In this document: piece by piece, positions 1 to 64,000 of the stretch | Layout of the letters: each line of letters begins with the position of its first letter | Position numbering within the stretch: the first letter of the stretch is position 1 | Assembly (NCBI GenBank): GCA_000296795.1 | Contig: BAFH01000003.1 | Span: 1,841,290 to 1,905,289 of the forward strand | Length of the DNA: 64,000 nucleotides | Source: Candidatus Jettenia caeni | Lineage (GTDB): Bacteria > Planctomycetota > Brocadiia > Brocadiales > Brocadiaceae | Reading direction: 5' to 3' | Notes under the pieces: generated by a model | What the model saw: only the letters and a program-made list of their open reading frames with translations | Told to the model about the DNA's origin: nothing | Databases searched by the model: none | Position numbers and translations under genes: made by a program

Positions 1-147
1 CATGGTCTCTGTTTCAGATTCTCCAGGAACAGTTTCCTTGTGTTTGTGCGGTTTTTCATTGGCATAAGAAAAACTACTTCCCCATACCATCACGCTAACA
101 GACAGAACCGCAGACGCAACTATTCCTACAAATTTTTTATTCAACAT
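1..147 (-). CDS. Small exported protein, cut by the window edge
   Basis: This is the first 49 codons of a gene that runs off the left end. It starts at ATG 147 behind a good ribosome site (AAAGGAG). The N-terminus is a classical signal peptide: MLNKK, then a hydrophobic stretch ending in SYAN, followed by a Lys/His/Glu-rich segment (EKPHKHKE). The same MLN(K/G)K(F/L)(V/I)GIVA opening recurs in the 40-codon gene at 2942-3064, so the two are paralogues. Function is not recognisable. The neighbourhood is rich in small exported YHS metal-binding proteins, so a YHS domain could lie beyond the edge, but none is visible. Confidence 0.6.
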   Translation of the reverse strand, partial: MLNKKFVGIVASAVLSVSVMVWGSSFSYANEKPHKHKETVPGESETETM

Positions 148-327
148 GCTCTCTTCTCCTTTCATAAAAAATTAAATATAAAATACCTTTCAGCAAAAAG
201 GTATCCTCAAGTCTCATACGAATATACTCTATGGCATATCGTAATTTGTCTCATCCCTCCTGTAAAGGCTTTTATTACAAAGAGTATCATATAAATACGT
301 ACTCGGATATGTTCTTAAAGTGTATGG

Positions 328-975
328 TTAGTAATGATTAACTTGGGCCTTTGCAGTCATGAGACCCCAAAGCCAGTTGATTTTGTATCTCTCAACTCTT
401 ACATTACGGTAACCAGTGCCTCGAAGTAAACGCTCACATGCACTAAGCCCATACATTTTGAAATGTGCACGATTAAACATACGAAGAAATAAATCACAAA
501 TACGACAGACAATATAATCATCGCACCAATCAGTAATTACGATTCTACCCTGAGGTTTAAGTACACGGGCGATCTCCAATAAACATGCTTCAGGCTTACG
601 TAAATAGTGAAAGGCGTTACAGGAGACTACTATATCGAAACTTTTTGAGCGGAAGGGCAAATGCTGTGCATTGCCAGTAACAAGATTGCATGTTTTGATT
701 TGCTTATTGCAAGCAACCTTGATCATTTCTTTGCTGAGATCTATCCCGATTAAATTAACTGAAGGATATTTTATGGAAATTGACCGGAGTAATGCACCTG
801 TACCACAGCCGATATCCAATACTGTATCAGTTGGTTTAATATCCAATCGCTTTAGTGTTTCTTGAAGGGTTGCGTTGATATAAAAGGCCCAATGCTTATC
901 ATATTGAGAAGCAAGATTGGCGTATTCATTAATGACAGCGTGCTCATTGTTTTGTGTATGGTTAATATTACCCAT
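328..975 (-). CDS. Class I SAM-dependent methyltransferase
   Basis: 215 residues. The SAM-binding motif I is clear (VLDIGCGTGALL, around residues 53-64), followed by an acidic motif (IGIDLSKEM) and the post-motif FDIVVSCNAFHYL with RVLKPQGRIVITDW, the pattern of Methyltransf_11/UbiE-like small-molecule or lipid methyltransferases. The C-terminal region (residues 150-215) is Arg- and Trp-rich and not diagnostic of substrate. It stands alone between a small exported protein and the YHS-phosphorylase, all on the minus strand. Substrate unknown; a quinone or lipid methylase is possible but unsupported. Confidence 0.8.
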   Translation of the reverse strand: MGNINHTQNNEHAVINEYANLASQYDKHWAFYINATLQETLKRLDIKPTDTVLDIGCGTGALLRSISIKYPSVNLIGIDLSKEMIKVACNKQIKTCNLVTGNAQHLPFRSKSFDIVVSCNAFHYLRKPEACLLEIARVLKPQGRIVITDWCDDYIVCRICDLFLRMFNRAHFKMYGLSACERLLRGTGYRNVRVERYKINWLWGLMTAKAQVNHY

Positions 976-1037
976 AATTGATCCGGAATACCGTTATGTA
1001 TTATAAAAAGGAAACTTTTAACTCATGAGGATTTTTC

Positions 1038-2876
1038 TTATATAAAATATGAATTCAAGACATATTGCTGAACCATCCTGTGGGTATTAAAAAATGAGGC
1101 ATTAATGGCAATGGAATGCTGCATGATGCCAATCCATTTATTTCGATTATGGTAGAATATAGGTACTATTATCGTTTCTAATTTTCTATATAGTTCCTCT
1201 GCATCTTTCTTACTATCGTATCCACTATCTATAGTCTCTGGTCCGATAGACCAACCGGTAACACCCTCAATATGACCCTCAATCCACCAACCATCCAAGA
1301 CGCTAAAACTCGGGACACCATTGTGCGTTGCCTTCATACCAGAAGTACCCGATGCCTCATTGGGCCTTTGAGGGGTATTTAGCCAGAGGTCTACTCCCGA
1401 AGTGAGCATTTTCCCCAGTTCCATATCATAATTTTCTAAATATATTATTTTTACTTTGTCTCTTAATCGATTTATATCTGAAAAAATTCTTTTAATCATT
1501 TCTTTCCCGGGCCAGTCTTGCGGGTGAGCTTTACCAGCAAAAACAATTTGAATTTTACCCATAGTATCTGAAATATCAATAAGCCTGTTAATATCAGAAA
1601 ATACCAAATCCGCTCTCTTATAGAGCGTTGCGCGCCTGGCAAATCCAATGGTAAAAGTATCGTAATGAAAACCTGCATTTTCTTCTTTATTTATATAATC
1701 AACGAGAATTCTCTTTGCTTTATCATGTGCTTGCCATATTTCTCTTTTAGGAATATTTAAGGCATATCTCAGACTAAAAGGATCATTTTTCCACCCTGGT
1801 ATATATTTGTCATAAAGCTCCTTAAAACTATCACATGTCCAGGTAACTGAATGCACGCCATTGGTTATGGAATCTATAGGATAGCCAGGAAACATCGATT
1901 TTGAGACATCACCATGTTTTTTTGCTACGCCATTGATATATTTACTTAGATTCAAGGCAAGCAAGGTCGTATTTAGCTTTTCTTCTCCGGCAAGCATCTT
2001 CAAGATATCAAGAGGTACCAATTCTCCCAAAACGCGATTTACTAAATCGTAAGAAAATTGATCATGTCCTGCCGGTACTGGTGTATGCGTAGTAAATACA
2101 CAAAGGTTTCTTACTGTTTCATAATCCCACAAAAACTCATTCTTTATTTTTTGTTCTTGTAATAATTCCAATGTTAATAGGCTGGCATGGCCTTCATTCA
2201 AGTGATACTTTCTTATTTCTGTATAACCTAAATTATGGAGCATACGTACTCCACCGACTCCGAGGATAATTTCCTGGGCAAACCTGTATCTTTGGTCTCC
2301 TCCGTACAGATAATCGTTAAGTCCTCTGTCGTATTCATTATTTTCTTTCAGGTCTGTATCCAAAAATACGATAGGTACAGAGTAGCCGGTTATGCCTAAA
2401 ATATTAAATTGCCAGGCCTGAATAACTACCGTTCTCTTCTCTATTTGTACGCTGACTTTATTAGGTAAGGGTTTTAAGAAGTCTTCGGGGTTCCATTGAA
2501 CAGGGATCTCTTGCTGGTTTCCCAAGATATCCAATTTCTGATAGAAATACCCCTTTTCGTATAAGAGAGTAACCGCTACCATAGGCACTTTCAAATCAGC
2601 GCAGGATCGTATAGTATCTCCTGCCAAAACTCCTAATCCTCCACTGTATGTCGGAATATGAGAGTTAATACCTATTTCCATGGAGAAATAAGCAATCTTT
2701 CTCTCTTTTTTTCCTTCTACGGCAGTGGTGATATACCTTTGGCCAGTGTAGTTTTCCGGGGATTTCTGGAATTCATTTCTGCAGAAATTTGAGCAAAAAT
2801 AAAATATATGGCCTTTGTATTCGTATTTGAGCTCTTCTTTTCCAACCATTCCGCAAACAGGGTCTTTGGTCATCAT
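1038..2876 (-). CDS. Alpha-glucan (glycogen) phosphorylase with an N-terminal YHS domain
   Basis: 612 residues. Residues 1-46 are a YHS metal-binding domain: TKDPVCGM, then [13 protein letters not shown] and FQKSPENY, with the usual Cys triad. From residue about 60 ([21 protein letters not shown]) the protein is a short-type alpha-glucan phosphorylase (TIGR02094 class), with [41 protein letters not shown] and the PLP-lysine signature [10 protein letters not shown] near residue 500. It should release glucose-1-phosphate from stored alpha-1,4-glucan in the cytoplasm. The paralogue at 40517-42214 begins directly at the IAYFSMEIG segment and has no YHS domain, so the domain is an addition here. 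The ATG is doubled (MM) and the Shine-Dalgarno is weak (AAAGGTAAC). Confidence 0.9.
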
Positions 2877-2941
2877 TTGTTACCTTTTTGAGACAAAATG
2901 ATACGAAGAAGCCTGGGATAAATCTTGAAAACACATTGGGG

Positions 2942-3064
2942 CTATCGCACAATGCCCCAATGTGTTTTCTTTACTTTGTCCATCATCAAAGCTGCTTCCC
3001 CAATCATCACACTAATAGATATAACCGCAAACGCAACTATTCCAATAAGTTTCCCATTCAACAT
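2942..3064 (-). CDS. 40-residue membrane or exported mini-protein
   Basis: A short gene starting at ATG 3064 behind AAAGGAG. The product is MLNGKLIGIVAFAVISISVM followed by IGEAALMMDKVKKTHWGIVR. The first 25 residues form one hydrophobic helix or signal peptide and match the N-terminus of the protein at 1-147 at most positions. After the helix only about 17 residues remain, so it may be a truncated paralogue. It lies between the P-type cation ATPase and the YHS-phosphorylase on the same strand. Function unknown. Confidence 0.45.
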   Translation of the reverse strand: MLNGKLIGIVAFAVISISVMIGEAALMMDKVKKTHWGIVR

Positions 3065-3162
3065 ATTACTATTCTCCTTTGTATCATAAAAAGTTTTAAA
3101 CACAGGTTAACGTTACAGGTATGATTGCAATAAAAATTATTTTTCTCTTATGACAGAGTAAG

Positions 3163-5940
3163 CTATCTCTTCCTTAAAAAACATTTTATTATTTCCATAA
3201 CAAAAAAAGTAAGAGAAGAAAATCCAAAGACGATAATCCAATCCTGCAATCCTAAAGGCGTTACTTTAAAGATGCCTTCAGAGTAAGGGATATAGACAAT
3301 GGCTACCTGCATAGCTAAGGAAAGCCCCGTTGCCAATAAAAGTTTTTTATTAGTAAAAGGGCCAATCTGAAATAGTGAATGTTTTGCATTTCTGCAGTTA
3401 AAGGAATGAAATAATTGAGAGATTACCATCACACAGAAAGCAACTGTTCTTGACCGGTCGAGATCGCTTTTTAATGTGCCGCCTAAACAGCAGGGTATTA
3501 ATTCATTCTTGAACCAATAATAGAGATAGCCAGGCTCTACACTACTGGTGTAGTATAGAATATATAAATAAGCAAAAATAGTGCTGAATGCTATAAGAAA
3601 ACCTTGAAATAGTATCAATTTTCCCAAACTTCTATCTATAATTTGTTCTGTTGATCTTCTGGCGGGTCTGTTCATGATGTTAGGATCTACCGTATCAACA
3701 CCTAACGCCAGTGCGGGTAATCCATCTGTCGCAATGTTGATCCATAGTATTTGTATTGGAAATAAAGGAATGGGAAGATTGAATATTGAGGCAAAGAGCA
3801 TGGTTAAAATCTCACCTGCGTTACACGAAAGCAGGTAGTGAATAGATTTTCGGATATTATCATAAATACCCCGTCCTTCTTCAACGGCTGCAACAATGGA
3901 TGCAAAGTTGTCATCCGTTATAACCATATCAGAGGCCTCTTTGGTAACATCGGTACCGGTAATGCCCATCGATATGCCGATGTTCGCTTCTTTAATGGCC
4001 GGGGCATCATTTACCCCATCGCCTGTCATTGCCACAACTTGATTGTGTTTCTTCCATGCCTTCACAATTCGAAGTTTATGTTCAGCAGAAACCCGCGCAT
4101 ATACCCCTATCTTTGGCGCCTCTTTTTCCAGATCGTCATCGGAAAGCTTATCCAACTCCATTCCATCGATGGCCATAAAATTTTTCTTAAGTAATCCCAA
4201 CTCTTCACCAATTGCCTTAGCCGTGTTTTTATGATCTCCCGTAATCATAACCGTTCTTATACAAGCCTTATTGCAGACAGCAACGGCATCTTTTACTTCA
4301 GGTCTGGGTGGGTCAATCATTGCCAATAATCCTGTAAATACCATATCCTTTTCTACAGCATCAGAGATTGGATTTGCAATGTTGTGGCCGGGTGATTTGA
4401 ACGCCACACCGAGAACGCGCAATGCTGCTTCTGCCATCTCACAGGTTGCATTTAAGACGGTCTTGATATCATCCTTCGTTAAATCCCTTATTCCTCCATC
4501 CGTATATATTTTTGTACAATCCTTTAAAATAACATCTGGTGCACCTTTCTCATAAACGAGTAGGGTAGAATCGGGTGTTTTTCTGATTGTGGACATCTTC
4601 TTTCGTTCGGAATCAAAAGGAATTTCTGAGACAAGTAGATAATCTTTTTCAAAATTTTCTTTACAGACGTTTACTTTAGCAGCGGCAGTCAATAGAGCTC
4701 CTTCTGTAGGGTCTCCAATGACCTTCCAGGTAGTATCTTCTCTTTTCAGGTATGCATTATTACACAGTACACCGATTTCTAAAGTCTTTCTGAGTGCTTG
4801 CCGGTCAATTTCTGAAAGGGGTATGCCATTATGAGTGAAGTCTCCTTCAGGGGTATAGCCGGTTCCTGAAACATCGATCATTTTGTTATTGGCAAATATT
4901 TTTTTAACGGTCATTTCATTTTGAGTTAAAGTACCTGTCTTATCTGAGCAGATTACCGTAGTACTTCCCAGCGTTTCTACGGCTGGCAACTTTCGAATCA
5001 GTACATGTCTCTTTACCATACGCTGCACACCTAATGCCAGGGCAATCGTTACTATGGCTGGTAATCCTTCTGGAATAGCAGCAACAGCAAGGCTCACCGA
5101 TATAAGGAATGCCTCTAATATCGGATCTTTTCTCCATATCTCTAAAAGGAAAACGATTACCACGATTCCAAGACACAGATAAACCAGCTTTTTTCCAAAG
5201 GCTTCAAGTCTGCGCTGAAGGGGGGTTTCCTCTTTTCCTGCCGCCTGGATAAGACCCGCAATCTTACCCAGTTCTGTTTGCATGCCTGTTGATACGATGA
5301 CACAGGTACCTTTGCCGCTCGTTACCGAGGTGCCCATGAAGACCATATTCTTCCTGTCTCCAATAGGTAAAGATGGATTGTGAAGCGGTTCTACCGATTT
5401 GTTAATGGATGTTGATTCCCCCGTAAGTGATGCCTCCTGAGTTCTCAAGCCAAAGGAAATACAGAGTCTGCCATCGGCAGGGACATAATCCCCGGCTTCG
5501 AGTAAAACGATATCTCCCGGTACAATATCCCGGGAAGGAATTGATGATACTTCGCCATTCCGCAGAACCTTTGAAAAAGGGGCTGACATTTTCTGTAAGG
5601 CTTCAAGAGACCTCTCGGCACGGTATTCCTGGATAAATCCAATAATAGCATTAATGATAACAATGGCAATAATAGCTAATGCATCGATCCATTCCTTCAT
5701 AACCCCTGAGGTAATGGCAGCCGCAATCAATATCCATACAATAAAGTTATTAAACTGTCCGAAAAAGATTAATAGGGGGGATACACGTTCTTTTTCCTCT
5801 AATTGATTGTGTCCGTATTTCTTGAGCCTGTTCTCTGCCTCAGCGTGAGTAATTCCCGTATTGATATCGGCATTGAGGCTCGCTATTACTTCATTAGCCT
5901 CCATGGTATGCCAGGATGTTTTGAGCATTTTTTCAATCAT
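3163..5940 (-). CDS. P2-type cation-transporting ATPase (Ca2+-ATPase-like)
   Basis: About 925 residues from ATG 5940, which has AGAAGG seven bases upstream; a TTG 18 bases earlier is less likely. All catalytic motifs are present: TGES in the A domain, PEGLPAIV in TM4, the phosphorylation site [28 protein letters not shown], and C-terminal helices with [13 protein letters not shown]. This order and the N-terminal cation-ATPase domain ([19 protein letters not shown]) match SERCA/PMR1-like bacterial P2A pumps. It probably exports Ca2+ (or Mn2+). The last 150 residues include a Cys-containing loop ([20 protein letters not shown]) between helices. It follows the mini-protein 2942-3064 in reading direction but is probably its own transcription unit. 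Ion specificity is inferred from family only. Confidence 0.88.
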
Positions 5941-6118
5941 AGGATTACCTTCTCTCAAACAAAATTAAAATTTTGATGCAGCGGTAGGATCTAACCCCCT
6001 GTTTGCAACCCATGTTCATTTGCAATAATCTTGTGCATTGTCAATCGTCGTCGGGAGACGGCTCCTACCAAGCGATTCTCTTTGTGACTTTGTGTCTTTG
6101 TGGCCTGAAGAGTTGCCA

Positions 6119-7180
6119 TCAATCAAAAACACTATAGTTCAGACCCTGTCTGTGGCTCATACAAGGGTGATTCTCAAGTGCCTCATAATCATGGGAACAT
6201 TGCTGACTATCGAAATACGAGTTTCTTAAGCATACTTCAAGAGGTGTTTCCACCACATTATACTTACTGGAGGGCAGCAGGGCACAGGACTCTATGTAAC
6301 CTTCCGGATTGATATGAATAAATCCTTTTCCTGCCTCCCGACAATTATCCATAAGCTCCTCATCTCCAGGGAAGTGAATCAAATAAGTGTTTGATCTTTC
6401 CTTCAGTTTTAAAAACCATTGCCGAAATGAGTCTCTTTGAGCAGATGATAAGCATAAGCTCAAATTCGGTGTTCTCCCTGTTGGGATGTATTCTATAAAA
6501 CATCCTAGCCGGGCGCCGTAGGGGTGCTTTTCTCCAAAAATCTCTTCTTTTTGAAGTTGTTCCACATTCTCCGAAGTAACCGTAATAGAAAACCCATACA
6601 GTATCTTGTTCCTTTGGAGATTATCAAAGGCGTTGATAACTTTATTGTATACTCCGGTACCGCGCCTCTTGTCCGTATCCTCCAAACCACCTTCGAGGCT
6701 AATTACCGGGATTATATGGGGTAAACAAGCTAGCTTTTCAGCAACATCATCGGATACCATAGTCCCATTGGTTATCAGGATAAAAATACTATCACCATGT
6801 CGGCTTAAGATATTTAGTAGGTCTGGATATAACATGGATTCTCCACCGGTAAGGACAAAAAAGAAACAACCTAACGAGCTAGCTTGTCTTAGAATACTCT
6901 CCAATACTTTCGAGGGTAAAACCTTTTTCTCATCATATACCCGTGCATAACAATGGTCGCAAGCAAGATTGCAATCGGAAGTAAGGCTTAAAACAAAGGA
7001 ATGAGGAATGGGATAATCAATTCGATTTTGCAAACGAATACTAGATTTATATTTCTTCCATACCTTTCCAAATAAACTCAAGGCCATCCAAAGGTGTCTT
7101 GGTGAGGACAATACCCAGGGTAAAAATGCCTTTCTGAAGATACGGAGATTATATTTGAATCTATCATGAGATACATGCAT
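6119..7180 (-). CDS. Radical SAM protein with C-terminal Cys cluster (SPASM-like)
   Basis: 353 residues. The [4Fe-4S] motif CNLACDHCY lies near residue 70, preceded by FVLSLTSD and followed by the GGE-type motif VLTGGESMLYPDLL and by TNGTMVSDDVA, as in peptide- or protein-modifying radical SAM enzymes. The C-terminal third holds Cys residues (NCREAGKGF, ESCALL, CSHDY, PCMSHRQ) arranged like an abbreviated SPASM auxiliary cluster domain. The gene sits immediately after a single-domain response regulator and an FHA-protease on the same strand, which suggests a modification or signalling task, but no precursor peptide gene is evident nearby. Substrate unknown. Confidence 0.8.
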   Translation of the reverse strand: MHVSHDRFKYNLRIFRKAFLPWVLSSPRHLWMALSLFGKVWKKYKSSIRLQNRIDYPIPHSFVLSLTSDCNLACDHCYARVYDEKKVLPSKVLESILRQASSLGCFFFVLTGGESMLYPDLLNILSRHGDSIFILITNGTMVSDDVAEKLACLPHIIPVISLEGGLEDTDKRRGTGVYNKVINAFDNLQRNKILYGFSITVTSENVEQLQKEEIFGEKHPYGARLGCFIEYIPTGRTPNLSLCLSSAQRDSFRQWFLKLKERSNTYLIHFPGDEELMDNCREAGKGFIHINPEGYIESCALLPSSKYNVVETPLEVCLRNSYFDSQQCSHDYEALENHPCMSHRQGLNYSVFD

Positions 7181-7241
7181 TATACTTTACCTCTATAAAT
7201 CTTTAAAAAATTTCCTTTGTTAAATTACGCCATAAGTAGTA

Positions 7242-7619
7242 TTAGAGAGATCCGTCTGATTTTTCGATTTTACCTATTAATTTCTTTATTGTATCCTTCA
7301 ATTCATTCAAATTCGAGGACTTAATAATATAAGCGTTAGCTAACCACGACATAAAATTATCTTTGTAACCGCTATAAGCCGTATTGATAATAATTGGTAT
7401 CTTTCTGCGTTGACTTAAGATACTACTCATTGCTTCGATACCATTCATATTAGGTATAAAGAGATCCATTATAATAAGGTCCGGAGTCTGTTCTTTTACC
7501 TTCTTTACCGCTTCAAGACCATCCATTGCCGTAACAACATGATAGCCTTCTAATGATAGTTCTTGCTCATAAAGTAAAAGCTGATTTTTATCATCGTCAA
7601 CGATAAGGATAGTCTTCAT
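7242..7619 (-). CDS. Single-domain response regulator (CheY-like receiver)
   Basis: 125 residues, the length of one receiver domain. The acidic pocket (IVDDDKNQ), the phosphorylatable Asp in IIMDLFIPNMNG, the conserved Thr in INTAYSG and the Lys in AYIIKSSN are all in place. There is no output domain, so it probably acts by protein contact or as a phosphate shuttle. No histidine kinase gene is adjacent. It lies 38 bases downstream of the FHA-protease gene and 61 bases upstream of the radical SAM gene; the three probably form one transcription unit. Confidence 0.85.
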   Translation of the reverse strand: MKTILIVDDDKNQLLLYEQELSLEGYHVVTAMDGLEAVKKVKEQTPDLIIMDLFIPNMNGIEAMSSILSQRRKIPIIINTAYSGYKDNFMSWLANAYIIKSSNLNELKDTIKKLIGKIEKSDGSL

Positions 7620-7657
7620 GGTTTGCCTTCTTTATAAAATTCAGGATATTAAGATTA

Positions 7658-9013
7658 TTATCGATGCGAGACTTGCTCTATTAATTCGATACCATAGCTA
7701 ATAGGGACGCCAAAATTGGAACCACGGAATCCGGGAAAAGTAGCATAGTTAATCCCGATCACCTTCTCTTTATTATTAAAGATAGGACCTCCGCTACCAC
7801 CTGAGGTTGTTTCAGCATCATAGACCATCCTGTTATACATAATATCGCTTAATTGACCATGTGTAGAAAGTGGCCTTATCAGTCCCCAATTTGAGAGTTC
7901 TTGTACTAATGGGATAAATGGCAGATGAGCAAATTGGTTAACAATTTCAGGATCAGTCTTTGCAAAAATAGCTCCTACACCAGCAGGATATCCCAACAAT
8001 AACATAGGCTCACCAATTACCGCACCTTTCCCCGTGTAATCTAATTCGAGAGTGGGAATTTTTTCTCCGCGCATATCAATACGCAACAAAGCTATATCTA
8101 CATCATCAGAAATCTTTTCTGTCTTTAGGTCAAAAGGCTCTTTAATGCCAGGGAAAAATGCCTTAAATACATCAAATCTCGGCTTAAGATTTGGTTCGAT
8201 ATGAATATATGGTATCATCTTCAGTGCCCACCATGGTTCGGCAATATGCCGATTGGTGAGGATTAGACCATCCTTGCTGACTAAGAACCCCGTACCAGTG
8301 TATTCATTGAACCCTTTCATCCCCTCCATGCGCATTGTCATGACAGGTTCATTCGTTTCCTCGTCATAAAAATAAAATGACCCTTGAATGAAACAAACTC
8401 CGCCACTGTAATTCTTAAGGATATTTTCAGCAACCGACCTCTCCAATTCGAGAACACTTACCCTTTCTGTCGTTTTAGACAATTTGACATATTGTCCATG
8501 GAGGTATAGTGCCAGACTTCCCACTATGATAAAAAGTATCGTAAAAAGATAGATTTTAAAAGTATGCGAGGATTGAGTAAAAGATTCCCATAAAAGTTGT
8601 TTCAGAAAAATCGTTGCGGAAATATGCCCTCTTTTTTGGGAAGTTTGCGCTATCCCCAAAGAATCTTCCAATATCTCTGCCCAGGGCTTATGTACGTCAG
8701 CCTTGCCCGCTTTAATCCGGAACCGTACCTTGGGTCCACCAGCACCGAACTCGATTAAATCGCCGTCTTTCAGTGTAATCTCGGTGACGACTCTATTATT
8801 TACTAACGTCCCCTTGGCACTTCCTTTATCCTTTAATACATAATCACAGTTACTGAGGAGAATCTCGGCGTGATGTTTAGATGTGTTTTCATCTAGTATT
8901 GGATCAAAACAAAGGTCATTCGAGGTATCAGTACCAATAGATATTTTATGAGAAGCGAATAGTTCCGTATTTCCCCGGCGGCTACCTGACAAATGGACAA
9001 AAATGGCCTTCAT
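7658..9013 (-). CDS. FHA-domain membrane-anchored trypsin-like serine protease
   Basis: 451 residues. Residues 1-105 form an FHA phosphothreonine-binding domain (GSRRGNTELF, ISIGTDTSNDL, SKHHAEI, DKGSAKGTLVNNRVV, GDLIEFG). A single transmembrane helix follows near residues 150-172 (IYLFTILFIIVGSLALYL). The remainder is an S1/DegP-like protease with the His in LTNRHIAEP, the Asp in DDVDIALLRI and the Ser in TTSGGSGGPIFN, so the triad is complete. The FHA domain should face the cytoplasm and the protease the other side. It leads a small unit with the response regulator and the radical SAM gene, consistent with a phospho-dependent signalling role. No PDZ domain is visible. Confidence 0.85.
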   Translation of the reverse strand: MKAIFVHLSGSRRGNTELFASHKISIGTDTSNDLCFDPILDENTSKHHAEILLSNCDYVLKDKGSAKGTLVNNRVVTEITLKDGDLIEFGAGGPKVRFRIKAGKADVHKPWAEILEDSLGIAQTSQKRGHISATIFLKQLLWESFTQSSHTFKIYLFTILFIIVGSLALYLHGQYVKLSKTTERVSVLELERSVAENILKNYSGGVCFIQGSFYFYDEETNEPVMTMRMEGMKGFNEYTGTGFLVSKDGLILTNRHIAEPWWALKMIPYIHIEPNLKPRFDVFKAFFPGIKEPFDLKTEKISDDVDIALLRIDMRGEKIPTLELDYTGKGAVIGEPMLLLGYPAGVGAIFAKTDPEIVNQFAHLPFIPLVQELSNWGLIRPLSTHGQLSDIMYNRMVYDAETTSGGSGGPIFNNKEKVIGINYATFPGFRGSNFGVPISYGIELIEQVSHR

Positions 9014-9089
9014 CGGTTATTTCTTTATCGTAACAGATAAACGCAAAATTTATAACTACACAAAATGACATGGTAATAATTTAGCATTG

Positions 9090-9422
9090 TTATCTCTTAA
9101 GTAGACCTTCTAAAAAGGATGACGGGCTTTTCTTAAAGGCCGTTTTACAGTTTTCCGAGCAGAAGTAGTACGTTGTGCCTTTATAGTTCTCAGTGGGTGC
9201 CTTTTTGATATCGCTGATGACCATACCACACACGGGATCTATTACAACCTCAGTTTTTTCGACCTTTTCCTTATCTTTTGCCTGAGCAGCATGTCCACTT
9301 GATTCATGATTACTCTGTTTACTTTCTTCACTGTATGCCCATATAATATTATTTGTATAAGTACTACTTAAGCCTACGGTAATACTGGCTAAAAAAACTA
9401 TACGTAAAATAGTACTGTACAT
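9090..9422 (-). CDS. Exported YHS-domain protein
   Basis: 110 residues, start ATG 9422 behind GAAGGAGG. Residues 1-30 are a signal peptide (YSTILRIVFLASITVGLSS), then a charged linker (SEESKQSNHESSGHA), then a YHS domain from residue 62: DPVCGMVISDIKKAP, KGTTYYFCSENC, FKKSPSSFLEG. YHS domains bind copper or other soft metals through the CGM and CxxxC cysteines. It is closely related to 11054-11401 in length and order, and the IS element at 9648-10986 lies between the two. A periplasmic or anammoxosome-lumen copper-binding role is inferred. Confidence 0.8.
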   Translation of the reverse strand: MYSTILRIVFLASITVGLSSTYTNNIIWAYSEESKQSNHESSGHAAQAKDKEKVEKTEVVIDPVCGMVISDIKKAPTENYKGTTYYFCSENCKTAFKKSPSSFLEGLLKR

Positions 9423-9465
9423 GGTATGACCTCCTTCTCTTTGATTTTATCGGAAAATAAGCATA

Positions 9466-9609
9466 TTAATGCCCACATCCTCCACCATGGCCGTGTTGTG
9501 GTGAATCATTCGTAGTGTCTTTTTTAGATGGTCCCGAACAACTCATATAGATACCACTTAAAACAACAACAATGAAGAGTATCAAAACTTTACGTAAAAC
9601 ACAATTCAT
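9466..9609 (-). CDS. 47-residue putative lipoprotein with a His/Gly-rich tail
   Basis: Start ATG 9609 behind AAAGGAG. The product begins MNCVLRKVLILFIVVVLSG and reaches a lipobox-like IYMSC at residue 24, then a short polar part ending QHGHGGGCGH. The opening resembles the signal peptides of the adjacent YHS proteins (LRKV / LRTV). The tail, with three His and one Cys, is a plausible metal ligand set. It sits 43 bases upstream of the YHS gene 9090-9422, probably co-transcribed. The IS element ends 38 bases upstream of its start codon, so its original promoter has probably been displaced. Confidence 0.55.
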   Translation of the reverse strand: MNCVLRKVLILFIVVVLSGIYMSCSGPSKKDTTNDSPQHGHGGGCGH

Positions 9610-9647
9610 GAAATCTCCTTTCTATTTTTATGCCATTTATTATAACA

Positions 9648-10986
9648 CAATGGTTCGGACATTTTTCACTTACTAAGAGAGGGTAAGTAGAAGTACCATA
9701 TATCCAAAGAGAATAAGAATTACCCAAACATGAGAAAAAGAGGATATATGGTACATGAAATTAGCAGAGAATATTTTAAACCAGATGAATCATTTACGAA
9801 AATCACACATACAATTTATGCTTATTTTGTTCAAGGCAGCACTTTCCTTAACGGGTCGAATCAATTTTTTAAATTTAAGCCGATATAGTCAACTCAATGA
9901 AAAGACCTATTCGAGAAATTTTAGGCGTTATTTTAACTTTATCCAGTTCAATAGCTCCTTAATCGAAACTGTTTATCATCACCAGAATGAATATCTTTTA
10001 GCACTTGATGCATCATTCATTCCCAAAAGTGGCAAAGCAACGTATGGCTTAGGTACCTTTTGGAACGGTGTTCAACATCGTCCTGGCCGAGGGCTTGAGA
10101 TTTCTTCCCTTGCACTCGTTGATGTAACGTACAAAACCGCCTATACCTTGACTGCTGGGCAAGTGCCTCCTGTTCAAAGGTCTTCAGAGGAAAATACCCT
10201 TGATTTTTTTCTTGGACAACTGAGAACACTTCAGCAAGTAAAGACTCCTATTGCTTTGCCCAAGCTCCTGGCCGTTGATGGCTTTTATACCAAAAAACGA
10301 TTTATCGATAGTTCTTTGGATGCCGGCTATTAGATTGTCGGGAAACTTCGCAAAGATGCCAATCTGAGATACCTCTACAAGGCACCACACTATCACAAAA
10401 GGAAACGAGGACGTCCAAAACTCTATACGGTAAAACTTATCATTAATTCTCCTGAGGTATCGAAATTTCAGCATCAGAAGATTGATAAGAATATTTCTCT
10501 CTCTAGCAGTATTGTCTATAGCATTGCCCTCAAAAGAAAAATTCAGGTAGTCTTTGTCTATTTCCTTGATGAAAAGGGAAAAAAATCCTTTCTGCTTCTG
10601 TTCTCAACTGACCTGAGTATGGATGCACAAAGAGTCTATCGATATTATACGGCACGGTTTCAAATTGAATTTACCTACCGGGATGCTAAACAGTACCTGG
10701 GACTAACCCATTCTCAAGCACGGTGTCAGCAGAGTCTCAATTTTCATTTTAATCTGAGTCTCTCTTTATTAAATCTTGTACGAATAGAACATCGCTTGAA
10801 AAACCCTTCGAGTAAAAATGAGGGGTTTTCGATGGCATCCTATAAGCGTTCATATGCCAATGAAATGATGCTGAATGTATTTTTATCAAAGTTAGAACTC
10901 GACCCTAACAGTAAAAAAATTCAAACTATCTATCAAGAACTCAGGAATCTTGGCGTTATTGCCGCTTAAATATGTCCGAACCATTG
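9648..10986 (+). mobile_element. IS4-family insertion sequence with intact ends and target duplication
   Basis: The 1339-bp element begins caatggttcggacat at 9648 and ends with the exact reverse complement (atgtccgaaccattg) at 10986, a perfect 15-bp terminal inverted repeat. The 8-bp sequence ttataaca is duplicated directly outside both ends (9640-9647 and 10987-10994). It encodes one transposase interrupted by an in-frame amber codon. It has inserted in the cluster of small YHS genes. The perfect ends and target duplication suggest a relatively recent insertion. Confidence 0.9.
9755..10969 (+). pseudogene. IS4-family DDE transposase, interrupted by one amber codon
   Basis: About 404 codons read in one frame from ATG 9755 to TAA 10967-10969, except for a TAG at 10331-10333. 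The first catalytic Asp is in LLALDASFIPKSGK and the second in LLAVDGFYTKKRF. The third region contains Y-x2-R-x3-E-x6-K (YTARFQIEFTYRDAK), the IS4 signature. The reading frame is intact on both sides of the stop, so a single point change (for example a Tyr or Gln codon to TAG) explains the break. A shorter N-terminal product of 192 residues would still be made. Likely inactive unless the stop is suppressed or is a sequencing error. Confidence 0.85.
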
Positions 10987-11053
10987 TTATAACAAACGAG
11001 TTAAATATCTCACTTGTGAAGATTCGATTAATATCTTTCAGAAGATACATCTA

Positions 11054-11401
11054 TTAATGCTTGTGTCCTTTTTCCCCAATGTGTTGTTGAGACTCCGGAG
11101 TTGTATAGGATGCAGGATCTTTTTTAAAGGTCTTTTTACATTGTTCGGAGCAGAAGTAGTATACGTTCCCTTTATACTCTTCTGAAAGTGCCTTTTTTGT
11201 ATCACCAACTTCCATACCGCATACCGGATCTTTAACAGCCTCTGCTTTTGCCTGAATTACGTGTCCATCTGGTTTATGGCTACCGTGCCCTTCTTCGCTG
11301 CCATGTGATCCACCACATGCCCACAGAACCTTACTCGCATAAGTCCCACTTAAACCAATAACAAAGGTGGATACTAATACAGTACGTAAAATAGTATTCA
11401 T
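11054..11401 (-). CDS. Exported YHS-domain protein
   Basis: 115 residues from ATG 11401, chosen because AAAGGAG lies ten bases upstream; an in-frame ATG 39 bases earlier has no ribosome site. Signal peptide residues 1-27 (NTILRTVLVSTFVIGLSGTYA), then a short segment rich in Cys, His and Gly (CGGSHGSEEGHGSHKPDGH), then the YHS domain DPVCGMEVGDTKKAL, KGNVYYFCSEQC, FKKDPASYT, and a His-rich end (QHIGEKGHKH). The His-rich flanks make copper or nickel binding more plausible than in its paralogue 9090-9422. Probably located outside the cytoplasmic membrane. Confidence 0.8.
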   Translation of the reverse strand: MNTILRTVLVSTFVIGLSGTYASKVLWACGGSHGSEEGHGSHKPDGHVIQAKAEAVKDPVCGMEVGDTKKALSEEYKGNVYYFCSEQCKKTFKKDPASYTTPESQQHIGEKGHKH

Positions 11402-11460
11402 CGTACATCTCCTTTCTGAGACCATTTCAAAAATGTTCATGAAATTACAATAGCTCTGCG

Positions 11461-11631
11461 TTAATCCTTCTCATCCAATGTATAAGATGTGAGATCTTTT
11501 CTAAAAATACTTTTGCAGTTCCTTGAGCCATTTGAACAACCGATATATGCAGTACTTAAACCAATGATAAAGGCAAGTAATAACGCTATACGTAAATAAT
11601 TCTTGGTAATATCATCGTATATCCTTGACAT
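11461..11631 (-). pseudogene. Degenerate YHS lipoprotein remnant
   Basis: 56 codons from ATG 11631, with GAGGAG just upstream. The N-terminus is a signal peptide with a lipobox-like STAYIGC. The C-terminus RNCKSIFRKDLTSYT is recognisably the last part of a YHS domain (compare QCKKTFKKDPASYT in 11054-11401). The metal-binding DPVCGM segment and YYFC are missing. The reading frame is open, so an in-frame deletion removed the core, leaving a signal peptide joined to a YHS tail. It could still be a short lipoprotein, but it is better read as a decaying paralogue. Confidence 0.5.
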
Positions 11632-11798
11632 ACTCTCCTCTTGGTTAACTCCCCCGTATAAGAACAAATATTTTTCGTTAATGCGATAGTTTTACATATA
11701 GTAAAAGATTATTTAATTATTACATCTTTTCATGACTTATCAAGTAAAATCTATTAGCTTTAAATCTGTGGTTCCAATCTCTTTAGTGGCTTATTGTA

Positions 11799-13115
11799 TT
11801 AAGAATTCTGATTTTTCCCAAACCTTGTTGAAATTCCGTTAGGAAAAGTACCTACCTTTATCTTGTGGATAACCTTAAATTTCCCAGGTTCTGTTTCTAC
11901 AATAACTGCAACCTTTCCTGGAATCTCATTTGAGAGGGTAACGAAGGCAAATTCACCACCAGGTGTGTAGCTCACACCATGTGGACCAACACCTGCCTCT
12001 ACGATACTTAATACCTCCCATGAGGTTCCATCACGATCGTAGTTATCATCAATCTCTACAACAAAACAAGCGTCTGGCTTATCATCATTAGGTTCCATCG
12101 GCATTGCCTCATGAAGGGCACTGAGTAATGCCTCGACTAAATCAAGGGCCGTGTCTTTATTCGCATTAATCCAATCAATCCATCCTGCATTATTAAAAAC
12201 AGGATCAGGTACGGGTGATGCTTGATTATCTAATAAACTCGATGTCTGGCATGGTGCAATAAAATATCTGTTTGTTGGATTTGCAGGTACTTGAATAGGA
12301 GACAGTCCAACGGCAACGGTAGTTTCAATTTTGGGGTTTGCAGGATTGGAGGTGTTCAGAATGCATTCATAACCTGGAACTGCACAACTGACAAAGCACC
12401 AGCGACCATCGGTAGAAAAACCCAAGGCCACAGGCGTTGTCCCATGACCAGGCTGATTGGCATTAGATGCATTTAAATACAAGGTCTTAACGACTTCATT
12501 AACCCACGTGTCAATTACAGCAACGGCGCCACTCCAAACTAAAGGAACATAAACATATCTTCCTCCGGGGTGTATCGCAAGTCCATGCGGATTGCTGTCC
12601 GTATCATCCCAGGGCTTACCCAACTCATCTTTTACAATCTTAACCACATTATCCAGACCTGTAGGCATATTGATAGTTTTTACTGCTTCCAGGGTATTCG
12701 CATCTATTACGAGAACATTGTCTTTACCATCTGAGATATAGAGGTTCTTACCGTTAAGGCTTAAGGCTACGTGGGCAAGTTCATCAACGAGGTGTTCCTT
12801 ACGCCTTATCTTACCATCGCCTTTTTCTCCATTGATGGATACCTTTACTATTTCCTTTCCGGCAGTTATATAAAGAGCGGTACCATTATATGAGGTAAAG
12901 CAATTATGAATATCGGCAATCCCGGGTATCGTACCAACTCTTTTCATTTTTACCGGATCAATGATATCTACCGATTCTCCCAGTCCTGTATAAACAAAGA
13001 TACTATTATCCCAACTCTTGAACAGATATTTAGCATGCTCAGCAAAAACCCACTTTCCGCTCATGTGTATCGCAATTGCTGCACAAATCAAAAATCCAAA
13101 AAATCTTTTTTTCAC
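11799..13115 (-). CDS. Secreted YVTN-type beta-propeller protein
   Basis: The likely start is GTG 13115 (GGAGAG upstream), giving 438 residues with the signal peptide VKKRFFGFLICAAIAIHMS; an upstream ATG at 13154 lacks a ribosome site. Blades are visible as repeated hydrophobic-Asp segments: VDIIDPVKMKRVGTIPG, LYISDGKDNVLVIDANT, YVYVPLVWSGAVAVIDTW, CFVSCAVPGYECILNTS and the last blade FAFVTLSNEIPGKVAVI. Such propellers are common in anammox and denitrifier redox clusters (SMP-30/YVTN/NirF-like fold), but no haem-ligand signature is seen. It is divergent from the Met/His-rich protein at 13480, so a shared copper or redox role is possible. Function unproven. Confidence 0.75.
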   Translation of the reverse strand: MKKRFFGFLICAAIAIHMSGKWVFAEHAKYLFKSWDNSIFVYTGLGESVDIIDPVKMKRVGTIPGIADIHNCFTSYNGTALYITAGKEIVKVSINGEKGDGKIRRKEHLVDELAHVALSLNGKNLYISDGKDNVLVIDANTLEAVKTINMPTGLDNVVKIVKDELGKPWDDTDSNPHGLAIHPGGRYVYVPLVWSGAVAVIDTWVNEVVKTLYLNASNANQPGHGTTPVALGFSTDGRWCFVSCAVPGYECILNTSNPANPKIETTVAVGLSPIQVPANPTNRYFIAPCQTSSLLDNQASPVPDPVFNNAGWIDWINANKDTALDLVEALLSALHEAMPMEPNDDKPDACFVVEIDDNYDRDGTSWEVLSIVEAGVGPHGVSYTPGGEFAFVTLSNEIPGKVAVIVETEPGKFKVIHKIKVGTFPNGISTRFGKNQNS

Positions 13116-13240
13116 AAAACTCTCTCCTGAAATAAGATCATCGAAATAGACCAAAATTAATCACTTGAAAAAAGTAAGATATTCTAATTTCTCATAAAAC
13201 CCTCCTGACGTAAGATTATCGAAACAGACAAAAAAGATTA
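13116..13240 (-). repeat. Imperfect duplication in the leader of the beta-propeller gene
   Basis: Two copies of about 45 bp, 13116-13162 and 13196-13240, share ctcctga, taagat, atcgaaa and agac at matching spacing, 80 bases apart. The copy next to the gene carries its ribosome-binding site (TCAGGAGAG on the minus strand). The distal copy keeps TCAGGAGGG but is not followed by a long frame. The whole 13116-13479 gap is otherwise AT-rich and I see no gene in it; it must hold the divergent promoters for 13115 and 13480. Confidence 0.5.
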
Positions 13241-13479
13241 TTTTCGAGTTTTTGAAATTTACAAAGATATATATGTTTTACATTATGTAAAATATAGAAT
13301 CAAATTATCATATATTTTACACAGTGTCAAACATAATTTACCTTATCAATCAAATTTGTTATCTCTAGCTCCGTTTAATCTGAGCCATACCTTTGGTATT
13401 CTATTTGCGATTTTGGTTAATAACGGAGTGGATTATGAGATTGACAAATACTATAGGGAAACCTTACCGGAGGTGAAGT

Positions 13480-14847
13480 ATGCGGCTACCATTATTTGTA
13501 TCTATCATTTCAGCAATAGTTACTATTGCACAGACCAGTTGGGCGAATAATCATTTTCATTTTGAACAACGCAACGAGGTGTATGAGCTAAGACCGTTTA
13601 CAAAACGCTATAACACTGCATTCTATTATCGCCATAACGATGCTTATCGCTTTTCCTCCGCAGTTCACTTTGCTCATGCCAAACAGCATGATGTATTGCA
13701 ACTTACACCACTTGAAAAGGCATTCTATTATGATGCAGGGTTTGATGCTGAAGTATTGGCACGCTCATATCATCCTCCACGGATTGAGCCTACTATGATG
13801 TACTATGGTCCCTATGTAGGCCAGGAGATGTGGATGCTCTATCGGGCTATTGATTGGACCCATATCCATCATGAGCAGACCTACGATATCCTGTCATATA
13901 GAAGGATTCCCTGGTCTAAAAAAAAGGAGTGGACAGATAGATCGGTACAGTACTATTTGAGAATGAATGAAGTCGCACGCAGTCCGGCACCATTAGATGT
14001 AACCATGCGCCGGGCCGGGGTATTAATGAAGCCGTATTTCGGTTATTTCCGAAATAACTACCCCAAATCAAATAACTATTTCTATGTGGCACACTGGTGG
14101 CATCCGGTGATTTATGAGGCAATGATGATTGCAGGGAATGACGATGAACAGGAGCTATCGGTGCAGCAGACGCATCAGCTGACCTTTACCCAGGTTTTTC
14201 ATAACCGGCCGCAGCGGATGCTGCTAAGCCGGGAAATTATGCCAAGGTACTCACGAATGAGCCCTGAATCAGGAAATATCTTCGACAATTTGCATATGTT
14301 ACACGGTATAGCATATGATATCCTTGCTTATGAGGGATGGACAATAGACCAGAAACGTAAGGAGATGTACCGTGTTGTTATGGCAATGAGTTATCAGCCC
14401 GGCGATGAAGAACTGGCACGGAAATTTGACCTTCCATACCCTAATATGGATCCTCGCCGTTATGAGGATTGGATGAAGGGTTATGAGGGTTCGATGAATC
14501 GAATGATGGAGGAGATGCTTCAGGAAATGTGGCCTCTGATGAGTCCTGATGGTGGAGCACAAGTCCCTGATACCGTTATGAAACAACTCCGTATGAAATT
14601 AACACCCGGCATGCAGGAAGGGGAAATCTCCGGATCGTTGCATGATGCTGTCAAGCAACTTGTACCCGACATGAAGATGGATCACAAAATGATGGATGCG
14701 GGGGTTACGCCTCATAAGATGATTGAGGCAATGCTGAAAGGTTGGCATGATAAATATGGCAATATACCAGATGTTGAGCCAATGCCAATGGATAAAGACC
14801 CAGATCTGCCACCAGTATCAGAAACCGGTAGTTCTCAAACTTCATAA
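13480..14847 (+). CDS. Secreted Met/His/Tyr-rich protein, family not recognised
   Basis: 455 residues, ATG 13480 behind GGAGGTGAAG. Residues 1-22 are a signal peptide (PLFVSIISAIVTIAQTSWA). The mature part is rich in aromatic residues, His and Met: HFHFEQ, DWTHIHHEQTYD, VAHWWHPVIYEAMMIAG, and a C-terminal third with MMEEMLQEMWPLMSP, MKMDHKMMDAG and MPMDKD. Such methionine and histidine clusters are typical of exported copper-binding proteins, though no known copper domain is recognisable. It ends 25 bases before the outer-membrane protein gene 14873-15649, probably the same operon, and lies between a beta-propeller and a Cu-ATPase. A copper-binding periplasmic role is inferred. Confidence 0.6.
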   Translation: MRLPLFVSIISAIVTIAQTSWANNHFHFEQRNEVYELRPFTKRYNTAFYYRHNDAYRFSSAVHFAHAKQHDVLQLTPLEKAFYYDAGFDAEVLARSYHPPRIEPTMMYYGPYVGQEMWMLYRAIDWTHIHHEQTYDILSYRRIPWSKKKEWTDRSVQYYLRMNEVARSPAPLDVTMRRAGVLMKPYFGYFRNNYPKSNNYFYVAHWWHPVIYEAMMIAGNDDEQELSVQQTHQLTFTQVFHNRPQRMLLSREIMPRYSRMSPESGNIFDNLHMLHGIAYDILAYEGWTIDQKRKEMYRVVMAMSYQPGDEELARKFDLPYPNMDPRRYEDWMKGYEGSMNRMMEEMLQEMWPLMSPDGGAQVPDTVMKQLRMKLTPGMQEGEISGSLHDAVKQLVPDMKMDHKMMDAGVTPHKMIEAMLKGWHDKYGNIPDVEPMPMDKDPDLPPVSETGSSQTS

Positions 14848-14872
14848 TTTACTATTTTTGAAAGGAGGTACT

Positions 14873-15649
14873 ATGCGTATGTTAACAAAGATATACCGAT
14901 TGGTTATTTTATGTGGAATTTTGATGGTGATCTTTATCCTTAGTTCCGTAACCAGAGCAGCCGATCACACAAACCTTGAAGAGGGTTTACCTGTTGAGAC
15001 GATTGATGCATACCCAATCCCTTATTTAGGTCGTGAAATACAGACCGTCTTTAATTATGACCGTGGTCACGAGGGTGTAGATAGCTTTATTGTCACACCA
15101 AGGCTTGAGTTCGGTTTTCCGCGCAATGGACAGATTTCTATTGAAGTACCCGTACTCTTTGGTGAGATTGAGCCAGATGATATCGGAGAAACAAGATTAG
15201 AGTGGCTTTACAATTTTAACCAGGAGACACTTCTCTTACCGGCATTTGCAGTAACGGGCGCCATAGACCTTCCAACCGGTGAAGACAGTCAGGGCGTAGA
15301 CCCCCTCGTCAAGTTTATCATTACAAAAACGTTGAGCAGAAGTTCCCTATTCCATCGGCTGCACGTTAATCTGGCCTATCAATTTAACGACGATGAACAG
15401 CCCAGGGAGAGGAGTGATTGGTATAAGGCCTCAATTGGTTATAGTGCAAGGCTCAGTAATGAAACCCTCTTTGTTGCTGATTATGTACGTGAAGAAAGGA
15501 AGGAAGAAGATATTGAGTTTAATTTGATTGAGACTGGTGTTCGCTATCAATTAACACCTCTAACAGTTATCTCTGGTGGTTTGGGTTTTGGAATAGGTGA
15601 TGAGTCGCCTGATGTGAGGGCTATTTTAGGATTCCAGTATACATTCTGA
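14873..15649 (+). CDS. Predicted outer-membrane beta-barrel protein
   Basis: 258 residues from ATG 14873, which follows AAAGGAGG. An upstream in-frame start at 14747 would overlap the preceding gene and is rejected. Signal peptide residues 1-30 (LVILCGILMVIFILSSVTRAA). The rest alternates polar and hydrophobic residues, with aromatic-ended strands such as TRLEWLYNFNQETLLLPAF, SLFHRLHVNLAYQFN and RAILGFQYTF at the C-terminus; a terminal Phe is the classic barrel-assembly signal. Reminiscent of MetA-pathway/transporter-like barrels. Co-transcribed with the Met/His-rich protein upstream, so it may form an outer-membrane partner for metal handling. Confidence 0.65.
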   Translation: MRMLTKIYRLVILCGILMVIFILSSVTRAADHTNLEEGLPVETIDAYPIPYLGREIQTVFNYDRGHEGVDSFIVTPRLEFGFPRNGQISIEVPVLFGEIEPDDIGETRLEWLYNFNQETLLLPAFAVTGAIDLPTGEDSQGVDPLVKFIITKTLSRSSLFHRLHVNLAYQFNDDEQPRERSDWYKASIGYSARLSNETLFVADYVREERKEEDIEFNLIETGVRYQLTPLTVISGGLGFGIGDESPDVRAILGFQYTF

Positions 15650-15672
15650 AACGGGAAAATTAAAAAATCTTT

Positions 15673-17391
15673 TTATACCTTCTTATAAGAAATAAGCCGT
15701 GCATTGAGAGCAACAATAATCGTGCTTACAGACATAATGATGGCACCTACTGCCGGTGGAAGGATTATTCCATAATTGGAGAGCACCCCCGCAGCGAGTG
15801 GAATTGCAAAAATATTATAACCCGTAGCCCATGCTAAATTTTGTGCTGTTTTTCGGTAGGTAATACGGGAAAGGGATATTACGTCTACTACCGTCCGTGG
15901 ATCATTATTTACTAATACAACATCCGCTATATGAAATTTTTTTAGCCGTTCAATTGCCTCTCTCGATTCATCCCGGATTATATCTGCAAGGCCAATGATC
16001 CCTTGAATTTTATCCTTGGTTGTAACAAGCACGATAGTCTTACCCTGAGAGGCTATCTCATCAATTCTTTTCTCAACTTCATCTTGTGTAATACCGACAA
16101 TTTCCAGTATTCGTCTATTTCCTATATAAAGTTCATTGCCTTCGATTTTTGCCTTTGCCCCTTTTCCGGGAATCGCCTCAAAATTTTCAGTCATATATAA
16201 TTCCATATTTTTTTCCCTGGCCTTCTTGATAATGCCCTGAGCAATCGTATGCTCTGAATGTGCCTCAAGGGAAGCTGTCCTGCGTAAAAGCTCTTCTTCG
16301 TTCCAATCCCCCAGAGGGACAATATCCGTTACCCCGAATTCTCCTTTTGTCAGTGTCCCTGTTTTATCGAATACAACGGTATGTAACCTCCGTCCACTTT
16401 CAAACGATGTCCTGTTCCGTATCAAAATACCATTTTTTGCTGACAGCGTAGTAATCATGGCAATAACTAACGGTACTGCCAGACCTAATGCATGAGGACA
16501 GGTGATTACCATAACCGTTACTACGCGTTCAAGGATAAAGTCAAATTTTGCGTTGTAGAGAAGCCAGCTTACCAGTGTAATAACTCCTGCAACAAGAGCG
16601 GTTATGGTGAGCCAGAATGCTGCCTTATTTGCTAAGTCCTGTGCCCTTGATTTGCTTTCGCTTGCTTTTTTAACCAGTTCAACTACCTGGGAAAGATACG
16701 ATTCCTCACCGACCCTGGTAACTTCAACGGTTAATGAACCAGCACTGTTTATAGAGCCTCCTATTACCTTGTCATCTTTTTTTTTGTCCACCGGTTTCGA
16801 TTCGCCGGTAATCATAGATTCGTTAACCTCGGATTCACCCTCAATAACCTTACCATCTGCTGGAATTTTTTCTCCGGGCCTTACAAGAACCCTATCCCCT
16901 TTCTTTAGTTCTTCAATTTTTACATCCTTTATTGATCCATCACGTACAATGATATGCGCCTCGGCAGGCATGAGTTTCGATAATTCCTCTAGTGCGTGTG
17001 AGGCACCCATTACCGATCGCATTTCAATCCAATGTCCCAGGAGCATGATATCGATTAAGGTAGCAAGCTCCCAGAAAAATACCTCTCCTTCTAATCCGAA
17101 AACCACCAGACTGCTATAGGTATATGCAACCGTAATTGCAAGAGCGATGAGTGTCATCATACCCGGTTGTTTTTTCGTGAATTCATGAGAAACACCCCGA
17201 AAGAATGGCCACCCGCCATAAAAAAAGACAAAACTCGATAATCCAAAAAGTATATATTTTTCACCGGGAAATTCTAAAGAGAATCCGAAGAACGATTGAA
17301 TAAGAGGGGAAAGGACTAAAATTGGTATCGTTACACCAAGGGATACCCAGAAACGTATTTTAAAATCCCTCAACATATCAGTGTGATTCAT
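15673..17391 (-). CDS. CopB-like P1B ATPase lacking the hinge segment
   Basis: 572 residues, ATG 17391 behind AGGAGG. Features in order: two N-terminal helices (RFWVSLGVTIPILVLSP), A domain with MITGESKP, the CPH metal site in TCPHALGLAVPLV (the CopB type), DKTGTLTKGE, and N-domain HSEHTIAQGI. The P domain then jumps from REAIERLKKFHI straight to ADVVLVNNDPRTVV. In related pumps about 75 residues with TGDN and GDGxNDAPAL lie between these. The join is in frame, so the gene was not simply disrupted. Without the Mg2+-coordinating GDGxNDAP loop, normal ATP-driven transport should fail. It could be a binding or regulatory relic, or a recent in-frame deletion mutant. Confidence 0.85.
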   Translation of the reverse strand: MNHTDMLRDFKIRFWVSLGVTIPILVLSPLIQSFFGFSLEFPGEKYILFGLSSFVFFYGGWPFFRGVSHEFTKKQPGMMTLIALAITVAYTYSSLVVFGLEGEVFFWELATLIDIMLLGHWIEMRSVMGASHALEELSKLMPAEAHIIVRDGSIKDVKIEELKKGDRVLVRPGEKIPADGKVIEGESEVNESMITGESKPVDKKKDDKVIGGSINSAGSLTVEVTRVGEESYLSQVVELVKKASESKSRAQDLANKAAFWLTITALVAGVITLVSWLLYNAKFDFILERVVTVMVITCPHALGLAVPLVIAMITTLSAKNGILIRNRTSFESGRRLHTVVFDKTGTLTKGEFGVTDIVPLGDWNEEELLRRTASLEAHSEHTIAQGIIKKAREKNMELYMTENFEAIPGKGAKAKIEGNELYIGNRRILEIVGITQDEVEKRIDEIASQGKTIVLVTTKDKIQGIIGLADIIRDESREAIERLKKFHIADVVLVNNDPRTVVDVISLSRITYRKTAQNLAWATGYNIFAIPLAAGVLSNYGIILPPAVGAIIMSVSTIIVALNARLISYKKV

Positions 17392-17577
17392 TATGGGTAC
17401 CTCCTAGAGGATTCTGAAGATAGGTAACGTTTACAGGGGATTGAAGATCCTTAACTATTTGGAAGATAACTTGGATAATCTATACGCAACCCCGGTGCCA
17501 TAAGAATGGTAGTAGGGGAGAGACATATGCAAACAACCTGTCATCTTAATTTTTTATGTAAATAACAAGTTCTATGC

Positions 17578-17618
17578 AATGTATACAATTACAGACGAAA
17601 TGTATGCTTTAGCATACA
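17578..17618. promoter_or_regulatory. Palindromic candidate operators between copB-like and csp genes
   Basis: The 538-bp gap 17392-17929 holds no gene that I can support. Within it, tgtatgctttagcataca (17601-17618) is a perfect palindrome with 7-bp arms and a 4-base centre. Just before it, tgtataca (17580-17587) repeats the same TGTA half-site. Paired TGTA-type palindromes between two divergent copper genes look like regulator sites. Which regulator binds, if any, cannot be told. Confidence 0.3.
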
Positions 17619-17929
17619 GAGGAGAAATAGAAAAACTGCTTCTGATTACGTGGATTAAGATACTAATAGGCAATTATGTTTGATTATACATACATAAATG
17701 ATGATTATTCAAAATTACATTACAGATATCCTGTATCCCCCTATGTATCTAGACAAGAATTTTTATAAATACCTATTTACGGGTATGCTGTTTGAAGGTT
17801 TAAATAAAAATTCCATTAAAATTACCCATTACTATTAAGGAGTAGGGAGTTACTTTTTCAAAGGGGATTCGTTAAGTTGTTTAAGGATTAATGTGCAAAA
17901 TGTACCTTTTTAGAAGAAAGGAGCTTATT

Positions 17930-18298
17930 ATGGCTATTACAGGAACAAAACAGATGTCAAAAGAATTGGAGAAGTGTATTAATGATTGCTTGGATTGTTA
18001 CAAGGTTTGTGTGCAAACAGCATCCTATTGTTTAGAGAAGGGAGGAAAACATGTGGAGGCAGGACATATTAAACTGCTGAAGGATTGTATAGATGCCTGC
18101 TTGGGCAGCACCGGCTTTATGCTTCGGAACTCTGACTGGTCGGGACAAGCATGCTCTTTTTGTGCGGATATCTGTATGAAATGTGCAACTGATTGTGATA
18201 GTTTTGATGATGAACAGATGAAGAAGTGTGCCGATGTTTGCAGACGTTGTGCAGACTCCTGCCGAAAAATGGCTGATATGGCAGCCCAGCGCGTTTAA
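17930..18298 (+). CDS. csp: Cytosolic four-helix-bundle copper-storage protein (Csp-like)
   Basis: 122 residues from ATG 17930, eight bases after AAAGGAG; an upstream in-frame ATG at 17891 has no ribosome site. There is no signal peptide, which fits the cytosolic Csp3 type rather than Tat-exported Csp1. Cysteines line the helices in the CxxxC / CxxC pattern of the family: CINDCLDCYKVC, CLEKGG, KDCIDACLG, CSFCADICMKCATDC, CADVCRRCADSC. Such tetramers take up many Cu(I) ions inside the bundle. The gene lies between two P1B ATPase genes, one divergent and one downstream, both of which lack essential motifs, so copper storage may have taken over from export here. Confidence 0.88.
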   Translation: MAITGTKQMSKELEKCINDCLDCYKVCVQTASYCLEKGGKHVEAGHIKLLKDCIDACLGSTGFMLRNSDWSGQACSFCADICMKCATDCDSFDDEQMKKCADVCRRCADSCRKMADMAAQRV

Positions 18299-18431
18299 AT
18301 TAGACCTTAGAATCAAATAAATGAGATTTTCGAAATAGTGAATAACCTGTTGCAAGAAAATATCCTGAATATTTCAAAAACAGATGCCTTACTGAATTTA
18401 TATTGATAAACGACTTAAAGTAATCCCCTTT

Positions 18432-18511
18432 GAACCACAGATTACAGAGATTCTATAACATAAAGTCTCATATATTATGAGTATAAGTTTTATCTGTGTA
18501 ATCTGTGGTTC
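18432..18511. repeat. 80-bp inverted-repeat element of the GxxExxY-flank type
   Basis: A 20-bp arm gaaccacagattacagagat (18432-18451) is mirrored by atctgtgtaatctgtggttc (18492-18511) with one mismatch, around a 40-base AT-rich core. The same accacagatt...cacagat motif flanks the GxxExxY gene at 30266-30752, so this looks like a non-autonomous relic. It sits 24 bp upstream of the stripped P-type ATPase start codon, in the 237-bp gap 18299-18535, and may have replaced that gene's 5' end. Confidence 0.6.
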
Positions 18512-18535
18512 CTGTTTTTCAAGGAGTTGCTGCAG

Positions 18536-19892
18536 ATGGGATGGCTTACCTCCAGTATCATCGCTTGTATTACCATGACGGTACTCATGTATATCCCTCC
18601 ATCAGATTTACCACATACCTATATGCCACATATTATGATGGTTATTGCTACGATGACAGTACTGGGTCCGAGAATACCATTTTTTGCTTGTGCATACGAG
18701 TCCATTAAGAACCGCTTCGCTAATATGTGCGTACTCATTTCCTTAGGTACCTTTGCTGCATATATATACGGCAATCTGGCAGTTCAAGGTATCTTTGCTC
18801 TACCGGAACATGCCTTTTTCATGACGGCAGTAATGCTCGTTACCTTCAGTCATATCGGAGAATATATGGGGGAACGGGTAAAGAAGAGGGCAGATTGGGT
18901 ACTCCGGAATTCCATGGAGTTAAAAACTAACAGACCTTCAGTATTGATAAGGGGGAAGGAATACATGGATCATGGACATTCCCTGAGGTTTATAGACAGG
19001 GTGTCCCATACATTTATTCTCATAGCAGTTGGTTTATCTGTAGTAACCTTTGTTTGCTGGTACTTTTTCTTTTATCACCTTGCCGGAGAGTATCCCTCTT
19101 TGTGGGCATTGAAGATGTCAATCGCAGTGCTCGTAATTGCATGTCCGTGCTCTCTCTGCTGGGTTACCCCTGCAGCCACTATGGTTGCTAGTAGAATAGG
19201 GTTGAATCATTCTATCATTATCAAACATTCCACCACATTTGAAAAGATTGCAGAGTTAAATGTGCTGGTATTTGATATGAATGGGTTAAAACAAGATGTT
19301 CTATTACACTTGAAAAGAATGGGTATAAGGGTTGTCATGATGACGGAGGACCGTGAGCAGACAACAAGGTTTGCAGTGTCAGGGATAGGTGTTGATGAGC
19401 ACTATAACAGGATATCGCCTGATGAAAAAAGAGCGGTCATAGAGCGATTTCAGCGGCAGGGCATGAAGGTTGGTGTGGTTAGTAATAGTGGCTCTGATAT
19501 TTCCTCACTAACACAACCCGATGTGAGGATTATGCTTGGCGCAGAAATGGATGTCACAAAAGGGCACGGAGATATTATCTTAATAAAGAATGACTTGATG
19601 GATGTGGTAAAGACGGTCCAACTGGGACGCAGAACTGTTATCGAAAATAAAACAGAATGTCTTTTGGGCCTTTTTGTTTAATGTATTAGGAATTCCCATT
19701 GCAGCAGGGGCCTTCTATCCGATTTTTGGTATAAGTCTGAAATCAGAATATGCAGAGTTAGCAATGATACTTTCCTCTACCCTGGTTGTCATCAATTCCC
19801 TTGGATTACGTTTTCCCCGCTCGTTCCAACGCTCTGCGTTGGAACGTACCACGAGACGCTCTGCGTCATACCTACCATATAATCGGATCTAA
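18536..19892 (+). pseudogene. P1B-type ATPase stripped of A and N domains, with a C-terminal frameshift
   Basis: The frame starts at ATG 18536 (AAGGAG nine bases upstream) and stays open for 381 codons to 19681. Recognisable parts: transmembrane helices with IKNRFANMCVLISLGTFAAY, the metal site VIACPCSLCWVTPA and the following helix. Missing: the actuator loop (TGE), the whole nucleotide-binding domain, and DKTGT, which is replaced by VFDMNG. TGDN is replaced by MMTEDRE, and GDGxNDAPAL by SNSGSDISSL. A one-base shift in AAAACAG near 19650 puts the last helices (QNVFWAFLFNVLGIPIAAG) into another frame, which then runs into REP DNA and stops at 19892. Interpretation: either a decaying ATPase or a frame-conserved pseudo-ATPase that lost its tail recently. 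Confidence 0.75.
19822..19846. repeat. REP palindrome downstream of RAYT copy 1
   Basis: cgttccaacgc and gcgttggaacg form 11-bp perfect arms around tct. The same half-sequence (ctcgttccaacgctctgcgt) occurs singly at 26374-26393, and in inverted form at 20431-20450 and 26981-27000, always bordering a RAYT gene. The palindrome has overwritten the 3' end of the P-type ATPase remnant. Confidence 0.75.
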
Positions 19893-20408
19893 TTCCAAAA
19901 TTGAATTATCATTGTTTATAAAATTCCTTGCACTTGAATAAATCCAACTGACAGGGTCATCCACATAGCCACTTCTTACCGGATTGTAATGGATATACTC
20001 TATCTTCTGCCTCATCATTGCTTCAGATTGTATTCGTTGTGGATGAAATCCTTCTTGCCATAATTGGTGTGTTCTATAGCGTTTAAAACTTTTCTTCTCT
20101 TCCTGAAGCTGATTCAGAAGCCATGTAATTTTTCCTAATAGGGCAGAGTCAATGATCCTTCTTGCTGTATAGGACTTAAATCGTCCAATATTTTTACTGA
20201 GTTCTTCTGATGCAGCTATCATGTGGAGATGGTTTTCAAGGATAACGTATGCATAGAGCTTGAATAATCCATCACTTCTGAGAAAACGAAGGCTTTCTGC
20301 TGCTATCTCAAACATGTATGGTGTGGTAAAGATGGGGATCCAGTTAACGGTGGTACAGGTGATAAAGTAGGGACTGGAATCATGAAAATGTTTATATCGG
20401 CTTCTCAT
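19872..20408 (-). CDS. REP-associated tyrosine transposase (RAYT), copy 1
   Basis: 178 residues. The Y1/HUH metal site is ENHLHMIAAS (His-x-His, residues 57-60). The catalytic Tyr is probably in KSYTARRI or, as in other RAYTs, in the late helix with EYIHYNPVRSGYV. Also present: N-terminal HFHDSSPYFITCTTVNW and LWQEGFHPQRIQSE. Members of this IS200-like domesticated family act on REP palindromes. Both flanks carry REP half-sites (19822-19846 and 20431-20450), as expected. This copy is intact; a second copy at 26399-26934 is frameshifted. Confidence 0.9.
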   Translation of the reverse strand: MRSRYKHFHDSSPYFITCTTVNWIPIFTTPYMFEIAAESLRFLRSDGLFKLYAYVILENHLHMIAASEELSKNIGRFKSYTARRIIDSALLGKITWLLNQLQEEKKSFKRYRTHQLWQEGFHPQRIQSEAMMRQKIEYIHYNPVRSGYVDDPVSWIYSSARNFINNDNSILELDPIIW

Positions 20409-20430
20409 GTTTTACTATCCAGTATACAGG

Positions 20431-20450
20431 ACGCAGAGCGTTGGAACGAG
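20431..20450. repeat. REP half-site upstream of RAYT copy 1
   Basis: acgcagagcgttggaacgag is the reverse complement of the half-site found at 26374-26393 and of the core of 19822-19846. It marks the other boundary of the RAYT unit. Confidence 0.7.
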
Positions 20451-20489
20451 ATGAGCAAGATGATGCACCTCAGTAGAGTTAAGTTTCAA

Positions 20490-20608
20490 CAGGTTGTCCG
20501 AGAATTCATTGGCAACCTTAAACATATACTATTTATTGTCTAATATTAATTCAATCGGTCAATATATAGTATAGCATCTAGTGCTCAAAGTAATTCTCGG
20601 ACAGCCTG
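20490..20608. mobile_element. 119-bp MITE with TCAA target duplication
   Basis: The terminal arms caggttgtccgagaatt (20490-20506) and aattctcggacagcctg (20592-20608) are inverted repeats with one mismatch. A second inner inverted repeat (tatactatttattg against caatatatagtata) lets almost the whole element fold back. TCAA is duplicated at 20486-20489 and 20609-20612. No protein is encoded. The parent transposon is not in this window. Confidence 0.7.
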
Positions 20609-20686
20609 TCAAGATATGATCCTGCAAGACTTGCAACAAATAAAATTGAACAAAGGGGGCGTCACACTGTCCGCTACAACGCTTTG

Positions 20687-20992
20687 TTAGCTGATTTCTA
20701 TTCTCTTTTTTATTATTTTAGAGCTTCTTCTGCTGTGTATTACAGCAAGAACAATTATCTTTTCTTGTTCTACAAGATAAATTATTTTGTATGGAAACCT
20801 TTTAATAAGGTGTTTTCTTGTTCTTTTATATTCCTCAGGATGAATTTTTGGATTTCTTTCGATAAATCTTATTCCTGCATCGATCTGCAACAGGAAGTCA
20901 TATCCTAACCCCTTCCTTTTATCCTCATACCATGAAAATGCTTCCTTTAAATCATTTTCTGCTTCGTGCCTAACTATGGCTTTATACTTCAT
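20687..20992 (-). CDS. RelE/ParE-family toxin
   Basis: 101 residues with the ParE-type pattern: YKAIVRHEAENDLKEAFSWYED at the N-terminus, then a middle strand FLLQIDAGIRFIERNPKI and the end HLIKRFPYKIIYLVEQEKIIVLAVIHSRRSSK. The RRFPYKIIY-like strand and VIHSRR are typical of the ParE branch, which usually inhibits gyrase, whereas RelE branches cleave ribosome-bound mRNA. Its start overlaps the end of the antitoxin gene by 11 bases. Located in a patch of mobile elements. Confidence 0.88.
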   Translation of the reverse strand: MKYKAIVRHEAENDLKEAFSWYEDKRKGLGYDFLLQIDAGIRFIERNPKIHPEEYKRTRKHLIKRFPYKIIYLVEQEKIIVLAVIHSRRSSKIIKKRIEIS

Positions 20993-21209
20993 GTGAGCTT
21001 ACAATTCTTTTTAAAACTCCTTCCCATGGAGAACCCATCGCAGGATTTTTGTGATACGCCTCTAATCTTTCATCAATTATTTTTTTCTCATCTTCCGATA
21101 ATTCAACTGAATTTGCTTCAGCAGCTATTGTATCCCATATATCTTCAACAAGTTGAATCCTTTCAGGGATTGATAGGTTAAGAGTATCGGTAGCTTTTAT
21201 TTTTTCCAT
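20982..21209 (-). CDS. Antitoxin of the ParE-type module (addiction module component)
   Basis: 75 residues from ATG 21209, eight bases after AGGAGG; the GTG nine bases earlier lies inside the ribosome site. The sequence LSIPERIQLVEDIWDTIAAE followed by LSEDEKKIIDERLEAYHKNP is the conserved pattern of the putative addiction module component family (TIGR02574-like), small acidic proteins always paired with ParE/RelE toxins. Upstream of and overlapping the toxin gene, the usual order for autoregulated modules. Confidence 0.87.
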   Translation of the reverse strand: MEKIKATDTLNLSIPERIQLVEDIWDTIAAEANSVELSEDEKKIIDERLEAYHKNPAMGSPWEGVLKRIVSSHEV

Positions 21210-21576
21210 TTTTCTCACCTCCTTTGTTAAGTGTAAAATCCACCCGATAACCTTCTATAAGAATGTCCTGGTAATACTTTTTCATATTATACACAAGCCG
21301 ACCTAAAGAATAAAGTAATCTTTGTACTATACCCTTTAAGACAGGAAGCGATAGAGATAGAGCGTTATTATTCTTTACATTGCTCCAACATTCCTCAATC
21401 TCTGATTCAACAATGGCAATAGGGTTTTCGGAGGATAATAGTTACGTTTACTACAGCCAGAAATGGATAGATGCAAGTACGCTTTCCACATTGTCTAATG
21501 AACCTTATGCATTAAGGCTGGTCTTTAATAAAGACAAAATATCCTTGGGAAAGATATAACATCATCTGTAGCACTT
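21210..21576. other. Gap with short unassigned frames
   Basis: This 367-bp stretch has no convincing gene. Two open stretches are visible. A 48-codon plus-strand frame at 21413-21559 begins MAIGFSEDNSYVYYSQKW and lacks a ribosome site. A minus-strand frame without a good start codon contains VESEIEECWSNVKNNNA and GRLVYNMKKYYQDILIEGYR and runs into the antitoxin gene from 21449. Either could be the end fragment of a gene removed when the mobile elements arrived. Neither is recognised. Confidence 0.3.
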
Positions 21577-21747
21577 TTATTTTATCCCAACATATTTAAG
21601 AGGTGATTGCTCAAATTTCAATTTACATGCAACAGAACAAAAGTAATATGTTTTTCCCTGATGATTGGTAGTTGCTTGAATATCCTTCTCCTCTAAACGC
21701 ATACCACATACCGGGTCTTTGTATCTCATTGAGGATTGTTTCATCAT
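21577..21747 (-). CDS. Stand-alone cytosolic YHS protein, coupled to the GH15 gene
   Basis: 56 residues. ATG 21747 overlaps the TGA of the GH15 gene (CGATGATGA), with AGGAGG upstream inside the GH15 coding end, so translation is probably coupled. The protein is almost nothing but a YHS domain: KDPVCGMRLEEKDIQAT, HQGKTYYFCSVAC, KFEQSPLKYVG. There is no signal peptide, unlike the exported YHS proteins at 9-11 kb. It closely resembles the N-terminal domain fused to the glucan phosphorylase at 1038-2876 ([25 protein letters not shown]). The link to a glucan-degrading gene is therefore repeated in two forms in this window. Confidence 0.8.
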   Translation of the reverse strand: MMKQSSMRYKDPVCGMRLEEKDIQATTNHQGKTYYFCSVACKLKFEQSPLKYVGIK

Positions 21748-23711
21748 CGCTTGTTTCCTCCTAGAAGATAATATTTATCGAGGTAGTCCAGGACGGTAAT
21801 GATAAATTCAGCATGACTCCAGCTTAATGGGCACACCGAAATAAGGCGTTCGCCAAAAGGATGTAACTGCTCTGGTAGTGCACCTGAGGGACGTGTATGT
21901 CGGGTTACCCATAGTAAAATATCAATCACACTCTGTAGTTGTTCCAGCGAGTGTGCTGCCGCTATTTTATATTGTGCCAACCAGAGTGTGCATATGATCC
22001 AGGGGTTTCCCGGTATCCGTTTGAAATCTTCTGTTACAGAAACAAACCGGTCACGCTCGTAACGGGCAATGCCACCAACCTCGGTCTTTACTGTCAGGCG
22101 GTCTTCGATTTGTCTCATTGTGGAAACAACCATCGGATTATCAGCGGGAAAAAGACCAAAAGCGGTTACACCAAACAAACTCGCATCAATGGTGAGATCT
22201 AGCTCTTTCGTGTCAGGATTAAATCGTTGTGCGAATCGCCCATCTTGAGGACTATAGAGGATACGTTTTGCTGCTTCTTGTATTTCGAATGCTGCCCTTC
22301 GATACTTTTCAGCTAAAGGCTGATCTCTAAAACTTTCTGCAAAATGCGCTGCGGCGATAAGTCCGCCGTAAACTGTTGCAACGGTAAAGGTATGTACACC
22401 ATATCGTTCTTCCCATAAATCATAGGAAGGGCGTGGTAATCCGGTGTCCTCAAAACGGTAATCCTCTAAAAAATCTGCTGCACGGATGATAAAATGCTTA
22501 TAAAGCTGATTTGCAAAATCGATATCTTTATGGCGAATAAAATGCTGCCATAGAGCCCAGAGTACCAGTGCTGTTCCATCCTCCTGAATAGGTATCTCCA
22601 TCTGCTCACGGGCGTACCATGGATGCCAGGAGCTTCCCAGGCTTCTATCCGGATTATATTTATGAAGAAGGTAGCCTTCATCGGTTATAACGTCTGCACA
22701 GAAACGGAAAAAATTGCGAGGTATATCAATATATCCTGTACGGGTGAGGGCATATGCCGCCCGCGCCGCATCCCGGGGCCAAACATAACTGTAGGTATCA
22801 CGCCCAAATTGCAAAAGGTCTGAATCGTTGGCAGCAATGATCCCTCCATGATTATCAGTCATTGTGCGGATCGTTAAAAGACTACGCTTGTAGAGATCAA
22901 CTATACCAGATGGCAGATCAGCAAAATTGGGTAGACCTTTGGTCATCCATATACGCCAATAATCCTCTGTGTGATCAATCAATTCAACCGGAGATTTATC
23001 GATAACGATGGCATTAAGAGATCTTATTTCACTGAATTTCGTTCCAGCAGTTATCCAATAATAACAAGCAGCTTGGCCATGCACAGGCAGTGTCATCCTC
23101 AGAGCAATAGTCGAGTCTACTGAGCCCTGTTCGATCGGATTCTTGCCGAGCTGTCCATCCTCAGCATCACGCCATGTCCCTTCTGCTCTTCCATATTCCT
23201 TGATCCCGATTGCCCACTCCTCGATACCGATCATTGTATCTACCTTAGCATTGACTAAAAAATAACGGTTAGCCTTGTAATGGATAATAGCTTGAAGTCG
23301 AGGTTCGTAAAGAGCCGTATCGGCAATGTTATTCTCGTAAAGGTGAAAGTCCTGGTGGAAAAACAGACGAATTTCTCGCAAACGGTTAGCCAGGTTATGA
23401 ACAATCACTTCCCGCAGATAGATGTTATCGTGAAAGTCCACGGCATCCCGACAATCCAACATAAGCTCAAACCTCTGATTGATAAGCTTTACAGCAGTTA
23501 CTAGTGTGTCAGGCTTATAAACGAGTACCCGTTCCCAATCTGGTTCGTGTATCCAGCTCAATTGTCCATCGATAAAGATACCGAAGCGAAAGGCATGCCC
23601 AACAGTATGGTTTTCCTGACCGACATGCGGGAAGTAAATATCGCGTAGTCGATAAGCATCGTCAAACATTACTTGCAGTGATCCGTTACCAATAGTCAAT
23701 TCTCGCGGCAT
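21744..23711 (-). CDS. GH15-family glucoamylase-like glycoside hydrolase
   Basis: 655 residues from ATG 23711, which has AAAGGAGG upstream; an earlier in-frame start lies inside that site. The N-terminal third is a beta-sandwich (LTIGNGSLQVMFDDAYRLRDIYFP). The C-terminal part is the (alpha/alpha)6 barrel with YSYVWPRDAARAAYALTRTGY, the GH15 signature around the first catalytic segment, and SYDLWEERYGVHTFTVATVYGGL, which carries the catalytic-acid region. The late helix PLSWSHAEFIITVLDYLDKY is also typical. Family members release glucose from alpha-glucans or trehalose. No signal peptide is seen, so it probably acts on internal glycogen together with the two phosphorylases. Coupled to the YHS gene downstream. 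Confidence 0.88.
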   Translation of the reverse strand: MPRELTIGNGSLQVMFDDAYRLRDIYFPHVGQENHTVGHAFRFGIFIDGQLSWIHEPDWERVLVYKPDTLVTAVKLINQRFELMLDCRDAVDFHDNIYLREVIVHNLANRLREIRLFFHQDFHLYENNIADTALYEPRLQAIIHYKANRYFLVNAKVDTMIGIEEWAIGIKEYGRAEGTWRDAEDGQLGKNPIEQGSVDSTIALRMTLPVHGQAACYYWITAGTKFSEIRSLNAIVIDKSPVELIDHTEDYWRIWMTKGLPNFADLPSGIVDLYKRSLLTIRTMTDNHGGIIAANDSDLLQFGRDTYSYVWPRDAARAAYALTRTGYIDIPRNFFRFCADVITDEGYLLHKYNPDRSLGSSWHPWYAREQMEIPIQEDGTALVLWALWQHFIRHKDIDFANQLYKHFIIRAADFLEDYRFEDTGLPRPSYDLWEERYGVHTFTVATVYGGLIAAAHFAESFRDQPLAEKYRRAAFEIQEAAKRILYSPQDGRFAQRFNPDTKELDLTIDASLFGVTAFGLFPADNPMVVSTMRQIEDRLTVKTEVGGIARYERDRFVSVTEDFKRIPGNPWIICTLWLAQYKIAAAHSLEQLQSVIDILLWVTRHTRPSGALPEQLHPFGERLISVCPLSWSHAEFIITVLDYLDKYYLLGGNKR

Positions 23712-23749
23712 TAATACACCTCCTTTTAAACACAATTATCTTTTATGGA

Positions 23750-24772
23750 TTATCTTTTATGGCAAACGGTACATTCAATACCAATATCATCAAGAGAAGG
23801 ATGGGGTGGGTTGGGGGGTCCGCCAGGATGACACTCCAGGCATGGTAATCCTGTAAAAGGTGGATGAGGAGAATCAATAGCTGATGGATGCGTCGGATCA
23901 GGATGGCATACCGTACATGAAACATTTGATACAGGAATATGGCAATTTCGACAGTGACGATTTCTTGGGCTACCCCAAGAGGCTACATGGTTTAAAGGAG
24001 TTGTACTCTCATGACATCGGACACAAAAGTCCTCTTGATGACAAACCATACATTTCTTCCGATCCCATGATGCAGCAAATCCGTGAGTTCTTCTCCGCCA
24101 TGCATTATTATGACTTCTGGGTTTTTGGTCTTGATGGCAGTTAACACATGAATCTAGGCTCTCATGGCACCGTTTACAGTAATCTTGATTATAATAAAAT
24201 TCATTTCCATGCTTTTGTATCCATAGTGGGTCATCGTGATTAACCCAGCGGTCTTCATGGTAGAGGGGCATACGATCCTTTCGAATGTACTTATGGCAAA
24301 CATTGCATGCGATCCTTTCCTTCCCTCTTTTCCTGTGACATGGCATGCAGGTATTGTACATGGTAGGAAGTATATCAGGAGTAATGGTATCTCTCTTCTC
24401 AATGCCTACATGGCATTGATTACATGCTACGTTATTTTCCAGATGTACCTTATGGGTAAATTTTAATTCCTGATATTTTTTGGGTATAACATGCTTAACC
24501 GTTATTTTCATTCCGGGTTTCGTATGGCAAAACAAGCAAGATTGTAGATTTTTGGTATCATAATATTTCATATGACAAATAAGGCATTTTGCCATTTTAG
24601 GCCAATCCGGTTGAAGATCATCTTTATAGGAATGACAGAAGTTACAGTCCTTTAAGCCTCTTTCCATATGCTTGGCATGGCTGTAATGGATCTCAGACTC
24701 TTTACAACCTCCTAATATCGTTATCATAACGAATACCATTAAAAAAACTAAGTAATAAGATTTTTTTATCAT
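23750..24772 (-). CDS. 14-haem c-type cytochrome lipoprotein
   Basis: 340 residues with a signal peptide ending in a lipobox (ITILGGC, Cys 23). Fourteen CxxCH motifs follow, in order CNFCH, CLICH, CLFCH, CNQCH, CMPCH, CNVCH, CKRCH, CVNCH, CMVCH, CVRCH, CRNCH, CTVCH, CLECH, CTVCH; the last ends three residues before the C-terminus. Many additional His residues could act as distal ligands, suggesting a bis-His electron-transfer wire. It is preceded by a barrel protein gene (24862-26235) on the same strand 89 bases upstream, the arrangement of porin-cytochrome conduits. No clear similarity to hydroxylamine or hydrazine oxidoreductases is seen. Probably membrane-anchored and extracytoplasmic. Confidence 0.9.
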   Translation of the reverse strand: MIKKSYYLVFLMVFVMITILGGCKESEIHYSHAKHMERGLKDCNFCHSYKDDLQPDWPKMAKCLICHMKYYDTKNLQSCLFCHTKPGMKITVKHVIPKKYQELKFTHKVHLENNVACNQCHVGIEKRDTITPDILPTMYNTCMPCHRKRGKERIACNVCHKYIRKDRMPLYHEDRWVNHDDPLWIQKHGNEFYYNQDYCKRCHESLDSCVNCHQDQKPRSHNNAWRRRTHGFAASWDRKKCMVCHQEDFCVRCHESTTPLNHVASWGSPRNRHCRNCHIPVSNVSCTVCHPDPTHPSAIDSPHPPFTGLPCLECHPGGPPNPPHPSLDDIGIECTVCHKR

Positions 24773-24861
24773 ACAATATTGGTAATGTAAATTTTATATG
24801 GGAATTTAACAGTAAAAGTACGTACAAGACAATTTCAGAGATAGAACCTCAAATTATCTCA

Positions 24862-26235
24862 TTAAAAGCTTTTGTTATAAGAGACTACCAATTGGTGAAA
24901 GGTCTCTGGGTCTGTATCGCTCACTTCAGATATCCATCGCAGACTCACATTTGATTGTTCTGTTAACAGGTATTTAATCCTCAGGTAATACGTTCTCACA
25001 TTAATTTTCTGTACAACATCTTCTTCCAACTCACTATTTTCAAGAAAAGCAAGATCGTTGCTTCCGGTAAAATTAAATTTATAGAAAGAATAGCCTGTGC
25101 CAAGACCAATATCAAATTTTCCAATTTTTTTATCAAAATCAACATTTGCATCTGTGCTGTGATCAACGCCTTTAATATTCCAGTATTCTACTGTAAATGT
25201 GACCTTGGATTCCTTTAATAAAATATTATATGTCATAAATGAAAAGAAGGTTCTATAATAATCGCGATTGAAGGTATTTTCATCTTCTTTCTCAAGAACA
25301 TTTCTGCGGTCTATGCCACTGGATACTTCAAATTTTTCTCCCCAACCTTTATGTCCTGTCAGACTGATAAGGTCAAAAGGCTCGAAGGTATTCAAGATTT
25401 CAGAAATTGGTGAAATATTATTACTCTGCTCGGCTAATGAATTGAGGAATCTATAGTACGATAGTTGCACACTAGCGTCCCAGTCTATTTTATCCCAGGA
25501 TAATTTAACGAGAAAATCCTTCGATACAGTATTGAGGAGGGTATATCTTCCATAAAAATTTAAGTCTTCGTAGATTCTTTGCCATACATTAAACCCCACT
25601 TCATCATCGATAAACTCGTCATCAATAATACGAACATAATCTAAATTCATACGAGTATCCATAAATGGTCGTATGCTTATTCCACTTCCTGCTACGGTAT
25701 CGAAGTACGTGTTCGTGTATTGAGAAGCCCTTAAGCCACCGAAGACGTAAGTATCAAGAATACCTATCTTCTGTTCATACTTTGCGCCATCAAAGAGAAT
25801 GGTCTCAATTGAGTATTGATACTGACGTCCTACACGGAGGCTGGATTTATCAATAACTGGATCCTTTATGTCTGCATATAAAAAGTAAACACGGCCGTTG
25901 TAACTTCGATCATATGAGTCTAAAATATCCCGAAAAGCTCCATTTTTATCCTCATGTCCATCAAAATCTTCTGATAGTCTTCCAGAGCCAGCTATGGTTA
26001 CTTTATCATGAAAGAAATCTTTAGTCTTAAAGGAGAGATACTCATACATATCATGGTCATTTTCATCTCCTCCCCAGCGGCCTTCGTATTGAGTTCGAAA
26101 GTTTCCCGATATAAAGTCGTTATAGGCAAGGGTATTGGGTTTGGTTATATCGGTATATATCTGAGCGAAGAGTTTAGAAGAAAGCAATAGGGTAAAGAGG
26201 AAGGGAATAGAGAGGCTTTTTCTTAAGTTCTTCAT
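24862..26235 (-). CDS. Outer-membrane beta-barrel protein paired with a multihaem cytochrome
   Basis: Start taken at ATG 26235 (457 residues), because it opens a proper signal peptide (KNLRKSLSIPFLFTLLLSSKLFAQ); upstream in-frame codons give an unlikely extension. The mature protein is a run of amphipathic strands separated by acidic turns (SLRVGRQYQYSIETILFDGA, SGIDRRNVLEKEDENTFNRDYYRTFF, FDIGLGTGYSFYKFN) and ends in HQLVVSYNKSF with a terminal Phe. Size and strand pattern fit a 20- to 22-strand porin such as MtrB/PioB-like sleeves. The adjacent 14-haem lipoprotein gene supports a role as sleeve for an electron conduit, but sequence alone does not prove it. Confidence 0.7.
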   Translation of the reverse strand: MKNLRKSLSIPFLFTLLLSSKLFAQIYTDITKPNTLAYNDFISGNFRTQYEGRWGGDENDHDMYEYLSFKTKDFFHDKVTIAGSGRLSEDFDGHEDKNGAFRDILDSYDRSYNGRVYFLYADIKDPVIDKSSLRVGRQYQYSIETILFDGAKYEQKIGILDTYVFGGLRASQYTNTYFDTVAGSGISIRPFMDTRMNLDYVRIIDDEFIDDEVGFNVWQRIYEDLNFYGRYTLLNTVSKDFLVKLSWDKIDWDASVQLSYYRFLNSLAEQSNNISPISEILNTFEPFDLISLTGHKGWGEKFEVSSGIDRRNVLEKEDENTFNRDYYRTFFSFMTYNILLKESKVTFTVEYWNIKGVDHSTDANVDFDKKIGKFDIGLGTGYSFYKFNFTGSNDLAFLENSELEEDVVQKINVRTYYLRIKYLLTEQSNVSLRWISEVSDTDPETFHQLVVSYNKSF

Positions 26236-26287
26236 GAGAAATATAAGTATCGTCTCTTTATGTAAATTGCAAAAGTTGTATAGTAAA

Positions 26288-26350
26288 TTGGGTTGAGGTA
26301 TGAAACCCAATAATTTAGATAGTTTGTTGGGTTTCACTTTACTCAACCCA
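26288..26350. repeat. Nested inverted repeat upstream of the barrel gene
   Basis: ttgggttgaggtatgaaaccc is mirrored by gggtttcactttactcaaccc (arms pair with a few internal mismatches), separated by about 20 AT-rich bases. Such GGGTTGAG / GGGTTTCA hairpins are dispersed repeats in many bacteria. It sits between the RAYT copy 2 unit and the barrel gene and may mark another non-autonomous element. Confidence 0.6.
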
Positions 26351-26373
26351 CCCTACAAAACTGCACATCCCAT

Positions 26374-26393
26374 CTCGTTCCAACGCTCTGCGT
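26374..26393. repeat. REP half-site downstream of RAYT copy 2
   Basis: ctcgttccaacgctctgcgt, identical to the half-site inside 19821-19840 apart from its outer bases. It is followed by the same catacctaccatataatcgg sequence that ends RAYT copy 1. Confidence 0.7.
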
Positions 26394-26398
26394 CATAC

Positions 26399-26934
26399 CT
26401 ACCATATAATCGGATCTAATTCTAAAATTGAACTATCATTGTTAATAAAATTCCTTGCACTTGAATAAATCCAACTAACAGGATCATCCACATAGCCTCT
26501 TCTTACCGGATTGTAGTGAATATACTCTATCTTCTGCCGCATCATCGCTTCAGACTGTATTCGTTGTGGATGAAATCCTTCTTGCCATAATTGGTGTGCT
26601 CTGTCGCGTTTAAAACTCTTTTTCTCTTCCTGAAGCTGATTCAGAAGCCATGTGTTTTTTTCTAACAGGGTAGAATCAATGATCCTTCTCGCTGTATAGG
26701 ATTTGAATCGTCCAGTGTTTTTACTGAGTTCTTCTGAGGCAGCTATCATGTGGAGATGATTTTCAAGGATGACATATGCATAGAGTCTGAATAGTCCATC
26801 GTGTCTAAGAAAATGAAGGCTTTCTACTGCTATTTCAAACATGTGCGATGAAGTAAAGAAGGGATCCAATTAACGGTGGTACAGGTTATGAAGTAGGAAC
26901 AGAAGTCATGGAAATGTTTATACCGGCTTCTCAT
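26399..26934 (-). pseudogene. REP-associated transposase (RAYT), copy 2, frameshifted
   Basis: The sequence parallels copy 1 (19872-20408) throughout, keeping ENHLHMIAASEELSK and EYIHYNPVRRGYV, with scattered substitutions. The true start is ATG 26934 (RSRYKHFHDFCSYFITC). Near 26868 one base is missing relative to copy 1 (GGATCCCTTC against GGATCCCCATC), so the N-terminal 24 codons and the rest are in different frames. An internal restart would give 156 residues with the His-x-His motif intact, but without the first strand. Probably inactive. Confidence 0.8.
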
Positions 26935-26980
26935 GTTTCAATATCCAATGTGAGATGCAGAGCGTCTCAGGTACACTCCA

Positions 26981-27000
26981 ACGCAGAGCATTGGAACGAG
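26981..27000. repeat. REP half-site upstream of RAYT copy 2
   Basis: acgcagagcattggaacgag differs by one base from the half-site at 20431-20450. A degenerate extra copy (gatgcagagcgtctcag) lies 30 bases before it. It borders the cusA 3' end. Confidence 0.65.
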
Positions 27001-27041
27001 ATGATGATGCAGGATGGCAATGCATCCCATACAGAATTAAG

Positions 27042-30000
27042 TTACACTAAAATCCCTGTTTCAGCAATACCCGGATCTTTCTTGAGCGCCTTCTTAAATT
27101 TGTATTCCTTATGCCATGCATTGAGGCAGGGGACGATAAAGACACTGATGAGTGCCATGGCCATACCGCCGATAGAGGGGATTGCCATAGGTTTCGCAAC
27201 CTCGGATCCGGCGCCGGTTGACCACAGGATAGGGAGGAGTCCTATAAATGTGGTGGCGGCTGTCATCATACACGGTCGTATTCTCCGTGTACCCGCTAAG
27301 AGTATCGTGTTCCGGATTTCCTGGACACTTTTCATCTTCCTCTCACCAAATAAATCATTGATATACGTGGTAATGAGAACAGAGTCATCGTCAACGATAC
27401 CAAAGATAGAGATAAAGCCTACCCAAACGGCAACACTGAAGTTATACCCAAAAAGATAGAGGAGTATCACACCACCAGCAATGGCCGTTGGTATACCTGC
27501 AAATAGGATAAACATCGTTTGTGGTATCGATTTAAAGGCCATGAAAATCAAAATAAACCCGATAAATTGAGATAATGGCACGAGTATTTGCAATCTCTTT
27601 CTCGCCCTGATCTGGTTCTCAAACTGGCCACTCCACTGGATAAAGTACCCATGGGGTAACATAACCTTTTGCGATACAACCTTGGATGCCTCTTCCACAA
27701 AGCTCATGGGATCTCTCCCACGGACGTTCATAAGTACATACGCACGCAGAAGGGCATTCTCACTGCTAATCATTGCAGGTCCCATGACATAGTGAATATC
27801 TGCCACTTGGGTAATAGGAATTTGTTGCCCTGTGGAACCGGGAACGTAAATCCTTTTCAGTGCATCAAAGTTATCCCGTAACTCTCTCATGTACCTGACA
27901 CGTACGGGGTATCGATGACGCCCTTCTACCGTAGTCGTTATATTTTCCCCTCCGATGGCTGTTTCAATGATATCCTGCACATCGCGGATATTAACTCCGT
28001 AGCGGGCAATTTCCTCACGTTTAATCTTGTATTCCAAATAGGGTTTTCCCGTAACCCTCTCTGCATACAGGTCTGCGACACCAGGAACAGCTTTGAGTGC
28101 CTTTTCAACATCTAAGGCCAGTTGTTGTATAACATTCAAGTCTGGTCCAAAGACTTTAACTCCAACGGAGGTACGGATACCTGTGGCCAGCATATCGATT
28201 CGGTTTACAATGGGTTGCGTCCATATATTTGCCACGCCAGGTATCCTCATTGCCTCGTCCATTTCCTGGATAAGCTCTTGTTTTGTGATCGTCCGTTCAT
28301 CGGGTAAAAAGAAATGAAACATGGGGTGGAGAAAGGAGGGTACATGATTCAAAAACGTATACTCAATCTTCTTTTTACGCCATTCATTTTCGGGTTTTAA
28401 GGCAACGAGGGTCTCAAACATCTCAACGGGTGCAGGGTCTGTGGCGGTATCTGCCCTCCCCAGTTTTCCAACCACGGTATCTATCTCGGGGAAGGACTTG
28501 ATAATCATATCTTGCTTTTGCATTATTTTAAGGGCTTCTGTTAATGATACACTCGGGAGCATCACCGGCATAAATAGGATAGAACCTTCATCGAGAGGGG
28601 GCATAAATTCCCTTCCCAATCTTTTAGCAAGAAAGGCGGATAAAATGACAATGACAAGTGGAATAGCCAGAAATGTTCTCTTATGATTTAATACCCAGCG
28701 AAGGACAGGTTCATAACCTCTTAAGAGCGCTCGGGAAGTAAAATTTTCCTCCATCGGTTTTAATTTACCTTTTATAAAATAGGTACAAAGGATGGGTACT
28801 AAGGTAATCGCCATAACGACCGATGCACCGATAGCAAAGGTCTTTGTCCATGCCAATGGTTTAAAAAGCTTTCCTTCCTGCCCGGTAAGTCCAAATACGG
28901 GAAAGAACATACAAATAGTAGTTAAAGCTGCAAAGAATATAGAACTCCCAACCTCTTTTGATGCATCAAGGATGATTTGCGCCCTTGGTTTCTTATCCTT
29001 TTGTTCTGCAAGATTTCTAAAGATATTTTCCGTCATGATGATGGACATATCGCTCACTTCACCGATAGCGATTGCAATGCCCGTGAGGGACATGATATTT
29101 GAGTCGATACCCATGAAATACATACCCAGGAAGGAAATAAGTATCGATATGGGGAATCCAAGGATACAGATAATAATACTTCTGACATGCAACAGGAATA
29201 ACGCGACAACCACTGAAGTGATAATGATCTCTTCTATCAATGCCTCTCTCAGGGTATCGATAACACGATAGATAAGTCCTTCCCTATCGTAAAAGGGGAC
29301 GATCTTTACACCCTCCGGCAGTCCTGGCCCGATCTCTTTGATCTTCTTTTTTATCCGTTTAATCACTTCTAAGGGGTTTTCACCCTGGCGCATAATAACG
29401 ATTCCACCGACAACCTCCGCGCCTTCCTTATCAAGCGCCCCTCGTCTAAAATCCCCTCCCACCTGAACGGTACCGATATTTTTAATAAATACCGGCACAC
29501 CGTTATAGCTACCTACCATAATGTTCTCAATGTCGTCAACGTTTTTTATAAATCCGAGACCGCGGATGATAAACTCCATGCTGCTCGTCTCAACCACCTT
29601 TGCACCCACGTCGATATTGCTTTTGCGAACAGCCTCATATACACCTGCGGTTGTTACACCGTACGCAAAGAGTTTGTTTGGGTCTATATCGATCTGGTAT
29701 TGTTTTACGAAACCACCGACACCGGCTACCTCAGAAACACCTTCAACGGCGTTAAGCTGATACCGGACATACCAATCCTGTATGGACCGCAGTTGCCCAA
29801 GATCATATCCCGGACCTTCCACGGTATACCAAAAAATTTGGCCAAGCCCCGTTGCGTCAGGACCGAGCCTCGGTATGACATCTCTCGGAAGCAATGATTG
29901 TACAAAATTTAATCTCTCTAATACCCTGGAACGTGCCCAATAAAAATCGATTCCATCCTGGAAGATAATAAATATCATGGAGAAGCCAAAACCTGATTGG

Positions 30001-30251
30001 GACCGAATGACTTTTACACCGGGTACACCAAGTAGGTTGACCGTTAGGGGGTAGGTGACTTGATCTTCAACATCCTGAGGACTGCGTCCCGGCCAATCGG
30101 TAAAGACGATACACTGGTTCTCACCAATATCCGGGATAACGTCCATATTGACATTTCTTAACCCGAAGACGCCACCGAATATAACCAGGAGGTAGAAGCT
30201 GATTACCAGGAATCTATTTCTGAGGCAGATTTCAATAAGTTTATTGATCAT
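27042..30251 (-). CDS. cusA: CusA/CzcA-type RND heavy-metal efflux pump
   Basis: 1069 residues, full length for the HME-RND family. Motifs: N-terminal helix NRFLVISFYLLVIFGG, the periplasmic segment FTDWPGRSPQDVEDQVTYPL, TM4 with GIAIAIGEVSDMSIIMTEN (the proton-relay Asp is present), a second large periplasmic loop, and the C-terminal repeat FSVAVWVGFISIFGIVDDDSVLITTYI. It is the inner-membrane pump that moves periplasmic or cytosolic metal through CusB and the TolC-type channel. It is the last gene of the blaI-M56-tolC-cusB-cusA series, separated from cusB by a 0.5-kb GxxExxY element. The metal is most likely Cu(I)/Ag(I), given the surrounding copper genes; Zn/Co is possible. Confidence 0.93.
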   Translation of the reverse strand: MINKLIEICLRNRFLVISFYLLVIFGGVFGLRNVNMDVIPDIGENQCIVFTDWPGRSPQDVEDQVTYPLTVNLLGVPGVKVIRSQSGFGFSMIFIIFQDGIDFYWARSRVLERLNFVQSLLPRDVIPRLGPDATGLGQIFWYTVEGPGYDLGQLRSIQDWYVRYQLNAVEGVSEVAGVGGFVKQYQIDIDPNKLFAYGVTTAGVYEAVRKSNIDVGAKVVETSSMEFIIRGLGFIKNVDDIENIMVGSYNGVPVFIKNIGTVQVGGDFRRGALDKEGAEVVGGIVIMRQGENPLEVIKRIKKKIKEIGPGLPEGVKIVPFYDREGLIYRVIDTLREALIEEIIITSVVVALFLLHVRSIIICILGFPISILISFLGMYFMGIDSNIMSLTGIAIAIGEVSDMSIIMTENIFRNLAEQKDKKPRAQIILDASKEVGSSIFFAALTTICMFFPVFGLTGQEGKLFKPLAWTKTFAIGASVVMAITLVPILCTYFIKGKLKPMEENFTSRALLRGYEPVLRWVLNHKRTFLAIPLVIVILSAFLAKRLGREFMPPLDEGSILFMPVMLPSVSLTEALKIMQKQDMIIKSFPEIDTVVGKLGRADTATDPAPVEMFETLVALKPENEWRKKKIEYTFLNHVPSFLHPMFHFFLPDERTITKQELIQEMDEAMRIPGVANIWTQPIVNRIDMLATGIRTSVGVKVFGPDLNVIQQLALDVEKALKAVPGVADLYAERVTGKPYLEYKIKREEIARYGVNIRDVQDIIETAIGGENITTTVEGRHRYPVRVRYMRELRDNFDALKRIYVPGSTGQQIPITQVADIHYVMGPAMISSENALLRAYVLMNVRGRDPMSFVEEASKVVSQKVMLPHGYFIQWSGQFENQIRARKRLQILVPLSQFIGFILIFMAFKSIPQTMFILFAGIPTAIAGGVILLYLFGYNFSVAVWVGFISIFGIVDDDSVLITTYINDLFGERKMKSVQEIRNTILLAGTRRIRPCMMTAATTFIGLLPILWSTGAGSEVAKPMAIPSIGGMAMALISVFIVPCLNAWHKEYKFKKALKKDPGIAETGILV

Positions 30252-30265
30252 ACTAATAATAAACA

Positions 30266-30752
30266 GAAACCACAGATTGCACAGATAACACAGATTTTCA
30301 TTTTCAATTTACAAATCTTCTATAATGAAGAGTTTCTTCACCAAAGTTTAAAAGTAGTCCTGTATTATGACGACTAATAATAAGACTATTTATTAATTGT
30401 GCTTCATCAACCTTTGTTAGAATTTTTTCTGCTTTTATTTCAACTGCTATCTCATTGTAAGCGATAAAGTCAGGAATATAGAATTTCTTCAATTTTTGAT
30501 TTTTATAGAATATTTCTAACCGGGGTTGAGGAATAAATGGAATGTTTCTTAATTCAAATTCGATCTCTAAGCACTCCTGGTACACTGCTTCAAGATGTCC
30601 TGGACCTATAAAATTATGAACCTCCATTGCAGCCCCAATAATTGCATGAGTCATCGGATCTTTTATCATGTATTAAAATAGACTTTGTTCTGTTAGATTT
30701 TATAAAACATTTATGTTTCTTTATCTGTGTCATCTGTGAAATCTGTGGTTCC
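30266..30752 (-). mobile_element. GxxExxY gene unit with inverted-repeat ends
   Basis: The left end (30266-30297, accacagattgcacagat...) and right end (30721-30752, ...atctgtgaaatctgtggt) are inverted repeats of about 29 bp with a few mismatches, enclosing a single GxxExxY gene. The unit lies exactly between cusB and cusA, which are otherwise contiguous in such operons. An inverted-repeat pair of the same type without a gene occurs at 18432-18511. This suggests the unit moves or is copied as a cassette; no transposase is encoded. Confidence 0.6.
30304..30669 (-). CDS. GxxExxY protein (PDDEXK-like)
   Basis: 121 residues. The name-giving motif is GHLEAVYQECL (Gly-x2-Glu-x2-Tyr). A PD-(D/E)xK-like core follows: YIPDFIAYNEIAVEIKAEK, with Asp in PDF and Glu-x-Lys in VEIK. 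Members (PF13366/TIGR04256 class) are widespread in environmental bacteria and their function is not established; a nuclease-like fold is inferred from the motif. It is inserted between cusB and cusA in the same direction, with inverted repeats on both sides, so it need not be functionally tied to efflux. Confidence 0.85.
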   Translation of the reverse strand: MIKDPMTHAIIGAAMEVHNFIGPGHLEAVYQECLEIEFELRNIPFIPQPRLEIFYKNQKLKKFYIPDFIAYNEIAVEIKAEKILTKVDEAQLINSLIISRHNTGLLLNFGEETLHYRRFVN

Positions 30753-30763
30753 ACAGATCCTAA

Positions 30764-32941
30764 TCAATGCTCATGCTCCTTAAATTCCATCGCACCGCCA
30801 TACAATGCACTAGCTCCTCCTGTTAACTGGCTCTGGGAGTCGATAAGGAAGTTTGCTGTTGTAACTACTTTATTATCTTCTTCTAGCCCGTCCAGGACTG
30901 GGTAATAATCACCTGCCTTCGGGCCAAGAATGACCTCTTTTCCTGCATATTGCCCATTGCCTTTATCAAGATAGACGATCTTTCGTATGCCAGTATCTAA
31001 TACGGCTGTGGTAGGAATAGCGAGTACTTGTGTGGTCTTTTCCAAACGCATTCCACATTTTGGACAGTCTCCAGGTTTATCAGAGGTTACTTCCGGATGC
31101 ATGGGGCAGGCATAAACAACACGTTTCTTAAATTCAGCCTTTTTGACCTTTATCCCCAACCCATCTTTCATCTCCCATTGACCCATAGGCCTTTTACATT
31201 GATCGCATTCGCCAGGTTTATCAGAGGTCATACAGGCCATAGGACACATATATACAAATTTTTGTTTTTCTTCACCTTCTGGTGTATTTACCGTTACACT
31301 TGTTTGTACCAACATACCACACATGGGACATAACTGAGGTGCCGTAGTTGGATCCAACGCCTGTGGACAAATGCATGTCTGCTTTTCTCCTGAAACCTCA
31401 ATTGGTATCTCTCTTTCTTCAAGCCTCATACCACATACAGGACAATCGCCATCAGTCTTTGCGGTATGACACTCCATGGGACATACGTATGCCGTTTCTG
31501 TTTTGACCTCAGGTTCTTTTTTTGCCATTTCAGTTTTTCTTGTAATATCAGGGGTAGGCTTGGAGACAGGGACTTTTTCTAATTTCATGCCACAAACAGG
31601 ACATTCTCCAGGCTCCTTGGATCTATGGCATTTCATGGGACATACGTATTCATATTCGATCTCTCCTTGTTGTTCTGCAAAAGCAACAACTGCGGCGGGT
31701 TCAGCTTGAATAGGGGGTCTCTTTACAAATGGCGCATTATCTTCGGGACATATACCCGGTCTGCTCGATTTTATTTCAGGGTGATTAGGACAAAAATAAT
31801 CTAGCCCGCTCACATAGGTATCACCCTCTTTGGTAAGTTCTTCAATCGGCACACGTATGCGGGCATTGACGTACATAGCGGGTTTCAGTTTAAATTGTGG
31901 ATTAGGGATGTCGCAACGCATTCTTACAGAGCGTGTCTTATCATCCAGGAATGGTTCAATAAACGTTATCTTTCCTATAAAGGCCTCTCCCGGATAGGTC
32001 GGTGTTGTAACCTCTACCTCTTGTCCGACCTTAACCCATGACATCTCGTACTCATAAACATTAGCCATCATCCATACATTTGAGAGATTCGCAATCGTAT
32101 ATATCACATCGCCCTGCATAACATATTGACCTTCCAGTGCTTTCCTTTCTGTTACAATACCACTGACAGGGGCGTAGATAATAGTATGCTGCCTTACCTT
32201 TTTCTCTTTTGCAAGCTCCTCAATCTGTTTTTCCGTTAATCCCCACCATAATAATCTTCTTTTTGATGCTTCGAGAAGTGATTTTCCTCCTTGTACTACT
32301 TCATCAAAAGTACTATCCCCGGTTTTTTCGGCAGTTTCTAACGCCAAGAGATATTCTTCCTGTGTAGAGACGAGATCTGGACTATATATCCAAACCATAG
32401 CCTCGCCCTTAATGACCTGCGTACCGGTAAAGTCAACAAAAAGCCTGTCAATCCTGCTTGGAACCCATGCAGCGACAGTTGCTTTAAGTCTTTCGTCATA
32501 TTCAATTAACCCTACCGTATATATATCCTTGGTAAGCGATCGAAAACTAACAACATCTGTTTTGACCTGTGCCAATGCACGGGCTCGTTCACCCAACTCT
32601 ATCGTAGCTACAGCACCCTCTTCCTCTACGCCTGTACCTTTTTCATATACCGGAATGAGATCCATAGCGCAAATCGGGCATTTACCAGGCTTGTCCATTT
32701 TAACTGATGGGTGCATACCACAGGTCCAATACAGGATTTTCTTCTCTTTTGCTTCTCCTTTTACCTCTTTCTTCGCTTCTTCTGCGTATGCAGAGGGAAC
32801 AAGATCTGATACATCCTGGAGAGACTTATGGCAATCCGTCTCTGCTGTGTGAGGTATATAAGTACCAAAAAGTAAAATGAAAACAATAGGCAAAAGTCTT
32901 AGAAAATGCGTGCTATACAGAAACTTTTGTTTAAAGGACAT
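30764..32941 (-). CDS. cusB: CusB-type membrane-fusion protein with seven heavy-metal-binding modules
   Basis: 725 residues against roughly 400-500 usual for CusB. A signal segment is followed by one heavy-metal-binding module near residues 70-97 (YWTCGMHPSVKMDKPGKCP). Next come the barrel-sandwich, hairpin and beta-barrel parts (IYAPVSGIVTERKALEGQYV, KLKPAMYVNARIRVPIEEL). Between the barrel and the terminal domain (LAIPTTAVLDTGIRKIVYL) about 250 residues hold six more modules of the type CPMxCHxxKxGxCPxCGMxL, near residues 384-634. The adaptor links CusA to the outer-membrane channel; the modules should chelate Cu or similar ions through Cys, Met and His. The array is the standout feature. 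One module (CICPQALDPTTAPQLCPMCGM) is degenerate. Confidence 0.92.
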   Translation of the reverse strand: MSFKQKFLYSTHFLRLLPIVFILLFGTYIPHTAETDCHKSLQDVSDLVPSAYAEEAKKEVKGEAKEKKILYWTCGMHPSVKMDKPGKCPICAMDLIPVYEKGTGVEEEGAVATIELGERARALAQVKTDVVSFRSLTKDIYTVGLIEYDERLKATVAAWVPSRIDRLFVDFTGTQVIKGEAMVWIYSPDLVSTQEEYLLALETAEKTGDSTFDEVVQGGKSLLEASKRRLLWWGLTEKQIEELAKEKKVRQHTIIYAPVSGIVTERKALEGQYVMQGDVIYTIANLSNVWMMANVYEYEMSWVKVGQEVEVTTPTYPGEAFIGKITFIEPFLDDKTRSVRMRCDIPNPQFKLKPAMYVNARIRVPIEELTKEGDTYVSGLDYFCPNHPEIKSSRPGICPEDNAPFVKRPPIQAEPAAVVAFAEQQGEIEYEYVCPMKCHRSKEPGECPVCGMKLEKVPVSKPTPDITRKTEMAKKEPEVKTETAYVCPMECHTAKTDGDCPVCGMRLEEREIPIEVSGEKQTCICPQALDPTTAPQLCPMCGMLVQTSVTVNTPEGEEKQKFVYMCPMACMTSDKPGECDQCKRPMGQWEMKDGLGIKVKKAEFKKRVVYACPMHPEVTSDKPGDCPKCGMRLEKTTQVLAIPTTAVLDTGIRKIVYLDKGNGQYAGKEVILGPKAGDYYPVLDGLEEDNKVVTTANFLIDSQSQLTGGASALYGGAMEFKEHEH

Positions 32942-33079
32942 ACATCACTCCTTCACAGTGTATCGTGTATTATCCCTCTAACTTCAGAGATGAATATTGT
33001 AAGAATAGGGGATAATCGTTTGTTATAAAATGGCTTATATTTTTCTATCAGTTCTGCAAATTCCCGGAGAATAGTATAG

Positions 33080-34444
33080 TTATTGTGTCAATTGTATACC
33101 CGTAGCTCTTTCCAGATTTGCCAAATTTTGTTCAAAATCAATAAGCGCCCTGTGGTAAAGTAATTTTGCATTCAGAAGAGTTCTCTGACTATCAATGAGG
33201 GTTAGGAAATCTACCCTGCCTGCCTCATATCCAATACGCGCAGCCTTTAACGATTGCTCTGCCTGCGGAATTACACCGGTTTTATACAGGTTTATGGTAC
33301 TCTCGGATGCTTGTAACCTCACGAGAAGATCTTTAACCTCAAATAATGTCTTATTATTAATAAAGCGATAATCTGACTTAGCGGCTTTGAGGGTTTCTTT
33401 GGTTTCCTTAACCTTTGACCGGTTCTTCGGCCATAGCCACGGGACATTAATTGTAATAGCCGATGCCCATGTATCAGAACTTTTATCCTCTTGCATGTAC
33501 TCCACCATCGGTTCAAAATCCGAGAAGTAATAATCCTTTTTCGAAAGTTTTACCTCTGCTTCGCTCCTCTTAATAAGGTGATCAAACCTTTTCAGCTCCG
33601 GCCGGTTTTTTATGGCAATATCCTCCAGCTCTTTGATCGTTAAACGTAAACTATGCTTTTCAAAAGGGCGCGGTTTTCCCAGGGGCGCTTCTGTAGGTCT
33701 GTCTAATAGTATATTTAATCGGGCAACCATAGATTCACTCTCTTTATTTAAAACAATGATATTGTTAGCTAAGGTAGATAGTTCAACCTGTGCTGCAAGC
33801 ACATCTCTTTGGGTAGCCGTACCTACAGCATATTTTTCCTGGGTAATTGTAGCAAACCTGCGCAGTAAACCCCTGATTTCTTCGGTAATATCAATCGCGG
33901 TGTTGATATAAGAGAGTTCATAAAAAGCCGATTTTACCAGGGCTAAAATCTCTTGTATTTTCGATTGAAGTTCTTTTTCCACCATATGTGCATCTTCTGT
34001 GGCTATTTCACCTCTGAGGCGCAATTTCCCGGGAAAGGGTATCTTCTGTGATACGCCGTAACGCTGTTGAAGCATATCGGTTTGGCCATTAATATTGAGG
34101 GGGTGATTGGACATATCAAAAGAACCGATGCGAATATTGGGATCATCTAAAGATTTGGCTTGTGGAATCTTTGCTTTTGCAGCATGTAAGCGTTTTTGGG
34201 CAGCTATAATTTCTGGATTATGTTCCTTCGCTTCTTGAATCAACCACTTTAAATCTAACGGAGCATCGGCCTCATTCATCTCAACAACGTTCTTACTATT
34301 CATCGCATGTTGAGCCGGGTTATTCTTTTCCTGGGCAATAGCATCGGCACATAAGATGAATAAGATACATGAAAAAAGAGGTATTTTTAATGGTATTTCA
34401 CGTATGTTTCGAAATATAATTATCCACATTTTATCATATGACAT
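33080..34444 (-). CDS. TolC/CusC-like outer-membrane efflux channel
   Basis: 454 residues with a signal peptide (IPLKIPLFSCILFILCADAIAQ) and two OEP-type halves: AKEHNPEIIAAQKRLHAAKAKIPQA and, in the second half, AIKNRPELKRFDHLIKRSEAEV; the repeated coiled-coil hairpins are typical. The C-terminus has AGRVDFLTLIDSQRTLLNAKLLYHRAL. It should form the trimeric channel for CusBA. The start codon overlaps the 3' end of the M56 gene by 25 bases; the next ATG, 15 bases on (34429), overlaps by 10 and is equally possible. Lipid attachment Cys as in CusC is not obvious. Confidence 0.88.
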   Translation of the reverse strand: MSYDKMWIIIFRNIREIPLKIPLFSCILFILCADAIAQEKNNPAQHAMNSKNVVEMNEADAPLDLKWLIQEAKEHNPEIIAAQKRLHAAKAKIPQAKSLDDPNIRIGSFDMSNHPLNINGQTDMLQQRYGVSQKIPFPGKLRLRGEIATEDAHMVEKELQSKIQEILALVKSAFYELSYINTAIDITEEIRGLLRRFATITQEKYAVGTATQRDVLAAQVELSTLANNIIVLNKESESMVARLNILLDRPTEAPLGKPRPFEKHSLRLTIKELEDIAIKNRPELKRFDHLIKRSEAEVKLSKKDYYFSDFEPMVEYMQEDKSSDTWASAITINVPWLWPKNRSKVKETKETLKAAKSDYRFINNKTLFEVKDLLVRLQASESTINLYKTGVIPQAEQSLKAARIGYEAGRVDFLTLIDSQRTLLNAKLLYHRALIDFEQNLANLERATGIQLTQ

Positions 34445-35391
34445 GTTTTGGTTTTACAATCTCCTGGATGTGCAGGAGTAAAGAACTTACAGATTAAAGA
34501 TAAACACAGTATTACGGCAATAAAAAGCGATAAAAGGCAAGAAGAATAGAGAGAAGTCCTGGCAAAGCAGGAGGGAGCCATTTGAGGTTCCAACAAGCGC
34601 CTTATTCGATCCTCTACAATATTTTGCCCTTTGAAAGAGATGGCCAACGGATACAGTTTTGTCGCTCTGTTAGATTTGCATAACTTAACGAGTGCGCTTG
34701 CAAGCTCTAATGGTTCTTTAGAGAAATATATAGCATTATCATCAGCTGCTTTTTCAGATGCTGAGGAGAACAGGTGTAACAGATAACGATTAACCGGAAG
34801 AAAGAAATTGAGTGCGTAGAGTATCTGTATAACAAATAACTTCAGTGGATCTTTATTCTTTTTGTGATGGATTTCGTGGAGGATTACAGCGAGGATCTCC
34901 TTTTCTGTTAGATATGAGCATATACCCAGAGATAGGTAGACCTTCGGCTTCAGCAAACCTAGCGTAAAAGCACTGCGTAATTCATTATTGTCTAAAAGCA
35001 TAAGCTGATGAGAAACCTGTGCAGAGTTTGCAATACTTTTTAATTTCGGATGGTTTTCAATGGAAATAGATGGTAAGGAGCGGATAAAGCTGTAGTTCCG
35101 GAATAACAGGAAAAACGTTTTATAGATAGCTAAACATATCCCAACAAAAAATATTACTACGCAGGCCCAGGGAAGTACTGTGGTGAAGGTATGTAAAGTA
35201 AAAATACAGTTTGAGCAAATACTCCTGCAGCATGTGATAGATTCATAGGCGGCCTTCGTATCACTGACATACCCTTTGACGCCAAATACAATACCCGTAA
35301 TTATTATAGACGATACGATAAAGTTAATACATACTATCAGCGCAAAAGAGATTTGTGCTTTTCCTTGTTGAGTTCCAACTGAGTGTTTCAT
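34420..35391 (-). CDS. BlaR1/MecR1-type M56 membrane metallopeptidase
   Basis: 323 residues from ATG 35391, four bases after the blaI stop; a TTG 39 bases earlier would overlap blaI. Transmembrane helices lie at IVCINFIVSSIIITGIVFG, CVVIFFVGICLAIYKTFFL and near the C-terminus. The zinc motif HEIHH (VILHEIHHKKNKDPLK) and the downstream ASEKAADDNAI match M56 peptidases. There is no penicillin-binding sensor domain, so the signal is not a beta-lactam. It should sense a signal, probably metal or envelope stress, and cleave or inactivate the adjacent BlaI-type repressor to release the efflux operon. The extracytoplasmic CCRSICSNC loop (residues 30-38) is a candidate metal sensor. Confidence 0.85.
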   Translation of the reverse strand: MKHSVGTQQGKAQISFALIVCINFIVSSIIITGIVFGVKGYVSDTKAAYESITCCRSICSNCIFTLHTFTTVLPWACVVIFFVGICLAIYKTFFLLFRNYSFIRSLPSISIENHPKLKSIANSAQVSHQLMLLDNNELRSAFTLGLLKPKVYLSLGICSYLTEKEILAVILHEIHHKKNKDPLKLFVIQILYALNFFLPVNRYLLHLFSSASEKAADDNAIYFSKEPLELASALVKLCKSNRATKLYPLAISFKGQNIVEDRIRRLLEPQMAPSCFARTSLYSSCLLSLFIAVILCLSLICKFFTPAHPGDCKTKTCHMIKCG

Positions 35392-35395
35392 AAAA

Positions 35396-35827
35396 CTATT
35401 TCTGAGATTTATTTTGTCTCTTTGATTCAATTAATTTGGAAAAATACTCTAATGTATCCAGGTTCATTTGTGCCATATAATCCATAAAATGTGCCATTAC
35501 TGAATGAGGAGAAAGTTCGGAAGCCCCTTCCATAACCTTTTTAGATACAAATTCAAAAAACTGTTCTTTGTCATAAATTGGTGTATAAAAATAGCTCTTT
35601 CTCACCTTTTTCCTTTTCAGAAATCCCTTATTAACGAGCCGGTTCGTAACAGTAATTACGGCAGAGTAAGAAATATTCTTGTTAACGGGAAAAGCTTTTA
35701 GTATATCCCTTACGCTGGACTCTCCACAGTTCCACAAAGCTTCCATTATATCCTTCTCCAATAGACCCAATACCTGGTTTATGCCTTCCTTGAAAGGATT
35801 GAAATGAAATTTTAGTTGTTTGCTCAT
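35396..35827 (-). CDS. BlaI/MecI/CopY-family winged-helix repressor
   Basis: 143 residues. The N-terminal wing-helix pattern LGLLEKDIMEALWNCGESSVRDILKAF, then the DNA-reading helix region ISYSAVITVTNRLVNKGFLKRKK and YFYTPIYDKEQFFEFVS, match the Penicillinase_R family, which includes the copper repressor CopY. It lacks the C-terminal CxC pair of CopY, so metal does not seem to be read directly; the adjacent M56 peptidase is the likelier sensor. First gene of the efflux operon. A palindrome 63 bases upstream (35890-35912) could be its operator. Confidence 0.88.
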   Translation of the reverse strand: MSKQLKFHFNPFKEGINQVLGLLEKDIMEALWNCGESSVRDILKAFPVNKNISYSAVITVTNRLVNKGFLKRKKVRKSYFYTPIYDKEQFFEFVSKKVMEGASELSPHSVMAHFMDYMAQMNLDTLEYFSKLIESKRQNKSQK

Positions 35828-35889
35828 GCTTGGTTCTTTTCAATAATAGATAAAACGGTTTTTATAAGTAAATACGTATCAAGATTATT

Positions 35890-35912
35890 ATATTCTACAC
35901 AGCGTAGAATAT
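35890..35912. promoter_or_regulatory. Candidate BlaI-type operator
   Basis: atattctac (35890-35898) and gtagaatat (35904-35912) are perfect 9-bp inverted repeats around acagc, located upstream of blaI. BlaI/MecI/CopY sites are likewise dyads built on TACA/TGTA half-sites, and ctacacagcgtag is close to that pattern. A second, looser dyad (gaatgtataaaa...tttgtattc) follows at 35921-35944. The 220-bp gap to the divergent PHP gene contains nothing else I can support. Confidence 0.4.
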
Positions 35913-36047
35913 TCAAGAAGAATGTATAAAATTTTTGTATTCTGTGTAAATTAAAAAATTTTATAAATTTTCCTGTACTTCTCTTATAAAATTTACTAAT
36001 TTTATAGTTAACATTGCTTCTTTTGGATTTATATAACTTGTTTTTCA

Positions 36048-36772
36048 ATGATAGATATTCATACACACATACTGCCGATGATAGATGATGGTCCTGCAAC
36101 AATACAAGAATCGATAGAAATGTGTAGGATTGCGGTAAATGAAGGAATAAAAAAGATGATAGCTACACCTCATGTGCAAAGTAAGGTAGATAACGAGGGT
36201 ACAATATTTGAGAAAATAGATATATTAAATAAAGCATTGAAACAAGAGGGTTTGGACCTGGTAATATTTCCAGGGGCTGAGTTGCATTTGAACGACCAAC
36301 TATTACATGCCGATGTTTTAAAAGAAAGTCGTATGCTCACCTTAAATGGTAATAAGAAATACATTCTTTTAGAATTTTCGTTTCAGTGGGTGCCTCCGGA
36401 AGCAGAACAGATTATTTTTGCATTGAAGACGATGGGATTTACCCCAATTTTACCTCATCTTGAGAGAAATTTCAGAGTTCAAAACAACCTGGTATTCTGA
36501 TGCGTTTTGTGGAGTTAGGCGCTATTTTACAAGTAACAGCACAGAGTATTGTAGGGAATTTTGGTAGGGCTTCGAAGAAATGCGTATTGTGGATGTTAAG
36601 GAATAGTCTCGTGCATGTAATTGCTTCTGATGCCCATTCTCCCATTGGAAGACCTCCGGTACTTTCCCATGCCTTAAAGGTTGTATCTGCCATGCTCGGT
36701 GAAGATTCAGCCAGAAAGATGGTGCTGGACCATCCAAAAATGATATTAGAAGGCATACCATTTGTTAGTTAA
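36048..36772 (+). pseudogene. CpsB/YwqE-type tyrosine phosphatase (PHP fold), frameshifted
   Basis: Two consecutive frames make one family-length protein of about 240 residues. The first (36048-36500) begins MIDIHTHILPMIDDG, the metal-binding PHP signature, and carries ATPHVQSK and LPHLERNF. The second (to 36772) carries MRFVELGAILQVTAQSI and VIASDAHSPIGRPP. Reading CAAAACAA-CCTGGTATTCTGATG with one extra base after AACAA joins them as QNN-PGILMRF, so a single base is missing near 36487. These phosphatases control bacterial tyrosine kinases of capsule and exopolysaccharide export. No kinase is adjacent. True mutation or assembly error cannot be separated here. Confidence 0.8.
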
Positions 36773-36898
36773 TCCTTCATAGAGTCAAAGGCAGTTATTC
36801 AAGACATCATCGTCTCTATCCTTACTGTATTCGGTATCTCCAGAAGATGGCCGATCTTTATTTTCTATGAGAAAATTTTTAAGAAAAGAGGAGGATAA

Positions 36899-37834
36899 GT
36901 GAAAATACTTGTGACTGGAGGAGCTGGTTTTATTGCATCTCATTTAGTAGATAAATTGATTGCGGAAGGGCACCAGGTAGTTGTTATTGATAACCTTTCT
37001 GCCGGACGGAGGGAAAATATTCATACGAATGCGATATTTTATAAAATAGATATTTGTGATGCTGTTGCGCTGGAAGAAGTGTTTAAGCAGGAGAGGCCAG
37101 AGATTGTCGATCATCATGCTGCTCATGTTAATGTACGCAAATCAGTAGAGATGCCAGTTTATGATGCGAACATTAACATTCTTGGTTCGTTGAATCTTTG
37201 TGAATTATCTAAGAAATATAAGATTCAGAAATTTATCTATGTCTCAACAGGAGGAGCTGTTTACGGAGAACCCAAGGATTTACCCGTCAAAGAAACTTGC
37301 CCTGTTGAGCCACTTTCTCAGTATGGTGTAAGTAAGCATACGGTAGAGCATTATTTGTCTATTTTTTATAAACTATACAATTTGAATTTCACCATTTTAA
37401 GATATCCGAATGTATATGGTCCAAGGCAGTCTCCGCATGGTGAGGCAGGGGTGGTTGCAATCTTTAGCGAGCTGATACTTCAGAATGCACGCCCTACCAT
37501 TTTTGGCGATGGTTCTAAGACAAGAGATTACGTTTACGTAGATGATATTATCAGGGCAAATCTCATTGTCTTGAATAATGTAGGAAATGGCGAGATTTAT
37601 AATCTGGGATGGGGGAAGGAAATCTCCGACTTGGAAGTATTTCAGGCAGTTAGAAGGGCGTTAAAATCAGATATTGAGCCTATTTTTAGTGAAAAAAGAC
37701 CAGGAGAAATTGATCATATCAGTCTGGATAGTTCAAAAGCATTAAAAGAGTTAAACTGGAGACCAGAGGCTACCTTTGATGAAGGTGTTGCCTTAGCAAC
37801 ACAATATTATCAACGCTTACAAAAGACCCGTTAG
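36899..37834 (+). CDS. NAD-dependent sugar-nucleotide epimerase (GalE-like)
   Basis: 311 residues starting at GTG 36899 behind GAGGAGG. Extended short-chain dehydrogenase fold: GGAGFIASHLVDKL (NAD-binding Gly motif), the Ser in YVSTGGAVYG, and the catalytic Tyr-x3-Lys in QYGVSKHTVEHY. Typical product class: UDP-glucose 4-epimerase or related UDP-GlcNAc epimerase feeding polysaccharide synthesis. It stands 126 bases downstream of the CpsB-type phosphatase in the same direction, which supports a cell-surface polysaccharide role. Exact substrate not determinable. Confidence 0.87.
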   Translation: MKILVTGGAGFIASHLVDKLIAEGHQVVVIDNLSAGRRENIHTNAIFYKIDICDAVALEEVFKQERPEIVDHHAAHVNVRKSVEMPVYDANINILGSLNLCELSKKYKIQKFIYVSTGGAVYGEPKDLPVKETCPVEPLSQYGVSKHTVEHYLSIFYKLYNLNFTILRYPNVYGPRQSPHGEAGVVAIFSELILQNARPTIFGDGSKTRDYVYVDDIIRANLIVLNNVGNGEIYNLGWGKEISDLEVFQAVRRALKSDIEPIFSEKRPGEIDHISLDSSKALKELNWRPEATFDEGVALATQYYQRLQKTR

Positions 37835-37942
37835 GGCAAAGGAGTGAGGTACGAGGTATAAGGCTAATCTGCAATAAGAAGGTCCCCCTTAATTTCTAAG
37901 GAGGAACCAATCTTAAGGCAAGGGATTAAGATAAAAGAGTAA

Positions 37943-38338
37943 TTATCGTTTTGTCCACTGGAAGCTCTTTCGTGCTCCCTTCTGGCCATATTTTTTCCGT
38001 TCTTTCATCCTGCTATCTCTGGTTAAAAAACCTTCATTACGTAAATTATCTACAAGAGAAGAGTCTGATTTCGATAAAGCGCGTGCAATACCAAGGGATA
38101 TAGCGCCAGCCTGACCTGTTATACCTCCTCCCTGGACATTTATCAATACATCGAATTCTCCTAACCTATTCGTGGTTTTTAAAGGAGACATGACGATACC
38201 TCTATCCCGTTCTATAGGAAAGTACGCATCTAAATCCAGATTATTCACCATAATCTTTCCATCTCCTTTTTTCAATCGTACCCTTGCAATAGAGGTTTTA
38301 CGTCTTCCTGTGCCCCAAATATATTGTTTTTCAGCCAT
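37943..38338 (-). CDS. rpsI: 30S ribosomal protein S9
   Basis: 131 residues. [20 protein letters not shown] at the N-terminus, [19 protein letters not shown] in the middle and the basic C-terminus [14 protein letters not shown], which reaches the ribosomal P site, are all diagnostic of S9/uS9. It follows rplM by 11 bases, the usual bacterial rplM-rpsI operon. Confidence 0.98.
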
Positions 38339-38349
38339 TTTATCTCCTT

Positions 38350-38784
38350 CTAATTACGAATAATCAACTCTTTTGGTTGTTGCGCCTGGTGTGGGTGCTC
38401 GGTACCTGCATAAATTTTTAGTTTTCTTAACATTGCTTTCCCCAATCTTGATCTGGGTAACATTCTTTTTACTGAACGGTTAAATACTTTTTCAGGCGCT
38501 GTTTCCAGGGTTTTTCCAACCATCCGCTTTCTTAAACCACTTTGGAAACCAGTTACATAATAGTGAATTTTCTCATCCATCTTTTTCCCGGTAAGTTTTA
38601 CCTTGCTGGCATTGGTAATAATAACAAAATCTCCCACATCAACATGGGGAGTATATTCAGGCTTATGTTTACCCTGAAGAACTCTTGATACTGTGGTTAA
38701 CATCCTGCCTAAGACCTTATCCTCAGCATCGACTATATACCAATTCCTTTTTACATTCTCTTTTTTAGCCATAAAAGTATTCAT
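38350..38784 (-). CDS. rplM: 50S ribosomal protein L13
   Basis: 144 residues from ATG 38784, nine bases after GAAGGA; an in-frame ATG nine bases earlier overlaps that site. Conserved L13 segments: [33 protein letters not shown], and [23 protein letters not shown] followed by EHPHQAQQP. Co-transcribed with rpsI. Confidence 0.98.
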
Positions 38785-38813
38785 TGTATACATTCCTTCA
38801 ACTGTTAAAATTA

Positions 38814-38845
38814 AAAAGCGCCTTACATAAGGATAAGGCGCTTTT
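38814..38845 (-). terminator. Rho-independent terminator before rplM
   Basis: aaaagcgcctta and taaggcgctttt pair over 12 bp around an 8-base loop. On the minus strand the stem is followed by TTTTTAATTTT, so it terminates transcripts coming from the Cys-rich gene 38886-39062 and separates it from rplM-rpsI. Confidence 0.85.
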
Positions 38846-38885
38846 AAGTTATAAAGCTAATACTAGGTATCAATAAAAAAATTTA

Positions 38886-39062
38886 TTATCTTTTGCAATT
38901 ACAACTTCCACCAGATTTTCCAACACAATGGCTACAGGGGCAACCCTCCGGACATTGGCAAGAACCGGCAATTACAGATTTAACAAGCATCGGTACGTTC
39001 GTTAACCCAATTCCACATATAAGCGTACCAAACAGTATTAATGAAATCCGTAACGTCTTCAT
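38886..39062 (-). CDS. Exported Cys-rich mini-protein (58 residues)
   Basis: ATG 39062 is preceded by AAAGGAG at nine bases. The product has an N-terminal hydrophobic signal (KTLRISLILFGTLICGIGL) and a C-terminal 25 residues with seven Cys: CQCPEGCPCSHC, then SGGSCNCK. The CxC, CPC and CxxC spacing resembles metallothionein-like metal-thiolate sites. It has its own terminator (38814-38845), so it forms a single-gene transcript next to ribosomal genes. No family recognised; metal binding outside the cytoplasm is inferred. Confidence 0.6.
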   Translation of the reverse strand: MKTLRISLILFGTLICGIGLTNVPMLVKSVIAGSCQCPEGCPCSHCVGKSGGSCNCKR

Positions 39063-39295
39063 TAATCATATCTCCTTTTTAGAAATGATCGTATGTCAAG
39101 CAACCAAGCTACGATGTACTAACAGAAGGTCTCTGATAAAACTCACAAATTTATATCAGAATGTATCCCGTTTGTCAATTATATTTTTATCTTTTTGTTT
39201 GATTAAATTTTGGTTGACATGCTGATGGGTTATTATTACCATTAGCTAGTCAAGATTTTATAGTAATAATTTAGCTTATATTTTTCTCTTTTTCT

Positions 39296-39784
39296 ATGAT
39301 AAATCTATACATGGCACAAGACATCTTAGCTGATTTAAGTACTTTGAATGTGAATACACCGATAGTGGATATTGAGGGTATTCGGACTATTATACCACAT
39401 CGTTATGAAATGGAACAACTTAACGGTATTCTGAAATTCGATATGGAGCAGGGTATCATTGTAGGATATAAAGATATTTCAAATAATGAATTTTGGGTAC
39501 GCGGGCATATTCCCGGCCGGCCCCTCATGCCAGGGGTAATTATGTTGGAAGCTGCTGCGCAGTTATGCACCTATTATTACAAACAAGCGACAAAGGACGA
39601 TAGATTCCTCGGTTTTGGTGGTATAGATAAAGTTAAGTTTCGGGGGAAGGTTATTCCTGGCGATAGACTTATTCTGATTGCAAAAAATAAGGAACTACGC
39701 TCGCGAAGGGCCATCTTTGATACACAGGGGGTGGTAGACGGAAAGCTCGTTTTTGAGGGCGTTATTATTGGTATGGTCGTTTAA
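39296..39784 (+). CDS. FabZ-like hotdog dehydratase
   Basis: 162 residues. The hotdog fold motifs of 3-hydroxyacyl-ACP dehydratases are present: IIPHRYEMEQLN (in the position of the FabZ PHR/PFL segment), HIPGRPLMPGVIMLEAAAQL with catalytic His and Glu, and FGGIDKVKFRGKVIPGDRL. It diverges from the operon FabZ at 49341-49793 and lies alone on the plus strand, 9.5 kb from the lipid operon. No ribosome site is evident before either of the first two ATGs, so the exact start is uncertain. Its 3' end overlaps the HAD gene on the other strand by 20 bases. It may serve fatty-acid or ladderane synthesis; the substrate is unknown. Confidence 0.8.
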   Translation: MINLYMAQDILADLSTLNVNTPIVDIEGIRTIIPHRYEMEQLNGILKFDMEQGIIVGYKDISNNEFWVRGHIPGRPLMPGVIMLEAAAQLCTYYYKQATKDDRFLGFGGIDKVKFRGKVIPGDRLILIAKNKELRSRRAIFDTQGVVDGKLVFEGVIIGMVV

Positions 39785-40514
39785 GATGACGGAAAGGCTT
39801 AAGATAGCTGAAAGGTAAATTTAAGATCTTTGATTCTAAAAGATCTTTGATATGCTTGATACAATAATCAGGTTTTATGTGTTTTTCCTGCTCTTTCAAA
39901 TACGCCTTATAATGTCTCCCATGTTCAAACATTATCGTAAGCATACCGAAGAATTTAGCGGCACATAATTCATCATCAATTTTATCTCCAACACAGACAA
40001 TTTCTTTAGGTTTTAAATTATACTGTTGTATTATATCATGAAAACAATCCTTTTTTGTCCGGTTATAGTTCCTATCCGCAATAAATATATCATCAAAATA
40101 GGTATTGAGGCTCAGGATATCAATCTTTTCTCTTTGTATTTGTATCTCTCCCGAGGTAACAAGGATTAATTTGTAGCCCTGTGTCTTTAATTGTGTTAAG
40201 GTATTTATCACATCCGGGAAAAGGATAATGTCTGCAATATCCACATGAATAAATTCTTCTAAGAGTTCCTGTGTGTATCGATTCGGGAGATTGTAAAACG
40301 CTACAATCTTTTCGTAGATATTTATCCTTGTTCCGTACTTCTCCTCAATCTCGGATTGGAGAAGATATGCTTCTTCTTCGGTGCAATTGATTAATTTGGC
40401 AATCGTCTTTGCGACTTGTCTTCTACCCCGGTCTACTAGCGTACCACTGCAGTCATAAAGGGTATCATCTAAATCAAGAATTATAGCCTTAATGTTTTTG
40501 AGATTTTTAATCAT
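39765..40514 (-). CDS. HAD-superfamily phosphatase
   Basis: 249 residues. Motif I is IILDLDDTLYDCSGTL (nucleophile and general-acid Asp), motif II the Ser/Thr in LILVTSGE, motif III the Lys near RNYNRTKKDCF, and motif IV VCVGDKIDDELCAAKFFG. The cap is alpha-helical, as in pyrimidine 5'-nucleotidase or phosphoglycolate-phosphatase-like members. It follows the glucan phosphorylase gene by two bases, so the two are probably co-transcribed; dephosphorylation of a sugar phosphate is possible but not shown. Confidence 0.82.
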   Translation of the reverse strand: MIKNLKNIKAIILDLDDTLYDCSGTLVDRGRRQVAKTIAKLINCTEEEAYLLQSEIEEKYGTRINIYEKIVAFYNLPNRYTQELLEEFIHVDIADIILFPDVINTLTQLKTQGYKLILVTSGEIQIQREKIDILSLNTYFDDIFIADRNYNRTKKDCFHDIIQQYNLKPKEIVCVGDKIDDELCAAKFFGMLTIMFEHGRHYKAYLKEQEKHIKPDYCIKHIKDLLESKILNLPFSYLKPFRHLKRPYQ

Positions 40515-40516
40515 GT

Positions 40517-42214
40517 TTAGCTGAGATAAGCTTCTGTTACATACCGCCGCATCATGCGATGGCTATTGAAATAATAGGCAATTTTACCAATAGAATTTTT
40601 CATAACCTTTATCCACTGATCTTGATCGTGATAGTACATAGGGATAATAATATTCTCCAATTTGTTGTAGAGATCTTCAGCATCTGTTTTATCATTGACT
40701 ATGGTAAGTGAAGATTCCGTGGGCTTTGGTCCGATAGACCAGCCAGTAATTCCCTCAATATGTCCCTCAATCCACCACCCATCCAGAATGCTAAAGTTAA
40801 TTACACCGTTGTGAGATGCCTTCATACCGCTTGTACCAGACGCCTCCCGTGGGCGTTGCGGCGTATTTAGCCAGACATCGACTCCGGATATTAACTTTAA
40901 AGCCATCTTAATGTTATAGTCCTTCAAAAAAATAATCTTGATCTTATCATTATTTATTTTTACAAGGTCATTGATCTTTTTTATAATATCCTTGCCGGGC
41001 CCATCCTTAGGATGCGCCTTTCCAGCATAGATAACTTGTAACTTGCCTTTCTCACAAATATGTAAGAGCTGCTCCATGTCTAAGAATAATAAATCAGCCC
41101 GCTTATAAGAAGTGAATCTTCTTGCAAATCCAATTGTTAAAACATGAGGATCCAATTCTATACTCGTGGCCTCTTTTACATACTCAATGAGGTCTTTCTT
41201 CGCAGAAAGGTGTGTCTGCCATAATTCTGAATCAGGAATAGTTTCTGCCCGGACAAATAATTCTGGCTCATTGGCCCAGCCGGGGATATATTTATCATAC
41301 AATTGTTTAAAACTTTGGCATGTCCATGTAAACGAATGAACTCCATTGGTAATTGCATAAATCTCATAGCCAGGGAAAAGATTCTTTGATACTTCACCAT
41401 GCTTTTTTGCCACACCATTAACATATTCACTTAAGTTTAACGCAAGGAGCGTCATATCCAGGTACTTTTCACCCCCGAGTTTTTTCAACTGCTCCAACGG
41501 GACAATATCGCCAAGAACTTTTTTTACAAGATCGTAAGAGAACCGGTCATGGCCAGCCTCAATAGGGGTATGGGTTGTAAAGACACACAGATCTTTTACG
41601 GCGTCAAAATCCCAAACCCATTGCTCATGCCATACACTCTCAACATCTCTTTTGTTTTTTAAGAGAAGTTCTAGTGTTAGTAAGCTGGCATGTCCTTCAT
41701 TCATGTGATATTTTTTAATATGGTACCCAAGGGCACGAAGCATTCGTACACCGCCAATACCAAGTACAACCTCCTGTTTGAGCCGATAACTATCATCACC
41801 GCCATAAAGAACAGCCGTTATCTCCCGATCTTCGCTGGTATTCTCTTCAACATCAGTATCGAGATACAGGACATCTACTTCACCTCCGGTAATGCTTTTT
41901 ATTTTATAGCTCCAGGCTTGAATAAAGACCTTACGCCCCTCAATAAAAACCATAACTCTCTTTGATATACGTATCATAAATTTGGACGGGTCCCAATGTA
42001 TAGGAGACTCGGTCTGTCTTCCGCTGGAATCAATATCCTGGCGAAAATAACCCTTTTTTGAGATAAGGGTAACAGCAACAAGTGGTATCTTAAGATCTGC
42101 GCATGATTTTATCGTATCTCCTGCAAGAACACCAAGACCGCCACTATAGGTTGGTATATCATTGGAGAGGCCGATCTCCATTGAAAAATAGGCAATTTTT
42201 GTTTCGTTATTCAT
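40517..42214 (-). CDS. Alpha-glucan (glycogen) phosphorylase, no YHS domain
   Basis: 565 residues. It starts directly at the catalytic body ([22 protein letters not shown]) and shows [48 protein letters not shown] and the PLP site [14 protein letters not shown], the same architecture as residues 60-612 of 1038-2876. It phosphorolyses alpha-1,4-glucan to glucose-1-phosphate in the cytoplasm. It is in an apparent operon with lpdA upstream (14 bases) and the HAD phosphatase downstream. Having two paralogues suggests different regulation; this one has no metal-binding appendage. Confidence 0.93.
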   Translation of the reverse strand: MNNETKIAYFSMEIGLSNDIPTYSGGLGVLAGDTIKSCADLKIPLVAVTLISKKGYFRQDIDSSGRQTESPIHWDPSKFMIRISKRVMVFIEGRKVFIQAWSYKIKSITGGEVDVLYLDTDVEENTSEDREITAVLYGGDDSYRLKQEVVLGIGGVRMLRALGYHIKKYHMNEGHASLLTLELLLKNKRDVESVWHEQWVWDFDAVKDLCVFTTHTPIEAGHDRFSYDLVKKVLGDIVPLEQLKKLGGEKYLDMTLLALNLSEYVNGVAKKHGEVSKNLFPGYEIYAITNGVHSFTWTCQSFKQLYDKYIPGWANEPELFVRAETIPDSELWQTHLSAKKDLIEYVKEATSIELDPHVLTIGFARRFTSYKRADLLFLDMEQLLHICEKGKLQVIYAGKAHPKDGPGKDIIKKINDLVKINNDKIKIIFLKDYNIKMALKLISGVDVWLNTPQRPREASGTSGMKASHNGVINFSILDGWWIEGHIEGITGWSIGPKPTESSLTIVNDKTDAEDLYNKLENIIIPMYYHDQDQWIKVMKNSIGKIAYYFNSHRMMRRYVTEAYLS

Positions 42215-42228
42215 TTTTTATAACATAT

Positions 42229-43662
42229 TTATAGGTGTATAGATTGACCAATAGCTGCATGGGCAGCCTCAAGAATAGCCTCTGAAAGGGTAGGGTGGGG
42301 GAATATCGTATTTGATAATTCAGTGATTGTTCCTTCAAGAACAGTAGTCAGTGACATACCCCACATGAATTCACCGACATTCGGGCCTAGGGCATGTGCC
42401 CCTAATATCTCACCATATTTTTCATCAGTAATAATCTTTATGATCCCGTCTCCATATTCCCCTTCGATAATGGCTTTGCTATTTGCAATAAGTGGAAATT
42501 TACCAACTTTTATTTTGTATCCTTTCCTTTCTGCCTCTTCCTGAGTAAATCCTATACCAGCTACCTGGGGAGAGCAATACGTTACTCTTGGTATATTGTG
42601 ATACGGTAGTGCGGTAGTTTTTTTCTCTGCAATGTGAGAAACAGCATGTAACCCTTGTTTTGATGCCTTATGAGCAAGAAGCGGCGGACCCGTAATATCT
42701 CCGATTGCAAAGAGCCCTTTTTTGCTGGTTTCCATAGTCTCGTTAATCTGAAGATACTTCCCTTGAAAATCCAATGACAAATTTTCAATCCCCAGATCTT
42801 GTAACGCAGGTGCTCTACCTAACGCAATGAGCAGACAATCTGCCTCCAGATAATCTCTCCTTTCTCCTGAAGTAGGGGAGGGAGGGGTGTTGTTTTTTCT
42901 TTCTATCTTTACACGAACGCCTTGCCGAACCTCGACTGTTTCTAAGGAGGTATCCGTTAAGGTTTCTATTCCTCTTTTGGTAAAAACTTTCCTTAAAATA
43001 GTACTTATCTCTTTATCTTCGCCAGGGAGGATCGTATCCATACGCTCGATCATTGTTACCTTAGTTCCAAGGATGTTAAACAGGTAAGCATATTCCACAC
43101 CAACGGCGCCTCCGCCTGCAATAATCATGGATTTAGGAATTTCTTCCAAGAGCAGTATATCATCGCTGGTAAATACAAATTTGCCATCATGAGGAATTTC
43201 TTTTGGAATGAAAGGTGTGGATCCCGTAGCAAGAATAATATTCTTCGCAGTTATTGTATCAAGGTCTGTTTCATTTTTTTCAATCAATATCTCGTGTAAA
43301 GACGTAAGCCGCCCTTTACCTTTAATAACGTTCACATCATTCTTCTTGAGGAGGAACTGCACCCCCTGGAATAACCGTTTAACTACCGATTCTTTACGCC
43401 GGTGAAATTGTGGGTAATTAATACCTAATCTATCAGCGATAATTCCATATTCAGTTGATTTCGTAAATTTACTGTAAAGATCTGCAGAATGGAGAAGTGC
43501 TTTTGTTGGGATACACCCCTGGTGCAAGCAAACACCACCAACCTTATCCTTTTCAATAAGAGCTGTTTTTAATCCTAACTGAGCAGCTTTAATAGCAGCT
43601 ACATAGCCGCCTGGTCCTCCACCGATAATTACAAGGTCATACGTAACTCTTTTTTCGGACAA
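42229..43662 (-). CDS. lpdA: Dihydrolipoyl dehydrogenase
   Basis: 477 residues starting at TTG 43662. FAD motif VIIGGGPGGYVAAIKAAQLG, redox disulfide GGVCLHQGCIPTKALL, NAD motif IIAGGGAVGVEYAYLF, and the C-terminal His-Glu pair in FPHPTLSEAI are all intact. It is the E3 subunit of 2-oxoacid dehydrogenase or glycine-cleavage complexes; none of these partners is in the window. Between the NAD domain strand and LEADCLLIALGR is the segment NNTPPSPTSGERRDY, encoded by a C/T-rich repeat at about 42846-42895. It looks like an in-frame repeat insertion in a surface loop. Confidence 0.95.
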   Translation of the reverse strand: MSEKRVTYDLVIIGGGPGGYVAAIKAAQLGLKTALIEKDKVGGVCLHQGCIPTKALLHSADLYSKFTKSTEYGIIADRLGINYPQFHRRKESVVKRLFQGVQFLLKKNDVNVIKGKGRLTSLHEILIEKNETDLDTITAKNIILATGSTPFIPKEIPHDGKFVFTSDDILLLEEIPKSMIIAGGGAVGVEYAYLFNILGTKVTMIERMDTILPGEDKEISTILRKVFTKRGIETLTDTSLETVEVRQGVRVKIERKNNTPPSPTSGERRDYLEADCLLIALGRAPALQDLGIENLSLDFQGKYLQINETMETSKKGLFAIGDITGPPLLAHKASKQGLHAVSHIAEKKTTALPYHNIPRVTYCSPQVAGIGFTQEEAERKGYKIKVGKFPLIANSKAIIEGEYGDGIIKIITDEKYGEILGAHALGPNVGEFMWGMSLTTVLEGTITELSNTIFPHPTLSEAILEAAHAAIGQSIHL

Positions 43663-43791
43663 TTATCCTTCCTTTTTCCATGTAAATAATATAACAAATA
43701 TAAGTGCAACAGCAACAATTACGATTGTTTTTGGACTAATATCCGGGATAACCGATTTTTCCATGGATAAAGATAGCAATTTACCGATCAT
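43663..43791 (-). CDS. 42-residue single-pass membrane protein
   Basis: ATG 43791 lies ten bases after AAGGAGG. The sequence is MIGKLLSLSMEKSVIPDISP, then a helix KTIVIVAVALIFVILFTW and KKEG. It ends at the base next to the lpdA TTG, whose ribosome site (AAGGAAGG) lies in its last codons, so the two are translationally linked. No family recognised. A membrane anchor or small subunit for the dehydrogenase is a guess only. Confidence 0.5.
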   Translation of the reverse strand: MIGKLLSLSMEKSVIPDISPKTIVIVAVALIFVILFTWKKEG

Positions 43792-43887
43792 GATAGTATA
43801 ACCTCCTTTTTCGGATTAAAGATTTACGAAATATTTTTTGTTTCGATACCCGTTACATACAGAAATCATAGATTCTCATTAATTATA

Positions 43888-43922
43888 AAGGCACATCAAG
43901 GGTGTTGAGATTGATGTGCCTT
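43888..43922 (-). terminator. Likely terminator of the lipid operon
   Basis: aaggcacatcaa and ttgatgtgcctt form a 12-bp stem around an 11-base loop, 27 bases beyond the stop of the radical SAM gene. On the minus strand it is followed by TATAATTAAT, a weak T-tract. It separates the operon from the 42-residue gene and lpdA. Confidence 0.6.
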
Positions 43923-43948
43923 GTAAATCAAGCTGGATAATCGCTTCG

Positions 43949-45409
43949 TTACGTGGTAACAGTTTCCATGACAGGGTTTGAAACAGGTACTGTACCTGAT
44001 TTGTAGCAGTCCTTATAATAATCACCTGAATCATATAATTCTTTCAGGTTCTGCAATACCTGCTCAAATACTTGTTTCCAGTCTGAGCCTACCCTAAATG
44101 CAAACATAGAATTTCTCGGATTTTTCGTTGTCTTAATAGAATTTCTGAAGCGTGTTCTTAAACTATCACCTGCATAAATATGATCATAAACATATTGCAT
44201 ACCATCGATAAAGTTCTCTAATGTCATATCTACAAAACGGTGAACTACATGAGCAGTATCATAATATTGCCAATCCTCCGGATAATTCTTTCTGAAAATT
44301 CTCTTTTCCGAATCCAATCGTGCATAAAGCTGTGTTTTCGGGAAGGGGCAGTTAATACCGAAGGTAAGGATATCAATATTATTTTCCAATATAAACTCGG
44401 TCATTCTCTTAAAGGAATCTTTATCATCTCCATCGGCCCCAAATACTACAGATCCCCAGACAACTAACCCTGCATTATGAATCTTCTGAATGCAGTCAAA
44501 ATAACTATCAGTTCCCAGTTTAAGATTTACCCGTTTATTCATCTTTTGTAATACCGCTTCGTTGGTAGATTCTATGCCAATAAGCATGCCAAAATTACCA
44601 CTTTTTGCCATATAATCCAGTGTTTCCGGGTCTTGAGAGATATTTAAGGCGGTGAATCCTAACCAATCTTTATGGATACCACGTTCGACCATACCCTTAA
44701 AGAGGTCTCTTGCCCTTTCGTTTGATTTTTTACCGTGACCATAAAAATTGTCTTCTGCCAGCATTAAACCCTTATAATCTGTTGCTGCCATCTCATCGAG
44801 TACGTCTTCATAAGGTCTTTCTCTGAACTTTCTTCCCTGGAAAGTAGGCACACTACAGAAATCACAATAGTTGGGGCATCCTTTTGTTGTAACGATAGAA
44901 GAGAATTTATAGTTGTACTTTTTCTTCATCAATTCACGATTAGGATATACCTTCTTCATTAAACTTAAAGGGGGAAGCCCTCCCTGATAGGTCTTTTTCA
45001 GCTTTCCTTCTTCAAAATCTTTTATAACCTGAGGCCACACCTCTTCAGCTTCTCCTACAAAAACTGAATCAACATATTTTGCGGCCTCTTCCGGCATTAC
45101 CGATGCATGTATTCCACCCATTATTACCGTCATACCCTTTTTTTTACACGCTGTAGCAATCTTATAAGCCCTTGGAGACTGGTAGGTTACTGCTGTGATA
45201 CATACAAGGTCTACGGGTTTAAAGGTAATTTCGTCTTTATCATCGATTGCCAGTTCAATATTTTCATCTATAACATCAAATTCCCAATCACCTGGTGTAA
45301 GGGCAGCAATATAAGCAAGATTCAAAGGCATTTGGACAATTACCGTAATACTTTCTTCTCCATGCCTACCCGGTTTATGTGGATTGATCAACATCATTTT
45401 TTTACTCAT
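43949..45409 (-). CDS. B12-binding-type radical SAM enzyme of the lipid operon
   Basis: 486 residues from ATG 45409, which overlaps the TGA of the CrtI-like gene (ATGA) and follows GGAGG at eight bases. An N-terminal Rossmann-like cobalamin domain (LINPHKPG, VIMGGIHASVMPEEAAKYVD, VFVGEAEEVWP) precedes the [4Fe-4S] motif CPNYCDFC near residue 190 and a TIM-barrel core with LGFTALNISQDPETLDYM and VVWGSVVFGADGDDKDSF. This is the BchE/HpnJ-like class, which performs difficult C-C or C-H chemistry. As the last gene of the ACP-ketosynthase-desaturase operon it is a candidate for ring or cyclobutane formation in ladderane lipids (inference). Confidence 0.88.
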   Translation of the reverse strand: MSKKMMLINPHKPGRHGEESITVIVQMPLNLAYIAALTPGDWEFDVIDENIELAIDDKDEITFKPVDLVCITAVTYQSPRAYKIATACKKKGMTVIMGGIHASVMPEEAAKYVDSVFVGEAEEVWPQVIKDFEEGKLKKTYQGGLPPLSLMKKVYPNRELMKKKYNYKFSSIVTTKGCPNYCDFCSVPTFQGRKFRERPYEDVLDEMAATDYKGLMLAEDNFYGHGKKSNERARDLFKGMVERGIHKDWLGFTALNISQDPETLDYMAKSGNFGMLIGIESTNEAVLQKMNKRVNLKLGTDSYFDCIQKIHNAGLVVWGSVVFGADGDDKDSFKRMTEFILENNIDILTFGINCPFPKTQLYARLDSEKRIFRKNYPEDWQYYDTAHVVHRFVDMTLENFIDGMQYVYDHIYAGDSLRTRFRNSIKTTKNPRNSMFAFRVGSDWKQVFEQVLQNLKELYDSGDYYKDCYKSGTVPVSNPVMETVTT

Positions 45410-46869
45410 ATCATTTGCCTCCAATTCTCCATAATTAAATTAGCAACACTCCAACCCGAAGAGACCACAGCGGAAATTCCAGGGCCTGGTCTTGTCCAAT
45501 GTCCAGCTAAATATAAATTGTCAACAGGCGTCTCATGTGGCAACCTATTTTCCCACATCTGATCTGGGGTAACCGCCCAACCGTAAGCGGCTCCATGGGT
45601 ATTTAACGTGTAACGCTCCAGGGTTTTTGGAGTAGCCGCCTCTTTTACTTCGATATATTTTTTAATTTCAGGAAGGTATTTCTCCAATCTTTTTATCGTG
45701 TTTGCAATTATGTCTTCTTTAAAAGATTTCCAGCTTTTAACATCCTTGTATATTCCCTCTTTCATGGAAACAACTACTGAAATTATTTGTTTGTTCGACG
45801 GCGCAAGGGTTGGGCATATCTTTGTTGGAACTGATATATACATCCACTCGTCATCCTGATAACGACTATCTGTAGCAGTATGATAAAATCCTCTTTTTAA
45901 GCCCGTTAAATCTATATTGCTTCCTAATCCCAGATATAAAAGAAAAAAAGAGCAACTCTCTTTCATTCCTTCAATTTTTTGGAGGAATGATACATCAATT
46001 TTATCTTTTAGTAACTCAAAGAAAGTTTGCCGAACATCAATATTTGAAACCACCAGGCTTGCTACTATCTCTTTACCGTTTTGCAGTTTAACACCAATGG
46101 CGGTTTTCTTATTCAATACTATTTTTTCGGCTCTGGATGATAACATAACGTGTCCGCCAAAATCAATAAATTTCTTAAAAATTGCATTAGCAAACTCTTG
46201 CGTACCGCCTACAGGGAAAAAGGCGCCATCCTTGAGATAATTGATCATCATTTGACACATGGCAATCGCAGAGGCCTGAGTAGGGGGGAGTCCTATGTAA
46301 CCCCATTGACCGGAAAGTACCATCTTGAGTTCTTCAGTAGTAAAATAATCATGTAACATATCATGGTAGGTATGGTTTTTATATTTATCGATAATTTGGC
46401 TTTTTTCATTGTTGAATGTAGCACGATAGAGTTTTATAAAATCCTGGAAGAAATTTTTAATAGCATCTTTTTCTGAAGGGTAACGGTTTTGTAAACGAGC
46501 AATATATTCATCCAGATCTGCGGGAATTTCAATACTGAAGCCGGGGAATATCAGGTGATCCATAGGATCCAGAGGGTAGAAATCCATTTCAATCCCAAGT
46601 ATTTTTAAACAGCGACCGACAACACTCCACCTTCCACAACCTCCAATATGATGAACAGCTGCATCAAAGGTAAAACCTTTTCTCTTAAAAGAAGTGCAAT
46701 AGCCGCCAGGAATGGAATGCTGCTCTACCAGGAGAACCCTCTTTCCACTTTTGGCAAGAAAGGCGCCACAAACTAAACCAGCAATGCCCGTACCAATAAC
46801 AACTACATCATAATGAGGATACAACAGGTCATTTTTTGTGGATCGAATATAACCGGTGGAAGGCACCAT
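45406..46869 (-). CDS. CrtI/phytoene-desaturase-like FAD oxidoreductase
   Basis: 487 residues. N-terminal dinucleotide motif YDVVVIGTGIAGLVCGAFLAKSGKRVLLVEQ, then PGGYCTSFKRKGFTFDAAVHHIGG, the pattern of phytoene desaturases and retinol saturases. The C-terminal FAD clamp reads DNLYLAGHWTRPGPGISAVVSSGWSVA. It can insert or move double bonds, or catalyse saturation, in long hydrophobic chains. It lies three bases after the KS-beta gene and overlaps the radical SAM gene by four bases. Within an ACP/ketosynthase operon it probably desaturates or isomerises an ACP-bound or lipid chain rather than a carotenoid, since no phytoene synthase gene is nearby. Confidence 0.88.
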   Translation of the reverse strand: MVPSTGYIRSTKNDLLYPHYDVVVIGTGIAGLVCGAFLAKSGKRVLLVEQHSIPGGYCTSFKRKGFTFDAAVHHIGGCGRWSVVGRCLKILGIEMDFYPLDPMDHLIFPGFSIEIPADLDEYIARLQNRYPSEKDAIKNFFQDFIKLYRATFNNEKSQIIDKYKNHTYHDMLHDYFTTEELKMVLSGQWGYIGLPPTQASAIAMCQMMINYLKDGAFFPVGGTQEFANAIFKKFIDFGGHVMLSSRAEKIVLNKKTAIGVKLQNGKEIVASLVVSNIDVRQTFFELLKDKIDVSFLQKIEGMKESCSFFLLYLGLGSNIDLTGLKRGFYHTATDSRYQDDEWMYISVPTKICPTLAPSNKQIISVVVSMKEGIYKDVKSWKSFKEDIIANTIKRLEKYLPEIKKYIEVKEAATPKTLERYTLNTHGAAYGWAVTPDQMWENRLPHETPVDNLYLAGHWTRPGPGISAVVSSGWSVANLIMENWRQMI

Positions 46870-46872
46870 GAA

Positions 46873-48111
46873 TTATCTTTTGTATTTGGAGATAATGAGG
46901 GAAGAGTTGTTACCTAATCGTGAGAAGGAATTTATGAGAATGTTCTTGGCCGGTAAAGTACTTTTCTGGGTCACATAACTTAGGTCACAATTCTCGTCTC
47001 GTTCCTTATAATTAATGGTAGGTGGAATTATATGGGTGTTAACAGACATGACTGCAGCTACTGTTTGCAATGCACCCGAAGCATCAAAACACTCGCCTGT
47101 CATAGATTTAATGGCTGTTACAGGGATAAGATTCGCCCGCATACCAAAGACTTCTTTAATAACCTGAGTTTCCATCGCATCGCCGTATACCCCGGAATAA
47201 GCATTAGCGGATATGTAGGAGATGTCGTGGAGCGTGAGACCGGCATCCTGAATGGCGTTTATAACGGCCCTTCTGTTACCGTCTATTTGATAATCCTTAC
47301 TTATAACCATTTTCGGCTCGAATGCCGTTCCATAACCTTTGACTTCTGCATAAATATGAGCGTTCCTTTTCAGTGCATTTTCCAGAGTCTCAAGGACGAC
47401 CAGGGCTGATGCTTCACCAATAACCATTCCGTTACGCCTCTTATCAAAAGGCGCACAAATTTCCAGGGTTCCATATCTGCTTCCCGATAAAATTTTAGAA
47501 TTATGCGACCCCCAAAATATATCATGAGTCAATCCATGTACGCCACCTGCTAATACAGCTTTAACACGGCCCATACGGAGGAAATCAGAGGCATAAATGA
47601 CCGCATCGATACTGCTGGTAACGCCATTTGAGATGGTTGTATTCAACCCGGTTGCCTTACAGAAAATCGATGCCCGGCTTGCTGGTGCATTTAATACGGT
47701 ATTGGGAAAGTCCATAGGGTTAACATAGTTCGGACCTTCACGCAATGACTGGAAATCAAAAGAGCTAATGCTGTCTATGCTGCCATAGGTAGATCCCACA
47801 ACAATACCCAGCTCTTCTTCGTTGTATGTAGTATTTTCAAGATTGGCATCTTTGATGGCAAGAACTGCTGCGGATGATACAAGAAGGGATGTACGGTCAA
47901 TGTGGCGAATTCCCTTTTGTCCAAGGTAAACTTTTGCATCAAAATCAGAAATTTCTCCCGCTTGCTTGCTATTAAAGCTACTTACATCAAATAAGGTGAT
48001 AGGCTTTATGCCCGATACACCGTTGGTTAAATTTTCCCAGAAAACATCTTTACCTGTTCCAATAGACGAGAGAACCGAAACACCCGTAATAACAATCCTC
48101 GTTTTTTCCAT
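46873..48111 (-). CDS. Ketosynthase-like protein lacking the catalytic triad (KS-beta / chain-length-factor type)
   Basis: 412 residues from ATG 48111, whose A is the last base of the TGA of the preceding ketosynthase (TGATG). The thiolase fold is intact (RIVITGVSVLSSIGTGKDVFW, GIVVGSTYGSID, SIKSMTGECFDASGALQ), but alignment by eye to 48111-49337 shows every active residue replaced. PTACAAGN becomes SNGVTSSI (Cys to Val), SAHGTGTP becomes SANAYSGV (His to Asn) and MIGHTMGA becomes MTGECFDA (His to Glu). Loss of all three fits a non-condensing partner, as in KS-alpha/KS-beta heterodimers of type II polyketide synthases, where the beta chain sets product length. Confidence 0.87.
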   Translation of the reverse strand: MEKTRIVITGVSVLSSIGTGKDVFWENLTNGVSGIKPITLFDVSSFNSKQAGEISDFDAKVYLGQKGIRHIDRTSLLVSSAAVLAIKDANLENTTYNEEELGIVVGSTYGSIDSISSFDFQSLREGPNYVNPMDFPNTVLNAPASRASIFCKATGLNTTISNGVTSSIDAVIYASDFLRMGRVKAVLAGGVHGLTHDIFWGSHNSKILSGSRYGTLEICAPFDKRRNGMVIGEASALVVLETLENALKRNAHIYAEVKGYGTAFEPKMVISKDYQIDGNRRAVINAIQDAGLTLHDISYISANAYSGVYGDAMETQVIKEVFGMRANLIPVTAIKSMTGECFDASGALQTVAAVMSVNTHIIPPTINYKERDENCDLSYVTQKSTLPAKNILINSFSRLGNNSSLIISKYKR

Positions 48112-49337
48112 CAAGAGCCTCTTTTAAATTTTTTCACAACTAAACAACTGTTGTTACCACCAAATGCGTGAGCATTATTAAGTGCAATGTTTACTTCCTG
48201 TTTTCTTGCAACGTTAGGAACATAATCCAGGTCGCATTCCGGATCAGGGGTCTCATAATTAATCGTAGGGGGGATAATATCATTTTGAACAACCAAAGCG
48301 CAAGTAATTGCCTCAATTGCGCTTGCAGCGCCCATGGTATGTCCTATCATTGATTTTATTGAACTGATAGTGAGATGTTTTGGTTTATCCCCAAACACCT
48401 TTTTGATTGAAATCGTTTCCGCTTTATCGTTTGCGGGTGTGCCTGTTCCGTGAGCACTGATGTACTGGACATCTTCAGGTCTTAAGTCTGCATTTTTTAA
48501 TGCCTTTTTCATTGCAGAGACGACACCTTCCCCGTCCGGATGGGGGATGGTTATATGATATGCATCGCAACTGAGTCCGTAACCGGTTATTTCCGCATAA
48601 ATAGGGGCATTCCTCTGTAATGCATGATCAAGTGATTCCAGAAGGAGCATGCCAGCTCCCTCACCAACCATCATACCTTTTCTGTTTTTATCAAAAGGCT
48701 GACATATTTCCGGAGCAATAGCGCCTAATCGTGCAAATCCCGTATATGCAACCTTCGAAAAAGGGTCTGAACCGCCAGCGATCATCATATCTACCCTCCC
48801 GAATTTAATTAAATCGTATGCATATCCGATTGCATAATTGCCGGCTGCACAAGCAGTGGGAATAATAGTATTGGGACCTTTAAATCCAAATTCGATGGCA
48901 ATATTAGCAGGGATATTATTACATGGATGCATTAAAAACAGATCGGGAGCAACTTTGTCTTCGCCATCTCTGTGTCTTATATAATTGACTTTTTCCAGGA
49001 TTTGTATTTCTCCCGCAGTCGTACCTACAGAAACACCTATCCTTTCCAGATTAATCGCATTCAAATCGAGCATGGCGTCATTTAAGGCTAGCTTTGCGGC
49101 TGCAATTCCGAATTGTGAACCTTTACCAATTTTTTTAAGAACACCGTCCTTTATATAGTTTGAATAATCGAAGTTCTTAACCTCACATCCTTTATGGACC
49201 TTGTATTCAGAGGTATCAATACATGATACCTTATCGACACCTGATACCCCGGCAATAAGGGAATTCCAGAAAATATCCTTTCCTGAACCGATAGGGGTAA
49301 TCATTCCTACGCCTGTTATAACTACACGTTTATTCAT
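48111..49337 (-). CDS. Beta-ketoacyl-ACP synthase II (KS-alpha)
   Basis: 408 residues. N-terminus [22 protein letters not shown]; the active-site Cys in [13 protein letters not shown], the two His in [14 protein letters not shown] and [18 protein letters not shown], and the final [12 protein letters not shown] are all intact, so it should condense malonyl-ACP onto an acyl chain. It lies three bases after fabZ and overlaps the KS-beta start by one base, so the two ketosynthase chains are probably made in equal amounts. FabF-like by family; specificity for the ladderane or another unusual chain is inferred from the operon. Confidence 0.92.
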
Positions 49338-49340
49338 AGT

Positions 49341-49793
49341 TTATAGTAATGCACTTTTTTCAGCAATTCCAAAAGTTAAGGTAGCCTTAGCAACTGCTTT
49401 TTCATCAACTTTTACCGTTGCCTGAATAATAGCTCCTTTCGATACAATCTTTTCTACATTGATTTCTATAAGGAGTTGATCGCCAGGGAAGACGGGTTTT
49501 GTAAATCTTGCATTGCCAATTGACGCCAGCAAAAAAACCGTATCCTTACCGCTTTGTATAGGAGGAAGGCTTTTCCTGAATAGGATAATAGAAGCCTGTG
49601 CCATTGCCTCGATAATTAAAACGCCAGGCATAATAGCAAAGTCAGGGAAATGTCCGACAAAAACTGGTTCATTGCCAGAAACATTTTTTACACAAACAAT
49701 TTTTTTCCCTTCTTCAAACTCAATAACTTTATCAATAAATATAAAAGGATATTTTTGAGGGAGAAGGGATCTGATTTCCTCAAAAGATATCAT
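49341..49793 (-). CDS. fabZ: 3-hydroxyacyl-ACP dehydratase, FabZ type
   Basis: 150 residues when started at ATG 49793 (MISFEEIRSLLPQKYPFIF), the usual FabZ length; an upstream GTG at 49847 would add 18 residues. Motifs: PQKYPFIFIDKV, GHFPDFAIMPGVLIIEAMAQ with catalytic His and Glu, and SIGNARFTKPVFPGDQL. It dehydrates 3-hydroxyacyl-ACP to trans-2-enoyl-ACP. The third step enzyme and the reductases (FabG, FabI) are not encoded here and must be supplied elsewhere. Confidence 0.9.
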   Translation of the reverse strand: MISFEEIRSLLPQKYPFIFIDKVIEFEEGKKIVCVKNVSGNEPVFVGHFPDFAIMPGVLIIEAMAQASIILFRKSLPPIQSGKDTVFLLASIGNARFTKPVFPGDQLLIEINVEKIVSKGAIIQATVKVDEKAVAKATLTFGIAEKSALL

Positions 49794-49868
49794 ACTGTAA
49801 AAATCTTCTCTTCTTGCATCATTGCCTAATTGTCCTGAAATTATCACACTTTGTATGTCAGATGTATT

Positions 49869-50138
49869 TTAAGATGAAAGTTTTCCGCTTTCAGCTAAGA
49901 CAGATTTTGTTAAATCGATCGTAGCTGCCAGCGATGTAATATCAACAAGCTTTTCTTCCGGAATTTGCACCTTAAATTTCTTTTCAATAAGAGCAAGAAT
50001 TTCAAGGGCTAAAAGAGAGTCAATTTCAAGATCTTTAAAGAAATTTGCATCTCTTTTAGCCCAAATTTCTTTTTCATCCAGCTCTGTAACCTCAGCCACA
50101 ATAGCGGTTACACCTTTTTCAATCTCTTCTGCGTTCAA
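49869..50138 (-). CDS. Acyl carrier protein of the lipid operon
   Basis: 89 residues from TTG 50138, chosen because AAGGAG lies seven bases upstream; ATG/GTG starts further up lack one. The phosphopantetheine Ser is in DLEIDSLLALEI (usual DSL motif). The four-helix ACP pattern is otherwise normal, with an acidic helix II and IPEEKLVDITSLAATIDL. It is a dedicated carrier, distinct from the housekeeping AcpP (which normally sits by fabF/fabG), and starts the operon of condensing, dehydrating and desaturating enzymes. Confidence 0.9.
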   Translation of the reverse strand: MNAEEIEKGVTAIVAEVTELDEKEIWAKRDANFFKDLEIDSLLALEILALIEKKFKVQIPEEKLVDITSLAATIDLTKSVLAESGKLSS

Positions 50139-50306
50139 AATTATTCTCCTTATTAATAATCTGCCTAACAAACGACATAGTATCCACTCAGCATAATCCA
50201 AAAATGAGAAAGACCATCGTATCAGACATAATTTACATTGTCAATAATATTCTTTAACTCGCCTGATTATGTATAGAAATCGAAATGCAGGGCAGCCATT
50301 TAAGGA

Positions 50307-50327
50307 GGCAAGGCTTGAAGCCTTGCC
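50307..50327. repeat. Short palindrome upstream of the lipid operon
   Basis: ggcaaggctt and aagccttgcc form a perfect 10-bp stem around one base. Similar ggcaaggc...gccttgcc hairpins occur at 51426-51445. It may be a dispersed repeat or a transcript end for 50479-51090. The 277-bp gap 50139-50478 otherwise shows only AT-rich DNA. Confidence 0.5.
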
Positions 50328-50478
50328 TTACATGAAACAAATTTACAACGTCTGATAATATATATTATGTTACAATTATTGACTGTTTTCCTGCCATCCT
50401 GATTAAATTGATTAGATTTCTGAATTTTTCGCCTTTCTGGATTATATCACAAAAGCGAATTCGATATAATACCATAAT

Positions 50479-51090
50479 TTATTTGCTTTTTCTTGAAGCC
50501 ATCCTCTCCTGTTTTGATTCCTGTTTCTTCAGTTTGCTCAGTTTGCCTAATGCACGGTATATTTGTCTTTCCAACATAGTCTCGTACTCAGACAGATCCT
50601 TTAGTTTCGTTTTATCCTCAGCTATTTTCAATGCCTTTAGCTGTTTCATCTCAACATTTGTCCTCTTTCTTGTCCTGAAAAATCCTTGCTCGTACTCCTG
50701 AACACAAGAAGCGGCGTAGTCCATTATCTGACCTTCAATCTTCAGACATCGCTTCAGTCGCCACATACTCGAAATAATACGATCTACCATAATCGATTCA
50801 ATCTCATTTGATGGTTTTAATTCTCGTGTAAGGCGATTTCTTAACTCGTCAAGATCAGATTCGCTTTCTCCATCTATTACTATTTCTTTACTAAAGATAG
50901 ACTCTGTTATACTCTTGCTTTCCTTAGATTTCAACGGGTCTGAAGATGTTCTGGTCTTAACTTCCGTGTCTTTCTCGTGTATTGTTTTCGATTGATCGAC
51001 TATCGTATTCATTATCTTATCGATCTTTTCTTTATTAACATTATCCGGATGCTTTTCACGTAAAACGTCGTCTTTTAGAATTGTTGACAT
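50479..51090 (-). CDS. Basic coiled-coil protein of unknown function
   Basis: 203 residues, ATG 51090, with AAAGGAG in the upstream GAAAGGAGAAAG. Residues 1-75 are polar and low-complexity (KEKIDKIMNTIVDQSKTIHEKD). Residues 80-203 look helical and basic: LDELRNRLTRELKPSNEIESIMVDRI, MWRLKRCLKIE, SEYETMLERQIYRALGKLSKL, then a Lys/Arg-rich tail (KQERMASRKSK). The YETMLERQIYRALGKL stretch is found in several bacterial hypothetical proteins, but I cannot name a family. It is separated from the ACP by 340 bp and is probably not part of the lipid operon. Confidence 0.55.
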   Translation of the reverse strand: MSTILKDDVLREKHPDNVNKEKIDKIMNTIVDQSKTIHEKDTEVKTRTSSDPLKSKESKSITESIFSKEIVIDGESESDLDELRNRLTRELKPSNEIESIMVDRIISSMWRLKRCLKIEGQIMDYAASCVQEYEQGFFRTRKRTNVEMKQLKALKIAEDKTKLKDLSEYETMLERQIYRALGKLSKLKKQESKQERMASRKSK

Positions 51091-51341
51091 AATCTTTCTC
51101 CTTTCTTATAGAGAAATTGACCATGAGGATGCTATGGGTATTTTACCCCCTAAATTTGCACCATACTATCTCATAATCAATTCGACTATTCAATAATTAT
51201 TTTATAGCTGACACTCAACTGGATTACCACTCTCCAGTTTCCTCGAAGACAAGCTGCGTGGGAATGACAAACGGAGTGTTGTGGATAAAACTAAAAAATT
51301 TGCTAAAAAAGAAGTTTTTGCCGTATAATATTTCTGTAAGA

Positions 51342-51496
51342 CAACCCTTTAGGGTTGCTACCACAAGGTTAAAGCCTCACCCTATAAATTAGGCTTTCGG
51401 CACTTTTATCTTTTATCAGACGTAGGGCAAGGCTTTAGCCTTGCCGCCCCGCCAGAATATATGCGCCGGGATAGCAACCCTAAAGGGTTGCCCTAT
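51342..51496. repeat. Cluster of short hairpins before queE
   Basis: The 450-bp gap 51091-51540 carries no gene. It contains caaccctttagggttg (51342-51357), ggcaaggctttagccttgcc (51426-51445) and gcaaccctaaagggttgc (51474-51491). The first and third are near-identical to each other, and tagggcaa (51423-51430) mirrors ttgcccta (51488-51495), so 51423-51495 can fold as a larger nested hairpin. These are dispersed-repeat style palindromes; I see no associated transposase. Confidence 0.65.
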
Positions 51497-51540
51497 GTAA
51501 TTGAAATTCCTATACATCAAATTGCTAAAGATAGTAATGT

Positions 51541-52176
51541 ATGAAAATTAATGAAATATTTAAGAGTATTCAGGGGGAGACCTCTTATGCTGGCTTGCCG
51601 TGTACTTTCATACGGATAACAGGTTGTAACTTGCGTTGTCGTTATTGCGATACTACCTATGCCTATGAAGATGGAGTAGAAATGTCAATGAATTCGATTC
51701 TTGAAAGTATTCATGACTTTTCATCCAATTTGGTTTGCATAACGGGCGGCGAGCCTTTATCAAATGAAGATACACCGTTATTGATTCAAAGGCTGCTCGA
51801 TAAAAATTATACGGTACTGGTAGAAACAAATGGCAGTTATGATATTCGTACGATACCGGAGAAAGCTGTAACGATTATGGATATAAAGTGTCCTGGTAGT
51901 ACTATGAGTCATACAATGCACTGGCAAAATATCGCCTATTTAAGGCAATCAGACGAGGTAAAATTTGTTTTAGCTTCCAGAGACGATTACAAATGGACGA
52001 AGGATGTGATACAAAAATATAATTTATCAGAAATTGCGAAGGTATTGTTAGGAACAGTTTTTAATACAATCGCTCCACGATCCGTTGTACAATGGATTTT
52101 GGAAGACAATCTCAAGGTGAGATTTCAACTGCAGCTTCACAAGTATATATGGGAACCACACACGAGGGGTGTTTGA
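51541..52176 (+). CDS. queE: 7-carboxy-7-deazaguanine synthase
   Basis: 211 residues. MKINEIFKSIQGETSYAGLPCTFIRITGCNLRCRYCDT is the QueE N-terminus, with the [4Fe-4S] motif CNLRCRYC; VCITGGEPLSNEDTPLLIQRL and VETNGSYDI follow. It converts 6-carboxy-tetrahydropterin to CDG, the ring-forming step of queuosine and archaeosine precursors. queC follows directly. queD and queF are not in the window. Confidence 0.95.
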   Translation: MKINEIFKSIQGETSYAGLPCTFIRITGCNLRCRYCDTTYAYEDGVEMSMNSILESIHDFSSNLVCITGGEPLSNEDTPLLIQRLLDKNYTVLVETNGSYDIRTIPEKAVTIMDIKCPGSTMSHTMHWQNIAYLRQSDEVKFVLASRDDYKWTKDVIQKYNLSEIAKVLLGTVFNTIAPRSVVQWILEDNLKVRFQLQLHKYIWEPHTRGV

Positions 52177-52180
52177 TAGT

Positions 52181-52852
52181 ATGAAAGATTTAGCAATTGT
52201 GCTCGTAAGCGGAGGTATGGATAGCTGCGTAACATCAGCTATTGCAGACACGCAGTACGAGCTTGCATTCTTACACGTTAATTATGGTCAGCGCACTGAA
52301 GCAAGAGAGTTGAAGGCATTTCGCGAAATTGCGTTATACTATCGTATACCTGACGAAAGAATCCTCATCTCAGACATTGATTATCTCAGGAAGATCGGAG
52401 GTTCGAGTTTAACCGACCATCGCATGAACATTCAGGAGGCACAGTTACATAATAAAGAAATCCCGACTTCTTATGTTCCTTTTAGAAATACCATTTTTTT
52501 AACGATTGCTGTCTCCTGGGGGGAGGTAATTGGGGCGCGGAAGATATTTATTGGCGCTGTAGAGCAGGATAGCCCCGGTTATCCTGACTGTAAGCCGGTA
52601 TATTATGAGATATTTAATAAGCTGATTAAGGCAGGAACAAAGCCAACAACATTTCTTGAGGTAGAAACACCACTCATAGGGAAGAGTAAATCTGAAATTG
52701 TTACCAAGGGCCTTTCTTTGATGGCTCCTCTTCATCTCAGTTGGTCTTGTTACAAGAATACCGATAAAGCGTGTGGGTTGTGCCATAGCTGTTTCCTGCG
52801 CCTAAAAGCCTTTAAAGAAGCACATGCGGTAGATCCGATTCCTTATGTTTGA
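52181..52852 (+). CDS. queC: 7-cyano-7-deazaguanine synthase
   Basis: 223 residues from ATG 52181, five bases after the queE stop; an upstream GTG at 52169 overlaps queE and is less likely. The PP-loop motif is VLVSGGMDSCVTSA. Conserved segments are HVNYGQRTEARELKAF and YVPFRNTIFLTIAVSWGE, plus the zinc-binding Cys set near the C-terminus (SWSCYKNTDKACGLCHSCFLR). It converts CDG with ammonia and ATP to preQ0. Operon with queE. Confidence 0.95.
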   Translation: MKDLAIVLVSGGMDSCVTSAIADTQYELAFLHVNYGQRTEARELKAFREIALYYRIPDERILISDIDYLRKIGGSSLTDHRMNIQEAQLHNKEIPTSYVPFRNTIFLTIAVSWGEVIGARKIFIGAVEQDSPGYPDCKPVYYEIFNKLIKAGTKPTTFLEVETPLIGKSKSEIVTKGLSLMAPLHLSWSCYKNTDKACGLCHSCFLRLKAFKEAHAVDPIPYV

Positions 52853-52927
52853 TGTAACATACAATTCCATAGATTGCCACTATTTTAGATGAACAACAGA
52901 TAGAGAGTTCCTTTTCATATCATAGTG

Positions 52928-53572
52928 TTATTTTTTACTTCCAAAAATATAATCGGCATCTTTTGGTGTGAGTCCCCGATATAAATCGTGAACAAACTCC
53001 TGTGCCAAGGCAAGCGCGTCCTCCAGGGTATCTTCCGTGCTGGGAATAGCAAGCCGTATCATGAAGCCCACCCTGTTTTTATTAAATAATGAGAAATATA
53101 ACTCTTTTATTTTCTGTTTAGTCCAATCTACAATGCCTTTATCAATACAAATCCAATAGATTAACAAAAAGCCTTCGGTATTTTTTTGAGCATAGAGAGC
53201 ATGGGTTTTTAGTGTACGACCTGCCAGATGAAATTCCTGATCATTGAGCTCACTTACTTTAAAGCCAGCGCCGTGGGAGCAGACCTTTGGGTTATGAAAA
53301 TTACCTGCATTCAGGATAGAGAAAAACAGATTTTTATTATGTGCATTTACATACCTGCGTTCGAGAATCTGACTGATAAAATTATATTTTTTATCTTCTA
53401 AATTCCATTCGTCTCTTATATCAATACCTTTCCAACTATTCATGGTATAGGGGATTTCCAGGCGAGAAAAAACCTCCGGACTTGTATACTTAGTCCCGGG
53501 AAATGAAAAACAATAAACGAGAGCAAATGAAATCCATGCCAAAGCTATGTAGGGCTTAAGATATTCATGCAT
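52928..53572 (-). CDS. EpsI-family exosortase-associated protein
   Basis: 214 residues. N-terminal hydrophobic segment YIALAWISFALVYCFSF, then the EpsI pattern with NAGNFHNPKVCSHGAGFKV, where the Cys matches the usual HSPExCLPGxGW motif, and LLIYWICIDKGIVDWTKQKI near residue 145. EpsI domains accompany exosortases, often fused to them; here the domain is a separate protein. The start overlaps the UDP-sugar pyrophosphorylase gene by 28 bases, so all three genes of this set are transcribed together. Probably membrane-anchored, facing the exterior. Confidence 0.8.
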   Translation of the reverse strand: MHEYLKPYIALAWISFALVYCFSFPGTKYTSPEVFSRLEIPYTMNSWKGIDIRDEWNLEDKKYNFISQILERRYVNAHNKNLFFSILNAGNFHNPKVCSHGAGFKVSELNDQEFHLAGRTLKTHALYAQKNTEGFLLIYWICIDKGIVDWTKQKIKELYFSLFNKNRVGFMIRLAIPSTEDTLEDALALAQEFVHDLYRGLTPKDADYIFGSKK

Positions 53573-55068
53573 TTTTGTCTATCGATTCGTAAGTGTTCTT
53601 TAAGGTTCAGAAGTCCGTCAAACTGAAATTGTGTATCTATCTTACTTCGTAATTCCTCTTCATCCAGGGCAAAATGAGGACTAATCTCTATGAGGCCAAT
53701 AACATTACCCTGAGGATCCGTGGGAATGGATATACCGGTATTGCGTAACCATCTCCCGAATAAATTAACTATATCCCGTTTTGCTGTAGCTGGCGAATCA
53801 TCGCCTTCTGAATTTTTTACCGGTGAGAATTCTTCTTCCCGAAGAACCTCCATAACCACCCCCTGCTTTACATATCTGAGTATATCAAAGATAAAGCTCT
53901 CAAATTTAACAGCATTATTCTTCTCAGGATTTACCATATCTCCTTTCTCATTCAGACAGGACACCTTTTTGAAGGCTACATGGTAGGGAAGAGAATTTTC
54001 CATTCGGTATACTTTTTCGAGAAAGTCAATATGGATCATATGCACCCCAATACTTCCCGCATTATATTTCAGCATACCATTCCCATTTCTGGCATACATA
54101 TCTTCCTGGCTGAGTTCACTATATTCAGCAATATGGAGACGCCCGTCGATATATCCTACAATGCCTACCTTTTCTTCCGCATGGCGTTTTTTAACAACCT
54201 TTAACGATATCTCTGCTTTGCTCCCTGCATGGTAACCAAGAAAAACCGGATCGGCCATCTTTATGAGCACGTTATCAATCTGATGATAAAAGATCTGCCT
54301 GACGCCACGCCTCTTCATATCGGCAAGAATACCCTTCTCCCTCAAAGCAATAATGACTCCCCCATGACCATTGGGGCTCATCACAATATTTGACTTCGAG
54401 TTCATCAACACCTTCCCGTGCAGATCTACTACAGGAAGCATACCCTGGGTAAAAAAACATACCTGCCTGTCATCTAATCCAAAGAAGTGGTGTGACTGGA
54501 AAAAATCCTGCGTTACCTGATTATTGGTCTCGCTGGTCATGATATACCAGGGAACTGGTATGCCATATCGCTGCTGAAGGGCATGGATCTTTTCTGCATG
54601 AAGCTGAAAGATGCTTTTCCCACTGATCGGTGCGATGCAAATCGTCCCTTTTGGTCCGTTGCCTCCCAGTCTGGATCCGTCTCCACCTGCAACGGTAAGG
54701 ATGGCAGTCTCTCCTTTCCGCAGAGATGACTCCCCTATCTGTTTTGCCGCTTCTGCAAGCTCCCTTTCAAGGGTATTTGATGGGACAGAGATAACGTGGG
54801 GAGGGAGTAAACTCCCCTGAATGGCGGATGCTGTTTTCCGGAGATTCTGATGAAAGAGTTTCTCTATGAGCTGAAAATCTATTGAGGCGACCTGTGCCAG
54901 GAGAAGTTCTTTTTCCCCGGATGATATTTCATCCCACCATGTGAAGACGTGCTGTTGCTTTGCCTCAAAGGTGTTTTTGATGTGCTTCTTATAGTTTGGA
55001 TACTCTTTTTCTAGTATTTTTCTGTTCAATCTTAGTTTGTAAGGTATAAATTCTTTTTGAAAAGACAT
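53545..55068 (-). CDS. UDP-sugar / UDP-GlcNAc pyrophosphorylase (UDPGP family)
   Basis: 507 residues. The nucleotide-binding signature LTVAGGDGSRLGGNGPKGTICIAP, then WYIMTSETNNQVTQDFF, MSPNGHGGVIIALREKG, IFYHQIDNVLIKMADPVFLGYHA and YNAGSIGVHMI fit the eukaryote-like UAP/UDPGP family rather than bacterial GlmU or GalU. It makes UDP-GlcNAc or a related UDP-sugar from UTP and sugar-1-phosphate. Lying between exosortase and epsI with overlaps of 37 and 28 bases, it suggests sugar-nucleotide supply tied to polysaccharide export and PEP-CTERM sorting. Confidence 0.85.
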   Translation of the reverse strand: MSFQKEFIPYKLRLNRKILEKEYPNYKKHIKNTFEAKQQHVFTWWDEISSGEKELLLAQVASIDFQLIEKLFHQNLRKTASAIQGSLLPPHVISVPSNTLERELAEAAKQIGESSLRKGETAILTVAGGDGSRLGGNGPKGTICIAPISGKSIFQLHAEKIHALQQRYGIPVPWYIMTSETNNQVTQDFFQSHHFFGLDDRQVCFFTQGMLPVVDLHGKVLMNSKSNIVMSPNGHGGVIIALREKGILADMKRRGVRQIFYHQIDNVLIKMADPVFLGYHAGSKAEISLKVVKKRHAEEKVGIVGYIDGRLHIAEYSELSQEDMYARNGNGMLKYNAGSIGVHMIHIDFLEKVYRMENSLPYHVAFKKVSCLNEKGDMVNPEKNNAVKFESFIFDILRYVKQGVVMEVLREEEFSPVKNSEGDDSPATAKRDIVNLFGRWLRNTGISIPTDPQGNVIGLIEISPHFALDEEELRSKIDTQFQFDGLLNLKEHLRIDRQKCMNILSPT

Positions 55069-55856
55069 TCCAGGCCAATTAATCCTGACAGAATAATCAT
55101 AAAGATAACAATTCCACTAAAATTATGAAAAAATCCTTGTCCTGCCGCTTCACCAAAATAATAGGTTATGATACATAATGTTATTACGCGGATAAGATTC
55201 CCACATAATGAAAGAGGAATAATGAAAGAGATCAGCAAGGTTTTTTTGGGTAAACTTGTTTTGCTGAGATATACATAAACCAAAGCCAGTGAGAACATAG
55301 TAATAAGAGAACGAAAACCACTACAAGGCTGGCCCATAAACAGCTCATTACTGCCAATGGATAATAAAAGCCCTTCCCTGGTAATGGGATAATCAAAAAG
55401 CCTTAAGATTACTTCCGTAGCAATAGTAATTCCGTAACGCATAGGTAAGGTAATGCTATCCACAATGCCGAGAGGAAGAGGAACAATAAGGATAAGATAA
55501 AAAATGGGAAAAGATACTATTCTTGTTATACTCAATCCGTAAAGATAGTGAATTAACCCGTATAATACAGGAAGTAATGAAAGTGTTGTAATGAATAGAT
55601 AATTTTGGCGCTTCCCAAAAATAAACATGAGGATACCTATTAAAAAAATGAAAAGACCAAGAAAATTATTAGCAGGTTTAATCTTTTTAAGATGTTCCCT
55701 CAGGCTCGTACGTTTACGCCATACAAGCCAAAAGAATATTGGCAGAATAAAGTAAGCATGGGTATAATCGGAAGCCATCCACTTTGACCGGTACAGCACA
55801 TATATAACGGTAGTATACAGGGATGCTGTTAGTATCCAAACAAGATAATGAACCAT
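55032..55856 (-). CDS. Exosortase
   Basis: 274 residues with about eight transmembrane helices. The catalytic Cys is in FMGQPCSGFRSLITMFSLA, the Arg in LCGNLIRVITLCIITYYFG and the His in GQGFFHNFSGIVIF, the Cys-Arg-His arrangement of exosortases. It cleaves PEP-CTERM tails at the cytoplasmic membrane. A PEP-CTERM protein gene lies 140 bases upstream and an EpsI protein two genes downstream. The subtype (XrtA, B, etc.) is not assigned. Confidence 0.9.
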   Translation of the reverse strand: MVHYLVWILTASLYTTVIYVLYRSKWMASDYTHAYFILPIFFWLVWRKRTSLREHLKKIKPANNFLGLFIFLIGILMFIFGKRQNYLFITTLSLLPVLYGLIHYLYGLSITRIVSFPIFYLILIVPLPLGIVDSITLPMRYGITIATEVILRLFDYPITREGLLLSIGSNELFMGQPCSGFRSLITMFSLALVYVYLSKTSLPKKTLLISFIIPLSLCGNLIRVITLCIITYYFGEAAGQGFFHNFSGIVIFMIILSGLIGLECLFKKNLYLTN

Positions 55857-55995
55857 AGAAAACGTATATCCGAATCGGGTATTCAGAGGATTATATAAGC
55901 ATAAAATTTTGGGTTTTTATTGTTTTGTTTGTAGTGGCAATTTCCATATCGGAGAAGGCAATATAAAATTACCACTACAAACCAGGAGCGGTTTA

Positions 55996-56214
55996 TTAAG
56001 ATTGCTTATCTAAATTCTTTGAACCTCTCTTAGCCCTCCATCGGCGAAAAACCGCCAGAGTAGCTCCGCCTGCCAGAAGGAGTAAATAACTCAGTGGTTC
56101 CGGAGCATTCGGAGGCGCTCCATCGGTAGCACCATGACCTGCAAAAATACTACTACTCAATAGTACACCATGTAATAAAAGTATCGAAAACCATACCATT
56201 ACATTTTTTTTCAT
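55996..56214 (-). CDS. Minimal PEP-CTERM protein
   Basis: 72 residues, ATG 56214 behind GGAGGAAT. Residues 1-25 are a signal peptide (NVMVWFSILLLHGVLLSSSIFAG). Only about 14 residues (HGATDGAPPNAPE) separate it from the sorting tail APEPLSYLLLLAGGATLAVFRRWR, with the PEP triplet, a hydrophobic helix and basic end. After signal-peptide and exosortase cleavage almost nothing would remain. It is upstream of the exosortase on the same strand. It may be a released short peptide, or a truncated substrate. Confidence 0.75.
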   Translation of the reverse strand: MKKNVMVWFSILLLHGVLLSSSIFAGHGATDGAPPNAPEPLSYLLLLAGGATLAVFRRWRAKRGSKNLDKQS

Positions 56215-56637
56215 ATTTTATTCCTCCAAAATCTTAAATCTGTAAGAGTCTTTCCTGCAAAATCACTGAGCGCTCATACTTATTGCCCACTACACCTGGA
56301 GAAACTGTGTACCCACATATAAATAATCAACTTTATCTAAGTACGATGTTGTCTATTTGTATCCTGTGTTTTATCGATAAACCAAACAACTCCCCACTTC
56401 CGCTCCTTTCTGAATTAATGTGGAAAACACGTTATAGAACATTCCCGGAAACAGACTGAAAAATATTTTTATACCATTGTTTGCCTGCAAAAATTCGACA
56501 CATATTCATCCTTCAACTATCAAAAAATATACCATAGATAAAAAATATAGTTTTATTGTATTTCTGACTATGAAAATAGAGGTTTTCCGGGAAGAAAAGT
56601 AACAACAAATCATAAAACTAAGGCCCATAACGCTGTA

Positions 56638-56675
56638 ACTGTCACAACAGTGTGTTGTCACACTATTGTGACAGT
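56638..56675. promoter_or_regulatory. Strong inverted repeat in the PEP-CTERM upstream region
   Basis: actgtcacaacagtgtg and cacactattgtgacagt are 17-bp arms with one mismatch around ttgt. It lies in the 721-bp gap 56215-56935 between the PEP-CTERM gene (minus) and the small plus-strand gene. A short tandem of tagtatta repeats (about 56767-56791) follows. Otherwise the gap is AT-rich and shows no gene. The dyad could be an operator or a transcript hairpin; it is not followed by a T-tract on either strand. Confidence 0.4.
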
Positions 56676-56935
56676 CACAGTATGTGAAATTAGAAAACAT
56701 AGCACAGAAAGGCTCATTGTACGAAAGTGTATGTATGTATCATAAAGCAAGCAGTTATTCGTATACCATTAGTATTAGTTAGTATTAGTATCCTGAAGAG
56801 GGAAATCAAAAAAGATTGAATATTTATTGGAATATTGACAGGTAAAGGCATGGCTTGTGCGCAATATCGTGGTAGAAACAACTATGATCAGAAATCTCAC
56901 AGAAATTTACAGAAATAACGAAAGGCAGATACATA

Positions 56936-57127
56936 ATGGAGAATAAAAAAGATAAAATATTCTTATTTAATGAATTTTCAAACCTTGAAGAGGCAGAAAA
57001 TAAGATAAGTAAATGGATTGAAGAAGATTACAATCAACAGGGTATCTACCCTGCTTTTCAATATAAGGATTATGAGAATAAGGATTACGAAAAGTTTGAA
57101 AAAGCCAATTATAAAAGTTTAATTTGA
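56936..57127 (+). CDS. Short acidic protein resembling an integrase C-terminus
   Basis: 63 residues; ATG 56936 with GAAAGG eleven bases before. FSNLEEAENKISKWIEEDYN recalls the last helix of IS3/IS481-type integrases (EEA...WI.xYN...H.AL.Y), but the remainder (QYKDYENKDYEKFEKANYK) does not continue the match, and no catalytic core is upstream. Could be a transposase scrap or an unrelated small protein. Low confidence. Confidence 0.3.
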   Translation: MENKKDKIFLFNEFSNLEEAENKISKWIEEDYNQQGIYPAFQYKDYENKDYEKFEKANYKSLI

Positions 57128-57162
57128 TGTATAGGGATTCAATGTTGAGCTTTTGTATGGTA

Positions 57163-58365
57163 TTAAATAGCAAATAGCAGCTTAGGATTTAAACCTAATG
57201 AATTTAGCTGCTGTTGGATTTCCTGCTTATAGAGAGGATTCATAACAATAACGTTATCAGGTATATGATTTTTTAACTCTTCCGGTAAGATTATCTTTTG
57301 ACCGGTTCCTGGTATATAGCATCCTCTCTTCCGGGGATTGATATCAACAACATAGGTAATTTGATCCTTAATATTTAATATATTTAAAAAGCTCACACTT
57401 TTGCTTCCTGCGCCCCATATAACCGTACCTTCATTATTTTGCTCAATGTGTTGCAGGGTGTTTTCCCACTCTTCTAATTTTATTTTGCATTTATGAGAAA
57501 AATCACGGACGAGGGTTAGCAATTCTGTTATCTTATCCGAATTCCTTGCTAATGACTTTCCAACATCTCTTGCAGGAGTTGCTTCGATGCCTATACATTG
57601 ATTCCCAAAACTCTCAAATAGCTTAATTGTATCGAATTTTGAGAGATTAAATACCCTCTCAAGCGAAGCTGCTCCGAAGTAAGAACAATGCTCATAAATT
57701 ATATCCCATACTGAAAGATCTTTGAGAATGAGTAATATATTGGGGACTTCAAAATATAAAATGGGATGATTGCCTTGCCCATTGATAGTTGAACGTAGTG
57801 CGGTCAGAAATTCAAAAGGATTTGGAATATGCTCAAATACATGGCGACTACATATTAAATCTCCCTGATAATGAGAATAGTTCGCTGAATAATAATCTCT
57901 GATAAAAGTTATTCGATCTGATGATTGTACAGGAGAAAGATTTCCCCGATAGCTTGGATCAAAACCCGTTCCGTAATTTTTTCCTATTTTACAGATGAAA
58001 GATAAAAAGTCGCCTTTACCCGAACCGATTTCAATTATTTTTTTGTCATATAATTGGTAATCTTCTACAAGCCTTTTGGCGACGGATTCAGCATAATTCT
58101 GATAATATTTTGAAAAATGGAGAGAGTTATCGTACTCTTCAGTATATTCCATCAATGAAGAATCAAAGGCAATGTTGGAAATAAATCCACAATCGCTGCA
58201 ACATGCCAGCTCTATATCTCCCCTGAGGCAATGAAGGGCTTCTTCTTTACTTCTCCATAAAATACCAACATGAGCCGGAGCATGGGATATTGTATAAAAA
58301 GTTGAAAATTGAGATGATAAACAGACAGGACATTGAGTTATCCTTTGTACAGACTGTAGTGACAT
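57163..58365 (-). CDS. C-methyltransferase-type SAM enzyme (sugar cluster), copy A
   Basis: 400 residues. N-terminal zinc-binding segment CPVCLSSQF ... CCSDCGFISN, a central SAM-binding domain (IIEIGSGKGDFLSFICKIG), and a C-terminal Rossmann domain (VIWGAGSKSVSFLNIL, YVVDINPRKRGCYIPGTG). This three-part order is that of NDP-hexose C-methyltransferases (Methyltransf_13/23/14). Closely related in plan to 59557-60747. It lies just downstream of rfbF, so a methyl-branched sugar made from CDP-glucose is plausible. Substrate unproven. Confidence 0.85.
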   Translation of the reverse strand: MSLQSVQRITQCPVCLSSQFSTFYTISHAPAHVGILWRSKEEALHCLRGDIELACCSDCGFISNIAFDSSLMEYTEEYDNSLHFSKYYQNYAESVAKRLVEDYQLYDKKIIEIGSGKGDFLSFICKIGKNYGTGFDPSYRGNLSPVQSSDRITFIRDYYSANYSHYQGDLICSRHVFEHIPNPFEFLTALRSTINGQGNHPILYFEVPNILLILKDLSVWDIIYEHCSYFGAASLERVFNLSKFDTIKLFESFGNQCIGIEATPARDVGKSLARNSDKITELLTLVRDFSHKCKIKLEEWENTLQHIEQNNEGTVIWGAGSKSVSFLNILNIKDQITYVVDINPRKRGCYIPGTGQKIILPEELKNHIPDNVIVMNPLYKQEIQQQLNSLGLNPKLLFAI

Positions 58366-58511
58366 TGAGAAATAATTCCTTTCATATGATATAGTATTCC
58401 AGGGATGAAATTGAACATATCCTCAACAGAGGAAAGACTATCCCGCCAGTCATTGCAAGGGTATTGTCCGAAGCAATCCTTTGCATGTATTTGAAGGTTA
58501 TATGCATGTCA

Positions 58512-59282
58512 TTAGCTCCAGATTTTCCATGGGGCGTTACCATTTTGCCAAAGATCTTCTAATAATCGCTTATCGCGTAATGTATCCATGCATTGCCAAA
58601 AGGATACATGGCGGTATGCCGCCAGTTGTCCATCTCTCTCCAATGATTCCATAGGTTTTCTCTCCCATTGCGTAGTATCGCCATCAATGTAGTTAAGTAC
58701 TTCAGGTTCCAGGACAAAGAAGCCGCCGTTTATCCATACCTCATTCTTCTCTGGTTTTTCAGAAAATTTTTTCACATAATCTCCCTCTAAATCAAGGTAG
58801 CCAAAGCGTGCATTTGGCCGGACGGCAGTTAATGTGGCATACCTCTGATGAGTGTGATGAAACAGTAACAATTTACGCAAATCTACATTAGATACCCCAT
58901 CTCCATAGGTTAGCATAAACGTTTCATTTCCTATATAAGGGGCAAGTCGCTTGATACGACCGCCTGTAAGTGTTGAAATTCCCGTATCAACCAAATCAAT
59001 TACCCAATCAGGTTTGCCAATGCCATGAGCTTTTACATCTCCATTTTTCAAATTTACGGTTAAATTACTGTTCAGCGAGCAATAATCCACGATATACTTT
59101 TTAATTACTTCGCCTTTATAACCGAGGGCAATGATAAAATGATTAAAACCATAATAAGAGTAATGCATCATAATATGCCAGAGGATTGGTTGACCTCCAA
59201 TTTCTACCATCGGTTTCGGTTTTATCTCTGTCTCTTCAGCGAGCCGGGTACCTAAACCTCCGGCAAGAATAACGACCTTCAT
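58512..59282 (-). CDS. rfbF: Glucose-1-phosphate cytidylyltransferase
   Basis: 256 residues. VVILAGGLGTRLAEETEIKPKPMVEIGGQPIL is the nucleotide-binding start; MTYGDGVSNVDLRKLL, PNARFGYLDLEGDYVKKFSEKP and the end MDTLRDKRLLEDLWQNGNAPWKIW match RfbF/DdhA. It forms CDP-glucose from CTP and glucose-1-phosphate, the entry to CDP-3,6-dideoxyhexoses and branched sugars. Glucose-1-phosphate could come from the two glucan phosphorylases in this window. CDP-glucose dehydratase (RfbG) is not in the window. Confidence 0.95.
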   Translation of the reverse strand: MKVVILAGGLGTRLAEETEIKPKPMVEIGGQPILWHIMMHYSYYGFNHFIIALGYKGEVIKKYIVDYCSLNSNLTVNLKNGDVKAHGIGKPDWVIDLVDTGISTLTGGRIKRLAPYIGNETFMLTYGDGVSNVDLRKLLLFHHTHQRYATLTAVRPNARFGYLDLEGDYVKKFSEKPEKNEVWINGGFFVLEPEVLNYIDGDTTQWERKPMESLERDGQLAAYRHVSFWQCMDTLRDKRLLEDLWQNGNAPWKIWS

Positions 59283-59404
59283 GTTTTTGTTTCCTTAAAA
59301 ATACAGATACCTGTAAGACTGAGATCGAATGCTCAGTACATTCTGTTATATCTTTTATAGAAAGAGCAGAGGTTTTCTATAATATCTTAATGACTGTTAT
59401 TTTT

Positions 59405-59497
59405 ACCCACCCCTTAATCCCCTCCCGGGAGGGGACTTTCGCCGATCGGGTCGAGGACTGGCTTTTATTCCCCTCCTGGGAGGGGTTAGGGGTGGGT
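59405..59497. repeat. Nested C/G-rich inverted repeat
   Basis: acccaccccttaatcccctcc (59405-) and ggaggggttaggggtgggt (-59497) are inverted repeats; each side also contains its own palindrome (cctcccgggagg and cctcctgggagg). It fills most of the 274-bp gap between rfbF and the second methyltransferase gene. Typical dispersed hairpin repeat; no gene seen. Confidence 0.65.
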
Positions 59498-59556
59498 TTA
59501 TTCCCCTGGGAGAGACGCAACATCTTGCGTTTCTACCATTGAGATCAGGGGTGTGT

Positions 59557-60747
59557 TCATTCAGATTCTACCGTGATAAGCTCTGTAGCGAGACCTCTCC
59601 TCTGAAGATCGTGCTGTATTTCTTCACAGTAAATCGGATTCATTACAATAGCAATATCCGGTTTATATTCTTGTAAAAAAACAGGGCCTACGATTTTATG
59701 TCCTGTCCCTGGCATATACATTCCGTGTTTATATGGATTTATATCTACGACAAACTCAATTTCATCAGTAATATTGAGGGAAGTTAAAAACGTAACACCT
59801 TTAGATCCTGATCCCCATATAACAGCGCGTTTCCCGCTTTGTTTTATCTCTTTGAATTTATACCTCCACCTATCCAACCGTTTCCGGTAATTTTGAGAAA
59901 AGTATAGCACGTCTTTTGATAGTTCCTCAAAATCATCTTCATCCCTGAAAAGAGTTCCATTCGCTCCGTTGCCGGGTCGAGCCTCTATCATTAAATATTG
60001 ATCATTATAGTCCCTGGCAAGATTGATAACATCAAAGCCACACATACGGAAGAGACGGGCAAGTGATCCCCGGCTGAAATAGGAGCAGTGCTCATAATAA
60101 ATATCCCAAAACCCCAGTCCCCGAAGGATAGGAATGACATCGGGGACCTGAAAAAAAACTACGGTATCTTGCTGATTCTCCAATGAACGCCGAACGGTTC
60201 GTACGAAATCGGCGGTAAGATGAATATGTTCCAAAGTCATCTTACAACAAATGAAATCACCGTGGTAGCTGGCATATTTCTCCGAGTAGAAATCCCGTAT
60301 AAAGGTGATCCGGTCTCTCACTTCACTTTGATTCCGTTCACTGATATAACTCGGATCAAATCCAACTCCCCGGTTTTCACCTAATTCGCACAGCATGGTT
60401 AAAAATTCACCTTTCCCGCACCCTATTTCGATTATATCTTTATTATGGAGATTGTGCCGGTGTATCAATTGATTTGCCAGGTTCCGGTGAAACGTGTTGA
60501 ATGTAGGCGAAAACCCCTGAGTCTCCTCATATCTGGACGAATACTCATGCATACGGGGATCAAATACGACGTTAGAAATAAACCCGCAGTTTTGACAAAA
60601 CCCCAGTGCAATATCTCCTTTAGGATAATTTACCGCTATTTCCCGGCTTGGCATAAGAAGAACACTATGAACAGGAACATTCTTCATCTCGCAAAATATT
60701 GATATATCGTGTGCACCACATGTAGAACAAATATAGTCTGCTGACAT
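59557..60747 (-). CDS. C-methyltransferase-type SAM enzyme (sugar cluster), copy B
   Basis: 396 residues with the same order as 57163-58365: zinc part (CSTCGAHDISIFC, FCQNCGFISNVVFD), SAM motif IIEIGCGKGEFLTMLCELGENRGVGFD, and C-terminal VIWGSGSKGVTFLTSLN with FVVDINPYKHGMYMPGTG. The two copies share the FDPSY and HCSYF segments and probably arose by duplication. They may act on successive sugars or as alternative branch methylases. Both lie in the polysaccharide cluster with rfbF between them. Confidence 0.85.
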   Translation of the reverse strand: MSADYICSTCGAHDISIFCEMKNVPVHSVLLMPSREIAVNYPKGDIALGFCQNCGFISNVVFDPRMHEYSSRYEETQGFSPTFNTFHRNLANQLIHRHNLHNKDIIEIGCGKGEFLTMLCELGENRGVGFDPSYISERNQSEVRDRITFIRDFYSEKYASYHGDFICCKMTLEHIHLTADFVRTVRRSLENQQDTVVFFQVPDVIPILRGLGFWDIYYEHCSYFSRGSLARLFRMCGFDVINLARDYNDQYLMIEARPGNGANGTLFRDEDDFEELSKDVLYFSQNYRKRLDRWRYKFKEIKQSGKRAVIWGSGSKGVTFLTSLNITDEIEFVVDINPYKHGMYMPGTGHKIVGPVFLQEYKPDIAIVMNPIYCEEIQHDLQRRGLATELITVESE

Positions 60748-60849
60748 TGTTCGTTTCCACTCCTTACGTAACGTATAAACGCTTTTTATAAATGCCTGTA
60801 GTATAAAAGAAAACTATTATTGTAATATTTAGGAATTTCAAAGCTATAC

Positions 60850-60893
60850 AGGGTGGGCAATGCCCACCCTACCCGGCTACACGTCGCTAAAGT
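60850..60893. repeat. Two short palindromes in the gap after PIG-L gene
   Basis: agggtgggcaatgcccaccct (60850-60870) is a palindrome with 9-bp arms; a looser hairpin cggctac...gtagccg follows at 60874-60898. The gap 60748-60936 contains no gene. Confidence 0.5.
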
Positions 60894-60936
60894 AGCCGAA
60901 GGCATAATTTATCAATGAGCTACGAAGCCTTTCGTA

Positions 60937-61761
60937 TCATCCTCGAATGCAGTACCGGTAAAAAATTTCCCGCGGTTGAAAAAAACAATTCAGAAATTTT
61001 CCCTGTGATACATCATTAAGCGTAGGCCATTTCTTATCGGGAATGAGCCTTGTCATCTGTGATTTATATTCATGTAACGCAGCCCGCTTTACCTCTAAAA
61101 TGTCTTCTATATCAACAGAAGACCTGAAGTCTAAGAGTAAACGCACATTTGCAAAAGGAATACTTCTTAACGTCCTGATGGTTTTAAGACGAAAACTCAT
61201 CGGTACGGTGACCCATGGCCAATGATTCCAGAACCAGATGGGATATTCATATATCATAGTCTCCTTCCTGATCTTTTGAAGCGCTGCTGCCACAATTTTA
61301 TTCGTTGCCCAATGATCCGGAGGGGTTTCCCGGTAATAAGGAATGAAGACCTTATCGGGTTTATGGTGAAGGAGGATGTCTATCACTTTGTTAATCGCTA
61401 TCGTCCGGTTTTCCCATAACTTTTTATCATCGAATTCAAGAAAGGTAATATTATCCTGCCCTACTCCCAGCATACGGGTTGCCTCAATCGCTTCTCTTCT
61501 CCGTATAGACTTCAATGCGCTCTCTGAAATAAACTGCCGATGCGATTGAGATCCATTAGTCATGAAAACAATATGCACATCTGCCCCTGCCTTCTTTTTC
61601 CTGATAATAGTACCACCGCAGCCCAACGTTTCATCGTCAGGATGCGGTGAGAAGACAACGGCGGGGCGTTTCAGCTCATGTTCATCCTGTTCAGTTATAA
61701 CGCTGTTCATAACATGTCTGTATAAACCGTGTATCAGTGATTTTGAGGATGTTTTATGCAT
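60937..61761 (-). CDS. PIG-L family deacetylase
   Basis: 274 residues from ATG 61761, which overlaps the end of the glycosyltransferase gene by eight bases; an earlier in-frame start at 61827 would overlap by 74. The metal site is VVFSPHPDDETLGCGGTI, with the downstream His in YYRETPPDHWATNK. Members deacetylate GlcNAc-type sugars in glycolipids or polysaccharides (PIG-L, LmbE). It follows the GT4 enzyme in one operon and should act on the same glycan. Confidence 0.87.
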   Translation of the reverse strand: MHKTSSKSLIHGLYRHVMNSVITEQDEHELKRPAVVFSPHPDDETLGCGGTIIRKKKAGADVHIVFMTNGSQSHRQFISESALKSIRRREAIEATRMLGVGQDNITFLEFDDKKLWENRTIAINKVIDILLHHKPDKVFIPYYRETPPDHWATNKIVAAALQKIRKETMIYEYPIWFWNHWPWVTVPMSFRLKTIRTLRSIPFANVRLLLDFRSSVDIEDILEVKRAALHEYKSQMTRLIPDKKWPTLNDVSQGKFLNCFFQPREIFYRYCIRG

Positions 61762-62998
61762 GTTTATCGATATTCTTATATTGGCACAATAATTTTTCAG
61801 AAATACGGTCCCAGGAGAAGAGTTCAACCGCCCGTTTACGCGCAGCGCTTCCCATTGATTTTCTCACCTCTTCATTTGCCAGGAGGCGGAGAATGGCTGC
61901 GGCTAATGCAGGCGCGTCTCCAGGCTCAACTAATATACCTGTTTTATCTTCTTCTATAACTTCTGTCATACCACCAACCCGTGTTGCAACTACCGGCACC
62001 TCTGTAGCCATAGCCTCAACAAGACTCATTCCAAAGCTCTCACTAAACGAAGGATTGACGAGCACATCTGCATTACGATAATTGTTATGTAAATACGCCT
62101 GCTGGATATGGCCGGAAAAGGTTACCTTGCTTGCTGTATCTGAACAAAGCATGGCCTTCAATTGTGAGAGATAATTTTTGTCATAAAACCATTTTAAATT
62201 GGCCACCTTATTGTTATTGTGCAAATCAACAATAAACGACCGGGGGGTCTGATCATGGGGGCCGACAATCTCCATCCGCACCTGAGGGCACTGTGTTACA
62301 AGTATTTGAAACGCCTCTAATAAAGTATGTAATCCTTTTTCCGGTGTTATTCTTCCAACAAACAGCAAGTGTTTCGCATCGTTATTTTTCTTCCCTGAGT
62401 CCTTCTCCGGGGCAAAGTGTTCAATATCTACTCCGTTATAAATAGTCTGACAACGGTGGGCGTATTCAGGAAAATGTCTGCGTATCTTTTCTGTGATATA
62501 TTCACTGCATCCTACAATCAGATCTGCCAGGTCAAGCCTCTGTTTGATCATTGAACGGTCAAGCTCCACAAGCCAATCACAATGCATATGCAGGATAATT
62601 TTTACTCCTGGATTGTAAGCCCGTATAACAGGAATAAATTGGGAAAAATTATGGACGTGGACAATATCACATTTCTGTTTTCTGATATCCCTTGCCACTT
62701 TTATAATATACCCTAAATAATAGGCGCGGGAGGCAAAAAGAGGACGTTTAACCGTATAGAATTGTGAAAAACGTTTTAAATACCTGAGAAACCTATTTTC
62801 AAAAGATGTTGAAATGCGCCGATAGTATACCCCCCCTTCGAGTTCTTTTTTTTTCTGTAATTTACTGCTGTTCGCATAGACGACGACATCACACGCCTTA
62901 CTCAAACGGCGTGCGACTTCGGTAATCCAAATTGATATAGAGCCACCTTTAACAGGTGGACATTGATTCCACGGTTGACTGACAAAGGCAATTTTCAT
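61754..62998 (-). CDS. Family GT4 glycosyltransferase
   Basis: 414 residues. N-terminal acceptor domain PPVKGGSISIWITEVARRLS and HVHNFSQFIPVIRAYNPG; C-terminal donor domain HLLFVGRITPEKGLHTLLEAF and NADVLVNPSFSESFGMSLVEAMATEVPVVATRVGG, the E-x7-E motif region of retaining GT-B enzymes. It transfers a sugar in cell-surface polysaccharide or lipid synthesis. Start ATG 62998 with AAAGGAGAAAAG upstream. Upstream lies a sulfotransferase and downstream the PIG-L deacetylase. Confidence 0.92.
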   Translation of the reverse strand: MKIAFVSQPWNQCPPVKGGSISIWITEVARRLSKACDVVVYANSSKLQKKKELEGGVYYRRISTSFENRFLRYLKRFSQFYTVKRPLFASRAYYLGYIIKVARDIRKQKCDIVHVHNFSQFIPVIRAYNPGVKIILHMHCDWLVELDRSMIKQRLDLADLIVGCSEYITEKIRRHFPEYAHRCQTIYNGVDIEHFAPEKDSGKKNNDAKHLLFVGRITPEKGLHTLLEAFQILVTQCPQVRMEIVGPHDQTPRSFIVDLHNNNKVANLKWFYDKNYLSQLKAMLCSDTASKVTFSGHIQQAYLHNNYRNADVLVNPSFSESFGMSLVEAMATEVPVVATRVGGMTEVIEEDKTGILVEPGDAPALAAAILRLLANEEVRKSMGSAARKRAVELFSWDRISEKLLCQYKNIDKHA

Positions 62999-63065
62999 CT
63001 TTTCTCCTTTGTTTCCTCCTTATTTTTATACGAACATCCCTGAAATACCCTGGATCTTTTCACCA

Positions 63066-63944
63066 TCAGCTTGCAAGCTTAACCGGAGGTGTAGGGTATT
63101 CCGATTCCCGATAATTTCCCAATTTCCAATAATCTTCAGGTTTACCATAGTGCTTGAGAAATGCAATTGCATCCGGAGCTACCATATCAATTACCCACTG
63201 CAGGGTGTCTTTATCCCATGCCGGGCGTTTATTTATCTGCCGTTGAAAGATTCGCTTCATCGGGTGCTTCATACTTTTGGGCAGCAATTTTACTGCCGAT
63301 CGCAGTTGAGGAAGTTGTTTCATGGTGCGAATCATTTGTGTATCAGCGAGATTGCCGGATACATTACGCGGCTTCTCAGCGTTCGATGATTGAAAGGTTG
63401 GGTCAACACCAAGAAACCGGAAACACTGTTCGAGCACCTTATTTGGACTAGCTTTGAAATCCTCAAAGAATAAGACGAGGATGCGGTCGTCTGAGAAATA
63501 TTCGCGGTAGGCGCTGATCTGGTGAGAATAGAGACTCGTATCAATATAGTAGGGAAATTGCCGGAGCGCATCACAAAACCGTAGATTAGGATTAACTCCG
63601 GAAAGGATTGTATGGGTCCAATGAGATTCAATCCGTTCCAGGGGATGACGGACTATATAAATAAGTTTTGCATCCGGTATATCATGGGCTATACGAATAG
63701 CGGTCTGCGGGAAAACAAGCCGCTTGGTGTATGACGCAGTACCCTCTCCGATGGCAATCTTATGAAGAGCAGAAGAAAACAACGATTCATACCATTTCCA
63801 ACCCCGCTTGTAGACAGTATCTTTACAAAAAAATTCCGGTTCTTTCGGTTTACAAATAAAGACCTCCGGATGATCTCCTAATAACTCACAAAGACTGGTA
63901 GTTGCACTTTTCATAGCACCAATAACAAGGAAATTCGGTTTCAT
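63066..63944 (-). CDS. PAPS-dependent sulfotransferase
   Basis: 292 residues. The 5'-phosphosulfate loop is FLVIGAMKSATTSLCELL (residues 4-21). The 3'-phosphate site is AKLIYIVRHPLERIESHW, as in heparan-sulfate and Nod-type sulfotransferases. ILVLFFEDFKASPNKVLEQCFRFLGV is also typical. It probably sulfates a sugar of the surface polysaccharide made by this cluster. It leads, in reading direction, to the GT4 and PIG-L genes. Confidence 0.9.
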   Translation of the reverse strand: MKPNFLVIGAMKSATTSLCELLGDHPEVFICKPKEPEFFCKDTVYKRGWKWYESLFSSALHKIAIGEGTASYTKRLVFPQTAIRIAHDIPDAKLIYIVRHPLERIESHWTHTILSGVNPNLRFCDALRQFPYYIDTSLYSHQISAYREYFSDDRILVLFFEDFKASPNKVLEQCFRFLGVDPTFQSSNAEKPRNVSGNLADTQMIRTMKQLPQLRSAVKLLPKSMKHPMKRIFQRQINKRPAWDKDTLQWVIDMVAPDAIAFLKHYGKPEDYWKLGNYRESEYPTPPVKLAS

Positions 63945-64000
63945 ACTGAGTCTCCTGTATTCTCCATAAGAATACCACTTATGGAATTGTGTGAAGGTAT

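Follow-up and report, generated by a model that had tools for sequence, protein, structure and literature searches.

Archaeal TRASH metallochaperones are small copper proteins of the size and domain type considered here, and in GH15 glucoamylases two glutamate motifs have catalytic roles. At the locus examined here, in Candidatus Jettenia caeni, a stand-alone YHS gene overlaps a GH15 gene within a copper-efflux island. Small YHS/TRASH copper proteins encoded beside copper ATPases, exemplified by a 58-aa YHS protein whose gene lies directly 5' of a heavy-metal ATPase gene in Chroococcidiopsis, are comparable in size, domain and copper context, but have an ATPase as their partner, whereas the partner here is a glucoamylase with an overlapping stop and start. 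The GH15 protein shares its domain and catalytic motifs with oligosaccharide amylases and glucoamylases (TIGR01577, PF00723), but differs from the TIGR01577 type in its coupled YHS gene, in its copper-island setting and in scoring 333.5 bits against the oligosaccharide amylase equivalog model, below the curated cut-off of 820.7. The same island encodes an alpha-glucan phosphorylase (TIGR02094) with an N-terminal YHS domain, a widespread arrangement that likewise places YHS on a glucan-degrading enzyme, but by fusion as opposed to coupling, and with phosphorolysis in place of hydrolysis. In the class IIIc adenylyl cyclase of Mycobacterium phlei, the YHS domain makes the enzyme copper-activated, probably by means of one Asp and three Cys residues (PMC4626032). 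That domain is of the same family as the present one, has the Asp and three Cys in common with it and is also attached to an enzyme; however, it is a C-terminal fusion and a tested copper sensor, whereas here the YHS protein is separate, co-translated and known from sequence.

The stretch of DNA analysed (the window, 64,000 nucleotides, to which all coordinates refer) derives from a 4.09 Mb assembly in four contigs. The GH15 glucoamylase gene (21744..23711, - strand) encodes a 655-aa protein of cytosolic type, which matches Pfam Glyco_hydro_15 (PF00723) with 95.7 bits against a cut-off of 22, and in which the WEER and SWSHAEF motifs align with the WEE and HAE(Y) motifs of the solved glucoamylase 1lf6. 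The ATG at 23711 is the likely start, and an AGGAGG suited to it is found downstream of the TTG start of a longer GH15 frame. The adjoining YHS gene (21577..21747, - strand) encodes 56 aa and matches Pfam YHS (PF04945) with 53.1 bits against a cut-off of 30.3, across profile positions 2-45 of 47. No signal-like stretch is evident by eye at the N-terminus of either protein. The GH15 gene ends in ...AAG CGA TGA, its stop codon occupying 21746-21744 and the YHS start codon (ATG) 21747-21745; the 4-nt ATGA stop/start overlap that results (21744..21747, -) predicts translational coupling of the two genes, and an AGGAGG ribosome-binding site for YHS (21757..21762, -) is contained within the C-terminal codons of GH15, 9 nt 5' of the YHS ATG. 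The sequence and its open reading frames hence bear out the arrangement described in the earlier note, in which YHS starts within the GH15 stop and draws its ribosome site from the GH15 tail. The accompanying remark that such a gene is too short for most gene callers was overstated, since RefSeq does annotate mini-YHS genes of such length (58 aa, on plasmids of Chroococcidiopsis and Meiothermus). Rfam and tRNA searches revealed no features.

Among 61 further genomes of the same order, only two have this GH15 intact, designated G017 and G023 (76% identity), such that the adjacency is not unique to the present genome. In both, YHS is located 39 bp past the matched GH15 end, and reading of the DNA revealed the identical ATGA overlap and AGGAGG, which are therefore present in all three intact copies. 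The dN/dS ratio for YHS is 0.11 (G000-G023) and 0.23 (G017-G023), the third pair being saturated at silent sites, and purifying selection acts on the gene. Given that G017 and G023 share both the overlap and the AGGAGG, and that YHS dN/dS is low where silent sites are unsaturated, the pair represents more than chance; a chance juxtaposition is ruled out by the conservation of both elements across the three genomes. Remnants of the pair were identified in two further genomes, comprising a GH15 stub fused through a deletion to a YHS stub in G022, and a frame-broken GH15 followed by YHS remnants in G031. The operon is real and conserved, and it is confined to this lineage. None of the 63 other GH15 genes of the order, including this genome's two others, has a listed YHS gene within 50 kb, no GH15-YHS pair was found outside its own family in 294 Planctomycetota genomes, and plasmids yielded no close relative of this GH15; together these rule out a general GH15-YHS association. 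A fusion of GH15 with YHS was not found among the searched genomes.

The genes around the pair constitute a Cus-type copper/silver efflux island, in which CusCBA and a copper P-type ATPase neighbour GH15-YHS. On the - strand are a CusA/CzcA RND efflux pump (27042..30251; TIGR00914, 1064 bits), a CusB adaptor with five heavy-metal-binding (HMBD) motifs (30764..32941), a CusC/TolC outer-membrane factor (33080..34444) and genes for a BlaR1-like M56 protease and a BlaI-like repressor (34420..35827), the latter two probably regulating the Cus operon. A search for a CopY/BlaI-type (copper-repressor-like) operator near the GH15-YHS pair returned matches no more frequent than chance. Also present are a copper-translocating P-type ATPase (15673..17391, -; TIGR01511, 465 bits, cut-off 397) and a DUF326 cysteine-rich four-helix copper-binding-type protein identified by profile match (17891..18298, +). 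The latter adjoins a copper P-type ATPase fragment (18527-19681, +), in which DMNG replaces the DKTG phosphorylation motif and which, from its sequence, is probably inactive as a pump. Close to one end of the window, and again on the - strand, a class I SAM methyltransferase gene (328..975) adjoins that of the YHS-alpha-glucan phosphorylase (GT35) fusion (1038..2876), with a cation-transporting P-type ATPase recognised by profile matches beyond (3163..5958). A ParE-like toxin and Unstab_antitox antitoxin pair (20687-21218, -) is directly downstream of the YHS gene, and two near-identical Y1 (IS200-like/REP-type) transposases (19872-20408 and 26399-26869, -) bracket the GH15-YHS segment. A further region (43949-50201, -), encoding a radical SAM/oxidoreductase, ketosynthases, a FabZ-like protein and acyl carrier proteins, resembles a ladderane cluster and fits an anammox genome.

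Kinship to loci of Kuenenia and Loosdrechtia likewise suggests an anammox planctomycete. Gene order in G017 is BlaI, M56/BlaR1, CusC, CusB, CusA, GH15, YHS, methyltransferase, outer-membrane factor and multicopper oxidase, with YHS, response regulator, YHS, FHA, radical SAM and cation ATPase genes farther on. The GH15-YHS pair or its remnants are located ∼0.1-1.2 kb after CusA in G017, G022 and G031 (∼0.1-0.4 kb for the remnants in G022 and G031). The present window has genes of the same kinds, and between CusA and GH15 it has additional genes for a cytochrome, a porin and a transposase; the multihaem cytochrome upstream of GH15 (23750..24772, -) is absent from that position in all three of those genomes. 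Homologues of the methyltransferase are found 3' of GH15-YHS in G017 and 5' of the phosphorylase fusion on cyanobacterial plasmids.

The island contains four YHS domains in all, and across the order 34 of 124 listed YHS have a listed CusA no more than 15 kb away against ∼1.3 expected, by a rough count. YHS genes adjoin many kinds of metal genes, and for this reason the proximity of YHS to GH15 could be incidental. The main rival to a functional partnership is that the mini-protein serves the Cus island as a generic copper metallochaperone or buffer, captured behind GH15 as a well-translated position and bearing no functional relation to the enzyme. This is a serious possibility, albeit one that stops short of being probable. 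It accords with the clustering of YHS domains with Cus genes, with the four copies in the island, with the small YHS gene 5' of the Chroococcidiopsis ATPase, and with the closest plasmid matches, which include many YHS domains inside or at heavy-metal ATPases. It accounts less readily for an overlap that is kept down to 76% GH15 identity, or for the joint decay of both genes. Moreover, the two unattached YHS proteins of this window (9090..9422 and 11054..11440, both -) have N-termini that appear signal-like by eye and are probably exported, whereas precisely the two YHS attached to glucan enzymes are of cytosolic type, lacking a signal-like N-terminus on the same inspection. Two variants on the theme were observed elsewhere, namely a CusB bearing YHS domains and followed by three tandem CusA genes (L077; G010 C95), and a genus-conserved cation P-type ATPase of 1167 aa, in which the C-terminal ATPase segment is duplicated and which adjoins an exported-type YHS (L089, L099, L008).

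All four predicted metal ligands (D11, C14, C37 and C41) are present in the 56-aa protein, and the D, C, C, C set is invariant in 40 aligned YHS sequences and in eight fused ones. The structure was modelled with an alignment (pLDDT 85), a model without alignment having attained a pLDDT of 69. The best fold matches, with E-values of only 0.06-1 for a 56-residue model, were the YHS-bearing toluene/phenol monooxygenases, followed by ribosomal L24e-type chains and a TRASH domain. The YHS domains of toluene monooxygenase are metal-free in the crystal (PMC4626032), and some archaeal fused YHS domains have lost ligands (L125, L147 and L165). Both observations, and the rank of these monooxygenases as top fold matches, would suit a YHS domain added to glucan enzymes for structural or substrate-targeting purposes, metal binding not being its role here, but all aligned bacterial YHS sequences and fusions retain the four ligands, which together with the copper-island setting makes that explanation very improbable.

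Compared with GH15-YHS, the YHS-phosphorylase fusion is both broader in distribution and of more interest. Full-length fusions are encoded on cyanobacterial plasmids (Chroococcidiopsis, Leptolyngbya, Stanieria and Aulosira) and in genomes of Omnitrophota, Ignavibacteria, Bacteroidota and Nitrospirota, and a second set occurs in Bathyarchaeota and other archaea. A single clade of all fusions was rejected (p-AU 2.6e-75), bacterial and archaeal fusions grouping separately in the tree, and the archaeal YHS-phosphorylase is a separate fusion event. Additional small YHS genes (50-63 aa) adjoin the fused GT35 gene at two loci (L119 and L117), and in Meiothermus a 58-aa YHS gene lies ∼450 bp 3' of an unfused glgP. 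Among 80 loci, 6 of the 14 with a fusion had metal-efflux genes within ∼10 kb, compared with 2 of 66 unfused relatives (Fisher p 2e-4); on phylogenetically independent pairs the association was not significant, and it is unconfirmed on the tree because such pairs are too few. For plasmid phosphorylases of 44-61% identity, a heavy-metal/cation ATPase or CusA was found within 12 kb in 9 of 12 regions, as against a metal gene nearby in 1 of 7 regions for more distant plasmid phosphorylases, in a comparison counted by hand and ignoring kinship. Enterobacterial plasmid glgP was considered as added support and rejected, the copy inspected being part of an ordinary glgBCAP-pgm operon with no metal genes. 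That operon, on a Citrobacter freundii plasmid (L112), is complete, and hundreds of plasmids from Klebsiella and Citrobacter give glgP matches.

Several of the phosphorylase clusters include genes for phosphoketolase, acetate kinase, type II GAPDH, phosphoglucomutase or debranching enzyme, a content that would fit a reserve-to-energy module. At three loci, in Criblamydia, Nitrospirae and Methylophaga (L104, L119 and L232), phosphorylase, phosphoketolase and acetate kinase genes occur together in metal/stress islands, and these gene sets possibly constitute a mobile glycogen-to-ATP route.

A further alternative is that GH15 and the YHS-phosphorylase are hitch-hiking passengers of a mobile stress island with no part in copper resistance, the coupling being one ancestral layout present in three related genomes. 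In keeping with this, GH15-YHS is known in one family only, is decayed in G022 and G031, and is absent from the CusA locus in the same-genus genomes G027 and G028, where CusCBA is present at 85-97% identity. However, purifying selection on both genes, and the repeated occurrence, on plasmids from several phyla, of distant glgP genes next to genes for metal efflux, render the passenger explanation improbable.

The fused and coupled cases sit in one copper-efflux island and are therefore not independent observations, contrary to the earlier note, which had taken GH15-YHS as a second independent link between YHS and glucan degradation; two independent links in this genome are ruled out. The description as a Rosetta-stone pattern also fails in the strict sense, because the fused enzyme (GT35) differs from the coupled one (GH15). 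What survives of the proposed functional connection is the conserved coupling (three of three intact copies, plus two joint remnants), the widespread GT35 fusion and the small YHS genes near phosphorylases; independence, the Rosetta-stone argument and a general GH15 association do not. The shared denominator of fused and coupled YHS is copper islands, and not glucan degradation in general.

Given the translational coupling, intact predicted ligands, copper context and purifying selection documented at this locus, the reading we tentatively prefer, at a little under an even chance, is that a small cytosolic YHS/TRASH-type protein, co-translated with GH15 in a horizontally assembled copper-efflux island, would act copper-responsively on a glucan enzyme. 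The YHS protein would then be the copper-responsive partner of GH15, with coupling serving to keep the two products in step. The metal bound by YHS would be copper, and the protein would act on or with GH15, such that a rise in cytosolic copper may lead YHS to switch on, or to shield, glucan breakdown. Such breakdown would supply the cell with energy, in the form of sugar phosphate or glucose, at a time when other pathways are being damaged by copper. In Synechocystis, copper represses chromosomal glgP and glgX, with a fall in glgP transcription (PMC4182526), an observation that fits equally well with a need for an island copy and with glycogen use being unwanted. An extension of the preferred reading, in which copper-resistance islands of several phyla place glucan enzymes under direct copper control by YHS sensors, either as a fusion (phosphorylase) or by co-translation (glucoamylase), so that a rise in cytosolic copper sets off glycogen use for emergency energy while the chromosomal enzymes are off, is rather unlikely as it stands. 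In the open-access literature, no paper was found that joins YHS domains with phosphorylases, or copper resistance with glycogen phosphorylase and genomic islands.

Taken together, the data suggest, short of proof, that such islands connect copper stress with the consumption of stored sugar. If YHS does respond to copper, metal stress and the use of carbon reserves would be directly connected at the level of regulation, through mobile islands that range from those of anammox planctomycetes to cyanobacterial plasmids, and a domain frequent among copper genes, yet rarely tested, would gain a function.

Follow-up and report, generated by a model that had tools for sequence, protein, structure and literature searches.

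A probable two-gene porin-cytochrome electron conduit in the anammox bacterium Candidatus Jettenia caeni

We identified in the window, by which we mean the whole 64-kb stretch of Candidatus Jettenia caeni DNA under analysis, two adjacent genes that very probably (we would put it at about 85%) encode a two-component porin-cytochrome (Pcc) outer-membrane electron conduit. The original prediction had noted that their layout resembles such conduits, and this resemblance is borne out by the three lines of evidence that lead us to read the pair as a conduit: homology of the barrel and the cytochrome to OmbB- and OmaB-type proteins, a near-perfect pairing of the two genes in relatives, and a wide, plug-less 22-strand model of the barrel. 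Ways for electrons to leave or enter anammox cells carry biotechnological weight. The two-gene porin-cytochrome kind has been known in anammox bacteria since 2014, from Kuenenia, and the window pair is a further member of it.

Shi et al. 2014 (PMC4245776) describe a two-gene pcc cluster in Kuenenia stuttgartiensis, with a class of cytochrome of 338-344 residues and 12-14 haems and with no outer-surface cytochrome gene, and argue that the lack of an outer cytochrome could be compensated by the extra haems. Electrode-dependent oxidation of ammonium by Brocadia, Scalindua and Kuenenia is reported by Shaw et al. 2020 (PMC7188810), whose hypothetical electron-export pathway includes a porin-cytochrome complex. 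Our literature search, by title and start of abstract and with most subscription journals outside its scope, returned no paper on this Jettenia pair. Neither the OmbB/OmaB link with its controls and the all-or-none distribution, nor the CX2CH/CX4CH exchange and the quinol-type neighbours that we describe below, were found in the available parts of PMC4245776 and PMC7188810.

The gene pair and its homologues

The barrel gene (26235-24862) and then the cytochrome gene (24772-23750) are read from the minus strand, with the following features:

24862..26235 (-): outer-membrane barrel (OmbB-like porin), 457 aa, C-terminal Phe
26164..26235 (-): signal-like N-terminus of the barrel, residues 1-24, ending LFA/Q, judged by eye
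23750..24772 (-): 14-haem lipoprotein cytochrome (OmaB-like, longer), 340 aa
24704..24715 (-): lipobox LGGC with Cys23; Gly22-Cys23 is invariant in 22/22 aligned sequences
24773..24861 (-): 89-bp intergenic spacer between barrel and cytochrome
26383..26947 (-): transposase copy, presumably REP-type, directly upstream of the barrel; context, outside the conduit

Several elements of the original prediction could be checked directly, and they stand: a cytochrome gene does follow a 457-residue barrel-like gene (one strand, barrel first, 89 bp apart), the barrel has both a signal-like N-terminus, by eye, and a terminal Phe, and the 14 CxxCH announced for about 320 residues of a lipoprotein cytochrome were counted in the 318 residues from the lipobox Cys23 on, or 22.7 residues per haem. 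The barrel length is that from an ATG, and an upstream TTG start would give 494 aa. The spacer is shorter in many relatives, at up to about 25 bp or with a slight overlap. In the window's genome each gene has a single copy. The pair is a porin-like gene adjoining a multihaem c-type cytochrome gene, as a two-gene Pcc cluster is defined, and no other frame of more than 80 residues in the whole window carries more than one CxxCH.

Like the K. stuttgartiensis cluster, the window pair joins a porin-like gene to a cytochrome of the same class, without an outer-surface cytochrome gene. At the Kuenenia hertensis locus the cytochrome has 338 aa and 14 CxxCH, and the barrel is 64% identical to the window's. 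The window pair is very probably orthologous to the Kuenenia pair, from which it differs in belonging to another genus and in being set between two transposase copies. The second of these copies, which we likewise take to be REP-type, lies at 19856-20421; the two are 87-93% identical, 6.5 kb apart and in direct orientation, and flank the conduit together with a glucoamylase-like and a RelE-like gene (gene names by eye). Close by, at 18527-19681 and at some distance from CusA- and CusB-like genes, lies a P-type-ATPase-like frame which by eye apparently lacks the DKTGT phosphorylation motif and is probably a remnant.

When named genomes were scanned with the barrel profile, 49 loci were confirmed: 20 are Brocadiaceae-type, 4 come from Anammoxibacter and 25 from Desulfuromonadia-type or unclassified Deltaproteobacteria. 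Three of the last 25 end within the barrel gene. In 21 of the 22 that extend beyond it (L098 is the exception), an 8- or 9-haem frame comes directly after the barrel, and a larger frame, with 6-12 CxxCH, is next in line. This order is the gene make-up of OmbB-OmaB-OmcB as given by Shi et al. 2014 (PMC4245776); it is by gene order and haem counts that we call the loci OmbB. The barrel profile aligns with the Desulfuromonadia-type porins (hhalign, 99.3%, E 8e-21, 354 columns; single-sequence E 2e-11) at a pairwise identity of 19-23%, whereas an unrelated porin of the same genome, used as a control, gave E 0.4. For the cytochrome, the profile matched the 8-haem partners with E 1e-17 (single-sequence 2e-13) against 2e-7 for another multihaem protein used as a control, so its score is due in part to the haem motifs. 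Judged by these alignments, the barrel is homologous to the OmbB-type porins of Geobacter-type clusters, and homology of the cytochrome to the 8-haem OmaB-type partner is supported. As in the Geobacter OmbB-OmaB-OmcB cluster, barrel and smaller multihaem partner are adjacent homologues with the barrel first; in contrast to that cluster, the window partner carries 14 haems rather than 8 and is lipid-anchored, and the gene of a 12-haem outer-surface cytochrome is absent from the 64-kb window.

In Shewanella MtrCAB, as in MtoAB and PioAB, a barrel forms a sheath around a multihaem wire, and the window pair is similar to these systems in that working principle. Membership of the MtrAB/PioAB group was rejected: the barrel lies outside the MtrB_PioB family (no match to PF11854 or TIGR03509 at E up to 1) and is shorter than the 635-position MtrB_PioB model, and the genome of the window has no match to this family. 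More generally, Pfam, NCBIfam and the sequences of solved structures gave no named family for the barrel at E up to 1, and one OmbB-like and one OmaB-like protein, searched against the sequences of solved structures, gave no matches.

Model of the barrel and anatomy of the cytochrome

AlphaFold produced a barrel model of moderate confidence (41-row alignment, pLDDT 77.7, pTM 0.69), with pLDDT below 50 for residues 1-38. It has 22 strands, the first of them at residue 42 (signal included), loops of at most 23 residues and no plug. By textbook geometry, a 22-strand barrel would have a backbone diameter of about 40 A; with 16-18 strands it would be 30-34 A, and with 26 strands 47-48 A. A narrow solute porin has 16-18 strands with a constriction loop, and a model of that kind had been named beforehand as the result that would speak against a conduit; what was obtained, at moderate confidence, is a wide and plug-less barrel, and the narrow porin was rejected on its strand number and its longest loop. 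TonB-dependent receptors are similar in barrel size but carry an N-terminal plug domain of more than 100 residues ahead of the first strand, for which the 41 residues before the first strand of the model leave no place, and they were rejected as well.

In structural comparison the model comes nearest to the ushers FimD and PapC, at Z about 19-20, ahead of TonB-dependent receptors (Z 16-19) and Occ porins (up to 17.7); these barrels have 24, 22 and 18 strands, respectively. That ushers and TonB-dependent receptors are the closest folds is expected for any wide barrel, and the absence of MtrB among the matches listed by Foldseek or VIA-align has no bearing either way. A plug-less barrel of such width would be a large hole unless filled, which makes the neighbouring cytochrome its obvious filler; the model therefore leads us to infer that the cytochrome may occupy the lumen.

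Chance as an origin of the run of CxxCH in the cytochrome is ruled out by residue shuffling (2000 times, maximum 3 CxxCH, mean 0.25) and by conservation, all 14 haem sites being kept in the 19 Brocadiaceae rows of a 22-sequence alignment. Site 13 is CX2CH in the window cytochrome but CX4CH in many other Brocadiaceae, which is why a plain CxxCH count finds 13 in many relatives. Beyond the histidines of the CxxCH motifs there are 16 others, which suffices for bis-His ligation of 14 haems; 15 of them are present in 19/19 Brocadiaceae rows and the remaining one in 18/19. Haem 3 and His94 are jointly missing in all three Anammoxibacter-family rows, a co-loss that fits His94 as the putative distal ligand of haem 3. 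The number of haems varies among relatives: L031 has a 13-haem version, while the versions with 16 haems at L016 (the same place as L071) and 17-19 in Anammoxibacter have added C-terminal haem repeats. Among the sequences of solved structures, the cytochrome profile matched cytochrome c7 and other small multihaem proteins, including one alternative complex III subunit, and no match was more than partial.

Distribution and neighbourhood in the order

Among 62 genomes of the order, the barrel was detected in 27 and the cytochrome in 28 (E up to 0.001). In the family of the window (33 genomes), 25 genomes have both genes, 8 have neither and none has a single gene (Fisher p 7e-8, kinship uncorrected). 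The two genes are adjacent, on one strand and with the barrel first in 24 of the 25 pairs; in the remaining one (G036) both are cut by contig ends. Of the 8 genomes without the pair, seven reach a completeness of 92% or more, and two consist of a single contig. Since 8 of 33 genomes do without it, the pair is not essential to anammox; and as it is present or absent as a unit in close relatives, electrode or mineral reduction could be compared between the haves and the have-nots. In a second family, Anammoxibacter (G001 and G002), the cytochrome adjoins the barrel at 5/5 loci, and one genome outside the window's family (G048) has one weak cytochrome match with an internal stop.

The neighbouring genes in relatives tie this conduit family to respiration, direction aside. 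In Jettenia ecosi (L072), the barrel and 14-haem cytochrome genes close a row on one strand that begins with a cytochrome b gene (PF00033, E 1e-23) and continues with those of a 151-aa, a 10-haem, a 5-haem and a Reeler-type protein, in this order. The window's genome has a set similar to these neighbours, but on another contig than the conduit (C4, L115:2778-7256): genes in a row for cytochrome b, a small membrane protein, a multihaem lipoprotein, a 10-haem and a 5-haem protein. At 2 of the 4 Anammoxibacter loci read, a fusion protein of 823-824 aa is encoded downstream of the conduit (L082:4191-6662, L083:8907-11375); it combines 19 haem sites with a cytochrome b of the formate-dehydrogenase-gamma-like kind. 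In a groundwater genus, nrfH-nrfA begins about 60-200 bp after the cytochrome gene in all three loci with downstream sequence, the only ones with nrfA beside the pair among the 24 named loci searched:

L061:2726-5229: nrfH-nrfA downstream of the conduit
L062:8618-10561: nrfH-nrfA downstream of the conduit
L065:6668-8661: nrfH-nrfA downstream of the conduit

A secreted Reeler / choice-of-anchor V protein is encoded upstream of the barrel in 14 of the 17 Brocadiaceae loci whose sequence reaches at least 2.1 kb beyond the barrel on that side, three others being too short there to be counted; the gene is missing in L076, L077 and L079, and L069 has a fragment only. Its copies (L067:5316-5912 and 14 further ones in L062-L078 and L080) have a single haem motif, CX4CH in 14 of the 15 and CXXCH in one. 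The window has no such gene; the rest of the genome offers at best a match of 36% identity. This protein is a possible surface partner of the conduit.

Direction of electron flow, rival readings and a second type of conduit

In the conduit that we propose, Sec would export both proteins, the barrel would form a wide sheath of 22 strands, with no plug of its own, across the outer membrane, and the lipid-anchored 14-haem cytochrome would fill its lumen, so that the haem chain could move electrons between periplasmic cytochromes and the exterior. A location in the anammoxosome was set aside, as a lipoprotein paired with a barrel would be unexpected there. The more likely flow would be outward, fed from the quinol pool via membrane-anchored multihaem cytochromes; we favour it over inward flow by roughly two to one. 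Outward flow agrees with the cytochrome b genes near the conduit in relatives and with the anode activity that has been reported. One might speculate that Brocadiales have a dedicated respiratory chain from quinol to the exterior which ends in this conduit and works without an OmcB-type cytochrome, cytochrome b and membrane-anchored multihaem proteins feeding the 14-haem wire and the Reeler protein making the contact at the cell surface, but so complete a scheme is doubtful and is offered as a tentative one.

The same conduit might instead be used inward, to bring electrons into the periplasm from donors outside the cell, Fe(II) or others, for nitrite or nitrate reduction. The two-gene layout would fit such a use, and mtr clusters that lack a gene for an outer-surface cytochrome, those of Fe(II) oxidation in particular, are noted in PMC4245776; PMC10732223 reports that iron is oxidised by anammox cultures in a nitrate-dependent way, and the nrfH-nrfA genes of the groundwater genus point the same way. 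These, however, adjoin the pair at just 3 of the 24 named loci searched, quinol-type cytochrome b modules being found instead at the J. ecosi and Anammoxibacter loci, and PMC4245776 states that no pcc cluster was known in an Fe(II) oxidiser. We regard inward use as a possibility to be taken seriously, but as unlikely. Two other readings, which would do away with the wire in its sheath, are much less probable. One of them, very improbable, makes the barrel a plain porin for solutes and the cytochrome a carrier of electrons within the periplasm, the two being neighbours by accident. Solute porins such as MOMP and OccD2 do figure in the first Foldseek rows (query-normalised TM 0.33-0.35), and the co-fold of barrel, linker and cytochrome as one chain, for which the Brocadia pituitae locus L078 was read through the stops between the two genes, yielded a pLDDT of 29.9 and a pTM of 0.19 (17-row alignment with no misplaced residue, chosen from 80 random subsets drawn from 28 rows), scores too low to speak for or against insertion of the cytochrome. 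An accidental neighbourhood would nevertheless have to account for the all-or-none pairing and constant order in the window's family and for the multihaem cytochromes beside the homologous porins in 21 of 22 Desulfuromonadia-type loci, and an ordinary porin for 22 strands with short loops and no plug. No more credible, and in our opinion slightly less so, is a barrel that exports the cytochrome or displays it at the surface instead of being its fixed sheath. The lipoprotein signal of the cytochrome and the likeness of the model to ushers, which pass folded subunits, would agree with export, and a secretion role of porin-cytochrome complexes is mentioned, as speculative, in PMC12307469; but the likeness to ushers is one of barrel width only, at 10-12% identity, the model has neither plug nor gating domain, and the loci read have one barrel per cytochrome gene.

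Scalindua is reported as electroactive in PMC7188810, yet, and this counts against the conduit reading, the barrel is absent from all 17 genomes of a further family (f4), probably Scalinduaceae. Five of these 17 genomes have an MtrB-like barrel of 684 aa, and in 3/3 loci read a 252-aa 7-haem lipoprotein is encoded directly upstream of it:

L116:195-2985: MtrB-like barrel and 7-haem lipoprotein
L117:4561-8083: MtrB-like barrel and 7-haem lipoprotein
L119:4033-7487: MtrB-like barrel and 7-haem lipoprotein

The L117 lipoprotein is of the DmsE/MtrA kind (E 1e-47). By its sequences this looks like an MtrAB-type conduit unrelated to the window pair, and its occurrence in another family suggests that conduits have been acquired more than once by anammox bacteria.
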